NCBI RefSeq assembly: GCF_007559025.1
Contig: NZ_CP041765.1
Coordinates: 2,724,679-2,788,678, forward strand
Direction: 5' to 3'
Origin: Tomitella fengzijianii
GTDB lineage: Bacteria > Actinomycetota > Actinomycetes > Mycobacteriales > Mycobacteriaceae
DNA: 64,000 nt
Shown here one piece after another: positions 1 through 64,000 of the stretch. The stretch's first letter is position 1, and each line of letters starts with the position of its first letter. The position numbers and the translations under genes are program-made. The notes below the pieces were generated by a model. The model ran no database searches. It was not told the origin of the DNA and was given only the letters and a program-made list of their open reading frames with translations.

Positions 1-4
1 AGCA

Positions 5-925
5 GTGACGACCCGCTGCGAAGTCTGCGATCACACCACCGGCGACGACACCCACCTGTGCACCAAGTGCACCCACGCCCTCGCCGACGTCCTGCACACC
101 GTTCCCCGCCTGGTCGCCGACCTCACCGACGTGCGCACCTGGAAACCGAACACCGGCGACGGCACCGGACGCCGCGCCCGCGGAGACCACCCGATGCCGA
201 TGCGCCTGGACGCCGGCGAATCCATCGCCCGCCCCCACCGCGCCATGCGCTACACGATCCTCGCCGTCGCCGAAGCCATCGACGAGACCGGCCCCGGCAC
301 CCTCGACACCGACCTCAACGACCGGGCGCTCAACGCGCGCGCCGCCCAGATCCGCAGCGGCCGCGACCAAGACCCGGCCCGCATCACCGACGAACCCATC
401 GGCGACCACGAACTCGCCGCCCTGTGGATCACCGACCACCCCCGCGAACTACGCTGCCACCCGCACGCCGCCCGCATGCACGACGACCTCCGCGCGACTG
501 TCCGCGCATGCCGCGCCGCGATGGACCACAAGCGGCCGAACGTCTACCGCGGCCCCTGCCCCGCCTACGACGACGACGGCCAGCCGTGCGCCGCCGCACT
601 CCGCGCGCCCCGCGACGCCACCGTCATCGAGTGCCCACGGTGCCGCGCCCAGCACCACTCCCGCGACATCGACGAAGCCAACCTCGAGCGCGCCCGCGAC
701 ATCCTGGTCACCGTGCCCGAAGCGCTCCGCATGCTCGAAGAGCTCGGCCAGCAAGTACCGCGCAGCACCGTCTACCACTGGACCAAGACCCGCAAGATCA
801 GCCCGCACGGCTACCGCCACGACGGCCGCACCACAGACCACCAGGTGCACCACCGCGACCCGGCCGTATACCGGCTCGGCGACATCCTCAACCGCGCCGC
901 AACCACCACCAGCGCCGCCGCCTGA
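5..925 (+). CDS. Zinc-ribbon / helix-turn-helix phage protein
   Basis: A 306-residue protein that starts with GTG at the window edge, so the true start could lie further left. Two cysteine clusters are visible: CEVC followed by CTKC near the N-terminus, and a C-terminal pair ending in ECPRC, both of zinc-ribbon type. The last 80 residues hold a helix-turn-helix-like segment (VPEALRMLEELG then RSTVYHWTKTRKI). Such proteins are common in actinophages upstream of the packaging genes and are usually unnamed. A DNA-binding or regulatory role is inferred; no catalytic motif is seen. A strong hairpin lies just downstream. Confidence 0.75.
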   Translation: MTTRCEVCDHTTGDDTHLCTKCTHALADVLHTVPRLVADLTDVRTWKPNTGDGTGRRARGDHPMPMRLDAGESIARPHRAMRYTILAVAEAIDETGPGTLDTDLNDRALNARAAQIRSGRDQDPARITDEPIGDHELAALWITDHPRELRCHPHAARMHDDLRATVRACRAAMDHKRPNVYRGPCPAYDDDGQPCAAALRAPRDATVIECPRCRAQHHSRDIDEANLERARDILVTVPEALRMLEELGQQVPRSTVYHWTKTRKISPHGYRHDGRTTDHQVHHRDPAVYRLGDILNRAATTTSAAA

Positions 926-937
926 ACCACCTCGCCC

Positions 938-980
938 ACATGGCCGGACACTGCGCAACACCGCAGGTCCGGCCATGTTT
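938..980 (+). terminator. Rho-independent terminator after the zinc-ribbon gene
   Basis: A 12-bp perfect stem (938-949 with 967-978) encloses a second 5-bp stem (CTGCG/CGCAG) and is followed by a short T run. It separates the zinc-ribbon gene from the promoter at 997-1026. Confidence 0.7.
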
Positions 981-996
981 CCATCCCCGTCTGAGC

Positions 997-1026
997 TTGC
1001 TTATTTCTATACACTTCCTGTATACT
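997..1026 (+). promoter_or_regulatory. Promoter with overlapping TATAC/GTATA palindrome
   Basis: A sigma70-type promoter is readable: -35 TTGCTT (997-1002), 18-nt spacer, -10 TATACT (1021-1026). An inverted repeat TATAC-N7-GTATA (1008-1024) overlaps the spacer and -10 box and could be an operator. The octamer CTGTATAC here recurs, inverted, in the divergent region around 3980. The local AT-rich character stands out from the surrounding sequence. It would drive the 66-aa gene at 1060. Confidence 0.5.
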
Positions 1027-1059
1027 TTAGTTAGAACGGAACGAGGGAAGGGCAACACC

Positions 1060-1260
1060 ATGCAGATCACCGGACAGACCATCAACCGCAACGGCCGCAA
1101 CTACCGCATCACCTGGGCAGCCGAACCCGGCCACGACGGCCTCACCACCGCGTTCGGCGAGAACAACCGCGGCACCGAGCTCCAGTTCTTCCTCCGCGTC
1201 GACACCACCGGCACGATCACCCGCCACGCCACCCTCGCCGGCGCCTGGCAGAACGCCTGA
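1060..1260 (+). CDS. Small phage protein, 66 aa, unknown function
   Basis: ATG at 1060 follows GGGAAGGG (1045-1052) at good spacing and a recognisable promoter. The protein is soluble, with a basic start (NRNGRNYRITW) and beta-rich pattern. No known motif is recognised. It is the first gene of a short run of small unknown genes (1060-1986) that precede the HNH/packaging region, and it is closed off by a strong hairpin at 1267-1291. Confidence 0.65.
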   Translation: MQITGQTINRNGRNYRITWAAEPGHDGLTTAFGENNRGTELQFFLRVDTTGTITRHATLAGAWQNA

Positions 1261-1266
1261 CCACCC

Positions 1267-1291
1267 GGCCGGCCGCGCACCGCGGCCGGCC
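1267..1291 (+). terminator. GC-rich hairpin terminator
   Basis: A perfect 11-bp stem GGCCGGCCGCG/CGCGGCCGGCC (1267-1277 with 1281-1291) with a 3-nt loop directly after the 66-aa gene. There is no clear T tract, so it may only attenuate. Confidence 0.5.
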
Positions 1292-1315
1292 ACCACGCCC
1301 CCGAAAGGCCCGGCC

Positions 1316-1543
1316 ATGACCGACGCCCCCGCCGCCCCGCACGTCCCCGACAACGCCGAGCGCGCCGACTTCGCCCGCGACATGCTCCTCATGGCCCGCG
1401 CCACCATCGACGAAGCACTCGCCGAGCTCGACACCGTCCTCCCCGGCATGCCCATCCCCCTACGCGCCGCGAACCTCTGCAACCGCGCCGCCTGCGTCGA
1501 GGTACACAGCGCCGCCAAAGCCATCGTCAACACCAACCGCTAG
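1316..1543 (+). CDS. Hypothetical phage protein, 75 aa
   Basis: ATG at 1316 follows GAAAGG (1303-1308). The protein is mainly alpha-helical and acidic in its first half, with two cysteines (LCNRAACVEV) near the C-terminus. No family is recognised. It lies 11 nt before the next small gene and is probably co-transcribed with it. Confidence 0.55.
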   Translation: MTDAPAAPHVPDNAERADFARDMLLMARATIDEALAELDTVLPGMPIPLRAANLCNRAACVEVHSAAKAIVNTNR

Positions 1544-1554
1544 GAACCCCACCC

Positions 1555-1986
1555 ATGCGCCACCAGCAACACGCCGACACCGCCATCAACCACCTCATCG
1601 CCGCACGCACCGCCGCCCACCGCGCCGGAGACCAGCGCGCAGCCGACGCCTACACCACCGCCATCCAGAAGATCAGCCGCATCACCGACACCGTCAGCCC
1701 CGCCGCCTACCTCACCGCCGAACTCCACGGGCACCCCGCCGTCACCGACATGGTCACCCGCGCGCCCGGCGCCCGCACCATCGAACTCTGCGACGGCAGC
1801 ATCATCAGCGTCGGCGTCAGCGACGGCCACGGCCACGACTACGCCATCGACGGCCGCCGCCTCGATTGGGTCGCCAGCGGCCCCGCCGCCGGCAACCAGC
1901 TCGTCGCCGAACACACCAGCTACGACGACCGCACCTTCCGCCAGTTCATCCAGACCGCCGCCGAAAACGCCCTCACCGCAGCCTGA
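1555..1986 (+). CDS. Hypothetical phage protein, 143 aa
   Basis: ATG start 11 nt after the 75-aa gene. The N-terminal half is helical (INHLIAARTAAHRAGDQRAADAY is TPR-like in spacing), and the C-terminal half has beta-rich stretches (ELCDGSIISVGVSDGHGHDY). No catalytic motif or membrane segment is seen. Function unknown. A terminator-like hairpin (2001-2032) follows. Confidence 0.6.
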   Translation: MRHQQHADTAINHLIAARTAAHRAGDQRAADAYTTAIQKISRITDTVSPAAYLTAELHGHPAVTDMVTRAPGARTIELCDGSIISVGVSDGHGHDYAIDGRRLDWVASGPAAGNQLVAEHTSYDDRTFRQFIQTAAENALTAA

Positions 1987-2000
1987 ACCACCACCGACCA

Positions 2001-2032
2001 GCGCCGGACCCGCACGCCAGCGGGCCCGGCGC
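2001..2032 (+). terminator. Hairpin terminator before the HNH gene
   Basis: A 13-nt arm GCGCCGGACCCGC (2001-2013) pairs with 2020-2032 with one A/C mismatch and a 6-nt loop. The remaining 1987-2218 intergenic space shows no further gene. Confidence 0.5.
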
Positions 2033-2218
2033 GACCACGTTAGACTGCGAACGACAGCAGCACAGCTGTCTCCACCGCCCGGCAGCCCGGCACACCCCCC
2101 GTGCCCGCGAGCGCCAGCGGAACGCGGCCGGCGAGCTCCCTCCCGCCGACCGCGCCGCGCCGGACACGCACGCCCCACCCCCCCGGCAAGCGTGCGCGTC
2201 CGGCGCCCCCCTCAGCCC

Positions 2219-2503
2219 ATGAACACACCCCGCGACAGCCGCGGCAACGCCAGCTACCGCCGCCACCGCAACGCCCTACGCGACCGGAAGCTCCCATGCT
2301 GGCTATGCGGCCAACCCATCGACTACGGCGCACCACCCCACCACCCCGACAGCTTTGAGGCAGACCACGCCTACCCCGTCAGCACCCACCCCCACCTCGC
2401 CGGAGACCCCGGCAACCTCCGCGCAAGCCACATGGCATGCAACAGGTCCCGCGGCAACAACGACGCCTACGCCGGCAGGTGGGTCAGGAGCAACGACCTA
2501 TGA
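2219..2503 (+). CDS. HNH endonuclease, packaging-associated
   Basis: A 94-residue protein; I chose the ATG at 2219 over an earlier GTG because family members start close to the first cysteine pair. HNH features are clear: CWLCG zinc knuckle, EADHAYPVS carrying the DH pair, and ASHMACNRSRGN carrying the final H and CN. In HK97-like phages a small HNH nuclease next to the terminase genes is known to stimulate terminase cleavage, and the position here, upstream of small and large terminase, fits that role. The stop overlaps the next ATG. Confidence 0.85.
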   Translation: MNTPRDSRGNASYRRHRNALRDRKLPCWLCGQPIDYGAPPHHPDSFEADHAYPVSTHPHLAGDPGNLRASHMACNRSRGNNDAYAGRWVRSNDL

Positions 2504-3177
2504 CCACCACACCCACCGACGAGCCCGACCCGGTCATCTACATTCAGAACCGGACCCGCCGCGACGTGCGCCTGTTCAAGGTCGGCAGCGCCCGTGCCAT
2601 CCTCGCCGACTTCACCCACGGCAAAGAAGCGTGCGTCTACACCTTCGGCCAGTTCAGCCTCGTCGACGCGCTTGCCGCCATCCTCGAAAAGACCGGGCCC
2701 GCCGACATCGACATCTGCGTATGGACCGTCGGCGCCGCCGACCTCCAACGCGTCATGCACATCGCCGACCCCACACGCGTCCGCTGGGTACTCGATCAGG
2801 GATTCCAGACCCGCGCACCCGAGTACCTGGAACAGATGCGCGACCTGTACGGCGACCAGCGGATCCGCACCATCCGCGCACACGCCAAGTTCATCACCAT
2901 CGGAAACGACCGCTGGAACGTCGTCATCCGCACGTCGATGAACCTCAACCGCAACACCAGATTCGAGCACCTGGACGTCGTCGACGACCCCGGCCTGCAC
3001 GCCTGGCACCGCGACGTCGTCGACGGCATCTTCGAGGCTGAACCCGAAGGCGACTACGAACCGAAAGGCCTCAGCGACATCACCGGAGTCCCCGACACCA
3101 AACCCCGCGGCATGGTCACCATGGGCCTCGCCCGCGTCGGCACCGCAGGCACCGGCAAGTTCGGAACCGGCGTATGA
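2500..3177 (+). CDS. Phospholipase D-like domain protein
   Basis: A 225-residue protein with ATG at 2500 overlapping the HNH stop (ATGA). It carries one PLD-like motif, RAHAKFITIGNDRW, followed by RTSMNLNRNTRFE, matching the H-x-K...N pattern of single-HKD nucleases and phospholipases. The family recurs in actinophage genomes close to terminase genes and is usually annotated as PLD-like without known function. A role in DNA end processing or packaging is inference. It overlaps the next gene by 4 nt, so the three genes are translationally coupled. Confidence 0.7.
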   Translation: MTTTPTDEPDPVIYIQNRTRRDVRLFKVGSARAILADFTHGKEACVYTFGQFSLVDALAAILEKTGPADIDICVWTVGAADLQRVMHIADPTRVRWVLDQGFQTRAPEYLEQMRDLYGDQRIRTIRAHAKFITIGNDRWNVVIRTSMNLNRNTRFEHLDVVDDPGLHAWHRDVVDGIFEAEPEGDYEPKGLSDITGVPDTKPRGMVTMGLARVGTAGTGKFGTGV

Positions 3178-3485
3178 CCACCCGCAAGAAACCCACCCCA
3201 CCCGCGCACCTATCGGCCGGCGCCAAGCAGGCGTGGAAGGAAGTCACTGCCGCGCACCCCGACCCCGCCACCATCGTCGGACCCGAGCTTGAAGCGTATG
3301 CCGTCGCCATCGCCCGCCACCGCGACGCCGCCGACCGCATAGACACCGAAGGCGCCATCATCTCGGACGAGCGCGGCCGGCCGATCCCCCACCCGGCGTT
3401 CGACATCGAGCGCCACGCCCAGGCCGACATTCACCGGTGGGCCGAGAAGTTCGCCCCGGACGACTCCGATCCGCTGGGAATCTGA
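3174..3485 (+). CDS. Terminase small subunit, P27-like
   Basis: A 103-residue protein starting at ATG 3174 in an ATGA overlap. The N-terminal PPAHLSAGAKQAWKEV block, the central DTEGAIISDERGRPIPHPAFDIER segment and the downstream helix are typical of the P27 family of small terminase subunits, which bind the phage packaging site and recruit the large subunit. Length matches the family. The large terminase follows 1.2 kb downstream, separated by a non-coding gap, a reverse-strand gene and two further small genes, which is an unusual separation. Confidence 0.75.
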   Translation: MTTRKKPTPPAHLSAGAKQAWKEVTAAHPDPATIVGPELEAYAVAIARHRDAADRIDTEGAIISDERGRPIPHPAFDIERHAQADIHRWAEKFAPDDSDPLGI

Positions 3486-3694
3486 CCCGATCCCTCTATC
3501 CGCGCGCGACCGGGGGCCTCTACGCGGGGGGAGGGCCCTCATAAGCCCCCCGGATCCGGTGGGCCCGTTGTTCCTGGTGATTGTAGCCCCCCTACCCCTC
3601 TGAGCGGCCCTGTGAGCGGCGTCAGGTGGCATAAGTAGCACAGTGACGGGCCGGGATTCGCTTGCGGCACAGGCCGTTTACGGCCGTGTTTCTG
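3486..3694. other. Non-coding gap with G-runs, candidate packaging site
   Basis: About 210 bp without a gene between the P27-like gene and a reverse-strand gene. It contains runs of G on the plus strand (around 3514-3534) and a G/C-tract inverted pairing (GCGGGGGGAGGG near 3523 against CCCTC and CCCCCC downstream), unlike the C-rich coding sequence on either side. cos sites of actinophages are often G/C-rich and close to the small terminase. Assignment as cos is inference only. Confidence 0.25.
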
Positions 3695-3958
3695 TCAGGC
3701 GTTGTCGCTGTTTTTTCGTCGGCCTGGTCGTGCGCCGCGGCCGCGTCCGGGCCGTGTGGCTTCCCACTGTTCGATGGTGCTGGTGTGCCATGCGGGCACG
3801 CGGCTGAGGACGAGGTCGGGCTCGGGCAGGTCACCGGCCTTGACGGTGCCGTCGCGTCGGCGTTTGGCGCTGGCCCGGTGGAATGCCCCGGCTGTTCCGC
3901 GTGTCCATCCGACGCGTTCGGCGAGCGCGGTCAGGTCGAGCAGTTCGTCGTCTCCCAT
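3695..3958 (-). CDS. Small HTH DNA-binding protein on the reverse strand
   Basis: An 87-residue protein with ATG at 3958, the only leftward gene within the phage packaging-to-tail block. The N-terminal DLTALAERVGWTRGTAGAFH segment looks like a helix-turn-helix of the AlpA/excisionase or MarR-like winged type, and the C-terminal half is strongly basic (GRGRGARPGRRK). A DNA-binding regulatory role is likely. It is transcribed divergently from the gene at 4002; the 43-bp region between contains CTGTATAC on the minus strand, also found in the promoter at 1008-1026. Confidence 0.65.
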   Translation of the reverse strand: MGDDELLDLTALAERVGWTRGTAGAFHRASAKRRRDGTVKAGDLPEPDLVLSRVPAWHTSTIEQWEATRPGRGRGARPGRRKNSDNA

Positions 3959-4001
3959 GCCCGCAACCTTACAGGTTCCGTATACAGATAAGGACAGTGT
4001 G

Positions 4002-4430
4002 ATGGCCCCACACAGGACCGCCGCGGCGAAGGCCCGCCAGCACCGCGCGCTGCGGATGCGCGTCGCGGGCGCCAGCTACGACCGGATCGCCGCCGACCTC
4101 AAGACGACACCGGAACGTGCCCGTGCCGCCGTGGTGGACGCGTGCGCCGACCTGGAGAACGACCCGCCGGAGATTGCGGCCCGCCTGGAACTGGAACGGC
4201 TGGACACGATGCGCGCCGGATTGTGGAAGGCCATCGGCCGCGGCGACACGAAAGCGATCGGCCAGGCCATGAAGATCGACGAGCGCCGCGACGAGGTACT
4301 CGCCGGCCTGGCACGCCCGGACGACCAGACCGGCCCGACCGTGGCCGAGCGTCTGCACGCCATCAAGACCGCGGCCGCCGACGACGCACCCGGCGCCGAG
4401 CTGTACAGCATCGACGGAGGACGACCATGA
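4002..4430 (+). CDS. HTH protein upstream of terminase, small-terminase-like
   Basis: A 142-residue protein with ATG at 4002 (an in-frame GTG at 3999 is the alternative). The first 50 residues contain a helix-turn-helix (RMRVAGASYDRIAADLKTTP), followed by the motif RLELERLDTMRAGLWKAIGRGD and a helical AMKIDERRDEVLAGL. This arrangement of an HTH plus ExxRLDxLxxxxWxxA is frequent in phage genes just before terminase and resembles small terminase subunits. It overlaps the next gene by 4 nt. With the P27-like protein at 3174 it makes a second candidate small subunit. Confidence 0.6.
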   Translation: MAPHRTAAAKARQHRALRMRVAGASYDRIAADLKTTPERARAAVVDACADLENDPPEIAARLELERLDTMRAGLWKAIGRGDTKAIGQAMKIDERRDEVLAGLARPDDQTGPTVAERLHAIKTAAADDAPGAELYSIDGGRP

Positions 4431-4735
4431 CCACGATCGACACCGACACCGGTCTCGCCGCGTCGACGGCCCGCGCCGTGGCCCGCATGACCTGGCTGAC
4501 CGACACCGACCAGGCGACCGTCGACCTGGCCATGCGCTACGCCCACCAGATCGACGCCGCGCTCGAGCGTGGCGGCCAGGACGCCACGAAGGGCATGCAC
4601 TTGGGCCCGCACCTACTTCGCGCGCTGGACACGTTGGGTGGCACCCCGGCCGGCCGCAAGGCGATCGAGTCCGGCGACGATTCTCCGACCAGCGCGCTCG
4701 CCCGCATGCGCAGCGCCCGCCGAAGTGGCGCGTAA
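4427..4735 (+). CDS. Small protein preceding terminase, unknown function
   Basis: A 102-residue protein with ATG at 4427 in an ATGA overlap with the upstream gene; it overlaps the terminase GTG by 11 nt. It is helical throughout (ARMTWLTDTDQATVDLAMRY, LGPHLLRALDTLGG). The pattern of a short all-helical protein directly coupled to the large terminase again resembles small terminase subunits of Gordonia- and mycobacteriophages, but no diagnostic motif is seen. Confidence 0.6.
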   Translation: MTTIDTDTGLAASTARAVARMTWLTDTDQATVDLAMRYAHQIDAALERGGQDATKGMHLGPHLLRALDTLGGTPAGRKAIESGDDSPTSALARMRSARRSGA

Positions 4736-6251
4736 GGGCCGCACCGAGCCGCGCGTCTGGACTCCGCCGGCCCGCGAGCTGACGCCGGAGACGTCGCTCG
4801 GTTTCGAGGCCATCACGTTCGCCGAGGACGTTCTCGGCATCACCCTGTTTCCATGGCAGAAGTGGGTACTGATTCATGCCCTGGAGCTGAACGAGGACGG
4901 CAACTTCCGCTTCCGCACCGTCCTGCTCCTGGTGGCACGCCAGAACGGCAAGAGCACGCTACTGCTGGTGCTCACCTTGTGGCGCATGTTCGTCGACGAA
5001 GCCCCGCTCGTGTTGGGCACCGCCCAGAACTTGGACATCAGCGAAGAGCTGTGGCAGGAAGCGCTCGACGTTGTGCAGGCCACCCCGGACCTGGCCGACG
5101 AGGTCCCCGATTCGTCGGTGGTGAAAGCTAACGGCAAGAAGTCGTTCCGCACCCGCGACGGCCAGCGCTACAAGGTCACCACCGCCAGCCGTAAGGGCGG
5201 CCGCGGCCTGTCCGGCGACCTCATCCTGCTCGACGAGCTCCGCGAGCACGCCACGTTCGCCGCCTGGTCCGCCGTCACCAAGACGACGATGGCCCGCGCC
5301 CGCGCGCAAATCTGGGGCGCCTCCAATGCCGGCGACACGCTGAGCATCGTCTTGCGCCGCCTGCGAGCGCTCGCCCACCGTGATCTTGGCTGGCCGGACG
5401 GCGACGACGAGTCCGAGGCAATCGGGCTCGGCGCCACCGTCCTTGACGACGACGAGGACGACGACACCGCCGACGACAGCCTCGCCCTGTTCGAGTACTC
5501 CGCCCCGCCCGGATGTTCGGTCGCCGACCGCGACGGCTGGACCTACGCGAATCCGTCGCTCGGCTACTCGATCACCGAGCGCGCGATCGCCGCCGCCATG
5601 CGCACCGACCCCGAACCGGAGTTCCGCACCGAAGTGCTGTGCCAGTGGGTCTCCAGCACCGCCCCGGCCCCGTTCCCCGTCGACGACTGGCAGGCGACGC
5701 TCGACAACGACAGTCGGTTGGACCCGGCATCGGTTACGATTGTGGCAATAGACGTGTCCTGGTTGAGAGACCACACGTTCATTGCCCGCAGTGGCTTCCG
5801 CCGCGACGGCACGCCACACGTGGAGATCACCGCTTCCCGGCCCGGCACCGATTGGGTCATGGACTGGCTCGAAGAGCGCCGCGACCGCATCGACGCCGTC
5901 GTGGTGCAGACCAACGGGGCGCCCGCATCGAGTTTCGTCGACAAGATCGACCGCGCCGGTATCCCCCGCATCGACTGGTCCGGCGGCAGGCTGGGCCGCG
6001 CGCACGGCCTGGCCTACGACCACATCGTGAACCACACCGTGCGCCACTTGCAGCATCCCGGCCTGGACCTGGCCGCCGCCACCGCCTACACGAAACGGTC
6101 CGGCGACGCGTGGATCATCGACCGCCGGACGAGCCCGCACGACGCCGCCCCGCTCATCGCGTTCATCGCCGCACTGTGGGCGCTGGACCAAGAGCTGCCG
6201 GACGCTACGCCGATCAGCGCATACGAGGACGCCGACCTCGTATTCCTATGA
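4725..6251 (+). CDS. Terminase large subunit
   Basis: A 508-residue packaging motor subunit. GTG at 4725 is chosen: the product then begins MARKGRTEPRV, upstream sequence belongs to the preceding gene, and a 9-12 nt overlap is common here. The ATPase domain shows Walker A LLVARQNGKSTL and Walker B DLILLDELREH, with FPWQKWVL (adenine-binding Q motif) upstream. The nuclease half shows the acidic TIVAIDVSW strand. It translocates phage DNA into the prohead and cuts it. An acidic low-complexity insert (DDDEDDDTADDS) near residue 250 sits between the two domains. Confidence 0.92.
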   Translation: MARKGRTEPRVWTPPARELTPETSLGFEAITFAEDVLGITLFPWQKWVLIHALELNEDGNFRFRTVLLLVARQNGKSTLLLVLTLWRMFVDEAPLVLGTAQNLDISEELWQEALDVVQATPDLADEVPDSSVVKANGKKSFRTRDGQRYKVTTASRKGGRGLSGDLILLDELREHATFAAWSAVTKTTMARARAQIWGASNAGDTLSIVLRRLRALAHRDLGWPDGDDESEAIGLGATVLDDDEDDDTADDSLALFEYSAPPGCSVADRDGWTYANPSLGYSITERAIAAAMRTDPEPEFRTEVLCQWVSSTAPAPFPVDDWQATLDNDSRLDPASVTIVAIDVSWLRDHTFIARSGFRRDGTPHVEITASRPGTDWVMDWLEERRDRIDAVVVQTNGAPASSFVDKIDRAGIPRIDWSGGRLGRAHGLAYDHIVNHTVRHLQHPGLDLAAATAYTKRSGDAWIIDRRTSPHDAAPLIAFIAALWALDQELPDATPISAYEDADLVFL

Positions 6252-6270
6252 CCCGCAGGAGGAACGCCGC

Positions 6271-7518
6271 GTGAGCCTCGCAACATGGCTCGGCTTCAAG
6301 CCGCGCCCTCTCCCGGCTCCGCACGTGACCGCCGCCCCGATCGTCGAAGTGGTGCTCGAAGGGATCCGCGGTCAGAGCGTGGCGAACCTGTGGCGCGACC
6401 AGCCGCACCTGCGCACGGTGGTCGGCTATCTGGCCCGCAACATCGCCCAGATCGGCCTGCACGTCTACGCCCGCGACGACGACGATGGCCGCACCCGGCT
6501 CCGCACCGACCCGCTCGCCGAGCTCCTACGCATCCCGAACGCCGACCAGACCGGCTATGAGCTGCTGTACACACTGGTCGCCGACCTGGCCCTCTACGAC
6601 ACCGCCTATTGGGCAGTGGCCCGCGACGAGAGCCGCGGCGACGGCCGCTGGTCGATCCGCCCGATCCCGCCGACGTGGGTGGCCAACACCTACGGCAACA
6701 CGGCGTTCGGGTACGGCGGCTACGAGGTCATCTTCCCGGAGAGCGACGGCCGGCCGATCCGAGTCCCCGCCAAGGACATGCTCGTCTTTCACGGCTGGAC
6801 CCCGGCCGACCCGCGCCGCGGAACGTCACCCGTGCAAGCGCTCAAGTCGACGCTGGCCGAGCAGATTAACGCGCAGCTCTACCGCGACCAGCGGTGGCGC
6901 AAGGGTGCCCGCGCCGACGCCTACATTGCCCGGCCGAAGGACGCGCCCGAGTGGTCGAAGGAGGCGCGCAACAGGTTCGTGCGCGCGTGGCGCGACGCCT
7001 ACACCGGCAACGACGGCAGTGACGCCGGCGGCAATCCGTTGCTCGAAGACGGCATGGAGCTCAAGCGCACCGGGTTCAGCGCCAAAGACGACCAGTACGT
7101 CGAAACGTCCCGGCTGAGCCTGGAGACCGTCGCGCAGGTGTACCACGTCAACCCGACCATGGTCGGCCTGCTGGACAACGCGAACTACTCCAACGTGCGC
7201 GAGTTCCGCCGCATGCTCTACGGCGACACGCTCGGCCCGACGCTGGAGCAGATCGCGCAGCGCATCAACGCGTTCCTGGCCCCGCGCGTCGCCGCCGATC
7301 CGACCGCGTACGTCGAGTTCAACGTCAAGGCCAAGCTCCAGGGCAGTTTCGAGGAACAGGCCGCCGTGATGCAGTCCGCCGTCGGCGCCCCGTGGATGAC
7401 CGTCAACGAGGCCCGCGCCCGCGAGAACATGCCCGCAGTCGAGTCCGGCGACGAACTGGTGCAGCCGCTCAACATCACCAAGCCCGGTGCCACCGAGCCC
7501 ATCGAAGCCGCCGACTAA
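6271..7518 (+). CDS. Portal protein, HK97 type
   Basis: A 415-residue protein starting at GTG 6271 after AGGAGGAAC (6256-6264). It follows the terminase by 19 nt and precedes the prohead protease, the canonical place of the dodecameric portal through which DNA enters. Typical family stretches are VVGYLARNIAQIGLHVYAR, the clip/wing region around MLVFHGWTPADPRRGTSPVQ and QVYHVNPTMVGLLDNANYSNV. Length is usual for the HK97 portal family. Confidence 0.92.
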   Translation: MSLATWLGFKPRPLPAPHVTAAPIVEVVLEGIRGQSVANLWRDQPHLRTVVGYLARNIAQIGLHVYARDDDDGRTRLRTDPLAELLRIPNADQTGYELLYTLVADLALYDTAYWAVARDESRGDGRWSIRPIPPTWVANTYGNTAFGYGGYEVIFPESDGRPIRVPAKDMLVFHGWTPADPRRGTSPVQALKSTLAEQINAQLYRDQRWRKGARADAYIARPKDAPEWSKEARNRFVRAWRDAYTGNDGSDAGGNPLLEDGMELKRTGFSAKDDQYVETSRLSLETVAQVYHVNPTMVGLLDNANYSNVREFRRMLYGDTLGPTLEQIAQRINAFLAPRVAADPTAYVEFNVKAKLQGSFEEQAAVMQSAVGAPWMTVNEARARENMPAVESGDELVQPLNITKPGATEPIEAAD

Positions 7519-7591
7519 ACCCACCCGCCCCGCACCGCGCACGGCACCGCCGCGCGCGGCATTCCGTCATGCCTCAAGGAGGTCGACCAGC

Positions 7592-8791
7592 GTGACCGTG
7601 ACCGTCATCGTCGGCCCGCCGTGCGCCGGAAAGACCACCTACGCCCGCAAGCACCACCAGCCCGGCGACGTGCTGGTCGACTACGACGCCATCGCCGACG
7701 CGTTCGGCAGCACCACCCCGTGGGACCCGCCGCCCGCCGTGGAGAAGGTCACCACCGCCGCCCGCAAGGCCGCCATCAAGTACCTACTGCGCCACCCCGA
7801 CAGCGTCGGCGCGCAGATCATCCACAGCACCCCGAACGCCGACATGGTCGCCGAGTACGCCGACGCCGGATTCCGCTTCCACCTCATCGACCCCGGCGTG
7901 GACGAGTGCCTGGAGCGCGCCAAGACCGACGGCCGGCCCGGCCACTTCCCCGCGATCATCCGCGCTTGGTACGCCAACCCGCCCGCACTCCCCGACGCCG
8001 ACGACGGCGAGAAAGGCCGGCCGCACATGTACACCAAGGCCAGCGCCGCCCACATCAAGGCCGGCCCCGACGACGGCCTCACCGACGGCACGTTCACCGC
8101 CTACGCGTCCGTGTTCGGCAACGTCGACAGCTACGGAGACGTCGTCATGCCCGGCGCGTTCGCCGACACCCTCACCGAGTGGAAGGCCAGCGGCAACCCG
8201 ATCCCGCTGCTGTTCGGCCACAACATGAGCGACCCGGACTACAACATCGGCGCCATCACCGACGCCGTCGAGGACGACCACGGCCTGAAGATCACCGCGG
8301 CCCTGGACCTGGACGCCCCGAAGGCCGCGCAGGTGTACCGACTGCTGAAGGGCAAGCGCATCAACCAGATGAGCTTCGCCTACGACGTGCTCGACGCCGC
8401 CGAGGGCACCCGCCAGAACACCGACGGCGACCCCGTCAGCGTGTTCGAGCTCCGCAAGCTGCACCTGCACGAGGTGTCCGTTGTGCCCATCGGCGCCAAC
8501 GACCAGACCGAAGTACTCGCCGTCAAGACGGCCCACCGACTCGCCGACCGCGTCCGCGCGGACGGCGCCGCCGGGCGCGTAATCGCCCCGGCCACCATCG
8601 ACGAGCTCAAGGCCGCGCACGACGCGTTCGGCCGGACGCTCGCCACCATCGACAGCGCGAAGGCCAGCAACGACGGCCCGCCCGATCCCGCAAGCCCCGA
8701 CGGGGGCAGCCGCGAGAAGGCCAGCCCGACAGTGCCCGCCGCCCGTGTCGACGCCATCATCCGCATCCTTGAAGAGGAGAACCGAGCATGA
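7592..8791 (+). CDS. P-loop kinase-like domain fused to prohead protease
   Basis: A 399-residue product starting at GTG 7592, fixed by a strong Shine-Dalgarno AAGGAGG (7576-7582). Residues 1 to about 135 form a small P-loop domain with Walker A VGPPCAGKTT and DYDAIADAFG, resembling AAA_33/zeta-type nucleotide kinases. From about residue 146 the sequence is an HK97-type prohead protease: TFTAYASVFGNVDSYGDVV, LLFGHN with the putative catalytic His, and INQMSFAYDV with the putative Ser. The protease releases the capsid delta domain during maturation. An in-frame ATG at 8027, preceded by GAGAAAGG, could give the protease alone (254 aa). The fusion is unusual. Confidence 0.85.
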   Translation: MTVTVIVGPPCAGKTTYARKHHQPGDVLVDYDAIADAFGSTTPWDPPPAVEKVTTAARKAAIKYLLRHPDSVGAQIIHSTPNADMVAEYADAGFRFHLIDPGVDECLERAKTDGRPGHFPAIIRAWYANPPALPDADDGEKGRPHMYTKASAAHIKAGPDDGLTDGTFTAYASVFGNVDSYGDVVMPGAFADTLTEWKASGNPIPLLFGHNMSDPDYNIGAITDAVEDDHGLKITAALDLDAPKAAQVYRLLKGKRINQMSFAYDVLDAAEGTRQNTDGDPVSVFELRKLHLHEVSVVPIGANDQTEVLAVKTAHRLADRVRADGAAGRVIAPATIDELKAAHDAFGRTLATIDSAKASNDGPPDPASPDGGSREKASPTVPAARVDAIIRILEEENRA

Positions 8792-10047
8792 AGCTCAAGG
8801 AGAAGCGCGCCGCCGAGCTGGCCGCCGCCCGCACCGTCGTCGACGCCGCGAAGGCCGCCGCCCGCGACCTCACCGCCGACGAGAACACCACGATCGAAGA
8901 GCACCTCGCCGAGGCCGACCGGGTCAAGGGCCTCATCGACGAGCAGGACCGCGGCACCGACCTCATGCGGCGGCTCGAAGGCATGGCCCCGGAGTCCGAC
9001 GCCGGCACGCCCGGCGCGAAGGACACCGGCGACGAACCGGCCGCCAAGTCTCTCGGCGACCACTTCGTCAAGCACGCCCACGACCGGATGGTCGAGCTGA
9101 AGGGCTACAGCGGCGCGTCCGCCGCGGCCCCCGAGTTCGTCAAGACCAACACGGACACGCACGTCATCGGCGACTGGGCCGACGGCGCGCCCGTGCTCAC
9201 CGACGTCGACCGCACCATCGTCCGCGACTACCGCGAGCCGCTGGTCGTCGCCGACCTGCTGGGCACCGGCACCATCAGCGGCAACGCGATCAGCTACTTC
9301 GTCGAGGGCGCGCTCGAGGGCGAGTTCAAGAACGTCGCTGAGGCCGCGAACAAGCCGCAGCTGCACGTGAAGAACCCGACCAGCGAGGTCGACGCGCTCA
9401 AGAAGATGGCCGGATTCATCGACCTCTCCGACGAGTTCGTCGAGGACGTGCCGTTCCTGGTCACCGAAATCAACAACCGGCTGCTCTACGAGCTCCGCGC
9501 CCACGAGCAGCGCCAGCTGCTCCACGGCAACGGCACCGGCAGCAACATCAAGGGCATCTTCAACCGCGGCATCCAGACCCACGCCGCGGCCGACACCGCC
9601 GAGACCGCGCAGGCCGACGCGATCTTCCAGGCCGGCACGAAGATCACCACGGCGACCGGCATGTCCGCCGACGGAATCGTCATCAACCCGCTCGACTACC
9701 AGCGGTTCCGGCTCGGCAAGGACGGAAACGGCCAGTACATGGGCGGCGGCTACTTCGGCGGCGCCTACGGCAACGGCGGCATCATGCAGACCCCGCCGCT
9801 GTGGGGACTGCGCACCGTGGTCACCCCCGCGGTCGAGCAGGGCACCGTCCTGGTCGGCGCGTTCCGCCAGTCCGCGACCGTCTACCGCAAGGGCGGCGTG
9901 CGCGTCGAGTCGACGAACAGCGACCGCGACAAGTTCACCAGCAACATCGTGACGATCCGCGCCGAGCAGCGCATCGCGCTCGCCGTCCGCCAGCCGCTCG
10001 GCTTCGTCAAGGTCGACATCGCAGGTGATGCGTCGGGGGAAGCCTGA
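8788..10047 (+). CDS. Major capsid protein, HK97 fold
   Basis: A 419-residue protein whose ATG overlaps the protease stop (ATGA). The first roughly 95 residues are charged and helical (ELAAARTVVDAAKAAARDL), the expected scaffold-like delta domain cut off by the protease. The remainder matches the HK97 major capsid family, with FIDLSDEFVEDVPFLVTEIN, LLHGNGTGSNIKGIFN and a C-terminal VTIRAEQRIALAVRQPLGFV. The normal-frame C-terminus GDASGEA is identical to that of the major tail protein, and a -1 shift on the preceding G-run would extend the protein by 20 residues (to 10100). Confidence 0.93.
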   Translation: MKLKEKRAAELAAARTVVDAAKAAARDLTADENTTIEEHLAEADRVKGLIDEQDRGTDLMRRLEGMAPESDAGTPGAKDTGDEPAAKSLGDHFVKHAHDRMVELKGYSGASAAAPEFVKTNTDTHVIGDWADGAPVLTDVDRTIVRDYREPLVVADLLGTGTISGNAISYFVEGALEGEFKNVAEAANKPQLHVKNPTSEVDALKKMAGFIDLSDEFVEDVPFLVTEINNRLLYELRAHEQRQLLHGNGTGSNIKGIFNRGIQTHAAADTAETAQADAIFQAGTKITTATGMSADGIVINPLDYQRFRLGKDGNGQYMGGGYFGGAYGNGGIMQTPPLWGLRTVVTPAVEQGTVLVGAFRQSATVYRKGGVRVESTNSDRDKFTSNIVTIRAEQRIALAVRQPLGFVKVDIAGDASGEA

Positions 10048-10100
10048 CCCCCGGACCCGGCACCCTGCCCGGACCGGACACCTACCCGCGCGCTGAATAA
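10027..10100 (+). other. Putative -1 frameshift cassette and extension, capsid gene
   Basis: The 0-frame reads TCG GGG GAA GCC TGA. A -1 slip on the run CGGGGGAA (10034-10041) skips the stop and reads GSLTPG, then PGTLPGPDTYP and RAE to TAA at 10098-10100. The first 22 nt (10027-10048) are identical to 12567-12588 in the major tail gene, and the -1 frame peptide beyond is nearly identical there too. Inferred from sequence; not proven. Confidence 0.6.
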
Positions 10101-10106
10101 CCCCCA

Positions 10107-10138
10107 CCGGCCCGGCCGCACACCAGCGGCCGGGCCGG
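10107..10138 (+). terminator. Strong GC hairpin after the capsid gene
   Basis: A perfect 13-bp stem (10107-10119 with 10126-10138) with a 6-nt loop ACACCA lies 7 nt past the frameshift-frame stop. No T tract follows. It probably limits downstream transcription, as is common after capsid genes. Confidence 0.6.
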
Positions 10139-10167
10139 CCCCGCACCCACATCAGGAGGCAGCGGCC

Positions 10168-10344
10168 ATGCCGCTCTACACCGTGACCGTCAACGGCATC
10201 CCGCACACGATCGACGCCACCGAAGAGCAGGCACGCCGCTACCGCAACGCCCGCCCCGCCGACGACACCCACCCGGCGCCGGAGGCGAAGGCCCGCGCCC
10301 CCCGCAACAAGGCCCGCACGGCCCGCACCAAGGCCGCCAAGTGA
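10168..10344 (+). CDS. Small basic phage protein, 58 aa
   Basis: ATG at 10168 has a perfect AGGAGG (10154-10159). The protein begins PLYTVTVNGIPHTIDATEEQ, a beta-hairpin-like stretch, and ends in a strongly basic Ala/Lys/Arg tail (RNKARTARTKAAK). Its stop overlaps the GTG of the next gene (GTGA). It sits where head-tail junction genes begin, so a minor head or DNA-binding role is possible, but no family is recognised. Confidence 0.65.
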   Translation: MPLYTVTVNGIPHTIDATEEQARRYRNARPADDTHPAPEAKARAPRNKARTARTKAAK

Positions 10345-10922
10345 CCGAACCCGCCGCCGAGCTCCCGCCGATCATCAGCGCCGACGAGCTCGCCGACCTC
10401 ACCGGCGGGGAAGTCGACGCCGACGACCACACCCGCCGCCAGCTCGCCGCCATCACCACCGCCATCCGCAACCGATGCGGCTGGCACATCGCCCCCGTCA
10501 TCACCGAAGACCTCACCCTCGACGGCCCCGGCGGCTACGACCTCGCCCTGCCGACGTTGCGCCTGGAGGACATCGAGCAGATCACCGACGCCGGCACCAC
10601 GATCGAGTCCCCCGAGTGGTCGAGACTCGGCAACGTCCGCAAACCCGACCGGCGCCCGTGGTCGACCCGCTACCAGGGCATCACCGCGACCATCCGCCAC
10701 GGATTCGACGCGCCCGCCGACCTGGCACTGCTCATCGCCGAACTGGTCGCCCAAGCGGTCAACGCACCGGCCGGCACCGCGAGCGCCACAGAGAAGTTCG
10801 GCCCGTTCAGCTTCACCGGCGCCGCCGCGACACCGGGCGCCACGTTCGCCATCGGCGGCGCCAGCTTGCTCGCCGCGCAGTCCGCAGTGCTGGACCGCTA
10901 CCGCCTGGAAGTCGAGCCCTGA
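10341..10922 (+). CDS. Head-tail connector, HK97 gp6-like
   Basis: A 193-residue protein starting at GTG 10341 in a GTGA overlap. The N-terminal helical part (ISADELADLTGG, then RRQLAAITTAIRNRCGWHI) and the following LRLEDIEQIT are typical of adaptor proteins that bind under the portal (HK97 gp6, SPP1 gp15). Its place directly after the capsid gene supports this. Confidence 0.7.
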   Translation: MTEPAAELPPIISADELADLTGGEVDADDHTRRQLAAITTAIRNRCGWHIAPVITEDLTLDGPGGYDLALPTLRLEDIEQITDAGTTIESPEWSRLGNVRKPDRRPWSTRYQGITATIRHGFDAPADLALLIAELVAQAVNAPAGTASATEKFGPFSFTGAAATPGATFAIGGASLLAAQSAVLDRYRLEVEP

Positions 10923-11239
10923 TGGAGAAGGTCACCCGGATCCGCCGCAGCCCCGGCGGCCACGACCTCAATGGCGACCCGATCCCGTCGACCGAGGACC
11001 GCAAGACGATGCGGGCCCGCGCCGTCGCCCCCGGCACCAGCAAGCCCTACACCGACGTCGGCCGCAACGGCGAAACCGTCGAGTACACCGTCTATTTCAC
11101 GCGCGTCGTCGACATCGCCGACCGCGACCTCCTGGAAGTCCGCGGCCGCACCTACACCGTGCGCGTCGCCGACTGGATCAGCCCGTTCGGCACCGGCCGG
11201 CGCGGCATCGTCGTCGAAGCAACCCGAAAGGTCGGCTAA
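10922..11239 (+). CDS. Head-closure / stopper protein
   Basis: A 105-residue protein with ATG at 10922 overlapping the previous stop by one base. It is small and beta-rich (VEYTVYFTRVVDIADRDLLEVRGRTYTV), as are head-completion proteins of the SPP1 gp16 class, and it is the second gene of the head-tail junction series. The assignment rests on order and size more than on motifs. Confidence 0.6.
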   Translation: MEKVTRIRRSPGGHDLNGDPIPSTEDRKTMRARAVAPGTSKPYTDVGRNGETVEYTVYFTRVVDIADRDLLEVRGRTYTVRVADWISPFGTGRRGIVVEATRKVG

Positions 11240-11523
11240 TGGCCAAGCCCGTCCGACTGGACCGCCGCGGCGTGGGCGAAGTCCTGAAGTTCACCGCCCG
11301 CGACGCCGTCGACGCGCTCGCCGCCCAGGTCGCCGACAACGTCGCGGTTCCCGCGAAGTACAACATCCCCGCCGACGCTGTCACCGTCCGCCGCTACCGC
11401 ACCGACCGCGGCGCCGCCTCGGTCGACATCAACCACAACGCCGCGACCCGCGCGCAGATCACCGACGGGATCCTCACCCGCGCCGCCGCGGCGGCCGGCC
11501 TCCAGGTCACGTCCCGCCGATGA
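11239..11523 (+). CDS. Head-tail connector, HK97 gp10-like candidate
   Basis: A 94-residue protein with ATG at 11239 overlapping the preceding TAA. An N-terminal helix (FTARDAVDALAAQVADNVA) is followed by a beta-rich middle (VTVRRYRTDRGAASVDI). Third in the connector series between capsid and major tail gene; such proteins usually join the stopper to the tail terminator. No diagnostic motif is seen. Confidence 0.55.
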   Translation: MAKPVRLDRRGVGEVLKFTARDAVDALAAQVADNVAVPAKYNIPADAVTVRRYRTDRGAASVDINHNAATRAQITDGILTRAAAAAGLQVTSRR

Positions 11524-11906
11524 TCCGCCACCAGGACGCCGCGCTCGTCGTCAAGACGGTGCTCGCCGGCCGCATGAACGTCGCCGAACCGGACGTGACC
11601 GTCGGCGTCGCACTGCCCGACGACTACAAGCCCGCCAAGCACGGCGACATCGTCGTCGTCGCTACCGACGGAGGCCCGGATCGGGTCGCCGCCGCCTGGC
11701 ACACCATCCGCCTCACCGCCTGGTCGGCCCGCCGGTCCCGCGCCGTCGAGCTCGCCGATACCGCCTACGCGCTCCTACGCACCCACAACGGCACCGGCGG
11801 CATGCAACGGCCCCGCCCCGGCACGTTGACCCTGGTCGACCGCGACCCGCGCACCGACGCCTACATCGCCGGCAACACGCTCACCGCGCCCATCCGGCCC
11901 CGCTGA
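11520..11906 (+). CDS. Tail terminator protein
   Basis: A 128-residue protein with ATG at 11520 in an ATGA overlap. The alternating pattern (RLTAWSARRSRAVELADTAYALLRTH) and position directly before the major tail gene fit the tail-terminator family that caps the growing tail tube and joins it to the head. A 78-bp gap with the Shine-Dalgarno AAGGAGC separates it from the major tail gene. Confidence 0.65.
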   Translation: MIRHQDAALVVKTVLAGRMNVAEPDVTVGVALPDDYKPAKHGDIVVVATDGGPDRVAAAWHTIRLTAWSARRSRAVELADTAYALLRTHNGTGGMQRPRPGTLTLVDRDPRTDAYIAGNTLTAPIRPR

Positions 11907-11984
11907 CCGGCGCCCGAATCCCCACCCGGCCGCGGGTGGACACCCCACCGCCCACGCCCACCGCTACCGCAAGGAGCAAGGCCC

Positions 11985-12587
11985 ATGGCCAAGAACACCG
12001 ACAACGCGAGCATCTACGACCTCGGAGAGGTGTGGATCGCCGACAGCCTGGACACCCCCGACCCGGAGCCCGGCGTCCCGTTCTACAACGAGGAAACCGG
12101 CAAGGCCCTCGAAGGCTGGACCGAGGTCGGCCTCATGGACGGCGACGACGGCATGACCACGTCCCGCGACCAGGACAAGAACAAGCACTACGCGTGGGGC
12201 GACATCCTGGTCCGCCAGTCCCGCCAGAAGTTCACCCTGTCGCGCAAGTTCTCCGCGCTGGAGGACAACCCGACCACCCGCAGCCTCATCTGGCCCGGCA
12301 GCACGGCGCGCACCATCGTCACCCCGAAGCCCAAGCCGATCAAGATGGCGTTCGTCAAGCACGACGGCGACGTGACGGTCCGCGAGATCACGAAGAAGCA
12401 CGCCGAGGTCGACCTCGACGGCGACGTGAACGAGAACGAATCCGACCTGACCAAGTACGAGCTCGTCGCCGACATCTACCCGCTCATCAAGGGCAAGACC
12501 GGCGAGTACTTCAAGGTCGAGAAGTTCGACGCCGACGGCAACGACCTGCTGTCCGACGAGGACGGCGATGCGTCGGGGGAAGCCTGA
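11985..12587 (+). CDS. Major tail protein
   Basis: A 200-residue tail tube subunit with ATG at 11985 and Shine-Dalgarno AAGGAGCAAGG (11971-11981). It starts AKNTDNASIYDLGEVWIAD and has the acidic, beta-rich composition of siphovirus major tail proteins. Its C-terminus GDASGEA is identical to that of the major capsid protein, and the gene end carries the same G-run/stop cassette, allowing a 23-codon -1 extension to 12649. A hairpin with a 10-bp stem lies just past the stop. Confidence 0.85.
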   Translation: MAKNTDNASIYDLGEVWIADSLDTPDPEPGVPFYNEETGKALEGWTEVGLMDGDDGMTTSRDQDKNKHYAWGDILVRQSRQKFTLSRKFSALEDNPTTRSLIWPGSTARTIVTPKPKPIKMAFVKHDGDVTVREITKKHAEVDLDGDVNENESDLTKYELVADIYPLIKGKTGEYFKVEKFDADGNDLLSDEDGDASGEA

Positions 12588-12649
12588 CGCCCGGTAGCGG
12601 CACGCTACCGGGCCCCGACACCATCCCGACCGCAGGACCGAAGGACTAG
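12567..12649 (+). other. Putative -1 frameshift cassette and extension, tail gene
   Basis: The same CGGGGGAA run (12574-12581) and stop as in the capsid gene. A -1 shift gives GSLTPGSG, TLPGPDTIP and TAGPKD, ending at TAG 12647-12649. Over 17 aligned codons with the capsid extension, 15 residues are identical; 7 codons differ silently and only 2 change the residue. The frame then continues, past the TAG and one codon, into the collagen-like gene at 12653. Confidence 0.65.
12590..12612 (+). terminator. Hairpin directly after the tail-gene stop
   Basis: CCCGGTAGCG (12590-12599) pairs perfectly with CGCTACCGGG (12603-12612) with a GCA loop, starting 2 nt after the normal stop. It may terminate transcription or stimulate the -1 frameshift 10 nt upstream. 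The capsid counterpart lacks an equally good stem. Confidence 0.5.
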
Positions 12650-12652
12650 GCA

Positions 12653-12922
12653 ATGGCCTACAGCAAGCAGACCTGGAACAACGACGACCCCGAGACGCCG
12701 CTCAGCGCCGAGCGCATGACCCACATCGAGGACGGCATCGCCGCCAAGGCCGAACAGGGACCGCCCGGCAAGGACGGCACCGACGGCGCGCCCGGCAAGC
12801 AGGGTGACCCCGGCAAGGACGGCGCGCCCGGCGCCGATGGGGCCGACGGCTTCCCGTCCGAGTCGCAGTGGAACGACCTGGTCGCCCGCGTCGACGCGCT
12901 CGAAGAGACCGCGGGCGCATAA
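12653..12922 (+). CDS. Collagen-like phage protein, 89 aa
   Basis: ATG at 12653. Residues 1-30 (QTWNNDDP, then LSAERMTHIEDGIA) form a module also found at the start of the 157-aa tail protein at 24641. Residues 37-67 are about ten Gly-X-Y triplets (GPPGKDGTDGAPGKQG and on), a collagen-like trimeric rod; the end (WNDLVARVDALEETAGA) looks like a short coiled coil. It probably forms a trimeric fibre on the virion. It lies in the same reading frame as the -1 extension of the major tail protein, separated by one TAG. Confidence 0.75.
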   Translation: MAYSKQTWNNDDPETPLSAERMTHIEDGIAAKAEQGPPGKDGTDGAPGKQGDPGKDGAPGADGADGFPSESQWNDLVARVDALEETAGA

Positions 12923-12937
12923 CGCCCGCCCCCGAAC

Positions 12938-12977
12938 GTCACCCGGCTCGGTTACGTGGGGTGCCGGGCCGGGTGAC
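12938..12977 (+). repeat. Inverted repeat in the leader of the 109-aa gene
   Basis: GTCACCCGGC (12938-12947) and GCCGGGTGAC (12968-12977) are perfectly complementary across a 20-nt loop, between the collagen-like gene and the tail genes. Terminator or mRNA structure; no T tract. Confidence 0.4.
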
Positions 12978-13011
12978 CACCACCCCCACCAGCCCCACCA
13001 GAGGACCCCGC

Positions 13012-13341
13012 ATGCCAGCCCTGCCCAGCGAACTCGACATCAACGCCGCCGCCCGCCGACTCGGCATCGCCAACGACGACGGCCGCGCGCACCACCGCGA
13101 CCGCGGCCGACTCGCCGAAACGATTCTCCGCGCCGAAGCCGAGGCCGCGCACGCCGCCGACCACGCGGCCGAGCAGCAAACCCACCCGACCGCGCGCACG
13201 CTCGCCGCGCTGCACGACGACCTCGTCGACGAAGGCATCCCCGAGCCCGCGCGCACCGCCATCCTCGGCGCCGCCGCGCACACCCACACCGCCCGCCACG
13301 GCATCACCCTCACCGACGACTTGGAAGGCCCCACCCCATGA
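13012..13341 (+). CDS. Tail-region hypothetical protein, 109 aa
   Basis: ATG at 13012 after AGAGGACC. The protein is helical and Ala/His-rich (EAEAAHAADHAAEQQTHP). No family is recognised. Its position between major tail gene and tail assembly chaperones, and the ATGA overlap with the chaperone gene, place it in tail assembly. Confidence 0.55.
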   Translation: MPALPSELDINAAARRLGIANDDGRAHHRDRGRLAETILRAEAEAAHAADHAAEQQTHPTARTLAALHDDLVDEGIPEPARTAILGAAAHTHTARHGITLTDDLEGPTP

Positions 13342-13808
13342 GCACCCGCGACGATGAGCTGATCGGCGTCTACGACGACGAGGCCCCCGACTACCGGCCC
13401 GGCCCCACCTACACGATCAGCGACGACCTGGACGACTACGCCGACGACGAGCCCGCAGCCCGCCCGGCGCCGCGGCCGCAGCGTCGCCGCGGCCCCAACA
13501 TGGACCGCGCGCCCCGCCCGGCCGACCGCCGCCGGCCCCGCCCGCAGGTCCGCCGCGAAGCCGAGGGCGACGACACCGTACAGATCGACTACCGCGGCCA
13601 CACCTACACCGTCCCCGCCGACCAGGACGACTGGAGCATCGACGCGCTCGAAGCGTTCGAGCGCAACCACGTCGTCGCCGGAGTCCGCGAGCTGCTCGGC
13701 CCCGAACAGTGGGCACGGTTCAAGGCCCGCCACAACAACCGGCGCGCGTTCCGCGGATTCCTCGACGAAGTGTCCGACGTGTTCGGGTTCGGCGACGCGG
13801 GAAACTGA
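13338..13808 (+). CDS. Tail assembly chaperone, G-type
   Basis: A 156-residue protein, ATG at 13338 overlapping the previous stop. The N-terminal half is acidic with Arg/Pro-rich stretches; the C-terminal part (TVPADQDDWSIDALEAFERN, then LLGPEQWARFKARH, FLDEVSDVFGFG) is typical of phage tail assembly chaperones that coat the tape measure. It ends at TGA 13806 directly after a canonical slippery heptamer, so some ribosomes shift -1 and continue in the T frame. Confidence 0.8.
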   Translation: MSTRDDELIGVYDDEAPDYRPGPTYTISDDLDDYADDEPAARPAPRPQRRRGPNMDRAPRPADRRRPRPQVRREAEGDDTVQIDYRGHTYTVPADQDDWSIDALEAFERNHVVAGVRELLGPEQWARFKARHNNRRAFRGFLDEVSDVFGFGDAGN

Positions 13809-14185
13809 TCGGCCTCCTACGGCTCCTGGCAGAACAGCAGGACGCCGTGGAGGCCGACCTACACCGCTACTACGGCATCGACTACCGCGACAGGTGGCGG
13901 CGCGACACGCGCGGCCGCCGGAACCTCACCCTCCGCATGATCTGGGTACGGGTGCGGCACCTGCCCCGCGAGTCCGCCACACAGATCCACCTCAACGGCG
14001 GCCAAATCGCATGGGGATGGACCGAGTACCTGCTCGCCGACCTGTGGGCACTCACAGCCCGCAAACGTCACCCGCACCGGCCGACACCCCCGGCCCGCAA
14101 GCAGCGTGACGCCGCCATCGACCGCGAACGCCAGCGCCGCGCCGCCCGCAAACGCGCCCGCACCCGCCGTGCCCGCACAACGTAG
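13338..14185 (+). CDS. Tail assembly chaperone, GT frameshift fusion
   Basis: Predicted -1 frameshift product of about 282 residues: the G protein to Gly-Lys at 13804, then LIGLLRLLAEQQ through LHRYYGIDYRDRW and a basic tail (RERQRRAARKRARTRRAR) to the stop at 14185. The T part is a classic chaperone C-terminal segment and has no convincing own start; its frame is exactly -1 relative to G, as in lambda G/GT. The fusion recruits major tail protein to the tape measure. The stop is 11 nt before the tape measure ATG. Confidence 0.8.
13799..13805 (+). promoter_or_regulatory. Programmed -1 slippery site GGGAAAC
   Basis: In frame it reads G GGA AAC TGA, a canonical X-XXY-YYZ heptamer; both tRNAs re-pair on GGG AAA after a -1 slip. 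It immediately precedes the G stop codon. Confidence 0.85.
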
Positions 14186-14196
14186 GAGCCGCCCCC

Positions 14197-17100
14197 ATGC
14201 CTAACGTCGGCTACGCGACCCTGAGCATCATCCCCGTCGCCAAGGGCATCGAGGGCAAGCTCGCCAACGCCGTCGGCCCCGGCGTCAAAGCCACCGGCCT
14301 CAAAGCCGGCAAGCAGATGGGCGACGCCGTCGCCCAAGGCCTGGACCAGGCCAAGGCACAGGTCCAGGCCGCCAGCGAGAAGCTGGCCAAGGCCCGCGGC
14401 AAGGAAGAGGACACCGCCAACAAGGTCCGCGTCGCCGAGCTCAAGCTCCAGGAGCTCCGCGACTCGGGCCGCGCCAAGGCATCGAGCATCGAGGCCGCTG
14501 AGGGCCGCCTCACCAAGGCCAAGCGCGACGCCAAGACCGCCAGCGACCAGACCGCGGCCGCCGAGAAGAAGCTCACCGCCGCCAACGACGACCTCGCCAA
14601 GGCCAGCGACACCACCAGCGACAAGGTCGGCCTCCTGCACAAGGCCACCGGCAAGGCCGCGGGCGGGCTCGGCACGCTAGGCGAGGCCATGGCCCGCATC
14701 CCCGGCCCGATCGGCGCCGCCGGCATCGGCATCAGCGGAATGTCCACCAAGTTCGGCGAACTCGCCGACAGCAGCACCGGCGCCCTGGTCTCCAAGGAGA
14801 ACCTCGGCAAGCTCGCCGTCGGCGCCACCGCCGTCGCCGCCACCGTCGGCACCGCCCTGTACAAGATCGGCTCCAGCTTCGACGACGTCTCCGCGACCAT
14901 CCGCATCGGCACCGGCGCCACCGGCGACGAACTCGCCGGACTGGAGGACGTAGCCACAAGCATCGGCACCACCATCCCCGTGTCGTTCGGCGACGCCGCC
15001 GACGCCGTCACCACCTTGAGCACCGCCACCGGCGCCACCGGCGACGACCTGGAAGCACTGTCCACCCAGGTCCTCAACGCATCCCGCCTACTCGGCGAGG
15101 ACGCCGCATCGAACGCCGAAGGCTTCGGCAAGGTCCTCAACCAGTGGTCCATGGACGCAGGCCAGGGCGCCGACGCCGTCGACGGCCTGTTCAAGGTCAC
15201 CCAGACCTACGGCAGCAGCTTCGGCAACCTCACCAACCAGCTCAATACCTACGGCAGCGTGTTGCAGAACGCCGGATTTTCGATGGAGGACAGCGCCGTC
15301 CTGTTCGGCAAGCTGGAACAGTCCGGCCTATCGGTCAGCCGCATCATGCCCGGCCTCAACAAGGCGTTCCGCGATTGGGCATCCGACGGCAAAGACGTCA
15401 AGGCCACCCTGCAAGAGCAGGTCGACGCCATCAAGAACGCCGAAACGTCCACCGACGCGCTCGCCATCGCCACCGAGCAGTTCGGCGCCGAAGGCGCCCA
15501 GCGCCTCACCACCGGCATCCGCAACGGCAGCTTCGCTATCGACGACCTGGCAGGTTCGCTCGGCGACACCACCGGCATCGTCGCCGAAGCCGACCAGGAC
15601 ACCCGCACGTTCGCCGAATCCTGGCAGATCCTCAAGAACAAGGGCCTGGAAGCCATCAAGGGCCCCGCCGAGAAGGTGTTCGGCCTCATCACCACCGGTG
15701 TCAACGCCGTCGCCGACTTCGCCGGCCAGAACGAGTGGGTCGCCGACACCCTCAAGACCGTCGGCACCATCCTCCTGCCCATGGTCGGCACGTTCCTCGG
15801 CATCGTCGGCGCCGTCAAAGCGTGGACGATCGCGCAGGCCGCCCTCAACGTCGTGATGTCGATGAACCCGATCGGCCTCATCATCACCGCGCTCGTCGGC
15901 CTGGTCGCCGGTCTCGTCCTCGCCTACAAGAAGTCCGAGACGTTCCGCAACATCGTCCAGGCAGCGTGGGAGGGCATCAAGACCGCGGTCTCCGCCGTGT
16001 GGAACGGATTCCTCAAGCCCGTGTTCGCCGCCTGGAAGGTCGCCTTCAAGGCGGCCGGCACCGCCGCGACCTGGCTGTGGAACAACGCCATCGTGCCCGC
16101 CTGGAACGGCATCAAGGCCATCATCAGCGGCGCATGGACCGGCGTCATCGAGCCGATCTTCGACGGCTTCAAGTCGGCCATCGACATCGTCGGCGACGCC
16201 GCAACCTGGCTGTATGACAACGCGATCAAGCCCGCGTGGGACGGCATCAGCAGCGCCATCGGCGCCGTGTGGGACTTCATCAGCCCGATCTTCGACAAGC
16301 TCGGCGCCGCGTTCGGCACCATCGGCGACATCGCCAGCAACGTCGGCGACGGCATCAAGACCGCGTTCAGCGGCGTAGTCGGCGTAATGAAGAAGCCCCT
16401 CAACATGCTCGGCGAGGTACTGAAGAAGGTCCCCCGCTCGATCTTCGGCTTCGACATCCCCGGCGCGTCGACAATCCACGATTGGGGCGAAACCCTCGCT
16501 GGCCTGGCCACCGGCGGCACCATCGGCGCCCGCCGCGACAGCCGCGGACGACTCACCGGCCCCGGCACCGGCACGTCCGACAGCATCCTCGGCGTCAACG
16601 GCCGCGGTATCCCGCAGGTCCGCGTATCGACCGGCGAGACCGTGATGAACAAGCGCACCAGCGACGCCAACCCGGAACTACTGGCAGCACTAAACGCCGG
16701 ATGGGTCCCGTCGCCCGCGTTCCTCGCCGCGATGATCCCCGGCCTCAGCCGCGGCGGCGTCGTCCAGGCCATCGCCCAGTCCGCCGCCGACCACGGCATG
16801 GGACGCCAAGGCGCCGTGATCGGCACCATGACCGGCCTGGCCGAATCCGGGCTCCGCGTCCTCGCCAACCCCGCCGTGCCGGACTCCTACAACTACCCGC
16901 ACGACGGCGAAGGCTACGACCACGACAGCATCGGCGTGTTCCAGCAGCGCCAAGCCGGATGGGGCACCACCGCCGACCGGATGGACCCCAAGCGCAGCGC
17001 CGACATGTTCTTCGACGCCCTGGCCGGCGTGCCCGGCTGGGAGACGATGGACCCGGCGCTGGCCGCGCAGGCAGTGCAGCGGTCGGCATTCAGTGACGGC

Positions 17101-17589
17101 AGCAACTACCGGCCCCACCTACCGGAGGCCGAGCGTCTGGTCGACCAGGCCGGAGACCTGCCCGATTCCTCGGAGTTCAACGGGCTCGGCCCGTCCGGCG
17201 ATCTTCCCGGCTTCGGCGATACCGGCGCCGACCCGTCGACCACCAGCGGCGCCGCCGCCACCGGCGCCGCCTACGACGAATCCATGGGACAGAAGGTGTA
17301 CGTCACCAACTGGCCCAGCAGCTACAGCAGCAGCACCGGAGGAACGGCGACGCTCGCCCCGGCAACCGGCACCACCAGCCCGGAGGCCACCGCAGTCGAC
17401 GCCGACGACACCAAGGGCCCGCTCGCCCAGGCCCGCGGGTTCATCGACGACAACGGCGAGGACATCGCCGAAACGCTCGCCGGACTCGGACTCGGCATCA
17501 CCGTCAACAACTACGGCCCCAACCCCGTCGGCGCGTGGAAACGCGCCGCCGACCGGCGCGTACGAAAGGTCAGGCTGTCCAACCGATGA
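14197..17589 (+). CDS. Tape measure protein with muralytic C-terminal domain
   Basis: At 1130 residues this is the longest phage gene here and sets tail length. Residues 40-135 are a charged coiled coil (KAQVQAASEKLAKARGKEED). A hydrophobic segment at about 525-590 (MVGTFLGIVGAVKAWTIAQA, then PIGLIITALVGLVAGLVLAY) is the usual membrane-active region. Repeated WNGI/WDGI blocks follow. From about residue 848 a lysozyme-like domain is visible: TGLAESGLRVLAN with a candidate catalytic Glu near 883, DSIGVFQQRQAGWGT, and ADMFFDALAG, suggesting local peptidoglycan cleavage during DNA entry. The stop overlaps the next ATG. Confidence 0.92.
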   Translation: MPNVGYATLSIIPVAKGIEGKLANAVGPGVKATGLKAGKQMGDAVAQGLDQAKAQVQAASEKLAKARGKEEDTANKVRVAELKLQELRDSGRAKASSIEAAEGRLTKAKRDAKTASDQTAAAEKKLTAANDDLAKASDTTSDKVGLLHKATGKAAGGLGTLGEAMARIPGPIGAAGIGISGMSTKFGELADSSTGALVSKENLGKLAVGATAVAATVGTALYKIGSSFDDVSATIRIGTGATGDELAGLEDVATSIGTTIPVSFGDAADAVTTLSTATGATGDDLEALSTQVLNASRLLGEDAASNAEGFGKVLNQWSMDAGQGADAVDGLFKVTQTYGSSFGNLTNQLNTYGSVLQNAGFSMEDSAVLFGKLEQSGLSVSRIMPGLNKAFRDWASDGKDVKATLQEQVDAIKNAETSTDALAIATEQFGAEGAQRLTTGIRNGSFAIDDLAGSLGDTTGIVAEADQDTRTFAESWQILKNKGLEAIKGPAEKVFGLITTGVNAVADFAGQNEWVADTLKTVGTILLPMVGTFLGIVGAVKAWTIAQAALNVVMSMNPIGLIITALVGLVAGLVLAYKKSETFRNIVQAAWEGIKTAVSAVWNGFLKPVFAAWKVAFKAAGTAATWLWNNAIVPAWNGIKAIISGAWTGVIEPIFDGFKSAIDIVGDAATWLYDNAIKPAWDGISSAIGAVWDFISPIFDKLGAAFGTIGDIASNVGDGIKTAFSGVVGVMKKPLNMLGEVLKKVPRSIFGFDIPGASTIHDWGETLAGLATGGTIGARRDSRGRLTGPGTGTSDSILGVNGRGIPQVRVSTGETVMNKRTSDANPELLAALNAGWVPSPAFLAAMIPGLSRGGVVQAIAQSAADHGMGRQGAVIGTMTGLAESGLRVLANPAVPDSYNYPHDGEGYDHDSIGVFQQRQAGWGTTADRMDPKRSADMFFDALAGVPGWETMDPALAAQAVQRSAFSDGSNYRPHLPEAERLVDQAGDLPDSSEFNGLGPSGDLPGFGDTGADPSTTSGAAATGAAYDESMGQKVYVTNWPSSYSSSTGGTATLAPATGTTSPEATAVDADDTKGPLAQARGFIDDNGEDIAETLAGLGLGITVNNYGPNPVGAWKRAADRRVRKVRLSNR

Positions 17590-18485
17590 CACTCCCGCTG
17601 TACACGCCGACCACCGCGGGCACATTCTTCCCCGGCGGCCGCGCACAGATCATCCTCACCGGCCCCGGCGCCCCGGCCGGCCTGCCCGAGCGCGCATGGC
17701 ACCTGTCCACCGGCGCGCAAGGCGTCGTCCACGCCGACGGATGGGGCGACATCGACACCCCGCCGACGAAAAACGTGTGGTGGCAGTCCGCAGGCCGGCC
17801 CGGCGCAAAATGGCTCGGCGCCGTCGTCAGCCCCCGCGAGTTCGACCTGCCCATCCACATCGCCGACACCGACCGCGCCGACTGGCCCACCGTCTACGCC
17901 CGCCTCATGCAGGACATCGACCACGAACATCCCGCCCGGCTGCACATCGTCACCCCCGCCGGCTACACCATGCTCGACGTCCGCCTCGGCGACGGCGGCA
18001 TCAGCCACGAGTACGTGCACGACCCGGCGCTGGAGGGCATCGAGACGTTCGCCGTGCCGCTGGTCGCCGAACAGCCCTACTACACCGGTATCGAGGACAC
18101 GCACACGTGGACGCCCGGCCGTACTCCGCGCCCGGTCCGCAACCGCGGCGACCGGCCCGCCTGGCCCGTCTACATCGTCAAGGGCCCCGGCATGCCGCAG
18201 CTGCCCGACGGCAACGGCCACAACACCGTCACGCTGCCCGCAGCGCTCGAAGAAGGTCAGGTCGCCCGCGTGAACACCGACCCGGACGAACGGCGCGTCG
18301 TCGTCAACGACGGCGAGAAACTGTGGCCGCTGGTCGGCCCGCAACGATTCCGCCACCCCGTACCCGCCGGCGGCATGCTCAAGCTCGGCAATCTGCGCAT
18401 GCACGGCGCCACCGACGCCAGCAGCATCACCGCGATCATCACCCCGCGGTGGCGCACCCCGTGGAGGCCCGCCCATGGCCTATGA
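17586..18485 (+). CDS. Distal tail (Dit-like) minor tail protein
   Basis: A 299-residue protein with ATG at 17586 in an ATGA overlap with the tape measure gene. The beta-rich N-terminal half (WWQSAGRPGAKWLGAVVSPR, EFDLPIHIADTD) and C-terminal half (RPAWPVYIVKGPGMPQLPDG) match the siphovirus distal tail protein family that caps the tube and holds the tip. It overlaps the Gp37-like gene by 11 nt. Confidence 0.75.
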   Translation: MTLPLYTPTTAGTFFPGGRAQIILTGPGAPAGLPERAWHLSTGAQGVVHADGWGDIDTPPTKNVWWQSAGRPGAKWLGAVVSPREFDLPIHIADTDRADWPTVYARLMQDIDHEHPARLHIVTPAGYTMLDVRLGDGGISHEYVHDPALEGIETFAVPLVAEQPYYTGIEDTHTWTPGRTPRPVRNRGDRPAWPVYIVKGPGMPQLPDGNGHNTVTLPAALEEGQVARVNTDPDERRVVVNDGEKLWPLVGPQRFRHPVPAGGMLKLGNLRMHGATDASSITAIITPRWRTPWRPAHGL

Positions 18486-20034
18486 GACCGGGCTGGTCAC
18501 ACCGACGCCCGTCGACGACCCGGCCCGCCCACTCACCACCGACGAAGCGCTCGAGTGGCGCGACCGGCTCACCGTCCACGTCGACCACGATTACGAGCTC
18601 ATCGTCTACACCCCCGACGGCGCGGCGCCGCTCGACGCCGTCGTCGGCTACAGCGAGGCATCCACGACGTGGGCACGGAACACGCCCGGCACCACCGACA
18701 TCGACCTCCCGCACGATCACCGTCTCGCCGACGTGTGGGAGTCCGTACACCGCACCGTCGTCCCGATCCGCGCCGTCCACAACGGCCGCAAGTGGGATGG
18801 CCTGGTCACCGGCGCCAAGCTCAGCGGCACCGGCCCCGACCGCAAGTACCACGTCGAAGCGGTCAGCGTGTACGCCTACCTGGCCGCGATCATGGGACAG
18901 CCCATGCCCACCCTGCCCCTGTGGGTGCAGTTCCCGCCCGAGGGTTTCCTCGCCGGACCCCTACCCGCGGTCATCTACTACTTCCTGACCCCGAACCTGG
19001 ACCGGCTCGGCATCCCCTACGCCGCCGAACCGTACGACGTCCTCGGCGACGCCACCAGCCCGTGGGTATCGCTCATCACCCGCGAGACGCCGCTCGACGA
19101 GCTGTTCGCCGACGTCCTCAAGAGCACCGGCAGCGAACTACGGGTCGAGTGGTGGCACCCCGGCGACCCGCAACCGTGGGAAGGCGCGAACCTCACCCGC
19201 TCCTGTCTGACGTTCCGCATTATCCAGCCCGAACGCCACGGCGGCTTCCAGCTCGGCACCAACACCCTGCTCGACGGCCTGGCCCGCACCATCGCCGAGC
19301 TCATCGCCGACGCCGCCGCCGGCCTACTCGGTGGCCTCATCCCCGGACTCGCCGAATCCATCTACGACGACCTGGCCACCTACGAAGTGCCCGCGATCGT
19401 CTGGCACGACGGCATGGCCGCCATCGAGGACGCCACCATCGAGTGGAAGCACCCCACCGCCACCACCGTCATCGTCGGAGGAAAGTCACCCGGCTGGATG
19501 AACAAGCTGGTATCCGGCGGCGTGGAAGCCGCGATCAGCACCATCCTCACCGTCGCCGAAATACCGATCCCCGGCCTGGCCAGCTTCGCCAAGAACATCC
19601 TCGACGACGTGTTCCTCGCATTCGAGGCACACACCGACACCGTCGCCGCCGAAGCGCTCGGCATCTTCCGGCTCCGCGAGGCATTCAAGGACGGAGGCAG
19701 CGCAGCGTTCACCCCCGACGCCGCGCAGGCCGCCGCCGCCGGCCTCTACGAAAACGCCGGAGCCGTCAGCGCGTCCATCAAGACCGCCGACGGCGTCCCG
19801 CACCACGTATGGCACGACTACGACCTCGGCACCCCCATCGCGTGGGACACGCGCGGCACGATCTTCGCCGACCGCATCAGCGAAGTCACCGTCGTCGACA
19901 CCCCCGCCACCGGCGTCCAGGTCAAAGCGAACGCCGGAAGCGACGACCCCGACCAGGACCTCGGCACCACCCTCGCCGAACGCATCAAGCAGCTCGAGCG
20001 GTTCGTCAAGGCCGCCACCCTCAACATGCACTAG
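18475..20034 (+). CDS. Minor tail protein, Gp37-like (tail-tip)
   Basis: A 519-residue protein starting at ATG 18475. The N-terminal part (DYELIVYTPDGAAPLDAVVG, TTWARNTPGTTDIDLP, VPIRAVHNGRKWDGLVTGAK) is the Gp37-like/ReqiPepy6 domain common in actinophage tail-tip proteins. Middle sections are hydrophobic and helical (GLARTIAELIADAAAGLLGG), and the C-terminus ends in a short coiled coil (LAERIKQLERFVKAATLN). Second protein after the tape measure, so probably the Tal-like hub. Confidence 0.75.
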   Translation: MAYETGLVTPTPVDDPARPLTTDEALEWRDRLTVHVDHDYELIVYTPDGAAPLDAVVGYSEASTTWARNTPGTTDIDLPHDHRLADVWESVHRTVVPIRAVHNGRKWDGLVTGAKLSGTGPDRKYHVEAVSVYAYLAAIMGQPMPTLPLWVQFPPEGFLAGPLPAVIYYFLTPNLDRLGIPYAAEPYDVLGDATSPWVSLITRETPLDELFADVLKSTGSELRVEWWHPGDPQPWEGANLTRSCLTFRIIQPERHGGFQLGTNTLLDGLARTIAELIADAAAGLLGGLIPGLAESIYDDLATYEVPAIVWHDGMAAIEDATIEWKHPTATTVIVGGKSPGWMNKLVSGGVEAAISTILTVAEIPIPGLASFAKNILDDVFLAFEAHTDTVAAEALGIFRLREAFKDGGSAAFTPDAAQAAAAGLYENAGAVSASIKTADGVPHHVWHDYDLGTPIAWDTRGTIFADRISEVTVVDTPATGVQVKANAGSDDPDQDLGTTLAERIKQLERFVKAATLNMH

Positions 20035-20044
20035 GAGAACCGCC

Positions 20045-21097
20045 ATGCCCACCAAGCCCGACTACGCCGAACACGTCCAGTTCGGACCGAACAACAGCCC
20101 CCGCCACGGCGCCCGGATCCGCAACTGGCTCATCCACACCGAACAGGGCAACGCGAGCGCCGCCGCGCTGGCCGCCTACTGCCGACGCCCCGCCAGCCAA
20201 GTCTCCTACCACTACACGGTGCGCGACGGCGAGGTTCACTGCCCGGTGGACACCGACCGCGCCGCATGGTCAGTACTGGACGCGAACCCGTACACGATCA
20301 ACGCGTGCTTCGCCGGCTCCTACGCCGAATGGACACGCGCGCAGTGGTTGGAGCGCGAGCGCGACATTGCGATCATGGCGTGGCTGGCAGTGCAGGACGC
20401 CCGCAAGTACGGCCTCGCCACCGTCGTCATCGCCCCGCCCTACCAGCGCGGAGACGGCATCAGCGATCACCGCTACGTCACCGACGCCCTGTACATCGGC
20501 ACCCACACCGACGTCGGCGACGGATTCCCGTGGGACCGCATGCGCCACTACGTGGACGTCTACACCGGCGCCATCCCCGCCGAGACGATCACCCCGCCGC
20601 CCGCGATCGACGTCGAAGCCGAGACCGCCGCGGCGTGGATCGGCGAGCGCATCACCACCGGCGAGAACGAGTGCCCCGACGGCCGCGGCCGGTGGGCACA
20701 GTTCGCCCACGGCTGGATCTACTGGACCCCGGAGACCGGCGCCATCGCCGTCCCCACCCACCTGTTCGAGACGTACGCCGAGCTCGACTACGAAGCCGGG
20801 CCGCTCGGCTACCCGACCGTGAGGCACACCGTCCTGCCCGTCGGCGACGGCACCAAGGTCGGCGACGTGCAGGCATTCGAGCGCGGAGTCCTGTACCGCC
20901 GATTCGGCGAGCCCGGCTACTACGTGCACGGCGTCATCGGCGCCCGCTGGGCACGCGAAGGCTACGAGGAAGGCCCCCGCGGCTGGCCCACCAGCAACGA
21001 GCAGCCCCACGGCGCCGACGGTGCCGGCCGCATCCAGACGTTCGAGCACGGCGCCCTCGTCTGGCACCCGACCGGCGCCATCGAAATCCGCAACTAA
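20045..21097 (+). CDS. Endolysin: amidase with LGFP cell-wall repeats
   Basis: A 350-residue lysin with Shine-Dalgarno AGGAG (20033-20037). Residues 1 to about 180 are an amidase_2/PGRP-like domain cutting N-acetylmuramoyl-L-alanine bonds: NWLIHTEQG, VSYHYTVRDGEVH and the late ISDHRYV provide the expected zinc His residues. From about 195 on, LGFP-type repeats are visible (AELDYEAGPLGYPT, REGYEEGPRGWPTSNE, with FERGVLYRR and FEHGALVWHP in between). LGFP repeats bind mycolyl-arabinogalactan walls, which fits the host. Holin-like genes follow. Confidence 0.88.
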   Translation: MPTKPDYAEHVQFGPNNSPRHGARIRNWLIHTEQGNASAAALAAYCRRPASQVSYHYTVRDGEVHCPVDTDRAAWSVLDANPYTINACFAGSYAEWTRAQWLERERDIAIMAWLAVQDARKYGLATVVIAPPYQRGDGISDHRYVTDALYIGTHTDVGDGFPWDRMRHYVDVYTGAIPAETITPPPAIDVEAETAAAWIGERITTGENECPDGRGRWAQFAHGWIYWTPETGAIAVPTHLFETYAELDYEAGPLGYPTVRHTVLPVGDGTKVGDVQAFERGVLYRRFGEPGYYVHGVIGARWAREGYEEGPRGWPTSNEQPHGADGAGRIQTFEHGALVWHPTGAIEIRN

Positions 21098-21124
21098 CAC
21101 CCCGACACCCCCGGAGGCACACCC

Positions 21125-21340
21125 ATGCTCGCCACGATCCGACAGCCCTGGTTCATCCGCCGCGCCCTCTACCTGGTGGTTGGCCTGGCCGCGCTCATCG
21201 CCGGCGCCACCGGCCTCGCCGACCCCGACACCACCGCCGGATGGGCCGACCAGGCCGGGCCCTGGATCACCACCCTGGTCACCTGGCTCGCCGCCGCCAA
21301 GACCGGCCCCGCAAGCGACCGGCCCCGCAAGGACGCGTGA
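21125..21340 (+). CDS. Holin-like membrane protein, 71 aa
   Basis: Starts at ATG 21125 after GGAGGC (21113-21118). It has two hydrophobic segments, ALYLVVGLAALIAGATGLA and WITTLVTWLAAA, separated by a polar turn, and a charged C-terminus (SDRPRKDA), as in class II holins. The lysin lies directly upstream. Holins time lysis by permeabilising the membrane. Confidence 0.75.
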   Translation: MLATIRQPWFIRRALYLVVGLAALIAGATGLADPDTTAGWADQAGPWITTLVTWLAAAKTGPASDRPRKDA

Positions 21341-21343
21341 CCG

Positions 21344-21817
21344 GTGGCGGACCCAGCCGCGCTCATCGGCCTGACCGGCACGCTCGCCGCCGCGCTCATC
21401 GCACTGACAGGCACGATCATCAAGATCGCCGTCGACGCGAAACGCCGCCGCGCGCAGACCGGCCGCGACCACGCCGAAGCCGCACGTGCCCGCGCCGACG
21501 CGGAAGAGTCCACCGCGGCCGCCGCCCACTACCTCACCACCGCGGCGCACGAGCTCATCGAACCGCTCCGCAAGCAGGCCAACACCGCCACCGATGAGGC
21601 CCGCGCCGCCCGCGACGAAGCCCGCGACGCGCACACCACACTGCTCACAGTGCAACGCCAGCTCGCCGACCACATCGACCAGGACCGCGCGCAGAAAGAA
21701 GCCCGCGCCCGCGCGTACGCCGCCCACGCGCAGTGGGACCAGCAAGTCACCGACCAGATGCGGCAGGCCGGCATGACCGTCTCAGACCCGCCGCCGCTAC
21801 ACGAGACCCACGAATAG
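21344..21817 (+). CDS. Membrane-anchored coiled-coil protein, second holin-like
   Basis: GTG at 21344, 3 nt after the holin-like gene. One N-terminal transmembrane helix (ALIGLTGTLAAALIALTGTI) is followed by a long Ala/Arg/Glu coiled coil (ARARADAEESTAAAAHYLTT and on). This layout resembles DUF2746-type proteins that sit beside holins in mycobacteriophages. Could act as a second holin, antiholin or spanin-like factor; the sequence alone cannot tell. Confidence 0.65.
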   Translation: MADPAALIGLTGTLAAALIALTGTIIKIAVDAKRRRAQTGRDHAEAARARADAEESTAAAAHYLTTAAHELIEPLRKQANTATDEARAARDEARDAHTTLLTVQRQLADHIDQDRAQKEARARAYAAHAQWDQQVTDQMRQAGMTVSDPPPLHETHE

Positions 21818-21828
21818 GAGCCCCCACC

Positions 21829-22962
21829 ATGGCGTACGTGTTCGAGCGGAACTTCCGCATGAAGGTCCGCCTCAAGGACCTGTGGGATGTGCGCAGCACC
21901 GGCCTCGGAGTCATCGAGATGATCGGCGACAACGCCGAAATCGAGATCCCCGCCTACCGCGGCGAACAGGGCCTCGCCGGCCGCGACGGCACCCCGCCCA
22001 AGCTCCACGAGGTGGACACTGTCGACGATGTGCCCACCGACGCCGAGCTCACCCACGACATGATCGGCCACGGCTACCACGTCACCGGCAGCCGCGACGT
22101 GCACTTCGTGACCACCGCCCCGGCCGACGACAACGCGCTCCGTATCGAAACGCTCTACGACTGGCTCGGCACCCAGGGCGAGACCGGCCCGCCCCCGGAG
22201 TTCAGCATCGGCAGCGTCACCACCAGTGACGACGTTTCCAACGCGCAGATCGAGGAAACCGGCCCCGGCGCCTACGCGCTGCACATGACGCTGCGCCGCG
22301 GCCGCCAGGGAGCGCAGGGCAACCCCGGCCCGGCCGCCGCCATCCGCAAGGCCGCCGACTACGACAACACCCGCAGGCCCCGCGCCAACGAGGTCCCCAC
22401 CTGGAACGCCGCAGACAAGCAGTGGCAGCCCCGGCTCCCCCGCTCCGCGATGGGCCCCTACACGCTCCCGCCGCGCAGCCTCAGCGACGCCCACGCCAAC
22501 CCGCTCAGCGGCACCAAGAAAATCCTCATGGGCTCCCGCTCCATCCCCGGCCAGCCGTTCGACTGGCACCCGTGGGTCGCCGGACACGCCCAGGCGAACA
22601 GCGGCATCACCGCCCGCGCCGGAGTGGAAGTACGTATCGGGCCCGACGAGGACAACAGCGTCGTCGTCGCCGTCGGCACTGCCGTCGCCAATATGAGCCT
22701 CTACAGCATCCCCATCGCCCCGCACTTCGACGTGGAAGTCGACCCGGACAGCGATCACGCCCTCATCCCCGCAGGGCAGGAAACCGTGATGTTCGTCTAC
22801 GGCGTTCGCACCAACAGCAGCATCGACGAATGGACCGTCCACGCCGGAGGCACCCACGTCGCCCTCCAGGTGATGCCCGCCTACACCGCCGCCGACGACG
22901 ACGTCCCCGCGCCCGATGATGAGCGGCGCACGGTCATCGACGGGGGCGACGCGCAGGCATGA
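21829..22962 (+). CDS. Minor tail protein with short collagen-like segments
   Basis: A 377-residue protein with ATG at 21829 and Shine-Dalgarno AGGAG (21816-21820). Short Gly-X-Y runs occur at GEQGLAGRDGTPP and GRQGAQGNPGPAA. The second half is beta-rich (VVVAVGTAVANMSLYSIPIA) and may form a fibre knob. Position after lysis genes and before further fibre genes supports a tail-tip or fibre role. Overlaps the next gene (ATGA). Confidence 0.65.
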   Translation: MAYVFERNFRMKVRLKDLWDVRSTGLGVIEMIGDNAEIEIPAYRGEQGLAGRDGTPPKLHEVDTVDDVPTDAELTHDMIGHGYHVTGSRDVHFVTTAPADDNALRIETLYDWLGTQGETGPPPEFSIGSVTTSDDVSNAQIEETGPGAYALHMTLRRGRQGAQGNPGPAAAIRKAADYDNTRRPRANEVPTWNAADKQWQPRLPRSAMGPYTLPPRSLSDAHANPLSGTKKILMGSRSIPGQPFDWHPWVAGHAQANSGITARAGVEVRIGPDEDNSVVVAVGTAVANMSLYSIPIAPHFDVEVDPDSDHALIPAGQETVMFVYGVRTNSSIDEWTVHAGGTHVALQVMPAYTAADDDVPAPDDERRTVIDGGDAQA

Positions 22963-24638
22963 GCACCCGTACCGTTGCCACCGTCCCCGGCATCGACCCG
23001 GCGCTCGCCCGCGAGTTCGCCCAGGCGTTCGCCGGCACCAGCGCCCTCCAGGACGTCATCGACACCATCGTCGGCGCCGCAGGCAGCGCCCTCGAAGACC
23101 TCGCCGATTGGGTAGCGAACGTGCCCGACATGATCGGCCGCATGGTCAACCAGGTGGTCGACATCTTCAACGGCCTGGTCGTCACCCCGATCAACGACGC
23201 CATCCAGGGCGTGCTCGATTGGTTCCGCGGTCTGCTCGGATTCCGCCAGGACACCAGCGAACAGGTCCAGGAGACCGAGAACACCGTCAACAACCAGGGC
23301 ACCATTATCCAGGGCATCAGCGATGACCTTGTCGACAACGCCACGCTCGCCGACGTGCCGAACAACCTGCCCATGTGGCAGTCGTTGAACCCCCTGGAGG
23401 ACCCGTCGTTCCCGCGGGTGATGCTCAACCGCGGCCAGAAAGACGGCGCCTGGTACCGGCCGGCCGCCGACCGCATGGAGCTCGCGTTCATCCGGCCCGC
23501 CCGGTCCCGCAAGTACAACACGATCGGCTGCATCGTCGACAACAGCGAGGACGCCACCAGCGACGCCTACCTCGCCGTCTACCGGGTAATGGAGGACGGC
23601 GCCCTGGACCTGGTCGACGTGACCGGCAACATCGCCGACACCATGACCGCCGCGCGCAGCGAAGTCCGCGTCCAGCTCGACGAGGACCTCATGGTCGAAG
23701 CCGGAAGCTATATCGCCGTCGGCATCCTCCAGACCGGCGGCACCACCCGTTACCTGGCAGGCCTGGACGACGAGAACGTCGCCGTGCCCGTCGGCACCTA
23801 CCCGCCGAAGATCAACGCGCTCAGCGCCGGAGGCACCACCAGCCCACCCGACACGATCACCAGCGGCGAGATCGACTTCTCCCAGTCGTGGATCCCGTGG
23901 GTGTGCTTGGGCGAGTCGATCCCCGACACCGACGAGCAGCCCTTGTCTTATCGGGACACGTTCGACCGGCCCGACGGCGGCCTCGGCCACGATTGGGCAA
24001 CCCGCGGAAGCTTCCGCGTGCTCGACCGCAAGGCCCAGCTCGGCGCCAACCCGTCGGGCGGATTCCACACCGCCCTATGGGTGTACCCGCTGCACCGCGA
24101 CGACCACCAGGCGAGCGCCATCGTCGCGAAGAACGACACCCTCCAGGCGCCCGGATTCGTGATGGTCCGCGGTAACAACAGGTTCACCCGCGGCATGATC
24201 GCCTACTGGATTCAGCGCAGCAGCGGATCGTGGGAGGTCGGCCTGAACTACGCGACCGGCATCAACACCTACGGGAGGGCATACCCGGACACCCCGGCCG
24301 TCACGTTCCCCGCGAACAGCCGCGTCACGCTCAGAGCAATCGGCGACCGCTACATCGTCACCGTCAACGGCGAGGAAGTCATCGAGCACCGCGACACCGC
24401 CGGCCATGTCCCCATCGGCCCGGCCAACAGGTTCGTCGGATTCGGACTGTGGGCGAACCCGGCCGGACGCTACGGCGCCCCGCTCGAAGAGTGGTCCGCC
24501 AAGGACCTCAACCGAGAGTTGCTCGAGTACCCGGCCGAGGACCGCTACCCGAGCCGCCTGACCTACCCGTCCGCGCCCGGCACCGGCACCGGAGGCGGCA
24601 ACAGCGACGGCGACGACAACACCGAGAGCGAGGACTAG
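22959..24638 (+). CDS. Minor tail protein with LamG/concanavalin-like C-terminus
   Basis: A 559-residue protein with ATG at 22959. Residues 20-90 are amphipathic helices (DLADWVANVPDMIGRMVNQV), followed by a coiled coil around QDTSEQVQETENTVNNQG. A beta domain fills the middle, and from about 330 (YRDTFDRPDGGLGHDWATRG) to 520 there is a jelly-roll-like domain of the LamG/concanavalin type (FVGFGLWANP), a fold used for sugar binding. A host-polysaccharide receptor-binding role is inferred. Confidence 0.65.
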   Translation: MSTRTVATVPGIDPALAREFAQAFAGTSALQDVIDTIVGAAGSALEDLADWVANVPDMIGRMVNQVVDIFNGLVVTPINDAIQGVLDWFRGLLGFRQDTSEQVQETENTVNNQGTIIQGISDDLVDNATLADVPNNLPMWQSLNPLEDPSFPRVMLNRGQKDGAWYRPAADRMELAFIRPARSRKYNTIGCIVDNSEDATSDAYLAVYRVMEDGALDLVDVTGNIADTMTAARSEVRVQLDEDLMVEAGSYIAVGILQTGGTTRYLAGLDDENVAVPVGTYPPKINALSAGGTTSPPDTITSGEIDFSQSWIPWVCLGESIPDTDEQPLSYRDTFDRPDGGLGHDWATRGSFRVLDRKAQLGANPSGGFHTALWVYPLHRDDHQASAIVAKNDTLQAPGFVMVRGNNRFTRGMIAYWIQRSSGSWEVGLNYATGINTYGRAYPDTPAVTFPANSRVTLRAIGDRYIVTVNGEEVIEHRDTAGHVPIGPANRFVGFGLWANPAGRYGAPLEEWSAKDLNRELLEYPAEDRYPSRLTYPSAPGTGTGGGNSDGDDNTESED

Positions 24639-24640
24639 CG

Positions 24641-25114
24641 ATGGCCTACGCCCCGCAGCAGTGGCGCAACGGCATCGAGGGCGGCACCCCCACCTCTGCG
24701 AAGCGCTTCAACCACATCGAGACCGGCATCGCCGACGTCGACGACGCAATCAGCGACCTCGAAGCAGCCGTCACCTACCTCAGCGACACCAAGGCCCCGC
24801 AGGACCGGAAGATCACCGCCAGTACCGGACTCACCGGCGGTGGCAACCTCACCGCCGACCGCACCATCGCCGCCGACTTCGGCACCAGCAGCGGCACCGT
24901 CTGCGAGGGCAACGACTCCCGCCTGGCCGACCAGCGCACCCCCAATGACCGCAGCGTCAGCCACACCAAGCTGACCACCGACCTACGCGGCGACGTCGAA
25001 AGCGCCCTCCGCTCCGACGACGCGCGCATCCTCCGCATCATGGAACCCGCCGACTACGACGCGCTCGGCGCGAACACCGACCCGAACACCATCTACCTCG
25101 TCTACGAGGACTGA
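24641..25114 (+). CDS. Tail fibre-associated protein, 157 aa
   Basis: ATG at 24641, 2 nt after the previous stop. The N-terminus (YAPQQWRNGIEGGTPTSAKR, FNHIETGIADVDDAI) shares a W...TP.SA.R..HIE.GIA module with the collagen-like protein at 12653. A helical linker and a beta region (ITASTGLTGGGNLTADRTIA) follow, and the end (DPNTIYLVYED) is a common terminal motif in phage tail proteins. Probably part of the tail-tip fibre complex. Confidence 0.65.
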   Translation: MAYAPQQWRNGIEGGTPTSAKRFNHIETGIADVDDAISDLEAAVTYLSDTKAPQDRKITASTGLTGGGNLTADRTIAADFGTSSGTVCEGNDSRLADQRTPNDRSVSHTKLTTDLRGDVESALRSDDARILRIMEPADYDALGANTDPNTIYLVYED

Positions 25115-25117
25115 GCC

Positions 25118-25837
25118 GTGCCGATCTACCAGGACGACCGCACGTTCGAGCAGATCCAACACCGCGGCCGCCCCATCGGCGCCATCTACCACGGCAACCG
25201 ACTCCTGTGGTCCCCCGGCGGCGTCGTCCACGCCCCCAAAAGGCGCTACTTCGGCACCCCCGGTCGCTACGCCTACCGGGTGCCGTCGTGGGCCGGATAC
25301 CTCGACATCATCACCCTCGGCGGCGGTGGCGGCGGCGCCAACGGCAACAGCGGCAGCGCGCAGGCCGGACACGGCGGCTACGCCGGAAAATGGTCCACCG
25401 TACGCATCGACGTCCGCGACCTCACCGAACTCAACCTCGTCGTCAGCGTCGGATGGGGCGGCGCGAAACCCCCCGAAAGCGCGGCCGCCGGAGGCGGAGA
25501 CGGCCAAGGCACCGTCGTCCTCTACAGCAACCAGACCGACCAAGTCGCCGGAACATGGGCCGAAGGCGGCAAAGGCGGCTACGGCAACGTCACCACCAAC
25601 GCCGCCGCGACCGGCGAGTCCAGCGGCAACCGCACCTTTCACGGCTCGACTTACACCGGCGGCACCGGCGGCACGAACAAAGACAACAACGGCGGCGGCA
25701 CCGGCGGCCGCGGCTCAGGAGGCGGCGGAGGCGCAGGCGGCATCTTCGGCGTCTATTGGTACGGCGGCGCCGGTGGCCCCGGCGCCGCATGGATCACAGC
25801 ACGCACACGACGCAGCGTAGAAAGCGAGGGAGCATGA
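25118..25837 (+). CDS. Glycine-rich minor tail protein
   Basis: A 239-residue protein starting at GTG 25118. Residues 1-30 form a short adaptor, then come several Gly-rich tracts (LGGGGGGANGNSG, GGTGGRGSGGGGGAGG) around beta strands, the pattern of phage glycine-rich receptor-binding tip domains that fold as polyglycine-II bundles. It ends in an aromatic FGVYWYGGAGGPG. Overlaps the next gene by 4 nt. Confidence 0.7.
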   Translation: MPIYQDDRTFEQIQHRGRPIGAIYHGNRLLWSPGGVVHAPKRRYFGTPGRYAYRVPSWAGYLDIITLGGGGGGANGNSGSAQAGHGGYAGKWSTVRIDVRDLTELNLVVSVGWGGAKPPESAAAGGGDGQGTVVLYSNQTDQVAGTWAEGGKGGYGNVTTNAAATGESSGNRTFHGSTYTGGTGGTNKDNNGGGTGGRGSGGGGGAGGIFGVYWYGGAGGPGAAWITARTRRSVESEGA

Positions 25838-26310
25838 GCACCCAGGCATGGCCCGACACGTTCACCATCAAGACCCGCCGCGACGACGGCACCGCATGGG
25901 CCGACTACAACCCCACCCTCGAACAAGGCGAACCCGGCTTCGAGACCGACACCGGACTGTTCAAGATCGGCGACGGCATCGCACAGTGGACCGAGCTCCC
26001 GTACACGACCACCTCGTTCTACAGCGCGACCGAGGCCGCGCGCCTGGAGCTAGACGCCCGCATCCCCGGCGCACGGCGCCACACCATGAACGCGAACACC
26101 ACCATCACGATTACCGACCCGCCGAGCGGCTACGGCGGCAACATCACCGTGGCCCTGGTCCAGGACACCACCGGCGGCCGCACCGTGACGTGGCCCGATG
26201 GCATCCGCTGGCTCAGCGGCAGCGCGCCCACCGTCGACGCCGATCCCGGCGCCATGACCATCATCCAGCTCCAGTGGTTCGGCGAATGGACCGGCCGACA
26301 TCTCAGCTAG
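25834..26310 (+). CDS. Last tail gene, Mtd-N/hyaluronidase-like fibre protein
   Basis: A 158-residue protein with ATG at 25834 (ATGA overlap). The central EPGFETDTGLFKIGDGIAQW is the conserved short motif found at the N-terminus of many phage fibre proteins (major-tropism-determinant N-terminal type). The C-terminal half is beta-rich (ITVALVQDTTGGRTVTWPDG) as in small knob domains. The last structural gene before the cargo region. Confidence 0.65.
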   Translation: MSTQAWPDTFTIKTRRDDGTAWADYNPTLEQGEPGFETDTGLFKIGDGIAQWTELPYTTTSFYSATEAARLELDARIPGARRHTMNANTTITITDPPSGYGGNITVALVQDTTGGRTVTWPDGIRWLSGSAPTVDADPGAMTIIQLQWFGEWTGRHLS

Positions 26311-26367
26311 AGCGTGACTCCCGAATAAAAATGGCTCCATCCGCAACACTGGGCATCGTGTCACGTA

Positions 26368-26384
26368 CCGAGTTACAAACTCGG
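26368..26384. terminator. Bidirectional hairpin between convergent genes
   Basis: CCGAGTT-ACA-AACTCGG, a perfect 7-bp stem, lies between the tail operon and the convergent HNH-type gene, overlapping the latter's stop codon. It is preceded by AATAAAAATGG. Confidence 0.45.
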
Positions 26385-27173
26385 CCAAGGCTCGTGAAGT
26401 TCGGGGTAGGGCAGATCGCCCCGGCTGTAAAGGGTCAGGTACCGACCGTGCCAGAATCCAGTGTCCGCCTGCTGATCTGCGGCCCACTTCACTAGGAAGC
26501 CCACAGGACCGACTGACAGTTCGGTCACATGGTCTACGACGATTCCACGTGATCGACTTGCGGTCATAATGTGCGGCCCGTTGGACAGGATCTGTATGGA
26601 TCGGGCGTCGTCATCCCTCGCGCGCATCCGCGCGGCCCGTTCATGAGAGTAGAACGCTGCCATTTGGATGGACCGCGAAGACTCGTCCCCGTTCAGGTAG
26701 GCCAGTAGGTCGGACGGGACAGCAAAGTCGTTGGCGGCGATCTTGCACCCGAAGTGCTTCAGTACGTACCGCGCAAGTTCAGTCGCGTGGGTGCCAATGG
26801 GCTTGGGGAACACATCCCGGAAGTAGATACGTCGGGCGTCGGCAAGGGAGTCCCAGTTGGCGTGGACGTACTGACTAAACAGATCCCAGGCGCGGTCGGA
26901 GTCCTGGCTTCGTGCGTTGTTGCACTCGGCGCACAGATTCGGCCTGAACTTTGCAAGGTCGGAGTTTGGACCCTGGACGTGTTTGACCTGCATGCCGTCC
27001 GTCCAGAGAACCTTCGTCCCTGACGTGAACAGGCCTTTGAGGTCCACGCGTTTGAACTTGTGTTCCCCGGTCAGTGTGGTGTCGCCGCACCACCAGCACT
27101 TCCCATCGAACGGTGTTGAGTACTCCGCCACCTCGTCGGCCGTGCGGTAACGCTGACCATGTTCGTTCTCCAC
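26373..27173 (-). CDS. HNH-type zinc-finger nuclease, prophage cargo
   Basis: A 266-residue protein on the reverse strand starting at GTG 27173. The first 90 residues show an HNH-like core: CWWCG, GEHKFKR (His candidate) and NLCAECNNARSQDSD, giving two CxxC pairs and the CNN...QxxD pattern. The rest is helical and without recognised motif. Its codon use is less C-biased than the phage structural genes, and it is oriented against them, so it looks like an acquired cargo gene. An anti-phage nuclease effector or homing-type nuclease are both possible; no partner gene is seen. Confidence 0.65.
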   Translation of the reverse strand: MENEHGQRYRTADEVAEYSTPFDGKCWWCGDTTLTGEHKFKRVDLKGLFTSGTKVLWTDGMQVKHVQGPNSDLAKFRPNLCAECNNARSQDSDRAWDLFSQYVHANWDSLADARRIYFRDVFPKPIGTHATELARYVLKHFGCKIAANDFAVPSDLLAYLNGDESSRSIQMAAFYSHERAARMRARDDDARSIQILSNGPHIMTASRSRGIVVDHVTELSVGPVGFLVKWAADQQADTGFWHGRYLTLYSRGDLPYPELHEPWPSL

Positions 27174-27264
27174 AGCACCGTCCCGCTTCTTCCATATCAG
27201 TTGGACCTTCGAAGCTTATGTGTACCGACCGATGCCGCGCGGCCGCCTGGCGGTATCCACTCCC

Positions 27265-27288
27265 CCTCCTCCGCTTTCCAGGAGGAGG
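27265..27288. repeat. Hairpin upstream of the HNH-type gene
   Basis: CCTCCTCC (27265-27272) pairs with GGAGGAGG (27281-27288). A second short AGGAG/CTCCT pair follows at about 27320-27334. These lie in the 200-bp gene-free stretch between the HNH-type gene and the IS element; nothing else is recognised there. Confidence 0.35.
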
Positions 27289-27366
27289 ATCATTTCGCCA
27301 GGTGCATCCGAGAGAGATTAGGAGACACCTCCTAGGCCACAGCAGCCCGTTCACCCGCAGGCTGTG

Positions 27367-28462
27367 GGCAGTGTCAACTCGTGGAAGCAATCGGCTCGGC
27401 CAGTAGCTTCGTGAACACCTCCCGCGGGGTGAGGAAGCCGAGTACCGCGCGTGGCCGGTCGTTGAGCTCGTCGGCGATCGTGTCCAGGTAGGGCTGGTGG
27501 TCGGTGATCTCGATGCCCTTCGGCAGGTACTCGCGGATCAGCCCGTTCGTGTTCTCGTTGGTGCCGCGCTCCCACGGCGAGTGCGGATGAGCGAAGTACA
27601 CCTTCAGGTCCGTGGCCGTGGTCAGCGCGGCATGCCGGGCCATCTCGGTCCCCTGATCCCAGGTCAGGGAACCGAGGATGTGCCGGGGCATGCCGCTGAC
27701 CGTATCGATGAGCACATCTGCGAGGCCGTCGGCGTTCTTACCTGCGGGAAGACCGCAGATCAGGGTGAACCTGCTGGTGCGCTCGACCAAGGTGGCGGCC
27801 GCGGACTTGCCGCCCTTCCCGATGATCAGATCGCCTTCCCACGATCCAGGAACCCTGCGGTCGGAGGCCTGCTCGGGCCGGTCGTCGATCGAGACCATGC
27901 CGACGATCTTCGCGCCGGTGCGCTCGCCGAGCGCCTTACGGGGCTTGCGGCGGGTGCGCTTGGAGCGCAACAGGATCCCGGACTTGGCGAGCTCGCCCTT
28001 GGGCAGCGCGTAGATCCACTGGTAGATGGCCTCGTGTGAGATGGTTCGGCCTCCGGCGTCAGGGGAATGCACCATGGTGTCCACGCTGTCGTCGGTAGCT
28101 TCACGGTGCAACCTGCCGGCGATCTGGCGGGGCGTGCGTGAGTGGCGCAGATCGGTGCGGACCCGCAGCTCAAGCTGCGGGTCCGCGTCGATCTTGCGGG
28201 TCTGTGGTCTGCTACGGCGCCCTCGTGCTGCGCGGTCGGCGGCCACTGGCCGGTAGCCGCCGGCCGCGCTGGCGTTGCGTTTGCGTTCGCGCCAGATCAC
28301 CGTCGGGTTCCGGCCGATGTCCTCACCGATCTCCGCGTCGGACAGACCGGCCTTGATCCCGACCGCGATCTGCACTCTGTCGTCCAGCGTCAGCTGCCGC
28401 CGCCCCAACCCACCACTCCTACCGTGTCACCAGCATCATTGCTACGACGCTATGACACCGCC
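27367..28462 (-). mobile_element. IS30-family insertion sequence
   Basis: About 1.1 kb with one transposase. Imperfect terminal inverted repeats are readable: left GGCAGTGTCAACTCGTGGAA then GCAAT (27367-27391), right (reverse complement of 28438-28462) GGCGGTGTCATAGCGTCGTA then GCAAT. GTGTCA and AGCAAT are shared exactly. No clear target duplication is visible; IS30 elements make only 2-4 bp ones. The element sits between the HNH-type gene and the restriction-modification gene. Confidence 0.8.
27374..28408 (-). CDS. IS30-family transposase
   Basis: A 344-residue DDE transposase. An N-terminal helix-turn-helix (LTLDDRVQIAVGIKAGLSDA, EIGEDIGRNPTVIWRERKRN) binds the ends. The catalytic core shows SWEGDLIIGKG (first Asp), LTWDQGTEMARH (second Asp) and SPWERGTNENTNGLIREYLP (Glu), typical of IS30. 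The stop codon lies inside the left inverted repeat. Length is normal and no frameshift is seen, so it may be active. Confidence 0.92.
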   Translation of the reverse strand: MGRRQLTLDDRVQIAVGIKAGLSDAEIGEDIGRNPTVIWRERKRNASAAGGYRPVAADRAARGRRSRPQTRKIDADPQLELRVRTDLRHSRTPRQIAGRLHREATDDSVDTMVHSPDAGGRTISHEAIYQWIYALPKGELAKSGILLRSKRTRRKPRKALGERTGAKIVGMVSIDDRPEQASDRRVPGSWEGDLIIGKGGKSAAATLVERTSRFTLICGLPAGKNADGLADVLIDTVSGMPRHILGSLTWDQGTEMARHAALTTATDLKVYFAHPHSPWERGTNENTNGLIREYLPKGIEITDHQPYLDTIADELNDRPRAVLGFLTPREVFTKLLAEPIASTS

Positions 28463-28510
28463 GTGGGTTAGGTTGAAGCCCACCCCACAGCCAGCACGAG
28501 AGGACCAGCA

Positions 28511-31351
28511 GTGGCCACGCACGACCTCATGTCCCGCGGGACGATGATCGCCAACCTCAACGGCTTCGCCAAACGGTGGCGCGAGAACATCGACTCCTGG
28601 GACAACGTCCAGCGTGGCCACTCCGAATCCTCATCAGCACAAACGTTCTGGTCCGACCTGCTCCGACAGTTCGGCGTCATCCCCGAACGCATGACCATCT
28701 TCGAGGCCGACGCGCGCCGCGCCTCCACCGGCAACACCGGCAGCATGGACGTGTTCTGGTCCAGCGTGTTCCTCGGAGAAGCGAAATCCGTCGGCAAGGA
28801 CCTCGATGCCGCCTACCACCAGGCCCTCGACTACCTGGCAGGCGGCAGCGTCAAACAGCACGAATGGCCCAAGTACATCGTCGTCACTGACTTCGAGCGG
28901 ATCCGAATCGACCGGCTCGGCGACCAGCCGTGGACCGCTGAGTTCGGCATCGACGACATCGCCGAGCACGTCGACCAGCTCACGTTCCTCGCCGGCCACG
29001 AAACCGTGTCCAAGAAGGAAGAAGCCGACGCCTCCATCGAGGCCGCCCGCATCATGGCCCAGCTGTACGAAGCCATGACCGGAATCGACGCCGACGCCCC
29101 CGTCGCCGACGACGCCGCCACGGACGCCGACGACGAAGACGACGCCATCGAACAAGCGTCGATCTTCCTCACCCGCCTGCTGTTCCTGCTGTACGGCGAC
29201 GACGCCGGCCTATGGCGCGACGACCTGTTCTACGACTACGTCCTCAACTACACCCAGGACGACGGCGCCGACCTCGGCCCCAAGCTCCACGCCCTGTTCG
29301 ACACGCTCAACACCCCCGCGAACAAGCGCAGCCCCCGGCTCGGCAACATGCTCGCACAGTTCCCCTACGTCAACGGCTCCCTGTTCACCGCCGACAACCG
29401 AGTCGAGTACTTCGACGCCGCCATGCGCGAAGCGCTCCTCGACGCCTGCCGATTCCGATGGACCCGCATCAGCCCCGCCGTGTTCGGCTCCATGTTCCAG
29501 CTAGTCAAGTCCAAGGAGGCCCGCCGCGCGGCCGGCGAGCACTACACGTCGGAAACGAACATCCTCAAGACGATCGGCCCGCTGTTCCTGGACGACTTAC
29601 GCGGCGAGGCCGACCGGCTCATCCGCAACAAGTCCACCCGCGTCAGCGAGCTGAAGGCGTTCCGTGACCAGCTGGCCACCCACCTGTTCATCGACCCCGC
29701 GTGCGGGTGCGGCAATTTCCTGGTGGTCGCGTACCGCGAGCTCCGCCGCATCGAGACTGACATCATCGTCGAAATCCGCCACCGCGAAGGGCAGGCAGGC
29801 GCATCGCTGGACGCCACGCTGGAGACCAAGCTGACCATCGGCCAGTTCCACGGCATCGAGCTCAACTGGTGGCCCGCCAAGATCGCCGAAACCGCGATGT
29901 TCCTCGTCGACCAGCAGGCCAACCGCGAGCTCGCCAAGGCCATCGGCCAGGCACCGGAACGCCTGCCCATCACCATCACCGCCCACATCCACCACACCAA
30001 CGCCCTCCAGGCCGACTGGAACGAGCTCATCCCCGCGGCGGCCGGCGCGACGTACGTGTTCGGCAATCCGCCGTTCATCGGGCAGTACACCAAGACTGCC
30101 GAGCAGACAGCCGACATGCGGAAGGTGTGGGGTACCGACTACGACGGCTATCTCGACTTCGTCACCGGCTGGCACGCGCAAGCCCTGCACCTGTACGCCG
30201 ACGGGCGCCCCGGCGAGTTCGGCTACGTGACCACCAACTCGATCACCCAAGGCCAGCCCGTGCCTGCCCTGTTCGGGCCGATTCAGCGCGAAGGGTGGCG
30301 CATCAAGTACGCGCACCGCACGTTCGCGTGGGACTCAGAAGCGCCCGGCAAGGCCGCCGTGCACTGCGTCATCGTCGGATTCACCCGCGACCGCGGCGCT
30401 CAACAACGGCTCTGGGACTACCCCGTCGTCAACGGCGACCCCGTACGTCAGCAGGTAAGCACAGGCATCAACGCCTATCTCGTAGACGGCCCTTGGGTTC
30501 TGGTCGCTAAACGACTTTCGCCGCTCTCAACAGAAATCGCGCGGGCCCGATTCGGCTCAAAGCCAGTTGGAACAGCACTGATCATCGAGCCAAGCGAAAA
30601 GCCGGAGGTTAATGCCGATCCGGTCGCGCGCAAGTACGTCAGGCCCTTCCGCATGGGCATGGAGTTGGTTAACGGGCTCGACCGATGGTGCTTGTGGATG
30701 GCCACCGACGACTTCGACCCAGCCGACCTGCGCAGGTCCAAAGTGCTGAACACACGCGTTGCGAGCGTACGAGCGATGCGCGAGTCAAGTGCAAAGCGAG
30801 CGACGCAAGAGAGTGCAGCCACCTCGCACCTGTTCCAGGAAAACCACCAACCAAATACTGACTATGTCGGCATACCTGCCGTCGTCTCCCAAACCCGCCC
30901 GTATTACACGGTGGCCCACCTATCTTCCGATGTGATCGCCGGGAACAAAGTCTATACGATCCCCGACCCAGACGGGCTCCAGTTTGCATTCCTTTCGTCT
31001 GCGATGCTCATTACCTGGCAGCGGGCAGTCGGCGGACGGTTAAAGTCGGATCTCTCGTTCTCGAACACAGTCGTATGGAACACCTTCCCCGTGCCGGAGC
31101 TCACCGACGACATCCGGCAGCGGATCGTCAAGGCCGGCCAAGGCGTGCTGGACGCGCGCGACCAGCACCCCGGCCGGAGTCTCGCCGATCACTACAATCC
31201 GCTCGCGATGGATCCGGCACTGGTGAAGGCGCACGACGCGCTCGATCGTGTCGTCGACCGAGCGTTCGGCGCGCCGCGCAAGCTCACCGGCGAACGCCAA
31301 CGGCTCGAGCTGCTCTTCCAGAACTACCAGGACCTCACCCGCGACAGCTGA
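28511..31351 (+). CDS. MmeI-like type IIL restriction-modification enzyme
   Basis: A 946-residue single-chain enzyme starting at GTG 28511 with Shine-Dalgarno GAGAGGA. Nuclease motif D80-x9-E90-A-K92 (MDVFWSSVFLGEAK) matches the MmeI pattern. A helical spacer follows, then the adenine methylase core with motif I DPACGCGNF near 395 and motif IV NPPF near 519. The C-terminal third would hold the target recognition domain. Type IIL enzymes methylate one strand and cut about 20 bp away. DNA encoding the recognition part (about 30480-31060) is visibly less GC-rich than the flanks, as expected of swapped specificity domains. It lies beside the IS element at the prophage right end. Confidence 0.88.
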   Translation: MATHDLMSRGTMIANLNGFAKRWRENIDSWDNVQRGHSESSSAQTFWSDLLRQFGVIPERMTIFEADARRASTGNTGSMDVFWSSVFLGEAKSVGKDLDAAYHQALDYLAGGSVKQHEWPKYIVVTDFERIRIDRLGDQPWTAEFGIDDIAEHVDQLTFLAGHETVSKKEEADASIEAARIMAQLYEAMTGIDADAPVADDAATDADDEDDAIEQASIFLTRLLFLLYGDDAGLWRDDLFYDYVLNYTQDDGADLGPKLHALFDTLNTPANKRSPRLGNMLAQFPYVNGSLFTADNRVEYFDAAMREALLDACRFRWTRISPAVFGSMFQLVKSKEARRAAGEHYTSETNILKTIGPLFLDDLRGEADRLIRNKSTRVSELKAFRDQLATHLFIDPACGCGNFLVVAYRELRRIETDIIVEIRHREGQAGASLDATLETKLTIGQFHGIELNWWPAKIAETAMFLVDQQANRELAKAIGQAPERLPITITAHIHHTNALQADWNELIPAAAGATYVFGNPPFIGQYTKTAEQTADMRKVWGTDYDGYLDFVTGWHAQALHLYADGRPGEFGYVTTNSITQGQPVPALFGPIQREGWRIKYAHRTFAWDSEAPGKAAVHCVIVGFTRDRGAQQRLWDYPVVNGDPVRQQVSTGINAYLVDGPWVLVAKRLSPLSTEIARARFGSKPVGTALIIEPSEKPEVNADPVARKYVRPFRMGMELVNGLDRWCLWMATDDFDPADLRRSKVLNTRVASVRAMRESSAKRATQESAATSHLFQENHQPNTDYVGIPAVVSQTRPYYTVAHLSSDVIAGNKVYTIPDPDGLQFAFLSSAMLITWQRAVGGRLKSDLSFSNTVVWNTFPVPELTDDIRQRIVKAGQGVLDARDQHPGRSLADHYNPLAMDPALVKAHDALDRVVDRAFGAPRKLTGERQRLELLFQNYQDLTRDS

Positions 31352-31363
31352 GAGGCGAACACC

Positions 31364-31396
31364 AGGGGCCGGCCACCGTCACGGTGGCCGGCCCCT
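31364..31396 (+). terminator. Terminator after the MmeI-like gene
   Basis: A perfect 15-bp stem (31364-31378 with 31382-31396) with a TCA loop starts 12 nt after the stop. No T tract, but very stable. Confidence 0.7.
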
Positions 31397-31459
31397 CGCT
31401 GTGTGACGCTCCGCACATACGGCCCGATCGGCGCCACGGCCGCAAGTTCTGCTGTCTGC

Positions 31460-31476
31460 CAGCTGTCTGACAGCTG
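31460..31476. repeat. Palindrome CAGCTGTC-T-GACAGCTG
   Basis: A perfect 8-1-8 palindrome in the non-coding stretch between the last cargo gene and the tRNA. Position near the attachment site suggests an integrase or excisionase arm site, or an operator; not established. Confidence 0.35.
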
Positions 31477-31534
31477 TCGCTCGTTCGCAATCACCTGCAC
31501 TTATGCGCAACCATCCGCAATGTCCCAGATACGA

Positions 31535-31574
31535 CGAAACGCCAGGTCAAAACAGTGTTTGACCTGGCGTTTCG
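31535..31574. terminator. Bidirectional 17-bp hairpin next to the tRNA
   Basis: CGAAACGCCAGGTCAAA (31535-31551) pairs perfectly with 31558-31574 across a 6-nt loop, giving A-rich/T-rich stem ends usable in both directions. It lies 4 nt beyond the tRNA 3' end and would terminate the tRNA transcript. Confidence 0.7.
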
Positions 31575-31578
31575 CTTG

Positions 31579-31650
31579 CTCCCCCGACTGGACTCGAACC
31601 AGTAACCCTTCGATTAACAGTCGAATGCTCTGCCATTGAGCTACGGGGGA
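31579..31650 (-). tRNA. tRNA-Asn (GTT)
   Basis: Reads leftward from 31650. Acceptor TCCCCCG/CGGGGGA, D arm GCTC/GAGC, anticodon arm TTCGA-CTGTTAA-TCGAA with anticodon GTT, T arm ACTGG-TTCGAGT-CCAGT, discriminator G at 31579; CCA is not encoded. All stems pair perfectly. Its 3' end faces the prophage, so it is the probable integration target, with the phage supplying or restoring the 3' half. Confidence 0.95.
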
Positions 31651-31879
31651 TCACACCGGCGACAGGCGGTGCCCGCGCCGATGTCAGACTCTAGCGCACA
31701 CCACACCCGGCACGCCAAATCGCCCCCGCCCGCCGCCCCGATTCCATCCGATGCGGCAAGCGGCGTCCGGTTCCCGCACCCACTATCCTGGCTGGAAGTA
31801 TGGGTCCCGGGCCACGTGCCCGAACCTCGGGAGCCGGTCGCCACACAGGAGGCCGGCCCGCGTCGACGGAGGAGAGCCG

Positions 31880-32128
31880 ATGATCGGGATCGTGTTCGCG
31901 GCGGGCGCCGGCTACGTGCTGGGCACCAAGGCCGGACGGCGCCGCTACGAGCAGATCAGCCGCGCTGCCAAGGCCATCGCGGAGAGCCCCGCCACGCGCA
32001 CCGCCCTCGACGCCGGACGTCAACGGCTGTCGGAGGCGCTGAGCACCGAGCCCCGCTTCACCAGAATCGAGTCGATCGACGACGAGACGTCGGTGTACAT
32101 CCCGGAGGCGGAGGACCAGCACCGCTGA
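31880..32128 (+). CDS. YtxH-like small protein
   Basis: An 82-residue protein; ATG 31880 is chosen for its Shine-Dalgarno GGAGGAGAG (31868-31876). An N-terminal hydrophobic segment (IGIVFAAGAGYVLGTKAG) is followed by RRRYEQI and a helical charged tail, as in YtxH-type stress-associated membrane proteins. A counterpart stands next to dnaG in M. tuberculosis (Rv2342 position). First chromosomal gene after the tRNA. Function unknown. Confidence 0.75.
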   Translation: MIGIVFAAGAGYVLGTKAGRRRYEQISRAAKAIAESPATRTALDAGRQRLSEALSTEPRFTRIESIDDETSVYIPEAEDQHR

Positions 32129-32185
32129 CGGCGGGCCGGCCGGGGGCCGCTGACGGCGGGCGGCCAGGTCAACCGATGGGCCCGG

Positions 32186-34153
32186 TCAGCCGATGGGGAC
32201 GTCGTCGCGCGCCCCCACGGCCTGGTCGAGCAGCCCGCGCCGGTACTGCTCCAGCGCCACCAGGTCGCCGAAGAGGGCCCGGTACCCGTCCGCGTCCTCG
32301 GCCGGGGACATACGCTGGAGTTTCGACTTGAGGTCGGCGATCTGCTCGCCCACCCACACTTCCTGCAGGCGTGCCAGGACCCCGCCGATGTAGCGGGGCA
32401 CGTCCGCCTCCGCCACCCGCATGTCCTCCACCGCCAGTTCGGAGACCAGCGAACGCACTTGCGCGCCGGTCATCCGCGGCGTCCCGTCGCCGGGACCGCT
32501 GACGAGGTCCTCGCCCGCCACGGACACGGCCTCCACCCACTCGCCGCCGCCGAGGCCGGCAGACGTGCCGCCCGCCGCCTCGATCGCCGAACGCACGGTG
32601 GCGTACGCCGAGTGCGTGAAGCTGTCCGCGGGAAGCGAGTCGAACACCGCCCCGGCGATGCCCGGCTCCTGGAGAGCGGACTTCAGCGATTCTCGTTGCG
32701 GCCACAGCACCGGGTCGCGGCGATCCGGCCGCGGCACGGCGGGCGCCTCCTGCGGCTGCACGGGGTCCGCTCCACGTGCCCCCGGGCGCGCCGCCCTCTC
32801 GGGCGCGCGCCGACCGCTGCGACGCGATTCCTCGCGCACCCGGCGCACCACCTGCGGAATGTTGGGCCAGCCCACCCAATGGTCCGCGAGCCGTGTGGCG
32901 TACCCGTCGCGCAGTGACGGATCCTTGATGCGGGCGACGATCGGCACCGACCGCCGCAGCGCCTCGACCCGCCCCTCCTCGGTGTCGAGGTCGATACCGG
33001 AGATGATCGATCGGATCGCGAACTCGAACATCGGCACCCGGCGCGCGATGAGGTCGCGCACCGCGGCGTCCCCGTCGGCCATGCGCAGCTCGCACGGGTC
33101 CTGCCCGTCCGGCGCGATGGACACGAAAGTCTGGGCGGTGACCTTCTGATCGCCGTCGAACGCCTTGAGCGCCGCGGCCTGCCCGGCGCTGTCGCCGTCG
33201 AAGGTGTAGATGATCTCGCCGCGGAAGTAGCTGTCGTCCAGCAGCAGCCGGCGCAGCAGGGTCAGGTGGTCGCCGCCGAAGGCCGTGCCGCACGCGGCGA
33301 CCGCCGTGGGGACGCCCGCCAGGTGCATTGCCATGACATCGGTGTACCCCTCGACGATGACGGCCTGGTGCCGCTTGGCGATCTCCCGCTTGGCCAGATC
33401 CAGCCCGAAGAGCACCTGCGACTTCTTGTACAGAAGCGTCTCCGGCGTATTGACGTACTTGGCCTGGATGGGGTCGTCCTCGTGCAGCCTGCGCGCCCCG
33501 AACCCGATGACGTCGCCCGTCAGGCTGCGGATGGGCCACAGCAGCCGGCGGTGGAACCGGTCCATCGGCCCGCGCTTGCCCTGCCGGGACAGCCCCGCGG
33601 CCTCGAGCTCTTTGAACTCGAACCCCTTGCTCAGAAGATGCTTGGTCAGCGTGTCCCAGCCCGCGGGCGCATAGCCGCAGCCGAACGTCCGGGCGGCCTC
33701 CGCGTCGAAATCGCGTTCCCGCAGGTACGCACGTGCCGCCTCCGCATCCGGCTGCGCGAGGCGCTCGGCGTAGAACTCCTGCGCCGCGGCGTTGGCGGCG
33801 ACCAGCCGGGCGCGCGTTCCGCGGTCGCGCCGGATCGCCGTGCCGCCGCCCTCGTAGTTGATCTGATAGCCGGTATTGTCGGCCATCTGCTCGACGGCCT
33901 CGACGAAACCGATGTGCTCGATCTTCTGCAGGAAGCTGAAGACGTCGCCGCCCTCACCGCACCCGAAGCAGTGGAAGTGGCCGTGGTTGGGGCGCACGTG
34001 GAACGACGGGGTCTTCTCGTCGTGGAACGGGCACAGGCCCTTCATCGAATCGGCACCGCCCCTGCGCAGTGCCACATACTCGCCGACGATGTCCTCGATG
34101 CGGACGCGCTCTCGGATCGCTGCGATGTCGCGTTCAGGGATTCGGCCGGCCAC
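32186..34153 (-). CDS. dnaG: DNA primase
   Basis: A 655-residue primase; GTG at 34153 is chosen because the product then begins MAGRIPERDIAAIRERVRIE, the family start. The N-terminal zinc-binding CHC2 domain shows CPFHDEKTPSFHVRP and FHCFGCGEGGD. The TOPRIM core shows VIVEGYTDVMAM and FDGDSAGQAA with catalytic acidic residues. The C-terminal part binds DnaB helicase. It synthesises RNA primers at the replication fork. Gene order dnaG-dgt matches mycobacteria. Confidence 0.96.
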   Translation of the reverse strand: MAGRIPERDIAAIRERVRIEDIVGEYVALRRGGADSMKGLCPFHDEKTPSFHVRPNHGHFHCFGCGEGGDVFSFLQKIEHIGFVEAVEQMADNTGYQINYEGGGTAIRRDRGTRARLVAANAAAQEFYAERLAQPDAEAARAYLRERDFDAEAARTFGCGYAPAGWDTLTKHLLSKGFEFKELEAAGLSRQGKRGPMDRFHRRLLWPIRSLTGDVIGFGARRLHEDDPIQAKYVNTPETLLYKKSQVLFGLDLAKREIAKRHQAVIVEGYTDVMAMHLAGVPTAVAACGTAFGGDHLTLLRRLLLDDSYFRGEIIYTFDGDSAGQAAALKAFDGDQKVTAQTFVSIAPDGQDPCELRMADGDAAVRDLIARRVPMFEFAIRSIISGIDLDTEEGRVEALRRSVPIVARIKDPSLRDGYATRLADHWVGWPNIPQVVRRVREESRRSGRRAPERAARPGARGADPVQPQEAPAVPRPDRRDPVLWPQRESLKSALQEPGIAGAVFDSLPADSFTHSAYATVRSAIEAAGGTSAGLGGGEWVEAVSVAGEDLVSGPGDGTPRMTGAQVRSLVSELAVEDMRVAEADVPRYIGGVLARLQEVWVGEQIADLKSKLQRMSPAEDADGYRALFGDLVALEQYRRGLLDQAVGARDDVPIG

Positions 34154-34294
34154 ACGTGCAGTGTAGAGGCGTGGGGTCGGCAAGGGCAGGCGCCCTGGCG
34201 TACCCGGCAACCCGCGCGCCCGTTCTGCCGGCCGAGCGCACGTTCACGCGCCCCAGGCTGGAAACGGTACTCGGAACGGCAGCGCCGCGCGCCG

Positions 34295-35560
34295 CTAAGC
34301 CCAGCCGGCCTGGTCGGAGCGGCCCTCGCGGTCGATGCGCTCGAGCCGGCTCTCGGTGTACGAGGCGATCTGGTCCACCACCACCCGCACACGCCGGATG
34401 TCGTCCGGGGCCCGGTCCCAGTCGGCGCGCAGCATCGGGTCCAGCGACCCGGGCGCGGTGCTCAACAGCCATTGCGCGGCCCGGTGGATCCGCTCACGCT
34501 CGCGATCCTGCCGCTTGCGGTGCCCCGGATCCGACATCACGTACCGCAGCGCGACCGTCTTGAGCAGCAGCACCTCCGCCGCCACGACGGCCGGCACCTG
34601 CAGGTCGGCGTCGTAGCGCGCGAGCCGTCCTCTCCCCGCGACCGACCGCGTGCCGGCGATCGCCGCCGACGTGAAGCGTCCCACCAGTTCGCTGGTCATC
34701 CGCTTGAGCGCGACCGACGACGGAAGGGTGCCGTCGTAGACGCCCACCGATTGCACCACCGGCAGGACGGAGAGCCTCTGCGCGGCTTCGATCAGCTCGT
34801 TCTCCCCCACCGCGGAGAACTCGGACCAGCCCATCGCGGCGAGGGCCCGCTGCTCGGCGGGGTCGGCCAGTGCACGCAGGTCGATGCGCCCCGAGATCAC
34901 GCCGTCCTCGACGTCGTGCACCGAGTAGGCGACGTCGTCCGCCCAGTCCATCGCCTGCGTCTCCAGGCTCTGCCGCCCCTGCGGCGCTCCCTGGCGGACC
35001 CAGGCGAGGATCGCGGCGTCGTCGTCGTAGGCGCCGAACTTGGCGCCTGGGGCCTGCCGCAGCCACGGGTACTTCATCGCCGCGTCGAGCGACGCCCGCG
35101 TGAGGTTGAGGCCCAGGCCCTCCCCCTGCGGGCCCAGGACCTTGGGTTCGAGGCGGGTGAGGATGCGCAGGTTCTGCGCGTTGCCCTCGAACCCGCCGCA
35201 CGGCGCGGCCACCTCGTCGAGCGCCCGCTCCCCGTTGTGGCCGTACGGCGGATGGCCGATGTCGTGGGCCAGCCCGGCCAGATCCACCAGGTCGGGATCA
35301 CATCCCAAACCGTCGGCGATGCCGCGGCCGATCTGCGCCACCTCGATCGAATGGGTCAGGCGCGTACGCGGGGTGTCGCCCTCGCGGGGACCCACCACCT
35401 GGGTCTTGTCCGCCAGCCGGCGCAGGGCCGCGCTGTGCAGGACGCGGGCGCGGTCGCGGGAGAACGCGCTCCGGTGCTCCGCATCCGCCCCGGTGAGGCC
35501 GGCCGTCTTGGGCGCCTCGTCCCCGATGCGCTCGAGGTCTGCGGTCGTGTATCCGCTCAC
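34295..35560 (-). CDS. dgt: dGTPase-like HD-domain triphosphohydrolase
   Basis: A 421-residue protein. GTG at 35560 is favoured since AAGGAG and GAGG lie 6-12 nt upstream, within the end of the YdcF gene; a GTG at 35572 overlapping that stop is the alternative. HD-type metal residues are seen in [12 protein letters not shown] and [15 protein letters not shown], with [11 protein letters not shown] before them. It hydrolyses dGTP or other dNTPs to nucleoside and triphosphate, adjusting dNTP pools. It lies between dnaG and the YdcF gene on the same strand. Confidence 0.92.
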
Positions 35561-35568
35561 CGGCGTCC

Positions 35569-36219
35569 TCACTCCTTGATCACGTCGGGAAAGTCGGCCT
35601 GGTAGTGGGTGAGCTGGTACCACAGCAGCGCACCCGTCTCCCGCACTATGCCCTTGAACTGCGCGGACCGGGTGGTCACGGCCGGTCCGCTGCGAGTGGG
35701 CGCGACGGTGGCCTCCAGCCCGGAATCGCGTGCCATCGTGCGCGCCCGCAACGAATGCCACGGGTCCGAGGTGATCACGATCGAGTCGACGCGCCGACTC
35801 TGCAGCATGGCCGACACCGCGTCGATGCTGCCGAGGGTGTCCGAGCCGACCGCCACGGCGAGCACGCTGTCGCCCGGCACGCCCTGCCGGATCAGGTATT
35901 GCCGGCCCGCCTCCGCCTCGGTGGTGGAATCGCCCTGGATCTTTCCACCGACGGTGACGACCATGGGCGCAACGCCCTCATCGAACAGCTCGGCCGCCAT
36001 GTCCAGCCGGGCCTGGAACACCGGCGACGGCGTGCCGTTGTACTGCGCGGCGCCCAGCACGAGTATGGCGTCGGTCGGCGTCCTGTCGTCGATCCTCGCC
36101 ACCTGCCACACGCGGAAAGCGGTGCCTGCCACCAGCAGCACGCCGACGATCAGCACACCTGCGACGCCTCGCCGCAGCCACCGCGCCAGCGTGCCGCCGA
36201 CCCCCAGTCCAGTGTTCAT
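35569..36219 (-). CDS. YdcF/SanA-like DUF218 membrane protein
   Basis: A 216-residue protein. One N-terminal transmembrane segment ([20 protein letters not shown]) is followed by the DUF218 core: [35 protein letters not shown] and [14 protein letters not shown]. The family acts at the cell envelope; E. coli SanA and ElyC affect wall integrity. Substrate unknown. Its stop is 9 nt before the dgt start, so the two are coupled. Confidence 0.85.
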
Positions 36220-36309
36220 CGCCGACCAGTCTGCCAGCGCGCGTGCCCGCGCCGCGACGCCGCACCCCGGGCCGATACATCACCCCGTCGATACGGCTAG
36301 GTTCTGGGT

Positions 36310-38394
36310 ATGCGACCCGCCCTTCCCCGCACAGCCGGACGCACCGCCTGCCCACCTGCCGCGGAGCATCCTTGCGTCGCCGGCACCATCATCCAGGCAT
36401 CCCGTCGGTTGTTCGCCGCCGCGGCAGCGCTCGTCGTGGTGTTCGTGCTGGCGTGCACCGCGCTGCTCGCACTGCCGGGCGCTGCTGGTGCCGAGGCCCC
36501 CTTGCGCCTGCCGCAGCAGATCACCGACCACACAGACGCTCTCGGGGGACGCACGGGAGACGTGCAGGACGCGGTCGACGATCTCTTCGCGAAACACCAC
36601 GTGCAACTGTGGGTGGTCTACACCGACTCCTTCGACGGCATGGACGGCGAGCAATGGGCGCGGCGGACCGCGGCGGCCAGCGGCTTCGGATCCGACACCA
36701 TGCTGCTGGCCGTCGCCACGGCCGACGGAGCTTTCGGGTTCACCGGATCGGTGGCAGGCCTGAGCAACGCACAACTCTCGTCGGTCCAGAACGACGACAT
36801 CGTCCCGAAGCTGCGCGAGGACGACTGGGCGGGGGCGGCGATCGCCGCGGCGGGCGGCCTGTCATCCGCCCTCGACGGGCCCGGCTCTGCGCCACTGGTC
36901 GTCGGCGTGGTGATCCTCGTCCTCATCATCGGCGGCGCCGCGGCATGGGTGTGGATCCGCAGGCGCCGCAGGCGGCGGGAAGAGGCCGCCACGGCACGCG
37001 GCACCGACCTCACCGACCCGCGCAACCTCGCCGGACTGTCCACCGAGGCGCTCGATCAACGCTCGCGGGAGCTGCTGGTGGAGACCGACAACGCGCTGCG
37101 CACGAGCTCCGAGGACCTGCGGGTGGCCACCGAGGAGTTCGGCACCCGCGCCACGGAGCCGTTCCGCACCGCGTTCACCGCCGCGCAACAGGCGCTGTCG
37201 GCGGCGTTCGGCATCCGCCAGCGACTCGACGACGCCATTCCCGAGACGCCGGACCAGCGGCGCAGTCTGCTCGTCGACCTTCTCGTGCACACCGGCCGCG
37301 CCAACGCCGCGCTGAACGAGCAGGTCGCCGCATTCGACGCGATGCGCGACCTGGTCATCACGGCGCCGGCCCGGCTCGACACGCTGACCGAACACCTGGT
37401 CGCGTTGAAGGCCCGCTTGCCGCGCGCGCAGTCCACCTTCGAAGATCTGCAGTCACGCTTCGCAGCCTCCGCCCTCGCCGCCATCGCGCCGAACATCACG
37501 ATCGCCCGGGAGCAGGCCGACTTCGCCGACGAGGGCCTCGAGGCGGCGCGCGCGGCGGTGTCCGGCCCCGGCGGCGACCCCACCGACGCGGTACGCGGCA
37601 TCCGCACCGCCGAGCGCGCCCTGGACCAGGCGGGGACCCTGCTCGACGCCATCGACTCCGCGGGATCCGACATCCGGCACGCCGTCGCGGAGATGGCGGC
37701 GACGCTCGCCGACGCGCAGCAGGGTGTGGACGCCGCCCGGAGTCTGTCGGACTCGGGATCGGTCCAGGTGGAGGCCAATCGCGCCCGGCTCGACGAGGCG
37801 CGCGCACGCGTGGAGGCCGCGCTGGCCGACGCGCAGCAGCACAAGGAGTCCGATCCGTTGGGCACCTTCGAGGCGGTGGTCGAGGCGGACGCGGCGCTGG
37901 ACACCGTCTACGCGGAGACCGCGGACCGGGTGCAGGAGAACCGGCGGGCGCGGGCACTGGTGGACCAGACCATGGACAGCGCGCGGGCACGGCTCGACGC
38001 CGCGGAGAGCTTCATCACGCCGCGACGGGGCGGCATCGGCCCGGAGCCGCGCACCCGCCTGTCGGAGGCGCACCGCCACTACGACGAGGCGCGACGCCTC
38101 CGTGACACCGACCCGCAGGCGGCCCAGCGCGAGGCCCACGCCGCGGCGTCGCTCGCCCAGCAGGCGCTCGACCTCGCGCAGCGGGACTTCACGCACTGGT
38201 CCGGGCCGGGCGGCTACGGCGGCGGCTACCGCGGGCGACGTTCCTCCGGGGCCGGGGCGATGCTCGGCGGGATCCTCATCGGCTCGATCCTCGGCGGCGG
38301 CCGCGGAGGCGGCTTCGGCGGCGGCTTCGGCGGAGGCGGCGGCTTCGGCGGCGGCGGAGGCGGCGGCGGATTCAGCGGCGGGGGCCGGTTCTGA
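36310..38394 (+). CDS. TPM-domain protein with coiled coils and Gly-rich tail
   Basis: A 694-residue envelope protein related by position and layout to Rv2345. An N-terminal hydrophobic signal or anchor (LFAAAAALVVVFVLACTALL) is followed by a TPM (DUF477) domain with LWVVYTDSFDGMDGEQWARR and MLLAVATADGAFGF. A second transmembrane helix (LVVGVVILVLIIGGAAAWVW) is capped by RRRRRRR. Long Ala/Glu/Arg coiled coils fill residues 240-620, and the end is a Gly/Phe repeat (GGGFGGGFGGGG). The start at 36310 leaves about 35 residues before the signal; TTG 36406 is an alternative. Function unknown. Confidence 0.85.
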   Translation: MRPALPRTAGRTACPPAAEHPCVAGTIIQASRRLFAAAAALVVVFVLACTALLALPGAAGAEAPLRLPQQITDHTDALGGRTGDVQDAVDDLFAKHHVQLWVVYTDSFDGMDGEQWARRTAAASGFGSDTMLLAVATADGAFGFTGSVAGLSNAQLSSVQNDDIVPKLREDDWAGAAIAAAGGLSSALDGPGSAPLVVGVVILVLIIGGAAAWVWIRRRRRRREEAATARGTDLTDPRNLAGLSTEALDQRSRELLVETDNALRTSSEDLRVATEEFGTRATEPFRTAFTAAQQALSAAFGIRQRLDDAIPETPDQRRSLLVDLLVHTGRANAALNEQVAAFDAMRDLVITAPARLDTLTEHLVALKARLPRAQSTFEDLQSRFAASALAAIAPNITIAREQADFADEGLEAARAAVSGPGGDPTDAVRGIRTAERALDQAGTLLDAIDSAGSDIRHAVAEMAATLADAQQGVDAARSLSDSGSVQVEANRARLDEARARVEAALADAQQHKESDPLGTFEAVVEADAALDTVYAETADRVQENRRARALVDQTMDSARARLDAAESFITPRRGGIGPEPRTRLSEAHRHYDEARRLRDTDPQAAQREAHAAASLAQQALDLAQRDFTHWSGPGGYGGGYRGRRSSGAGAMLGGILIGSILGGGRGGGFGGGFGGGGGFGGGGGGGGFSGGGRF

Positions 38395-39230
38395 AGTTCC
38401 GCATCCCCCGCACCGCGGCGGCGCCGGACACCCGGCCCGGCTCCGACGGAGGACGGGGGCACCGCGGCGACGGCGGCGCGAGCGCGGCGGCCGCGGCATT
38501 CCGGGACACCATCGCCGTAGGGTTCGGGCTCTTCCCGCTGGGTCTGGCCTTCGGCGTGCTGCTCACCCAATCCGGGCTGGCATGGTGGTGGGCGCCGGTG
38601 TTCTCGATGATGATCTACGCCGGGTCGCTGGAGTTCCTGGCCATCGGCCTGCTGCTCGCCATGACGCCGCTGGCGCAGGTGGCCCTGACCGCGTTCATGG
38701 TGAACTTCCGGCACGTCTTCTACGCGCTTTCCTTCCCGCTGCACAAGGTTCGCGGGCGGCTCGCCCGGACCTACAGCATGTACGCGCTCACCGACGAGTC
38801 GTACGCCGTGACCGCCACCCGCCCGGATGCGGAGCTCACCGGTGGACGGGTCCTGGGCATCCAGATGTTCTGCCAGCTCTACTGGGTCGGCGGCGGGATC
38901 GCCGGGGCCCTGGCCGGACTCGCGATTCCGGGGCGGGTGGAGGGCCTCGATTTCGCCCTGACAGCGCTGTTCGCCGTGCTCTCCGTAGACGCCTTCCGCG
39001 TGCGCAGAGACATCCCCACCCCGGTCCTGGCGCTCGGCTGCGCGATCGGCGCGCTGTTCGCCCCGTCCGACGCGTTCCTGGTGGTCGCGATGGGCGCGTT
39101 CACCGCCGTCCTGCTCGCCCGCTACGGCGTGCGCCGCGCGCGTTTGCGGCGCAGCACGCCCCGGGTCAGGTGGCCGGAGCCGGACGCCGCGGGCCCTGAA
39201 GCGCCGAACGCCCGCGAGGGGGTGGGGTAG
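38391..39230 (+). CDS. azlC: AzlC-type branched-chain amino acid exporter subunit
   Basis: AzlC family permease: TIAVGFGLFPLGLAFGVLLT, MMIYAGSLEFLAIGLLLAMT, FMVNFRHVFYALSF, and further membrane helices. The first helix lies upstream of the first ATG/GTG/TTG in frame (GTG 38556), so translation must begin earlier; the frame is open to 38391, where CTG overlaps the preceding gene's TGA (CTGA). The coordinates use that CTG and are uncertain; the region 38556-39230 is certain. With AzlD it exports branched-chain amino acids and related compounds. Confidence 0.75.
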   Translation: MKFRIPRTAAAPDTRPGSDGGRGHRGDGGASAAAAAFRDTIAVGFGLFPLGLAFGVLLTQSGLAWWWAPVFSMMIYAGSLEFLAIGLLLAMTPLAQVALTAFMVNFRHVFYALSFPLHKVRGRLARTYSMYALTDESYAVTATRPDAELTGGRVLGIQMFCQLYWVGGGIAGALAGLAIPGRVEGLDFALTALFAVLSVDAFRVRRDIPTPVLALGCAIGALFAPSDAFLVVAMGAFTAVLLARYGVRRARLRRSTPRVRWPEPDAAGPEAPNAREGVG

Positions 39231-39232
39231 CC

Positions 39233-39556
39233 ATGCCGTCCACCGGGTACCTCCTCGGCGCACTCACGGTGATCCTCGTCGTGACGTTCGGGCTGCGCGC
39301 GCTGCCGTTCGCCTTCGTCGCACCGGTGCGCTCGTCGTCGCTGCTGCGGTTCCTCGGAGCCCACATGCCCGTGGGCATCATGGTGATCCTCACGGTGTAC
39401 ACGCTGGTGGGAACCCCGCTCACCGTCGCCGGGGCGGTCCCCGCGGCGACGGCGCTGGCGGTGAGCGTGGGGCTGCACCTGTGGCGTTCGAACGCGCTCG
39501 TCAGCATCATCGGCGGAACGGGCGTGTACGTGCTGCTACTGCAGTTGTGGGGCTGA
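39233..39556 (+). CDS. azlD: AzlD-type small exporter subunit
   Basis: A 107-residue protein, 2 nt after azlC. Four hydrophobic segments are seen (LLGALTVILVVTFGLRALPF, MPVGIMVILTVYTLVG, AVPAATALAVSVGL, VSIIGGTGVYVLLLQL). Size, RALPF motif and coupling to azlC identify AzlD, the partner needed for export. Confidence 0.92.
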   Translation: MPSTGYLLGALTVILVVTFGLRALPFAFVAPVRSSSLLRFLGAHMPVGIMVILTVYTLVGTPLTVAGAVPAATALAVSVGLHLWRSNALVSIIGGTGVYVLLLQLWG

Positions 39557-39640
39557 CGGGGTCCGGCAGCAGCCCCAGGAGCATGTCGATGCTCGTGGAC
39601 TTGCCGCCGCCGACGGGCCGGTACCCGGTCCGTCGATCAC
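39557..39640 (-). pseudogene. Possible remnant of an ABC-transporter ATPase
   Basis: The reverse strand here reads RPVGGGKSTSIDMLLGLL then PDP, close to the Walker A region of drug-type ABC ATPases (GPNGAGKSTTIDMLLGLL is the general pattern). No start, no remaining domains and no open frame of useful length are present. Either a decayed fragment or a chance resemblance. Confidence 0.3.
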
Positions 39641-39742
39641 GGATCGACCGTGACAGATGTCATGATCGTCCCGGTGTCCGTTCGTGACGCGAGTCATTCC
39701 GCCACGCACGCACACGCCTGCCCACCGCCGAGAAGAAGGCCG

Positions 39743-40378
39743 ATGATGACCCTCCCCAGCGAACCGAGTCCCCGCGCCCGCCGTCCCCGCAATCCGCTTT
39801 CGGCGCTCGCCCGGTTCCTGGGCCGCCACGAATGGTTGATGCGTCTGGCGCCTGCGATCATCCTGGTCGAGTCGTTCATGCGCCGTTGGACCGGCAACCG
39901 GCTGAGCCTCGTGGGCATCGCAGGGCTGCCGTCGGTGCAGATCACGGTGCCCGGCCGGCGCACGGGCATCCCGCGCACGACGGCGCTTCTGGCAGTGCCG
40001 CTGGACGACGGCTTCGTCGTCACCGGGTCCAATTGGGGCCGCGCCAAGACGCCTGCCTGGGCGTGGAACCTCGGCGCAGTCGGCCGCGCCGAGGTGCATG
40101 TCGGCGCCCGGATCGAGACCATGCGGGTGGACCGCGTCTCCGAGGCCGAACGCGCGCAGTACTGGGCCGACATCGTGTACTACTGGCCCGGCTACGAGAT
40201 GGAGCAGCGGCTCGCGCCGGGTCGGCGCTTCCCCATGTTCCACCTGCGCACGGACAGCGATGCGCACGCGAGCGGCCGGCGGGCGCAGGGCGCCGCCCCC
40301 GTCGGTGAAGGCACCGACGGGGGCGGCGATCGAGCGGCGCCCACCGGGCATCGGCCGCAGGGGAAACGGCCCGCCTGA
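39743..40378 (+). CDS. Ddn-type deazaflavin (F420)-dependent reductase
   Basis: A 211-residue protein starting at ATG 39743 (ATG 39746 also possible) after GAAGAAGG. The split-barrel core is visible: VQITVPGRRTGIPRTTALLA, FVVTGSNWGRAKTPAWAWNL, and the late DIVYYWPGYEMEQRLAPGR, the signature of the Ddn/nitroreductase family of F420-binding proteins in mycolata. Residues after about 175 are a low-complexity tail. Substrate unknown. Convergent to the three small-peptide genes downstream. Confidence 0.85.
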   Translation: MMTLPSEPSPRARRPRNPLSALARFLGRHEWLMRLAPAIILVESFMRRWTGNRLSLVGIAGLPSVQITVPGRRTGIPRTTALLAVPLDDGFVVTGSNWGRAKTPAWAWNLGAVGRAEVHVGARIETMRVDRVSEAERAQYWADIVYYWPGYEMEQRLAPGRRFPMFHLRTDSDAHASGRRAQGAAPVGEGTDGGGDRAAPTGHRPQGKRPA

Positions 40379-40398
40379 TGGACTGACCCGGACTCGAT

Positions 40399-40578
40399 TC
40401 AGCTCAGCCCGGAGAGCGAGTCGATCAGCCCGGAGCTACCCAGTCCGGAACTGCCCAGGCCCAGGTCGGTGCTTCCCAGGCCCGACTGCGCGAGTGCGGT
40501 GCTGCTTCCGGCGCTGAAGAGTTGGAAGATCACGTTGACGGTGATCGGCGTGTCCCCCGAGACGACGTTGTTGGGCAC
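40399..40578 (-). CDS. Small peptide 1 of three (59 aa), QLF-GSS family
   Basis: GTG at 40578 preceded by AGCAGGA at 7-nt spacing. The peptide contains ITVNVIFQLFSAGSS, matching the core of the two upstream neighbours, and then a Ser/Gly/Leu-repeat tail (LGSTDLGLGSSGLGSSGL). No signal peptide or transmembrane helix of full length is seen; the core can form an amphipathic helix. Function unknown. It resembles leaderless mycomembrane channel peptides (PorA/PorH) only in size and design. Confidence 0.6.
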   Translation of the reverse strand: MPNNVVSGDTPITVNVIFQLFSAGSSTALAQSGLGSTDLGLGSSGLGSSGLIDSLSGLS

Positions 40579-40673
40579 TGTGTCCTGCTTTCTCGTGGTG
40601 TGGCTGGTGATGCAGCGGTGGGCTTCCGTGCCCAAGCCTGTGGACGGTCCGGGCCGGGCTGAGTCGAGCGGTT

Positions 40674-40832
40674 CTAGACCAGGCCTGCCTGGGCGCCGCC
40701 GTCGACCGGGCCGGTGTCCCCCGGCGTCGTCGGGACGTTGCCGTTGCCGATCGCGCTGCTTCCCAGGTTGAAAAGCTGAAGGATGACGTTCGAAACCGCG
40801 GCGATCGCGCCGCTGGTGGGTCCGTTGATCAC
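40674..40832 (-). CDS. Small peptide 2 of three (52 aa), QLF-GSS family
   Basis: GTG at 40832 preceded by AGGAG at 6-nt spacing. It reads INGPTSGAIAAVSNVILQLF then NLGSS, followed by a Gly/Pro-rich tail ending in AGLV. It shares the I(L/F)QLF(N/S)xGSS core with peptides 1 and 3 and the NG start with peptide 3. Each gene has its own ribosome site and roughly 95-125 nt spacing. Confidence 0.6.
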   Translation of the reverse strand: MINGPTSGAIAAVSNVILQLFNLGSSAIGNGNVPTTPGDTGPVDGGAQAGLV

Positions 40833-40958
40833 GGGTACTCCTGAACTGTGTTCCTGCACTGAGTGAGGTCGGCGCCGGGCCGGGCGTACGGTCGTCGGAG
40901 AACTGCGAATCCGGCGACGCCGTGGTGCCACGGCCCGGCGCTTCCGCTCCGGAGCGGG

Positions 40959-41078
40959 TCAGCTGGCGAAGAGACCGCCGCCGTCCTGCGAACCCGTCCC
41001 GCTGCTGCCGGCGTTGAACAGCTGGAGGATGGTATCGAGCATCACGGCGATGACGCCGTTGTTCTGGCCGTTGTTCAC
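40959..41078 (-). CDS. Small peptide 3 of three (39 aa), QLF-GSS family
   Basis: GTG at 41078 preceded by GAAAGG at 7-nt spacing. The peptide has IAVMLDTILQLFNAGSS as core, then GTGSQDGGGLFAS. It is the promoter-proximal member of the tandem set and lies next to a 374-bp regulatory region. It is too short for standard gene finders, but conserved core, start context and ribosome site agree with the other two. Confidence 0.6.
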   Translation of the reverse strand: MNNGQNNGVIAVMLDTILQLFNAGSSGTGSQDGGGLFAS

Positions 41079-41452
41079 GTTCGTGCCTTTCGTAGCGGAT
41101 TTGTGTCGTGGTGCTTGGCACCGCGGTCAGTTCTATCCGCCGGCCGGGCAGGAGCGTAAGCCTCGCAGACGATCGTTCAGATATGTCTTAAAGCACGGTG
41201 TGACGTCTCACAGAGGGGCTGGACCGCCCGTCGAACAGGCGCCTATGCAGCATCGAGAACACGTTCTGGCCATCAGGACGCACGTCCTATACAATATCCT
41301 CGACATTGTGATGTGGGTCACTTACGGTAACGATCGCGCACCAAACCACGATCGATATCCGCGGTCCGGGTCGGCACGCCTGGACGGCGGATGCGGCATG
41401 GTGCCGTCGCCCCTGCCGAAGTCCCACGGACTACCGACCACGGGGGGTCGAG
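41079..41452. promoter_or_regulatory. Divergent regulatory region
   Basis: A 374-bp gene-free region between the leftward peptide genes and the rightward PucR-type gene. It is AT-richer than its surroundings (41160-41340) and contains CTATACAATATCC (about 41287-41299, -10-like TACAAT) and a CRP/GlxR-like site. Promoters for both directions are expected here. Confidence 0.5.
41307..41322 (+). promoter_or_regulatory. CRP/GlxR-like binding site
   Basis: TGTGATGTGGGTCACT matches TGTGA-N6-TCACA at nine of ten fixed positions. GlxR/CRP proteins of mycolata use this consensus. It lies 130 bp upstream of the PucR-type gene and 230 bp upstream of the peptide genes. Confidence 0.5.
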
Positions 41453-42751
41453 ATGACACGAACTGCAATGGACCGCGGCCGCACCATGATGCTCAACGGC
41501 CGGCCCGCCTCACACACGCTGGCGGACACGACCGCGCTCGCCGAGGAGGTCCTGCGGCACCACGCCGCCACCAGCACCGACTACCGCCTCTACCGGATGG
41601 CGGACGTGCACACGGAGATCGTCCGCTCCGTCGCCGCCGGGTTCCGCCTGGCCGCGCGTCTGCTCGACGGCGGCCCGCTGCCCACGGAGGACGAGCTGTC
41701 CGGAATCCTCACCCTGATCGCGGAGAAAGCGCTGGTGGGCGTCCCCCTCAGCGCCATGATGTCGCTGACCGATGAGACCGTCGGAAAGCTACGCGCCACC
41801 GTCCTCGCCCCGGCGGACGCACGCGACAACGAAGATCTGCGCGAGATCAACGACCGCATTTTCGCTTTCGCCCAGCACATCCACACCACGATCCCGATCT
41901 GCTACATCAATGCCGCGCGCCGGCCCGAGGGCCCCGGCACCGCGCCGTCCCTCGCAGAGGCGCTGCTGGCCGGACGCGCCCCGTCGGGGGACGTTCCCCG
42001 CGGCTACCTGGTCGTGCGGCTCGTGGTGGACCCGTGGTCCGCGGCGCCTTCCGCCGTGCCGAGGGGGACGGACCCCGCGCGCATCAGCGTGGGCCCGGGA
42101 GCGCTTCCACCGCACCTCGCGATCAAGGCCGGTCACGATCTGGGCGAGGCCTGTCGCCAGCTGAGTGCGACGTTCCCCGGCACGCTCATCGCACCCGAGC
42201 CGCACCACGGACTGCTTCTCGCGCAGGCTCCGGTGGACGCGTTGCGTGCAGCGTTGCGCGAGATCGGCACGGTCCTGGGCACGGAGATCTCCGCGGTCAC
42301 CGACACTGTCGCGACGGCACAGATCCCCCGTGCCGTGGAAGACACCCGTGAACTGGCGCGCATCATCACGCGCCTCCGCTACCCGGCCGGCGTCTACACG
42401 TTCAGCGACCTCGCCGTGGAGTACCAGCTCACCCGCCCCGGCCCGGGACGTGACCGGCTCGCTGCGGCGCTCGATCCGCTCGCCGCCAACGCCGGGTTGA
42501 TCGAGACGCTGGGCGTGCACATCGGCAACGACCTGGACCGCCGCCGCACCGCCACCGCCCTCGGGTTGCACCCGAACACCGTTGATCACCGGCTCAAGCG
42601 CATCGCCAAGCTCACCGGGCATGACCCGACGCGGGCGCGCGGCCTGCGGCACCTGCATGCGGCGACGGTGGTCGGCCGATTCCTCCAGGCGCCGATGCCC
42701 CGCACCGCCCACCTGGAGCAGGCGGCCGGCTCCCGCCTCAGCAGCCGATGA
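41453..42751 (+). CDS. PucR/CdaR-type transcriptional regulator
   Basis: A 432-residue protein with ATG at 41453. The C-terminal PucR helix-turn-helix is clear: [39 protein letters not shown]. The middle (about 170-300) fits the CdaR GGDEF-like sensory domain, and the N-terminal helical domain includes [14 protein letters not shown]. Such proteins respond to metabolites and often regulate adjacent genes, so the divergent small-peptide genes are candidate targets. The last 14 nt overlap the convergent glyS. Confidence 0.85.
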
Positions 42752-44132
42752 GGCGCTGCGCCAGGTAACCCTCCACCTGGTCGAGCGCGATGCGCTCCTG
42801 GGACATCGAGTCACGCTCGCGAATGGTCACCGCCTGGTCGTCGAGCGTGTCGAAGTCGACCGTGATGCAAAACGGCGTACCCACCTCGTCCTGACGGCGG
42901 TACCTCCGGCCGATCGCGCCCGCGTCGTCGAAATCGACGTTCCAGTTGCGCCGCAGCTGCCGGGCCAGGTCCTTGGCCTTGGGCGTCAGATCCGCGTTGC
43001 GGCTCAGGGGCAGGACAGCGGCCTTCACCGGCGCGAGCCTGCGGTCGAGGCGCAGCACCGTGCGCTTGTCCACGCCGCCCTTCGCGTTGGGCGCCTCGTC
43101 CTCGGTGTATGCATCGACGAGGAAGGCCATCAGCGAGCGGCCCAGGCCGGCAGCCGGCTCGATGACGTAGGGCGTGTAGCGCTCGCCCGCGGCCTGGTCG
43201 TAGAAGCTCAGGTCCGCACCCGAGTGCTCGCTGTGCGTCGAAAGGTCGAAGTCCGTGCGATTGGCGACGCCCTCGAGCTCGCCCCACTCGCTGCCGGCGA
43301 ACTCGAACCGGTACTCGATGTCGATGGTGCTCTTGGAATAGTGCGAGAGCTTCTCCTGCGGGTGCTCGTAGAGCCGCAGGTTGTCCTCGTTGATGCCCAG
43401 GTCGGTGTACCAGCTGAAACGCTGATCGATCCAGTACTTGTGCCAGGTCTCGTCCTCGCCGGGCTTGACGAAGAACTCCATCTCCATCTGCTCGAATTCG
43501 CGGGTGCGGAAGATGAAGTTGCCGGGCGTGATCTCGTTGCGGAAGCTCTTGCCGATCTGGCCGATGCCGAACGGCGGCTTCTTGCGCGCTGTGTTGAGCA
43601 CGTTCGCGAAGTTGACGAAGATCCCCTGGGCGGTCTCGGGGCGCAGGTAGTGCAGCCCCTCCTCGCTCTCCACCGGCCCCAGGAAGGTCTTGAGCATCAT
43701 GTTGAAATCGCGCGGCTCGGTCCACTGCCCCTTGGTGCCGCAGTCCGGGCAGCCGAGCAGGTCCATGGCCACGGTGTCGGGATCATCGATCCCGTGCTTG
43801 GCGGCGTAGGCCTCCTGCAGGTGGTCCTGGCGGTGCCGCTTGTGGCAGTTGAGGCACTCCACCAGCGGGTCGTTGAACACCGCGAGGTGGCCGGACGCCA
43901 CCCACACCTGGCGCGGAAGGATCACCGACGAATCGATGCCGACGGTGTCGTCGCGGCCGGTGATCATGCTGCGCCACCACTGGCGCTTGATGTTCTCCTT
44001 GAGTTCGACGCCCAGGGGGCCGTAGTCCCAGGCAGAGCGGGTTCCGCCGTAGATATCGCCGCTCGGGAACACCAGGCCGCGACGCTTGGCCAGGTTGACG
44101 ACGGTGTCGATACGGTTGGACTTGCCTGCCAC
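42738..44132 (-). CDS. glyS: Glycyl-tRNA synthetase
   Basis: A 464-residue class II enzyme of the dimeric (eukaryote-like) type used by actinobacteria. GTG 44132 is chosen because AGG lies at proper spacing; TTG 44147 has no ribosome site. Visible are [20 protein letters not shown], the zinc-binding CLNCHKRH and CPDCGTKGQ, motif 2 [19 protein letters not shown] and motif 3 near [16 protein letters not shown]. The C-terminal anticodon-binding domain ends [17 protein letters not shown]. It charges tRNA-Gly. Confidence 0.96.
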
Positions 44133-44253
44133 TGACTTACCTGCCAATCGGGGTGAGCTTCAGATGCGGGGCCCGCAGGCGCTCGCGATACCCGCTCAGC
44201 CTATCGGGTGACCCGGCCGGCACCCGTACCACCCGCCGCACTTCGACCCCGCA

Positions 44254-44291
44254 TTGACATGCGCGATATCGCATATGAAAATGATTTGCAT
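44254..44291 (+). promoter_or_regulatory. smtB promoter with overlapping operator, leaderless
   Basis: A consensus -35 TTGACA (44254-44259), a 17-nt spacer and a -10-like GAAAAT (44277-44282) place the start of transcription at about the ATG of smtB (44290), i.e. a leaderless mRNA. The palindrome ATGAAAAT-G-ATTTGCAT (44275-44291, one mismatch) covers the -10 and start codon and resembles Zur/SmtB-type operators. Confidence 0.6.
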
Positions 44292-44754
44292 GGCGACGGT
44301 CGAGTTGGACAACGCGCGGCGACGTTCGCACGGGACGGCCCGCCCCGCTCCCCCGGCGGGGCCCCGGGCCCTCGACGGCCCGGCTCCCGGGGATCCGTCT
44401 CCGGAAATCGCGCGGCCCGGGAACGCGGCGCCCGACGACGCACTGCTCGACACCGCGGGCGCCCTGCTCCGGGCGCTCGCCGCGCCGGCCCGGATGGCGA
44501 TCGTCCTGCGACTGCGCGAGAGAGACTGCTGCGTCCACGACCTCGTCGACGCGCTCGCGCTACCGCAGCCCCTGGTCAGTCAGCACCTCCGCGTGCTCAA
44601 GACCGCAGGCGTGGTCCTGGGCCAGCGGGACGGCCGGGAGGTGCGGTACCACCTGGTGGACGAGCACCTCGCGCACATCGTCACCGACGCGATCGCGCAC
44701 GCGGACGAGTTGCTGGCACAGGCGCCGACGGCCGGGGACGAGGGTGCATCGTGA
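44290..44754 (+). CDS. smtB: ArsR/SmtB-family metal sensor
   Basis: A 154-residue winged-helix repressor. ATG 44290 is preferred as a leaderless start. Residues 1-50 are a Pro/Ala-rich extension; the core shows LLDTAGALLRALAAPARMAI, CCVHDLVDALALPQPLVSQH (recognition helix), LRVLKTAGVVLGQRDGREVR and a C-terminal helix EHLAHIVTDAIAHADE with His/Asp metal ligands. It overlaps zur by 4 nt. In M. tuberculosis the same pair (Rv2358-Rv2359) links zinc excess to zur expression. Confidence 0.9.
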   Translation: MATVELDNARRRSHGTARPAPPAGPRALDGPAPGDPSPEIARPGNAAPDDALLDTAGALLRALAAPARMAIVLRLRERDCCVHDLVDALALPQPLVSQHLRVLKTAGVVLGQRDGREVRYHLVDEHLAHIVTDAIAHADELLAQAPTAGDEGAS

Positions 44755-45167
44755 CCTCCGCCGGCCGTCCCGCCGTCGGTGTGCGGTCCACCAAACAGCG
44801 CAGCGCGATCACCGCGATGCTCGAGGAGATCACGGACTTCCGGTCCGCCCAGGAACTGCACGACGAACTGCGCCGGCGCAGGGCCACGATCTCACTGACC
44901 ACCGTGTACCGGACCATGCAATCGCTGGCCGAGTCCGGCGAGGTGGACGTGCTCCGCACCGACACCGGCGAGACGGTGTACCGGCGCTGCTCGTCCGGGC
45001 ATCACCATCACTTGGTATGCCGCCGTTGCGGGTTCACCGTGGAGATCGACGGCCCCACAGTGGAGGCCTGGACCCGCACCGTCGCCACCGAGCACGGCTT
45101 CACCGACCCGAGCCACACCCTGGAGGTGTTCGGCGTCTGCTCCGAGTGCGCCGCCGGGGCCCGGTAG
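44751..45167 (+). CDS. zur: Zinc uptake regulator, Fur family
   Basis: A 138-residue Fur-type repressor starting at GTG 44751 (GTGA overlap). It shows RSTKQRSAITAMLEEI, ISLTTVYRTMQSLAESGEVD (winged helix), the His-rich CSSGHHHHLVCRRCG and CSEC, which supply regulatory and structural zinc sites. It represses zinc acquisition and alternative ribosomal genes when zinc is sufficient. Confidence 0.93.
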   Translation: MTSAGRPAVGVRSTKQRSAITAMLEEITDFRSAQELHDELRRRRATISLTTVYRTMQSLAESGEVDVLRTDTGETVYRRCSSGHHHHLVCRRCGFTVEIDGPTVEAWTRTVATEHGFTDPSHTLEVFGVCSECAAGAR

Positions 45168-45173
45168 CCGGCC

Positions 45174-46808
45174 TCAGGCCTCCGCGCCCTCCGCCTCGGG
45201 GATCTCGTGCGGCCGGTACCGCGGCAGACGCGAGGCGGGGAGTATCGCGGTGGCGCTGAGGGCCGCGAGCACGAGCAGACCGAACTTGAGGGTCTGCAGC
45301 CGCACGTCCTCGTTGACCGCCACAGCACGGTCCACCTGTTCCGGTGAAGCGTCGGTGGTCGTCTCCAGGTGCTCGCGCAGCTGGTCGTTGCGCACGAAGT
45401 CCACCTTGTCCAGGTCCACCTGCGCCACGAGCGAGTCCGGGACTCCCGTCTGATGCGCGACGGCGTTGCCGATGCCGATCGACAGCAAGGACACGAGGAT
45501 CGCCCCGATGACCGCCGTCCCCACCGCCGACGCGAGGTTCTGCGTGGTGCCCCGGATGGAGCCGACGTCCCCGGCACGTTCGGCGGGGACGCTCGTGATG
45601 AGCACGTTGAACACCAGGGTCACCAACGCGCCCTGGCCGATGCCGAACACGATCAGCCCGATGATCGTCGGCGCGGTCTCCCAGTTATTGCTGACCACAT
45701 AGGCCAGCCACACCAGCGCCGCCGTGGTGAGGATGAACGACGTCACGCCGATGACGCGCGGGCTGAACCTCCGGTAGAAGCGCACGATCAGCGTGGCCGT
45801 GACGAAGACGGTCAGGTTGAACGGCAGCATCGCCAGCGACGTGTCGAACGCGCTGCGCCCCTGCACGATCTGGATGTACAGCGGCACCGTGAAGTTGAGC
45901 GCCGCCTCCATCGCGACGACGATGAACATGGCGTACACGGCCGCGCGCTCGCTCGACGAGCCCAGGACCGACAGGTCCACCAACGGGGTCTTGCCCGCCC
46001 GCACCCGCGCACGCGTCCACTGGAAGAACCCCTGGCCGACGACGAGTCCGATCAGCACCGACAACGGCGCGGGCGAGACGCCGACGATGTCGAACGGGGC
46101 TTCGGGCGTGGCGAACCACACCCCCCACGCATTGAGGTTCTGGAAGCCGACGGTGATGAGCACGATCGACGCGCCGATGAGCACCGCGGCGACGAAGTCG
46201 ATGTCGATGCCCGCATCGCCCTCGTCGCCCCGCAGCGTGAAGCTGAGCAGGAATACGACGACGGCGATGCCGAGCACGATGACGAACGACGGGCGCCAGC
46301 CCACGGTGCTGGCGAGCGCGCCGCCGATGAGGAACGCGCTGACTCCCGACAACGCGCGCGCGGAGCCCAGCGAGCCGACGGCGGTGGCCTGCTGGTCGCC
46401 GCGGTAGTTCTCCGCGATCAGCGCGACCAGCGCCGGCACGATGATCGCCGCGGACGCGCCCGCCAGCCCCTGACCGGCGATGGCCCACCCCACGTCGGGC
46501 GCGACGAGCATGACCACCGACGACACGGCGAACAGCGCGACCACCGCGCGGTACACGCGCAGCCATCCCACCTTCTGGCCGATCTTGGCGCCCACCATCA
46601 CCAGCGCGGCCACCACGAGCCCGTAGACGACGATGGTGCCCGCCACCGTGGTCGGTGACGCATCGAAGCTCTCGACCATTCCGCCCAACGAGACCGGCAG
46701 CACCGCGACGTTGAACGACATCAGCATCTGCGCCAGGAACAGACCGATCATCGGCGTCCACGAGGCCTTGACGGCGGCGCCTTCCGGCGCGGTGGTGCTG
46801 GTACTCAC
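45174..46808 (-). CDS. MFS transporter, DHA2/EmrB-like
   Basis: A 544-residue permease; GTG 46808 is chosen with Shine-Dalgarno GGAGGA. About 14 hydrophobic segments are present (MIGLFLAQMLMSFNVAVLPV, TIVVYGLVVAALVMVGAKIG and on), with a roughly 70-residue polar loop before the last helix (LREHLETTTDASPEQVDRAV). Its start overlaps the glutaminase stop (GTGA), so the two proteins are made together. Substrate unknown; transport linked to glutamine or glutamate is possible. Confidence 0.85.
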   Translation of the reverse strand: MSTSTTAPEGAAVKASWTPMIGLFLAQMLMSFNVAVLPVSLGGMVESFDASPTTVAGTIVVYGLVVAALVMVGAKIGQKVGWLRVYRAVVALFAVSSVVMLVAPDVGWAIAGQGLAGASAAIIVPALVALIAENYRGDQQATAVGSLGSARALSGVSAFLIGGALASTVGWRPSFVIVLGIAVVVFLLSFTLRGDEGDAGIDIDFVAAVLIGASIVLITVGFQNLNAWGVWFATPEAPFDIVGVSPAPLSVLIGLVVGQGFFQWTRARVRAGKTPLVDLSVLGSSSERAAVYAMFIVVAMEAALNFTVPLYIQIVQGRSAFDTSLAMLPFNLTVFVTATLIVRFYRRFSPRVIGVTSFILTTAALVWLAYVVSNNWETAPTIIGLIVFGIGQGALVTLVFNVLITSVPAERAGDVGSIRGTTQNLASAVGTAVIGAILVSLLSIGIGNAVAHQTGVPDSLVAQVDLDKVDFVRNDQLREHLETTTDASPEQVDRAVAVNEDVRLQTLKFGLLVLAALSATAILPASRLPRYRPHEIPEAEGAEA

Positions 46809-47857
46809 AGTGCGGGTTCCTCCCTGGAATCGATAGCCCGCGTGGCGTCGCCGTCCCCGTCCGGGCCGTGCGGGTCGGACGCGAACAGGTTGAGGCCCAA
46901 CGCCCGTGACAGGTACGCGGTGGCCCGTTGGCCACGGACGCTGTTGCCGGCGGGGTCGAGTCGTGGGGAGAAGGTGCCGATGGCGCCCTTCCCCGGCGCG
47001 ATGGCGACGATGCCTCCCGCCACGCCGGACTTCGCGGGGACCCCCACCTCGAACATCCACGTGCCGGAACGCTCGTACATCCCCGTCGAGGCGAGCACCG
47101 CGAGCGTGTCGCGTGCGGTCTGCGCCGACACCACGCGCTCGCCGGTCACCGGGTTGACACCGCCGTCCGCCAGCGTCGCACCCATGATGGCGAGATCGTG
47201 TGCGGTGACGCGCAACGAGCACTGCCGCGTGTAGACGTCCACGAGCGCGCCGGGGTCCACGTCGATGCGCCCGTAACTTTCCAGCAGCCGCGCGATCGCG
47301 CTATTGCGCTGGTTGGTCAGCATCTCCGAGTGATACGCCCCGCCGTCGAGTTCCAGCCCCCGTCCCGCGAAGCGCGAGAGCCCCGTGCGCACGCGCTCCC
47401 ACTGCTCTGCGGGCGTCGCTCCGGGTATGAGCGCGGTCGTCGCGAGGGCCCCTGCGTTGACCATCGGATTGCGCGGGTGTCCGTCGTTCAGCTCGACCGC
47501 GATGACGGAATTGAACGGCAGGCCGGTGTTGTCGACCCCGACCCGCTCACGCAGGGCCGGGTGCCCGTGCGCCTCGCAGGCGAGGGCGAAGACGAAGGCC
47601 TTGGAGATCGATTGGATCGTGAAACCGGCGCCGGCGTCTCCGGCCTCGTGGACGTCGCCGTCGATCTCCGTCACCGCGACCGCGAACAGGTCCGGGTCCG
47701 CCGCGGCGAGGACCGGGATGTAGTCCGCCACGGCACCGTCCTGGTCTGTCCGGTACCGGCTGTGCGCGGCGGCCACGATCCGCTCGATCCGCTCCGGCGC
47801 AGGCAGGGTGCCGGTCGATACGGTCTGCGCGACGTCTCGCAACTCTCTGTGCACCAC
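46805..47857 (-). CDS. glsA: Glutaminase
   Basis: A 350-residue serine-dependent beta-lactamase-like glutaminase. Key parts are FTIQSISKAFVFALAC (Ser-x-x-Lys), the NDGHPRNPMVNAGALATTAL block, AYHSEMLTNQRNSAIARLL, and VPAKSGVAGGIVAIAPGKGA. It hydrolyses glutamine to glutamate and ammonia, supplying nitrogen or acid resistance. The C-terminus carries an acidic tail (DPHGPDGDGDATRAID). GTG 47857 or 47854 may be the start. Confidence 0.93.
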   Translation of the reverse strand: MVHRELRDVAQTVSTGTLPAPERIERIVAAAHSRYRTDQDGAVADYIPVLAAADPDLFAVAVTEIDGDVHEAGDAGAGFTIQSISKAFVFALACEAHGHPALRERVGVDNTGLPFNSVIAVELNDGHPRNPMVNAGALATTALIPGATPAEQWERVRTGLSRFAGRGLELDGGAYHSEMLTNQRNSAIARLLESYGRIDVDPGALVDVYTRQCSLRVTAHDLAIMGATLADGGVNPVTGERVVSAQTARDTLAVLASTGMYERSGTWMFEVGVPAKSGVAGGIVAIAPGKGAIGTFSPRLDPAGNSVRGQRATAYLSRALGLNLFASDPHGPDGDGDATRAIDSREEPAL

Positions 47858-47952
47858 TGCCTCTCACGCCTCCTCTGCTACGGGGCGATTATTCCACGCG
47901 AAGAGTACCCGGACCGGGATTCGCGGCGGCTCCCTGCATGTGCGGGGGCGGC

Positions 47953-48429
47953 CTACTCCCCCAGCGCGGCGAACACCGCGCGGGCATCCGCCGCACCGCC
48001 GAGTACCAGCAGCAGCAGCGTCCGCAGCGGCTCATCGGCCAGGCCGGACCCCGGAAACGCGTACTGCAGCACCACATCAGCGCTACCGCCGGTCCCCTGC
48101 GCCACCGCCCGGAGCGTGCCGAACTGAGTGCGTTCCCGCGCGGCGGCGAGCAGCGCACCGAGCCGGTCGTCGTCGGGCACGTCCCAGGCCACCACACAGG
48201 TCACCGAGATCATCTCCAGCCCGTCCGCGATCTGCGCCACGTGCACTGCGCACGGGGCGCCGCCGAAGTGGAAGCTCACCGAGCCGTCACCGTTCGACTG
48301 CCTCGACGGCGACTGCACCTCCGCGTCGTCCGCCACCGAGGCGAGTCCGCGCGCGACCCGCCCACGCAGGCGCGCGACCGCGTCCACGTGCGCCCCGTCG
48401 CCTTCGGGATCCCCTGGCAGGCGGCTCAT
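47953..48429 (-). CDS. YbjN/T3SS-chaperone-like protein
   Basis: A 158-residue protein with ATG at 48429 overlapping the uppS stop. The fold pattern ([60 protein letters not shown]) resembles the YbjN/type III chaperone-like family of actinobacteria, as at the Rv2360c position. Function unknown; it is coupled to uppS. Confidence 0.7.
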
Positions 48430-49265
48430 TTGACGCCTCCGAACCGGCGGTCGCGCCGGGCGTACTCCAGGCAGGCCGCCCACAGGTCGCGCCTGTCGAA
48501 GTCGGGGAAGAGCGTGTCCTGGAAGACCAGCTCCGCGTAGGCGGACTGCCAGGGCAGGAAGTTGGACGTGCGCTGCTCGCCGGACGGCCGCAGGAACAGG
48601 TCGACGTCGGGCATGTCCGGCTCGTCCAGGTACCGGGCGAACGTCTTCTCCGTGACCTTCTCCGGATCGATGCGTCCGGCAGCCGCCTCGCGGGCGATGG
48701 CGCGCGCCGCGTCGGCGATCTCCGCACGCCCGCCGTAGTTGACGCACATGGTCAGGGTCATCACGGAGTTCCCCGCGGTGAGCTCCTCGGCGGCCTCGAG
48801 CTCGGTGATCACCGACTTCCACAGCTTGGGCCTGCGCCCCGCCCAGCGGACGCGCACGCCCATCTCGTTCATCTCGTCGCGGCGCCGCCGGATGACGTCC
48901 CGGTTGAAGCCCATCAGGAAGCGGACCTCCTCCGGGCTGCGCTTCCAGTTCTCCGTGGAGAAGGCGTAGGCGGACAGGTGCTGCACGCCCATCTCTATGC
49001 ACCCGCACACCGTGTCCATCAGGACGGCTTCGCCGCGCTCGTGCCCGGCCGTGCGGTTCAGGCCGCGATCCTGCGCCCAGCGGCCGTTGCCGTCCATAAC
49101 CAGCGCGACGTGCCGCGGCACGAGCGCTGCGGGGATGTCCGGCGGCGTCGCACCGGAGGGGTGCAGGTCCGGTGGCCGTGGCGGCGCAGCAGGGCCCGGA
49201 CCTGCGGCGCGCGCCGCCTCATCGCCCGTCCGCCGCGTTCGTCGTCGCTGGATCACGCACCTCAT
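48426..49265 (-). CDS. uppS: cis-Prenyl (decaprenyl) diphosphate synthase
   Basis: A 279-residue enzyme; ATG 49265 is chosen, within the end of recO, though an earlier start at 49304 is open. After a Pro/Arg-rich extension the conserved blocks are [20 protein letters not shown] with the catalytic Asp, [29 protein letters not shown], and [20 protein letters not shown]. It makes Z-configured C50/C55 polyprenyl diphosphate, the carrier lipid for peptidoglycan and arabinogalactan. Order recO-uppS matches Rv2362c-Rv2361c. Confidence 0.94.
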
Positions 49266-50064
49266 CCTGCCCTGATACCGCGTCCGCGCGCACGCCCGCC
49301 CCACCCGGCGCCGGGTGCGGGGCGACCCGCTCGATCATCGGCAGCGTCCGCAACTGACGCTCCAGGTGCCATTGCAGATGGGCGGCCACCAGCCCGCTCG
49401 CCTGCGACCGGGCCTTCGCCGGCGCCGCCTCGGCGACCTCCCAGACCCCGCGCTCAAGCGCCAGCATGAGCTCGAGCACCCCCTCGGCGGGGGTCGCCGA
49501 TCCCGGCGGCCGGCAGTGCACGCACACCGCTCCGCCCGCCGCGACGTGGAAGGCCCGGTGCGGCCCGCCCTGCCCGCACCGGGCGCACTCGGTGAGCGCG
49601 GGCGCCCACCCCGCGACGGACATCGCACGCAGCAGGTAGGAGTCGAGGATCAGCCCGGAGGGCCGGCGCGCCGATGCCAGCGCCCGCAGCGCGCCGACCG
49701 CGAGAAGGTACTGGTCGCGGGCGGGGGCATGCTCCTCCCCTGCGAGCCGCTCGGAGGTCTCGAGTACCGCCGAGGCCGTGGTGTAGAGGGAGTAGTCGGC
49801 GACGATCGGTTCCGTGAACGCGTCGAGGATCTGCACCTGGGTGACCGTGGCGAGCCCGCGCCCCGGGTTGCGCCCCGGATACAGCTGCACGTCGATGTGG
49901 CCGAACGGCTCCAGTCTGCCGCCGAACCTCGACCGCGTGCGCCGCACTCCCTTCGCCACCGCGCGCACCAGCCCGTGGTCGCGGGTGAGCAGGGTGATGA
50001 TGCGGTCCGCCTCCCCCAGCTTGTGCCGGCGCAGCACCACCGCACGATCCCGGTACAACCTCAC
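49219..50064 (-). CDS. recO: DNA repair protein RecO
   Basis: A 281-residue protein starting at GTG 50064. An N-terminal OB fold ([35 protein letters not shown]) is followed by a helical domain and a zinc finger, CARCGQGG...CVHC. RecO loads RecA onto SSB-coated DNA and anneals strands. The C-terminus overlaps uppS by 47 nt. Confidence 0.95.
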
Positions 50065-50120
50065 CGCTCGGCCTCCACTCGCACCATCCTAGGCGGCGGG
50101 TCCCCCGTCGGCACCACACG

Positions 50121-50144
50121 CACTGTTCGTTCGAACGAACAGTG
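50121..50144. promoter_or_regulatory. Perfect 24-bp palindromic operator
   Basis: CACTGTTCGTTC/GAACGAACAGTG is an uninterrupted inverted repeat between recO and the amidase gene, 38 bp upstream of the amidase ATG. It is a likely binding site for the TetR-type regulator encoded as the second gene of the same operon. Confidence 0.7.
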
Positions 50145-50181
50145 CTAGCGTCGGCTGCAGACGACCATCGACGGAGGTGCC

Positions 50182-51630
50182 ATGACCGAACAGAGCAGGG
50201 CGGCCGCGAGCCCGGCGGACCCGGCCGCCGCCCCCGCGGCGGCCACCATCGGCGACCTGCATTCGGCGCTCGCCGCCGGGTCCACCACATCCGTCGAGCT
50301 CGTCACCCGCGCGCTCGACGCGGCCGAGGCGGCACAGCCCACCCTCAACGCGTTCCGCTACTTCCGGCGCGAGCACGCCCTGGCGGAGGCGGCGGAGGCG
50401 GACGCGCGCCGCGCACGCGGCGAGGACTCCCCGCTCCTGGGCGTTCCGGTAGCGATGAAGGACGACGTCGACATCGCCGGGCTGCCCACCGCGTTCGGCT
50501 GCGACGACTCCGGCCGGGCACCCGCCGCCGCCGACTCGGAGATGGTGCGCAGGCTCAAGGGTTCCGGCGCGATCATCATCGGCAAGACCAACTCGCCGGA
50601 GCTGGGCCAATGGCCGTTCACCACCGGCCGGTTCGGGGTCACCCGCAACCCGTGGAGCCCCGACAGCACGCCCGGCGGGTCGTCCGGCGGCAGCTCCGCC
50701 GCAGTCGCCGCCGGCATCGTGCCCGCGGCCATGGGGTCCGACGGCGCCGGGTCGGTGCGCATCCCCGCCGCGTGCACCAACCTCGTGGGAATCAAGCCGC
50801 AGCGCGGGCGGATCCCCTCGTTCCCCGAGGCGGAGCAGTTCCACGGGCTCACCGTCCTGGGGCCGCTCGCGCACACCGTCGCCGACGCCGCGCTGCTGCT
50901 GGACACGCTGTCCGGCGGTCACCCGCGCGACGCGCACCGCCCGTCGCCCGTCTCCACCTCCGAGTGGGTGGGACGCGACCCGGGCCGCCTGCGCATCGGG
51001 CTGTCTTTCGACTCCCCCTTCACCGCCACCCCGGTCGCTTTGGACCCGCGAGTCGTGGCCGCGACCGAGCGGGTCGCCAACGCCCTCGTCCGGCTCGGGC
51101 ACGACGTGGTGCTCGACGGCCCCCGGTACGGCGTCCTGTTGGGCCTGAACTTCCTGCCCCGCTCGATGGCGGGCCTCGAGCAGTGGAGCCGCCGGTTCCC
51201 CGACCCGTCCGTCCTCGATGCGAGGACGCTCGGCAACGCCAGGAACGGGCGCCTGCTCGGCGGCCTTCCGCTTGCCGCCGCGCGCAAGGCCGAGCCACGC
51301 ATCCGCCGGCGCATCGGGAAGGTATTCGACAGGGTCGACGTGGTGCTGGCCCCCACCACCGCGACGCCGCCTTACCCCGCGGACGCCATCGACGGCCTGG
51401 GCGGCTGGGACACGGACAAGGCCATCACCGCCTTCTGCCCGATGACCTGGCCCTGGAACGTCCTCGGCTGGCCGGCGGTGAACGTGCCCGCCGGATTCAC
51501 CGACGACGGGCTGCCGATGGGCGCGCAGTTGATGGGCCACACCGGCAGCGAACCCCTGCTGGTGAGCGTCGCCGCGCAGCTCGAGTCGGAGCTGCAGTGG
51601 CACCGTGCCGCCCCGGACCGCTGGTGGTGA
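50182..51630 (+). CDS. Amidase signature (AS) family amidase
   Basis: A 482-residue protein with ATG at 50182 and Shine-Dalgarno GGAGG (50173-50177). The catalytic triad region is present: VAMKDDVDIAG (Lys), GGSSGGSSAAVAAG (cis-Ser) and AAMGSDGAGSVRIPA (nucleophile Ser). Family members hydrolyse amides, including nicotinamide-like and acyl amides. Position between recO and era corresponds to M. tuberculosis amiA2 (Rv2363). Probably co-regulated with the downstream TetR gene through the palindrome at 50121. Confidence 0.93.
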   Translation: MTEQSRAAASPADPAAAPAAATIGDLHSALAAGSTTSVELVTRALDAAEAAQPTLNAFRYFRREHALAEAAEADARRARGEDSPLLGVPVAMKDDVDIAGLPTAFGCDDSGRAPAAADSEMVRRLKGSGAIIIGKTNSPELGQWPFTTGRFGVTRNPWSPDSTPGGSSGGSSAAVAAGIVPAAMGSDGAGSVRIPAACTNLVGIKPQRGRIPSFPEAEQFHGLTVLGPLAHTVADAALLLDTLSGGHPRDAHRPSPVSTSEWVGRDPGRLRIGLSFDSPFTATPVALDPRVVAATERVANALVRLGHDVVLDGPRYGVLLGLNFLPRSMAGLEQWSRRFPDPSVLDARTLGNARNGRLLGGLPLAAARKAEPRIRRRIGKVFDRVDVVLAPTTATPPYPADAIDGLGGWDTDKAITAFCPMTWPWNVLGWPAVNVPAGFTDDGLPMGAQLMGHTGSEPLLVSVAAQLESELQWHRAAPDRWW

Positions 51631-52235
51631 CGGGGCCCGACACCGCGGGGGCCTCCCCGGCGGGCCCCTTCCCCGCCGCGTCCGCCCGTGACCGCATCCT
51701 CGCCTCGGTGCTCGGCGTCATCGGCGTCGCGGGCATCCCCGCGGTCACCAACCGGCGGATCGCCCTGGAGGCCGGGGTCTCGCTCGGGTCGATCACGTAC
51801 CACTTCGCCTCCCGCACCGACATGCTGCGCGAGGCCCTGCTGCGGTTCGTCGACGAGGAGTCCCGCCGGCTGGGGGACCTGGCGCAGACCTACGGCCGCC
51901 GATTCGCCGACGGTGCGGCGCCGGATCTCACGGAGGCGACGAAGCTGGTCTCGGAGGTCGCCGAGGGCCTGGCGTTCACCGCCGAGCAGGTCGCCTCGTT
52001 CGAGCTGTACGTGCAGGCCGGCCGCGATCCCGCGCTGCGCGACGCGGCCGCCGCGTGCTTCTCCGCGTACGACGGCCTCGCGGTGACCGTCCTGGCCGCG
52101 CTGGGCCTACCGGACCCGGAGGATCTCGCCCCCGCCGTCGTGGGCATGATCACCGGGCTGCAGCTCCGACGACTCGCCACGGGCGAGCCCGGGCGCCGGG
52201 TGGGCGAGGCGCTGATGCTGCTGCTGACGACCTGA
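51627..52235 (+). CDS. TetR-family regulator
   Basis: A 202-residue protein; GTG 51627 overlaps the amidase stop (GTGA). The N-terminal helix-turn-helix is RDRILASVLGVIGVAGIPAV then TNRRIALEAGVSLGSITYHF. The C-terminal ligand domain is helical. Being in the same operon as the amidase and with a perfect palindrome upstream, it probably autoregulates that operon in response to an amide or related compound. Confidence 0.88.
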   Translation: MTGPDTAGASPAGPFPAASARDRILASVLGVIGVAGIPAVTNRRIALEAGVSLGSITYHFASRTDMLREALLRFVDEESRRLGDLAQTYGRRFADGAAPDLTEATKLVSEVAEGLAFTAEQVASFELYVQAGRDPALRDAAAACFSAYDGLAVTVLAALGLPDPEDLAPAVVGMITGLQLRRLATGEPGRRVGEALMLLLTT

Positions 52236-52256
52236 CGGCAGGCCCGGCGGGTTCAG

Positions 52257-53201
52257 TCAGAACCCCAGCTTGCTCAGCTGCTTGGGGTCGCGCTGCCAGT
52301 CCTTGGCCACCTTCACGTGCAGGTCCAGGTAGATCTTCGTGCCCAGGAGCGCCTCGATCTGGGCCCGGGCCGCGGTGCCCACCTCGCGCAGCCGCGCGCC
52401 GCCGCGCCCGATGACGATCCCCTTCTGGCTCTGCCGCTCCACGTACAGGATGGCGTGGACGTCGAGCAGCTCGCCCTGCTCTGGCCGGCGGCCCTCGCGG
52501 GGGATGATCTCCTCGATCGCCACCGCCAGCGAGTGCGGAAGCTCGTCGCGCACGCCCTCCAGCGCGGCCTCGCGGATGAGCTCGGCCATCAGCGTGGTCT
52601 CGGGCTCGTCGGTGAGCTCGCCGTCCGGGTAGAACGCGGGGCCGGGTTCCATGGCGCCGATGAGCACGTCGCGCAGCACCTCGAGCTGCTCGCCGGAGGA
52701 CGCCGAGACGGGGACCACGTCGGCGTCGCCACCGAGCAGGTCCGAGAGCGCCACCAGCTGCGCGGCCACCCGGTCGCGCCCCACCTTGTCGATCTTCGTG
52801 ACGATGCCGATGATGCGTGTGCGCGGCGCGGACGCGCGGACCTGCTCGAGGATCCACCGATCGCCGGGACCGATCTTCTCGTCCGCGGGCACGCACATCC
52901 CGATGACGTCCACCTCGGCGTAGGTCTCGTGCACCAGGTCGTTGAGCCGCTTGCCCAGCAGCGTCCGCGGCCGGTGCAGCCCGGGTGTGTCCACCAGGAC
53001 CAGCTGGGCGCCTGCGGTGTTGACGATGCCGCGGATGGTGTGCCGCGTGGTCTGCGGCCGGTTCGACGTGATCGCCACCTTGGAACCGACCAGCGCGTTG
53101 GTCAGCGTCGATTTGCCGGTGTTCGGCCGTCCCACGAAGCACACGAACCCCGAGCGGAACTCCGCCGCGCCCTCGCCGTGCCGCCGATCCTTATCGCCCA
53201 T
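52257..53201 (-). CDS. era: GTPase Era
   Basis: A 314-residue GTPase. G1 [19 protein letters not shown]3 [14 protein letters not shown]4 TKID, and a C-terminal KH RNA-binding domain ([35 protein letters not shown]) are visible. Era binds 16S rRNA and helps 30S maturation. Its start overlaps the CNNM gene end by 11 nt. Confidence 0.96.
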
Positions 53202-54564
53202 CGCCTGGACCTTCCGTCATGTCTTCGGATTCGGGACGGCCGTGGCCGCCGTCTTTCTGGTGGTCCCCGCCGACGTGCTCGGCGGGGACGGAGTCGGGGT
53301 CGCGCGCGGCCAGCACGGTGCTGATCCGGATGCGACCGCGCGGATTGGTGCCGCCCTCCCCCGTCAGGATCAGCCCGCCGGTGCGCACCGTGGAACCCGG
53401 CAGCGGGACGCGTCCCAGGGCATGCGCCAGCAACCCCCCGGCCGTGTCCACCTCCGGATCCTCCAAGTCGACGCCGAACAGCTCGCCCAGGTCGTCCAAC
53501 GGCAGCCGGGCCGACACCCGGAACCGCCCGTCGTCCAGCTCCGCCACCGGCGGCGTCTCCGCCTGGTCGTACTCGTCCGCGATCTCGCCGACGATCTCCT
53601 CGAGCACGTCCTCGATGGTGACGAGCCCGGAGATCCCGCCGTACTCGTCGACCAGCATCGTCATGTGGTTGCGGCTGCGCTGCATGTCGTCCAGCAGTCC
53701 GTCGAGCCGCTTGGAGTCCGGAGCGAAGACCGCGGGGCGCATCAGCTCGCCCACGGTGACGCTCCGCCCGCCGTCCACGGAATAGTAGGTGCGGGTGACG
53801 AGGTCCTTGAGGTAGACGACACCCAGCACGTCGTCGGCGCTGTCGCCGATCACCGGGATCCGCGAGTGCCCGCTGCGCACTGCCAGCGAGGTCGCCTGCC
53901 CCGCCGACTTGAACCGCTCTATCCACACCATGTCCGTGCGCGGGACCATGACCTCCCGCGCCGGGGTGTCGCCCAGGTCGAAGACCGACTGGATCATCCG
54001 GCGCTCCTCGTCCGCCACCACGCCGCGCTCCTGGGCCATGTCCACCAGCTCACGCAACTCGATCTCGGTGGCGAACGGCCCCTGCCGGAAGCCGCCGCCC
54101 GGCGTGATGGCATTGCCGAGCACGATCAGCAGCCGGCTGATCGGGTGCAGCAGCGTGCCCAGCCACTGCAGCGGAAGCGACGATGCGAGCGCGATGGAGT
54201 AGGCGTGCTGCCGCCCCAGGGTGCGCGGCCCCGCGCCGATCACGACGTAGCTGAGCACGACCATGACCGCGGCGGCCGTCACCAGCGCCCACAACTGCGA
54301 CATGGCGTCGATCAACACCGCGGCGAGCATGACCGTGGCCGCGATCTCGCAGACGATGCGCAGCAGCACCAGCAGGTTGATGTAGCGGGGGCGGACGGCC
54401 ACGACCCGCTGCAGCCGCGCCGCGCCGGGCCGCTCGTCTTTGACGAGCTCGTCCAGGCGCGCCGGGGAGATGGACATGATCGCGGCGTCGAGCGCGGTGA
54501 ACACGCCTCCCAGCGGGATGAGCGCGACGATGCAGACGAGGAGGACGATGATGTCGGCGTCCAC
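53191..54564 (-). CDS. CNNM/CorC-type transporter with CBS domains
   Basis: A 457-residue membrane protein. Residues 1-150 form the DUF21/CNNM transmembrane domain ([20 protein letters not shown] and later segments), followed by a CBS pair ([50 protein letters not shown]) and a CorC_HlyC domain. Family members are Mg2+ or related cation transporters, formerly called hemolysins. It sits between ybeY and era, as in mycobacteria. Confidence 0.92.
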
Positions 54565-54566
54565 CG

Positions 54567-55247
54567 TCAGGCCCGGCCCCGCGCCCCGGCTCCGCCGGTC
54601 GCGTCCCCGCCCTCAGGCCCGTCGCCGGTCGCCGAGCCGCTGTCGGCCTCCTCGGCGGCCAGGAAGCCCATGCGCCCCAGCAGCCGGCTGTCCCGTTCGG
54701 CGAGGGCGACCCGCCGGGCGGAGTCCTCCTGCTCCCGGTACCAGCCGTTCAGGAGCTCGGCCTGCAGCGCGAACATCTCGCGCTCCTCCTCCGGCTCCGC
54801 GTGGTCGTAGCCCAGCAGGTGCAGTACCCCGTGCACGGTCAGCAACGCCAACTCGTGCTCCACGGGATGACCGGCCTCACGCGCCTGGCCGTCGGCGAAC
54901 TCCGGACACAGCACGATGTCGCCCAGCACCGCGGGCCCGGGCTCGGTGGCGTCGGGCCGGCCGCCCGGGGTCATCTCGTCCATGGGGAACGACATGACGT
55001 CGGTGGGCCCGGGCAGGTCCATCCACCGCACGTGCAGGTCGGCCATCGTGGCGATGTCCACCATCGTCATCGACAGCTCCGCGGCAGGGTGCACGTCCAT
55101 GCGCGCGAGCGCATACCCGGCCACGTCGATCAGACCGGCCTCGTCGACGTCCCAGCCGGACTCGTTGGCCACCTCGATGCTCACCGTCGGGAACTCACTT
55201 CCACCGTCCACCTGTCGCTGCTCGTCCTCCGGCGCGCGTCCGTCCAC
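54567..55247 (-). CDS. ybeY: Endoribonuclease YbeY
   Basis: A 226-residue protein; GTG 55247 has a good ribosome site (GATGAGG), but the homologous region begins at GTG 55184 ([16 protein letters not shown]), giving 205 residues. The zinc-binding [11 protein letters not shown] motif and [15 protein letters not shown] are diagnostic. YbeY acts in 16S rRNA 3' end maturation and ribosome quality control. A C-terminal Gly/Ala extension exceeds the usual length. Confidence 0.94.
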
Positions 55248-55254
55248 GCGTGCC

Positions 55255-56328
55255 TCATCGCCGCGGCGAGGCGTGGCGCCCCTGGCCTGCCCGCCGCTGT
55301 GCCCTGTTGCCCGCGAAGTCGGCGGTGGCCGACTCGTCGTTCTCGAAGCGTTCGTACGCGTCGACGATGTCCGACACCAAGCGATGACGCACCACGTCCT
55401 GGCTGGTCAATTGGGTGAAGTGGATGTCGTCGATGCCGCCGAGGATCTGCTCGGCGGCCCGCAGCCCGGAGCGAGCCCCGCCGGGCAGGTCCACCTGCGT
55501 CACGTCACCGGTCACCACCACCTTGGAGCCGAAGCCCAGGCGGGTCAGGAACATCTTCATCTGCTCGGCGGTGGTGTTCTGGGCCTCGTCGAGGATGATG
55601 AAGGCGTCGTTGAGCGTGCGACCGCGCATGTAGGCCAGCGGCGCCACCTCGATGATCCCGGCCTCCATGAGCTTGGGGATCGCCTCCGGCGCCATCATGT
55701 CGTGCAGCGCGTCGTACAGCGGCCGCAGGTACGGGTCGATCTTCTCGTTGAGCGTCCCCGGAAGGAACCCCAGCCGTTCGCCGGCCTCCACGGCCGGCCG
55801 CGTCAGGATGATGCGGTTGACCTGCTTGGACTGCAGCGCGCTGACCGCCTTCGCCATCGCCAGGTACGTCTTGCCGGTACCCGCCGGGCCGATGCCGAAG
55901 ACGATGGTGTTCGCGTCGATCGCATCGACATAGCGCTTCTGCCCCAGCGTCTTGGGGCGGATCGTCTTGCCGCGCCGCGAGAGGATGTCGAGACTGAGGA
56001 CCTCCGCCGGCGACTCCGGGGCGCCCTCCGAGAGCATGCCGACCGTCCGCCGCACCGTCTCCGGCGTGATCTGCTGCCCCGAGCGGCTGATGCGCACCAG
56101 CTCCGAGATCGCCCGCTGCCCGAGCGCCACCGCGTCGTCGGTCCCGGTCAACGTGATGTCCGTGCCGCGAACATGGACGTCCGCCGCCAGCCCTTCCTCG
56201 AGGACCCGCAGATTGCGGTCGGCAGTGCCCAGCAGCGGACGGATGGAATCCGGATGCACCGTCACCGTGGTTCGCACCGTGTCCGAAGCGGCCGGTCGTG
56301 CTGTCACAGGATTGCTCTTGTCGGTCAC
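55255..56328 (-). CDS. phoH: PhoH-family ATPase
   Basis: A 357-residue protein. The P-loop [19 protein letters not shown] and Walker [21 protein letters not shown] are clear, followed by [14 protein letters not shown]-like N-terminal part precedes it. In mycobacteria PhoH-type proteins can be RNA helicase/RNase related; the neighbour YbeY supports an RNA role. A palindrome lies 18 bp upstream of the start. Confidence 0.93.
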
Positions 56329-56345
56329 GGGGTTGATGCGTCCTG

Positions 56346-56359
56346 CTTTCGATCGAAAG
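56346..56359. promoter_or_regulatory. Palindrome CTTTCGATCGAAAG upstream of phoH
   Basis: A perfect 14-bp inverted repeat 18 bp before the phoH start in the phoH-rsmE gap. Possible operator or 5' UTR element; no regulator can be named. Confidence 0.4.
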
Positions 56360-56452
56360 GGTGTCGGGGCCGGAGTGCCGGGACCGGGGTATTCGAGCTT
56401 GGGCCGTCAAGCTGGAGTCGGGCGGCACCGCTGCCACTCCCAGTCTACCGCC

Positions 56453-57226
56453 TCAATCGCCGGATTCGAGAGGAGAGCCGTCCCACCTGTGAGTGAGAAC
56501 GCCAATCGCCCCCAACGCCACCGCCGCCGCCGCGGAGGTCCGCAACACCTCCGGGCCCAGCCGGACCGGCTGCGCGCCCGCCTCGGTGAGGGCCGCGATC
56601 TCCGCGCCATCCACCCCGCCCTCGGGGCCGACGATCAGCGTCACGTCGCCCGCTGCCGCGATCGCCTCCCCCGGCAGAGTGCCGGTGGCCGACTCGTGCA
56701 GCACCATCACCAGTCCGCCGGCGGCGGTGGCGTCCCGCACCCGGCGCACGAGCGCAGGAGTGTCGTGCAGAGGCTCGACGTCGGGCAGGCGCGGCCGGCG
56801 GGCCTGCTTGGCCGCTGCCCTGGCCGTCGTCGCCCACTTGGCCAGCGCCTTGCGTTCCTTGTCCTCCGACTTCCACCGGGCCACGCACCGCGCGGCGGCC
56901 CACGGCACGATCGCGTCCGCCCCCGCCTCCGTGGCCAGGTCGACGGCGAGCTCCGCGCGCTCGGACTTGGGCAGCGCCTGCACCACCGTCACACGGGGGT
57001 ATGCCGGCTCGACGGTGCGCGCGCGTTCGCAACGCAGATCGAGGGCATCCCGGGACGCCCCGTCCACCACGCACTGTGCGACCGTGCCCCGGGTGTCCGA
57101 CAGCAGCAGCCTGTCCCCGGGGCCGAAGCGCCGCACCGTCGCCGCGTGCCGCCCCTCCGGACCGTCGAGCGTCAGCCGGCCGCCCTCGGCGGGCAGGCTG
57201 TCGACGTAGAAGACGGCGCCCGCCAC
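56453..57226 (-). CDS. rsmE: 16S rRNA m3U1498 methyltransferase RsmE
   Basis: A 257-residue SPOUT-class enzyme; GTG 57226 (product MAGAVFYVDSLP) is chosen, 4 nt after dnaJ. Conserved blocks are GPEGRHAATVRRFGPGD, VVQALPKSERAELAVDLATE, and the SAM-binding knot VTLIVGPEGGVDGAEIAALT with LRTSAAAAVALGAI. Confidence 0.94.
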   Translation of the reverse strand: MAGAVFYVDSLPAEGGRLTLDGPEGRHAATVRRFGPGDRLLLSDTRGTVAQCVVDGASRDALDLRCERARTVEPAYPRVTVVQALPKSERAELAVDLATEAGADAIVPWAAARCVARWKSEDKERKALAKWATTARAAAKQARRPRLPDVEPLHDTPALVRRVRDATAAGGLVMVLHESATGTLPGEAIAAAGDVTLIVGPEGGVDGAEIAALTEAGAQPVRLGPEVLRTSAAAAVALGAIGVLTHRWDGSPLESGD

Positions 57227-57230
57227 CGGA

Positions 57231-58394
57231 TCAGCGGCCTGAGAACACGTCGCGGAGCCGGGAGAACAGGCCCGCGCCGTTCTGGCTGCGGGAGCTGACG
57301 ATCTCCGGCCCGTCGGCCCCGACCGCCTCGCGGAACGCCGCGAGGGCCTCCGTCTGCTTGCCGTCCAAGTGCGACGGCACGACGACCTCCAGATGCACGA
57401 CCAGGTCACCGCGCTGGTTCGAGCGCAGCCGCGGCATGCCCAGCCCCTGCATGCGGACGGTCTGCCCCGGCTGCGTCCCCGCCGCGATGTCCATCTCCAC
57501 GGGACCGTCGATCAACGTCTCGAGCTGCATCGTGGTGCCCAGCGCCGCGTCGGCCATGGGCACGCGCACCGTGCAATGCAGGTGCTCGTCCTCGCGGACG
57601 AAGACGTCGTGCGGCTTCTCGTCGACCTCCACGTAGAGGTCGCCCGCCGGGCCGCCGCCCGGGCCCACCTCGCCCTGGGCGGCCAGCCGGATGCGCATGC
57701 CGTCGCCCACGCCCGCCGGCACTTTGATGGTGATCTCGCGCCGCGTGCGGACGCGCCCGTCGCCACTGCACTTGCGGCACGGGTCGGCGATGATCTCGCC
57801 GACTCCGCGGCAGCTGGGGCACGTGCGCATCGTCACCATCTGGCCCAGGAACGAGCGCTGCACGGACTGCACCTGCCCCGCCCCGCCGCATGTGCCGCAG
57901 CGGGTGGGCTTGCTGTCGCCGTTGGTGCCCTTGCCGCTGCACACGTCGCACAGCACCGCGGTGTCCACGGTGATCTCGCGGGTGAGCCCGGTGGCGCACT
58001 CCTCCAAGGTCAGCGACATGTTCAGCAGCGCGTCCGAACCGGGCTGGACACGGCTGCGCGGCCCCTGCCCGCCGCCGCCCGCGGCTCCGCCGAAGAACGC
58101 CTCGAACACGTCGCCGAGGCCGCCGCCGCCGAAGCCGCCGAAACCGCCGCCGCCGCCGAAGCCGCCCGCGCCCGCGGACTCCATCGGATCGCCGCCCATG
58201 TCGACGATGCGCCGCTTCTCGGGGTCGGTGAGGACCTCGTAGGCCGCGGTCACCTCGCGGAACCGCGCCTGCGCGGCCTCGTCGGGGTTGACGTCCGGGT
58301 GCAGTTCGCGCGCGAGCTTGCGGTAGGCCCGCTTGAGCTCCTGGTCGCTCGCGTTCTTGTCCACGCCCAGAATCGCGTAGTAGTCCCGTGCCAC
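57231..58394 (-). CDS. dnaJ: Chaperone DnaJ (DnaJ2)
   Basis: A 387-residue type I J-protein; GTG 58394 is chosen because GAGG sits 7 nt upstream and the product begins [13 protein letters not shown]. The J domain has HPD (ELHPDVNP), then a Gly/Phe region ([15 protein letters not shown]), four zinc repeats ([32 protein letters not shown]) and the C-terminal substrate domain. It works with DnaK. Paired with hrcA as in other actinobacteria. Confidence 0.96.
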
Positions 58395-58472
58395 GTCCAG
58401 TCCAGTCCTCACCTGATCGAAACTCTTGTCATGCGCCGGCCCGCACCGGCCGGCCCGCCGCGGGGCCGCCCG

Positions 58473-59516
58473 TCACCGTCCGGCGATGGCCTCGCCCACA
58501 TACCTGGCGACCGCGGCCACCGCAGCCATTGTCCCCGGATAGTCCATACGGGTGGGACCCAGGACCCCCATTCCGCCGAACGTCGTGCCTGCGGCGCCGT
58601 ATCCGGTGGTCACGACGGAGGTGCCGCGGATCTCCTCGACGTTGGTCTCTTCGCCGATCCGCACCAGCACCCGCCCGTTGTCATGCGCTGATTCCAACAA
58701 GCGCAGCATGACCACTTGTTCCTCGAGCGCCTCGAGCACCGACCGCAGCGACCCCGGGAACCCCGCCCCCGGGGCGAAATCCTGCACGTTGCGCGTGAGG
58801 TTGGCGGTGCCCCCGAGCAGCAGCCGCTCCTGCGGGTCGTCCACGAGGGTCTCGATGAGGATCGTCGCGACGCGCAGCACGGCGTTGCGCAGGTGCGTGG
58901 GCGCCGTGTCCGGCAGCTCCGCCACCGCGGTGGACGCGTCGGTGAGCTTCTTGTCCGCCAACGCGCCCACGAACATGTCGCGTAGCGCCGCGAGGTCGTC
59001 GTCGGTGATGACGTCGCCGAGCTCGACGATGCGCTGGTCCACCCGCCCCGAGTCGGTGATCAGCACCAGAAGCAACCGCGCGGGGGTCAGCTGCACAACC
59101 TCCAGGTGCCGCACCGACGAGGCGTTGAGCGTGGGGTACTGGACGACGGCCACCTGATGCGTCAGCTGCGCCAGCAACCGCACGGCCCGGCGCAGGACGT
59201 CGTCCAGGTCCACCGCTCCGTCCAGGAACTGCGCGATGCCGCGGCGCTCGGCCTGCGACAGCGGCTTGATCGACGAAAGCCTGTCCACGAACTGGCGGTA
59301 TCCCTTGTCCGTGGGCACCCGCCCCGAGCTCGTGTGCGGTTGGGTGATGTACCCCTCAGCCTCCAGAACCGCCATGTCGTTGCGCACCGTCGCGCTGGAC
59401 ACGCCGAGATTGTGGCGGTCCACCAGGGCCTTCGAGCCCACCGGTTCCTGGGTGGACACGAAGTCCGCGACGATCGCCCGCAGGACCTCGAACCGCCGAT
59501 CCTCGGTGCTCGACAC
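58473..59516 (-). CDS. hrcA: Heat-shock repressor HrcA
   Basis: A 347-residue repressor. GTG 59516 follows AGGAGG on the minus strand. The winged helix ([56 protein letters not shown]) and C-terminal GAF-like dimer domain ([20 protein letters not shown]) match HrcA. It binds CIRCE elements at groE/dnaK genes; no CIRCE is seen in its own upstream region here. Confidence 0.95.
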
Positions 59517-59899
59517 CGGACTTCCACCTCCTGGCTGCAACAGTGCAGAATGTTCCATCGCGTACGCGGGCGGGCGCCGCACTCGGACTGCGCACCGGGA
59601 CCTCACACTCGGGACCTCACACTCGGGACGGCGCGGGGTCGCGTGCCGCACCGCCAGTCTAGTCGGACGGGGTCGGCCGGCGGCCGGGCCGGAGGGCGTA
59701 CCGCCGTCCGCCGGCCGCCCGCCTCCGTACGCAGGCCCTGTGCATCGAGATCTTTTCGTGACTATCCTGCGACATGGCTGTTGCATACTCGACGGGGCTC
59801 TCGGCGCCCGCAGGACGGGGAGGACGGGACAACCGGCACGAGCAGACACGGTCCGCGAAGACGACCAGCTCTGCGAAGACGACCAGCGAGGACGGTGCG
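59517..59899. other. Gene-free divergent region with tandem repeat
   Basis: About 380 bp between hrcA and the 119-aa gene. It holds a direct repeat GGGACCTCACACTC x2 (59597-59624), a TATCCT box (59763-59768) that could be a -10 for the rightward gene, and GCGAAGACGACCAG in two copies (about 59857-59887). No CIRCE or CRISPR pattern is seen. Confidence 0.4.
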
Positions 59900-60259
59900 A
59901 TGATCTTCAAGGGAGTCCGGGAGGGCAAGCCCTACCCCGAGCACGGCATGTCCACACGCGACTGGTCCAAGATCCCGCCCCGCCAAGTCCGCCTGGACGA
60001 ACTTGTCACCGTCACCACCGTGCTGGCGCTGGACAGGCTGCTGTCCGAGGACTCGACCTTCTACGGCGATCTGTTCCCGCACGTGATCCAGTGGAAGGGG
60101 ACGCTGTACCTGGAGGACGGCCTGCACCGCGCGGTGCGCTCCGCGCTGCGCGGCCGGCCCGTGCTCCACGCGCGGCTGTTCGATTACGACCAGCTCGCGC
60201 CCGCGCCCGCCCAGCACGGCGGGACGCCGCGGTTCGCCCTCGAGGACCTGGCCGAGTAG
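59900..60259 (+). CDS. Conserved actinobacterial protein, Rv2375-like
   Basis: A 119-residue protein; ATG 59900 is chosen because conserved sequence starts [20 protein letters not shown], whereas an upstream ATG at 59774 adds a low-complexity repeat. [40 protein letters not shown] and [19 protein letters not shown] follow, a ParB-like-sized alpha/beta fold. Position by hrcA/dnaJ corresponds to Rv2375. Function unknown. Confidence 0.8.
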
Positions 60260-60306
60260 CCGGACCGCCTCGCCCTCCGGCCCGCCCGCGGCGGGGAGTC
60301 CACGGC

Positions 60307-61545
60307 TCACTCCAGGATGTCGCGCACCACGGCATCGGCGAGCAGGCGACCGCGGTCGGTGAGCACCAGCCGGTCGCCGGTCAGGACTGCCAGCCCGTCC
60401 CCCGCCGCCCGCTCCGCCGCCGTCCGCTCGGGCCCGGTGAGCTCCGCCAGCGGTAGCCCCGAAGCCAGCCTGATCGTCAGCAGCACCCGCTCCACGTGGC
60501 GGTCGTGCGCGTCCAGCACCTCTGTGCCCGCCACCGGCAACACCTGCTCCGCGAGCGCCGCCGAGTACGAGGCGGGATGCTTGACGTTCCACCAGCGCAC
60601 CCCGCCGATGTGGCTGTGCGCGCCGGGGCCGGCCCCCCACCAGTCGCCGCCGTCCCAGTAGCCGATGTTGTGGCGGCACTCGCCGCCGGGCCGCGCCCAG
60701 TTCGACACCTCGTACCAATCCAGACCGGCGCCCCGCAGCCGCCGGTCCACCATCTCGTAGCGCGCCGCCAGCACGTCGTCGTCCGGCTCCGGCAGCTCGC
60801 CCCGCCGGACCTTGCGCGCCATCGCGGTGCCCTCCTCGACGATCAGCGAGTACGCCGAGACGTGGTCCACGCCCGCATCCAGCACGGCGTCGAGGGAGGC
60901 GGCGAGGTCCTCGTCGCGCTCGCCCGGGGTGCCGTAGATCAGGTCCAGGTTCACGTGCTCGAAGCCCGCGGCGAACGCCTCGCGGGCGGCGTCGACGGGG
61001 CGCCCCGGGGTGTGCACCCTGTCGAGCGTGGCCAGCACGTGCCGGGCCGCCGACTGCATGCCCATGGAGATGCGCGTGTAGCCGCCCGCGCGCAGCCGCT
61101 CGAAGAACCGTGGGGAGGTGGACTCCGGGTTCGACTCCGTGGTCACCTCGGCGCCCGGGGCCAGACCGAAGGTGTCGCGCACCACGCCGAGGACCTCGAC
61201 GAGGCGGTCCGCCCCCAGCAGCGACGGGGTGCCGCCGCCGATGAACACCGTCTGCGCGGCGGGCGCGTCCACCCCGCGCCGCGCAAGCAGCTCGACCGCC
61301 GCGTGCATCTCCTTGCGGTACGCCTCCGCCCAGGACTCCGGCGATGCGGAGGTGCCGAGCTCGCCGGGGGTGTAGGTGTTGAAATCGCAGTAACCGCAGC
61401 GCGTCGCGCAGAACGGCACGTGGATGTACACGCCGAACGGGCGCCCCTCGCCCCAGCCGGCACCCGGCCGTGCCGGATCCGGTAGCGCCGGATCCGGTAG
61501 TGCGGAGTCCGGCAGCTCCAGCGGCACGGTCCGCGCGCGCCTCAT
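60307..61545 (-). CDS. hemW: Radical SAM heme chaperone HemW
   Basis: A 412-residue protein; ATG 61545 is chosen for the region just before the conserved core. The 4Fe-4S motif CATRCGYCDF after VYIHVPF, VFIGGGTPSLLG, and TTESNPES identify HemW-type radical SAM proteins, often annotated as oxygen-independent coproporphyrinogen oxidase. It probably inserts heme into respiratory proteins. A short ALPDPALPDP repeat precedes the core. Confidence 0.92.
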   Translation of the reverse strand: MRRARTVPLELPDSALPDPALPDPARPGAGWGEGRPFGVYIHVPFCATRCGYCDFNTYTPGELGTSASPESWAEAYRKEMHAAVELLARRGVDAPAAQTVFIGGGTPSLLGADRLVEVLGVVRDTFGLAPGAEVTTESNPESTSPRFFERLRAGGYTRISMGMQSAARHVLATLDRVHTPGRPVDAAREAFAAGFEHVNLDLIYGTPGERDEDLAASLDAVLDAGVDHVSAYSLIVEEGTAMARKVRRGELPEPDDDVLAARYEMVDRRLRGAGLDWYEVSNWARPGGECRHNIGYWDGGDWWGAGPGAHSHIGGVRWWNVKHPASYSAALAEQVLPVAGTEVLDAHDRHVERVLLTIRLASGLPLAELTGPERTAAERAAGDGLAVLTGDRLVLTDRGRLLADAVVRDILE

Positions 61546-61753
61546 GCTCGTGTCCACCCGCGCATCCGCTCCTTCATCCGCCCGCGTTCCCGTGCTCCAG
61601 TGTCCCGGTGCCGGGGCGGCGCCGCACATCCGGGCACCCGCAGCCGAAGCCGCGCACCCGTTGCACGGACACGCCGCGAGAATCGGCGCGCGGCCGCGGA
61701 TCAGATGCTCGGAATGCGCGCACACCCGAAACCGCACGCGCCGCCCCCCCGGG

Positions 61754-61782
61754 TGTGCTCCAGATCACGTGATCATGATCAT
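61754..61782 (+). promoter_or_regulatory. CRP-like site and overlapping GATCA palindromes
   Basis: TGTGCTCCAGATCACG (61754-61769) fits TGTG-N8-TCAC. It overlaps GATCACGTGATC (61763-61774) and TGATCATGATCA (61770-61781), both perfect palindromes. They lie 70-95 bp upstream of the cysteine leader and 220 bp from hemW, so they could control either. Confidence 0.45.
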
Positions 61783-61848
61783 GTGTGACCGGACTCTCCT
61801 GGCCTGGGACATTCGGCGATCGGCGGAATCCATGGCAGACTGTCCCCC

Positions 61849-61965
61849 GTGATCGGAAACGGAGTGTTGCTGGCGGCCCGTCGCCACGTCGACCTCAAGC
61901 GCACCTGCAGCGGCATCTGTATGCCCTGCGGCATGTGTCGCATGCACATGCCCTCGATGCACTGA
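61849..61965 (+). CDS. Cysteine-rich leader peptide upstream of sulfite reductase
   Basis: A 38-codon frame starting GTG 61849 (or GTG 61864), reading ARRHVDLKRTCSGICMPCG then MCRMHMPSMH. The RRHVDL motif followed by clustered Cys codons is known from actinobacterial sulfur operons, where such short leaderless ORFs act as cysteine-responsive attenuators. CAGACT (61836-61841) could be the -10 for a leaderless transcript. The 239-nt region downstream to the sulfite reductase start includes a pyrimidine-rich AT stretch and would house the attenuation structure. Confidence 0.7.
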   Translation: MIGNGVLLAARRHVDLKRTCSGICMPCGMCRMHMPSMH

Positions 61966-62204
61966 TCCGTTCTTTCCTCTTTTCTGAACGATTCATTTTC
62001 TGCATCTGTGCGCAATCCACGGTCACGCGCTCTGCCGCGCCGTCCCGTGAGTGATGCCGTACGCCGCCGGTCACGCCAGGGCCCCGCCCCGCCGGTCGCA
62101 CCCCCATCACCACGGACGCCGCGCACCGCCGCCGCCTCGGCGCCCCTTCGCGGCCGCCGCTCCCCAGGATTCCGCACCGGTGCAGAGGACCCGGGAGCCC
62201 CACC

Positions 62205-63941
62205 ATGTCACCGAAACCTCCTGCCGCCGGCACCACCGCGGTGCCCGGCACGTCCGACTCCGCCGCGCCCCAGGCCAAGCGCCCGCGCCCCAAGAAGACC
62301 CGCTCGGAGGGCCAGTGGGCCAAGGGCTACCGCGAGCCGCTGAACCCGGTGGAGCGGTTCAAGCGCGACGATGCGCCGCTGAACGTCCGCGACCGCATCA
62401 CCGACCTCTACGCGGAGCTCGGCCACAGCAGCATCGACGCGAACGACCTGCGCGGGCGCTTCCGTTGGATGGGCCTCTACACCCAGCGCACGGCCGGCTA
62501 CGACGGCACCTTCACCGGCGACGACAACGCCGACCTGCTCGAGTCGCCCTACTTCATGATGCGGGTGCGCGCCGACGGCCAGAAGCTGGACCTGGACCGG
62601 ATGCGCACGATCGCCGGCATCTCGAAGGACTTCGCCCGCGACACGCTCGACATCACCAACAGGCAGAACTTCCAGTACCACTGGATCGAGGTCGAGAGCG
62701 TCCCGGAGATCTGGCGGCGCCTCGGCGAGGTCGGCATGCAGACGACGTCCGCGTGCGGCGACTGCCCCCGCGGCATGCTGGGCTCGCCGCTGGCGGGCCT
62801 GGCCGTCGACGAGGTGCTCGACGCCAGCCCGGCGCTGGACGAGATCGTGCGCCGCTACATCGGCGACCCCGAGTTCGCGAACCTGCCGCGCAAGTACAAG
62901 ACCGCGGTCTCGGGCCTGCAGGACCTGCCGCACGAGATCAATGACATCGCGTTCGTCGGCGTCGTGCACCCCGAACACGGGCCGGGCCTGGACCTGTGGG
63001 TGGGCGGCGGACTGTCAACGGTGCCGCACTTCGCGCAGCGCCTGGGCGCGTGGGTTCCGCTCGACGAGGTTCCCGACGTGTGGGAGGCGGTGACGAAGCT
63101 GTTCCGCGACTACGGCTACCGGCGCCTGCGCAGCAAGAACCGGCTCAAGTTCCTGGTCAAGGACTGGGGCCCGGAGAAGGTCCGCGAGGTGCTCGAGAAC
63201 GAGTACCTGCACCGGAAGCTCATCGACGGCCCCGCGCCCACACCGCTGACCAAGGTCCGCGACCACGTGGGCGTGCAGAAGCTCAAGAACGGTCTCAACG
63301 CGGTGGGCGGCGCGCCGGTGTCCGGCCGCATCTCCGGCACGCAGCTGGCCGAACTCGCCGACGCCGTCGAGCGGGCCGGCGGCACCGAGGTGCGCACCAC
63401 GCCCTACCAGAAGCTCGTCGCGCTCGACATCGCCGACGACAAGGTCGATCAGCTCGTCGCCGACATGGAGCGCATCGGCCTGCCCACCGACCCCACGCCG
63501 TGGCGCCGCAGCATCATGACCTGCACCGGCCTGGAGTACTGCAAGCTCGCCTTCGTCGAGACCCGACGCCGCGCCATCTCGCTGCTGCCGGAGCTCGAGG
63601 AGCGCATGGCCGACCTCAACTCCCAGTTGGACGTGCCGGTGACGGTGCACCTCAACGGCTGCCCCAACTCGTGCGCGCGCATCCAGACCGCGGACATCGG
63701 ATTCAAGGGCCAGCTGATCGAGCAGCCCGACGGCACCAAGGCCGAGGGCTTCCAGGTGCACCTGGGCGGCAGCCTGGGCGAAGACCTCGGCTTCGGCCGC
63801 AAGGTGCGCCAGCACAAGGTGCTCTCGAGCGAGCTCGGCGACTACATCGAGCGCGTCATGCGCAACTTCATCGCGCAGCGCGCCGAGGGCGAACGCTTCG
63901 CGCAGTGGGTGGCGCGGGCGGACGAGGAGGATCTGCGATGA
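62205..63941 (+). CDS. sir: Ferredoxin-dependent sulfite reductase
   Basis: A 578-residue siroheme / 4Fe-4S enzyme with ATG at 62205. The two half-repeats are visible; cluster ligands are TCTGLEYC (Cys440, Cys446) and GCPNSC (Cys486, Cys490), with HLNGCPNSCARIQTADIGFK. The N-terminal tail is Lys/Pro-rich. It reduces sulfite to sulfide for cysteine synthesis. cysH overlaps its stop (ATGA), and the cysteine leader lies upstream, as in mycobacterial sirA/nirA operons. Confidence 0.94.
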   Translation: MSPKPPAAGTTAVPGTSDSAAPQAKRPRPKKTRSEGQWAKGYREPLNPVERFKRDDAPLNVRDRITDLYAELGHSSIDANDLRGRFRWMGLYTQRTAGYDGTFTGDDNADLLESPYFMMRVRADGQKLDLDRMRTIAGISKDFARDTLDITNRQNFQYHWIEVESVPEIWRRLGEVGMQTTSACGDCPRGMLGSPLAGLAVDEVLDASPALDEIVRRYIGDPEFANLPRKYKTAVSGLQDLPHEINDIAFVGVVHPEHGPGLDLWVGGGLSTVPHFAQRLGAWVPLDEVPDVWEAVTKLFRDYGYRRLRSKNRLKFLVKDWGPEKVREVLENEYLHRKLIDGPAPTPLTKVRDHVGVQKLKNGLNAVGGAPVSGRISGTQLAELADAVERAGGTEVRTTPYQKLVALDIADDKVDQLVADMERIGLPTDPTPWRRSIMTCTGLEYCKLAFVETRRRAISLLPELEERMADLNSQLDVPVTVHLNGCPNSCARIQTADIGFKGQLIEQPDGTKAEGFQVHLGGSLGEDLGFGRKVRQHKVLSSELGDYIERVMRNFIAQRAEGERFAQWVARADEEDLR

Positions 63942-64000
63942 GCACGGTTGTGCACGAGCGCCTTCGGGACACCGACGAGCTGCGGAACATCGCCGGACGG
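63938..64000 (+). CDS. cysH: Start of PAPS/APS reductase gene, truncated by window
   Basis: ATG 63938 overlaps the sulfite reductase stop; 21 codons are visible (STVVHERLRDTDELRNIAGR). Too short for a motif; the name rests on the sulfite reductase-cysH order known from mycobacteria. Confidence 0.55.
   Translation, partial: MSTVVHERLRDTDELRNIAGR

Follow-up and report, generated by a model that had tools for sequence, protein, structure and literature searches.

Why do the major capsid gene and the major tail-tube gene of one prophage close on the same short sequence, and what might the frame that stays open behind both stops encode? We analysed a window of 64,000 nucleotides from Tomitella fengzijianii, in which the two genes and their −1 extensions lie as follows.

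8788..10047, + strand: major capsid protein, 419 aa 0-frame product, ending GDASGEA
10038..10100, + strand: capsid −1 extension, GSLTPGPGTLPGPDTYPRAE, 20 residues, then TAA
11985..12587, + strand: major tail (tube) protein, 200 aa 0-frame product, ending GDASGEA
12578..12649, + strand: tail-tube −1 extension, GSLTPGSGTLPGPDTIPTAGPKD, 23 residues, then TAG

The capsid gene matches Pfam Phage_capsid (E 1.5e-34) and phrog_10, major head protein (E 9.7e-60); the tail-tube gene matches Pfam Phage_TTP_17 (E 1.9e-7) and phrog_117, major tail protein (E 6e-21). As a preliminary description of this DNA had noticed, both close on the same 22 nt (10027-10048 = 12567-12588 = GATGCGTCGGGGGAAGCCTGAC), and beyond the stop the −1 frame of both reads GSLTPG(P/S)GTLPGPDT(Y/I)P. 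When the window was scanned with a 24-base pattern around the shared end, up to three mismatches being allowed, it matched only at these two places; 100 shuffles gave no match. The extensions consist of hexapeptide repeats, PGxxT[FL]PGxxT[FYI]P. They are not Ig-like: length alone (20 and 23 residues) excludes such a domain, and the repeats are Gly/Pro-rich.

Judged from sequence, the two gene ends very probably bear the signature of programmed −1 frameshifting. Comparison supports the proposal that part of both shells gains a common Gly/Pro tail through a −1 slip: the −1 frame is conserved across such ends in another 13 phages or phage groups, eight of the 14 have it on two genes, some sites are canonical heptamers, and a hairpin covaries.

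Slip sites

The putative slip sites of the window are identical.

10035..10041, + strand: putative capsid slip site G GGG GAA (0-frame TCG GGG GAA GCC TGA)
12575..12581, + strand: putative tail-tube slip site G GGG GAA, a sequence common to eight of 22 genes

We infer the exact slip codon of the capsid gene, in which the −1 frame opens just 18 nt ahead of the stop. The run had been called imperfect for tandem slipping, and so it is: G GGG GAA is non-canonical, lacks the 0-frame X XXY YYZ pattern, and permits re-pairing at the P-site codon only. Textbook heptamers with that pattern, G GGA AAA/C, are found in three genes, the L078 and L081 capsid genes and the L112 decoration gene. The full count over the 22 distinct sites is G GGG GAA eight, C CCG GAA three, G GGA AAA/C three, C CCT followed by the stop seven, and G GGT one. 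All 22 lie −1, and the slip codon of each is of the form G GGN or C CCN; since every site has a Gly or Pro codon after a matching G or C, the P-site slippage suggested beforehand fits. Phage A2 slips at CCCAAAA. In excerpts of an E. coli study the G_GGN tetramer class is barely shifty (PMC4066793).

A sequencing error in the G run is unlikely, because the −1 arrangement recurs with other slip sites (C CCG GAA, G GGA AAC, C CCT). Re-initiation also seems unlikely for the capsid gene of the window: ahead of GSLTPG, no ATG, GTG or TTG was noticed in its short −1 frame.

Under programmed frameshifting, some ribosomes would step back one base on the Gly codon after G (G GGG), in the tail-tube gene with the help of a hairpin 7 nt downstream. 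Slipped ribosomes would pass the 0-frame stop and end 20 (capsid) or 23 (tail-tube) residues later, so that both shells would comprise the short form mixed with a few long forms displaying the hexapeptide-repeat tail. That slipping occurs, its codon and frequency, and the entry of long forms into the virion are what we infer.

Relation to known frameshifted proteins

Head-and-tail frameshifting is already known (phages A2 and PSA), and both window genes have a coding arrangement that would allow dual head/tail frameshifting of the A2/PSA type. PSA, with its +1 shift, had been named as the precedent. Excerpts of PMC5009743 bear out the frameshifted capsid and tail proteins of that phage; A2, with −1, is closer. 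By an excerpt of PMC5009743 and by the titles of two papers in its reference list (Garcia 2004, Rodriguez 2005), Lactobacillus phage A2 has a −1 frameshift in its major head and major tail genes, near the end of both as in the window, and makes two forms of each protein, but its extension is Ig-like whereas that of the window is ∼20 residues of hexapeptide repeats. The capsid and tail-shaft genes of Listeria phages PSA, A118 and A500 similarly give frameshifted forms there (PMC5009743), although A118 and A500 use −1 for the coat gene and +1 for the tail gene.

Two further systems resemble the window in part. Excerpts on Bacillus phage SPP1 (PMC6316719, PMC8718954) describe gp17.1*, a form of the tail-tube protein that a frameshift lengthens at the C terminus in part of the copies (3:1), and a collagen-like capsid accessory protein, gp12; the shift is +1, however, at CCCUAA, it adds an 87-residue FN3 domain, and in those excerpts gp12 is not connected with a frameshift. 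In lactococcal 936 phages (TpeX), as excerpted from PMC6669499, a programmed frameshift also lengthens the major tail protein, but the extension is large and carbohydrate-binding, and is found on the tail protein only. The published literature searched yielded no description of the present tail, of its hairpin or of a link to the fibre.

Distribution of the tail among phages

A search of other phages for the −1 extension, as had been called for, found a related one in 13 more phages or groups of phages, including Brevibacterium phage Rousseau, Mycobacterium phages Murphy and Kumao, and Gordonia phage Yeezy. In these the related tail is PGxxTFPGxxxFP, in the −1 frame across the 0-frame stop. 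It is carried by capsid genes, tail-tube genes and once a head-decoration gene, and by two genes in eight of the 14 phages or groups (window counted). The host genes belong to several families: phrog_10 and phrog_283 for the capsid, phrog_122 for the head-decoration protein, and phrog_117, 2491, 3884 and 10909 for the tail tube.

Of the 13 stretches returned by a pattern scan, six represented three contigs already known, L073, L078 and L081 were new and real, and L074–L077 were judged chance matches. A second scan returned 23 stretches: four known, four with new −1 tails (L101, L103, L112, L114) and 15 without one. Among 394 genomes of the class the −1 motif pattern matched two, the present genome (both genes) and one other, at a single site without a fitting gene end; the reversed control pattern gave one match in one genome.

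The tail is not universal. None of the 30 other relatives of the major capsid protein that were read (three pairs being the same sequence twice) shows the motif close to its stop. In their ORF listings the tail-tube genes of L073 (phrog_117) and L078 (phrog_2491) have no tail, nor do the capsid genes of Kumao and Yeezy, and none was found in Madeline or Kita. A short-peptide tblastn against the phage collection gave no match, which is not proof of absence because the collection contains tails and the search is too weak to see them. The peptide query matched no chain in the PDB. Blastn with 59 bases of L081 matched ten records, either on the opposite strand or within unrelated genes, and these were taken as chance.

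A small fibre-like gene beside the tail

Four nucleotides past the end of the tail-tube extension begins a further gene.

12653..12922, + strand: small fibre-like protein that may partner the extensions; N-terminal module MAYSKQTWNNDDPETPLSAERMTHIEDGI followed by collagen-like repeats

Its product matches Pfam Collagen (E 2e-6); residues 1-33 match phrog_2012, minor tail protein (E 6.8e-9), and residues 1-34 phrog_5711, head fiber (E 8e-4). The N-terminal module is also matched by regex. Annotation of this gene varies by record: head fiber, capsid decoration or hypothetical protein.

Such a protein is encoded nearby in 10 of 11 tail-bearing phages and in none of 17 control regions of 5 to 10 kb each (the capsid/tail-tube relatives L066, L067, L089-L094 and L115-L123). 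Conversely, when phages were found via the fibre module, the tail was present in eight of the 11 records fetched from more than 400 bearing the module. In-frame versions also occur: Jabberwocky has a motif relative, LYPSATLYPSEDLYPAG, in the gene immediately ahead of the fibre module, and L100, L104, L111 and L113 combine the module with an in-frame motif.

Because the fibre gene lies near the tail in 10 of 11 phages against 0 of 17 controls, we suggest that the frameshift tail may be a docking point for the small fibre-like product of the neighbouring gene, a suggestion to which we give an even chance. Ribosomal slippage would then set the fibre copy number on head and tail tube. Equally balanced is the broader idea that a docking peptide with slippage-set fibre copies, together with the in-frame repeats of other structural proteins, constitutes a general plug-and-socket system of actinobacteriophages. 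It is also quite possible, if short of even, that the frameshift is real but that the tail contacts the host or stabilises the shell and is unlinked to the fibre gene. Frameshift-added tail-protein domains bind hosts in lactococcal 936 phages (excerpts of PMC6669499); Wee and Gaia have the fibre module and no motif within 6 kb of it; L103 has the tail and no module by regex; and Rousseau bears its tail on the tail-tube gene, yet its fibre gene comes after the capsid gene. Against this stand the two co-occurrence counts, and genomic context favours a docking site for the fibre over the host-contact tag first imagined.

Docking would assign the short conserved tail and a variously annotated small gene a role that can be tested. 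If it is right, an unannotated virion feature would be widespread in actinobacteriophages, including easily grown phages of Mycobacterium smegmatis, and translation, not gene dosage or symmetry, would fix the stoichiometry of a surface fibre.

Conservation of the −1 frame

In the stretch that begins at the Leu codon and ends at the third Pro, the two window tails differ in nine codons; the earlier tally of seven silent and two replacing in the −1 frame holds over these 15 codons, and the differences by −1 codon position are 2, 2 and 7. When four tail pairs were pooled, chosen from 15 compared as the closest ones with several differences, −1 third positions held 29 of 49 differences (P = 1.8e-4). 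Among the remaining 11 pairs, five have no difference and two have [1,0,1]; in four distant pairs replacing codons equal or exceed silent ones ([6,4,7], [4,1,7], [2,3,6], [4,2,8]). A conserved −1 frame past the 0-frame stop was found in all in 14 phages or groups, as 22 distinct tails that are not independent rows: the DNA of L064 is about 78-81% identical to that of L065, and the copies on two genes of a phage may stem from one recent cassette.

Recent copying of the gene ends is plausible because their last 22 nt are identical, and the −1 peptide might accordingly be untranslated, its conservation residual or due to a DNA or RNA function after cassette copying or gene conversion. We consider this improbable. 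The peptide pattern is kept in phages that have no other DNA similarity to the window in the stretch compared: between window positions 4001-20000 and L081 the sole similarity found was 51 bp over the cassette, at 80%, and blastn found none in L073, Rousseau, L078, L112, Kumao or Yeezy. Those phages, moreover, use other slip sites and other host families, and the differences between close pairs favour −1 third positions.

A hairpin in the extension codons

Folding of the sequence past each slip site gave one hairpin per gene.

10051..10077, + strand: imperfect hairpin past the capsid slip site (fold; special status unsupported)
12589..12613, + strand: 11-bp perfect hairpin 7 nt past the tail-tube slip site, built from extension codons

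The capsid hairpin is no better than synonymous-codon (z +0.40) or dinucleotide shuffles (z 0.08). That of the tail-tube gene, whose 7-nt spacer and 11-bp stem place a candidate stimulatory structure within 5-9 nt downstream, reaches z −2.22 against synonymous-codon shuffles and z −1.48 against dinucleotide shuffles, 16 of 200 of which fold as well. Across phages, 14 of 16 tails fold better than their synonymous-codon shuffle mean, five with z below −2.

Nineteen of the 22 tails preserve the central wobble pair (GC 12, CG 4, AU 1, UA 1, UG 1), against four of 31 motif copies in long frames at other loci (P = 9e-8). These control copies come from 16 loci, with any frame open for 60 codons, mostly in-frame, and include two L103 rows; without those the comparison is 19/22 against 4/29 (P = 3.7e-7). 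If this is right, the tail codons would serve twice, specifying a peptide and forming a stimulatory RNA hairpin.

That the stem-loop is instead an intrinsic terminator or processing signal, with the adjoining open frame incidental, is highly improbable: an 11-bp GC-rich hairpin does stand immediately after the stop, but it has no following U-run, the next gene is only 4 nt past the extension, same-motif hairpins in long frames elsewhere rarely keep the pair, the peptide itself is conserved, and no Rfam family reaches its gathering score in 9900-12800.

The central pair is broken in the Murphy capsid gene and in L103, and half of the tails (11 of 22) leave the innermost stem pair open. With the 3′ side slid by −3 the covariation score is nearly equal (0.199 vs 0.216), and far fewer cells are paired (53.9 vs 87.0%).

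A common tail on two structural genes

The window represents a prophage in a host genome of 4.0 Mb, actinobacterial as judged from its relatives. Three genes are central to the analysis:

8788-10047, capsid gene; its final 22 nt are the same as those of the tail-tube gene
11985-12587, tail-tube (major tail protein) gene; its final 22 nt are the same as those of the capsid gene
12653..12922 (+ strand), immediately 3′ of the tail extension, a small fibre-like protein; N-terminal module W..DD.ETPLSAERMTHIEDGI, then collagen-like repeats

The identical 22-nt ends and the common −1 frame past both stops, reported in the preliminary description, were seen again in the window sequence. This frame encodes a Pro/Gly-rich hexapeptide-repeat extension (the −1 tail; 20 residues on the capsid protein, 23 on the tail tube). 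The earlier codon counts are valid over a stretch of 15 codons that runs from Leu to the third Pro: nine differ, seven silently in the −1 frame and two with replacement.

Gene ends were inspected at 31 loci carrying a relative of the capsid protein, the window's own record being one: the motif encoding the tail was near the stop in none of the 30 others. The best capsid relatives (54–56% identity) have their C-terminus within a few residues of the start of GDASGEA in the window protein. Judged from sequence, the capsid tail is an added element.

Elsewhere in the window, a single open frame with a putative start (7487-8791) joins an AAA_33-type domain (residues 38-150) to a prohead protease S78 domain (201-348), and an ORF adjoining the prophage genes (27374-28408, − strand) presumably resembles an IS30-type transposase.

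Occurrence in other phages

The −1 extension was also sought in other phages and found, the total reaching 14 phages or groups with the window and later finds counted. An 18-base pattern run over virus contigs returned two prophages, L064 and L065, whose DNA is about 78–81% identical. Their tail-tube proteins end in DDSGEA, on the same TCGGGGGAAGCCTGAC, with −1 tails beginning GGSLTPGDTTFPG; the capsid genes of the two have PGRLTPGDHTFPGEQTFPTIN and PGRLTPGANTFPGEQTFPTS, again in the −1 frame. L073, L078 and L081 came from a second pattern and L101, L103, L112 and L114 from a third; inspection of GenBank relatives added Brevibacterium phage Rousseau, with tails on capsid and tail-tube genes. 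Two genes bear tails in eight of the 14: capsid and tail tube in the window, L064, L065, L081, Rousseau, L114 and Murphy, decoration protein and tail tube in L112.

Rousseau's tail-tube gene is absent from the annotation of its record (OV696622): at L088:4840-5420 the + strand encodes a major tail protein (phrog_117), and an antisense hypothetical gene, ROUS_13, is annotated. Comparison of window 4001-20000 with L081 found a single DNA similarity, 12563-12613 against L081:6101-6151 (51 bp, 80%), as if the frameshift cassette had moved as one unit.

Putative slip sites and a potential hairpin

The 22 distinct slip sites, whose exact codon is inferred, comprise G GGG GAA (8), C CCT followed by the stop (7), C CCG GAA (3), G GGA AAA or AAC (3) and G GGT (1); at all 22 a P-site Gly or Pro tRNA could step back one base. 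A study of four-base sites in E. coli ranks C_CCU with the better ones, C_CCG as weak and G_GGN as hardly shifting, and each of the three requires a strong stimulator (PMC4066793); by that measure, therefore, the commonest site here is inefficient.

The PG....PG repeat is coded CCNGG....CCNGG, which can pair when the two Pro codons have complementary third bases. This holds in 19 of 22 tails, with five kinds of pair, against 4 of 31 motif copies in long frames of other loci (P = 9e-8). Of the 22 tails, 16 preserve the outer stem pair and 11 the inner; clear double changes separate the L064 and L065 capsid genes and the Murphy and Kumao tail genes. Both the number of paired cells and the covariation score exceeded those of all 500 shuffles, but sliding by −3 columns still gave a score of 0.199, against 0.216 for the true alignment. 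Counted by eye, 7 nt separate the slip site and the stem in the window tail gene, the L064 capsid gene, L073, L078 and both genes each of L081, Rousseau and L112, despite varying codon numbers on either side of the stop. Against synonymous-codon shuffles 14 of 16 tails were more stable than the shuffle mean (mean z −1.36). The hairpin is clear in the window's tail gene (z −2.22); its capsid gene gave no support (z +0.40; 0.08 in a second shuffle test).

The arrangement very probably represents programmed −1 frameshifting, which would place a few tails on each shell. Frameshift-extended capsid or tail proteins are on record for A2, T3 and Listeria phages (PMC5009743), SPP1 (PMC6316719, PMC8718954) and 936 phages (PMC6669499). 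Such a tail goes unmentioned in the available portions of PMC9331655 (on Rousseau), PMC13252515, PMC7150772, PMC4524720, PMC9030533 and PMC13313380, nor did we find it described in the open-access full-text literature as far as that is accessible. Known in kind, it therefore appears to be a new form.

Association with a fibre-like gene

Of the 11 tail-bearing phages known at that stage, a regular expression for the module matched 10 (the exception being L103); it matched none of 17 control regions, picked non-randomly as capsid or tail relatives (P = 8e-7). The module lies behind the capsid gene in Rousseau and L078, and mostly behind the tail-tube gene in the others. Searching a phage collection with Rousseau's module returned 112 further records, 68 for Mycobacterium and 44 for Gordonia. 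Murphy, Yeezy, Kumao and BaxterFox were retrieved first; in all four the tail-tube gene immediately 5′ of the module bears a −1 tail, Murphy having another on its capsid gene. Four retrieved later, Lilac, Pumpkin, Madeline and Kita, have the same tail at that place. The window's module returned 359 records; the matches listed were minor tail proteins. Three of these were retrieved, Wee, Gaia and Jabberwocky: none has a −1 tail around the module, though Jabberwocky has an in-frame relative of the repeat. Overall, the tail is present in 8 of the 11 module-bearing records retrieved, corresponding to 3 of 6 lineages.

The tail is short and repeated, occurs on three types of surface protein, and accompanies the fibre module even when the proteins bearing it are unrelated; for these reasons it is a candidate docking site for the small fibre, a reading to which we give an even chance. 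That the tail serves host contact alone is only a little less likely.

The hexapeptide repeat (e.g. MTYPGSGTFPGTSTFPG) also occurs in frame, at the start, interior or end of other phage frames (L097, L100, L106, L108, L109, L110, L113 and others).
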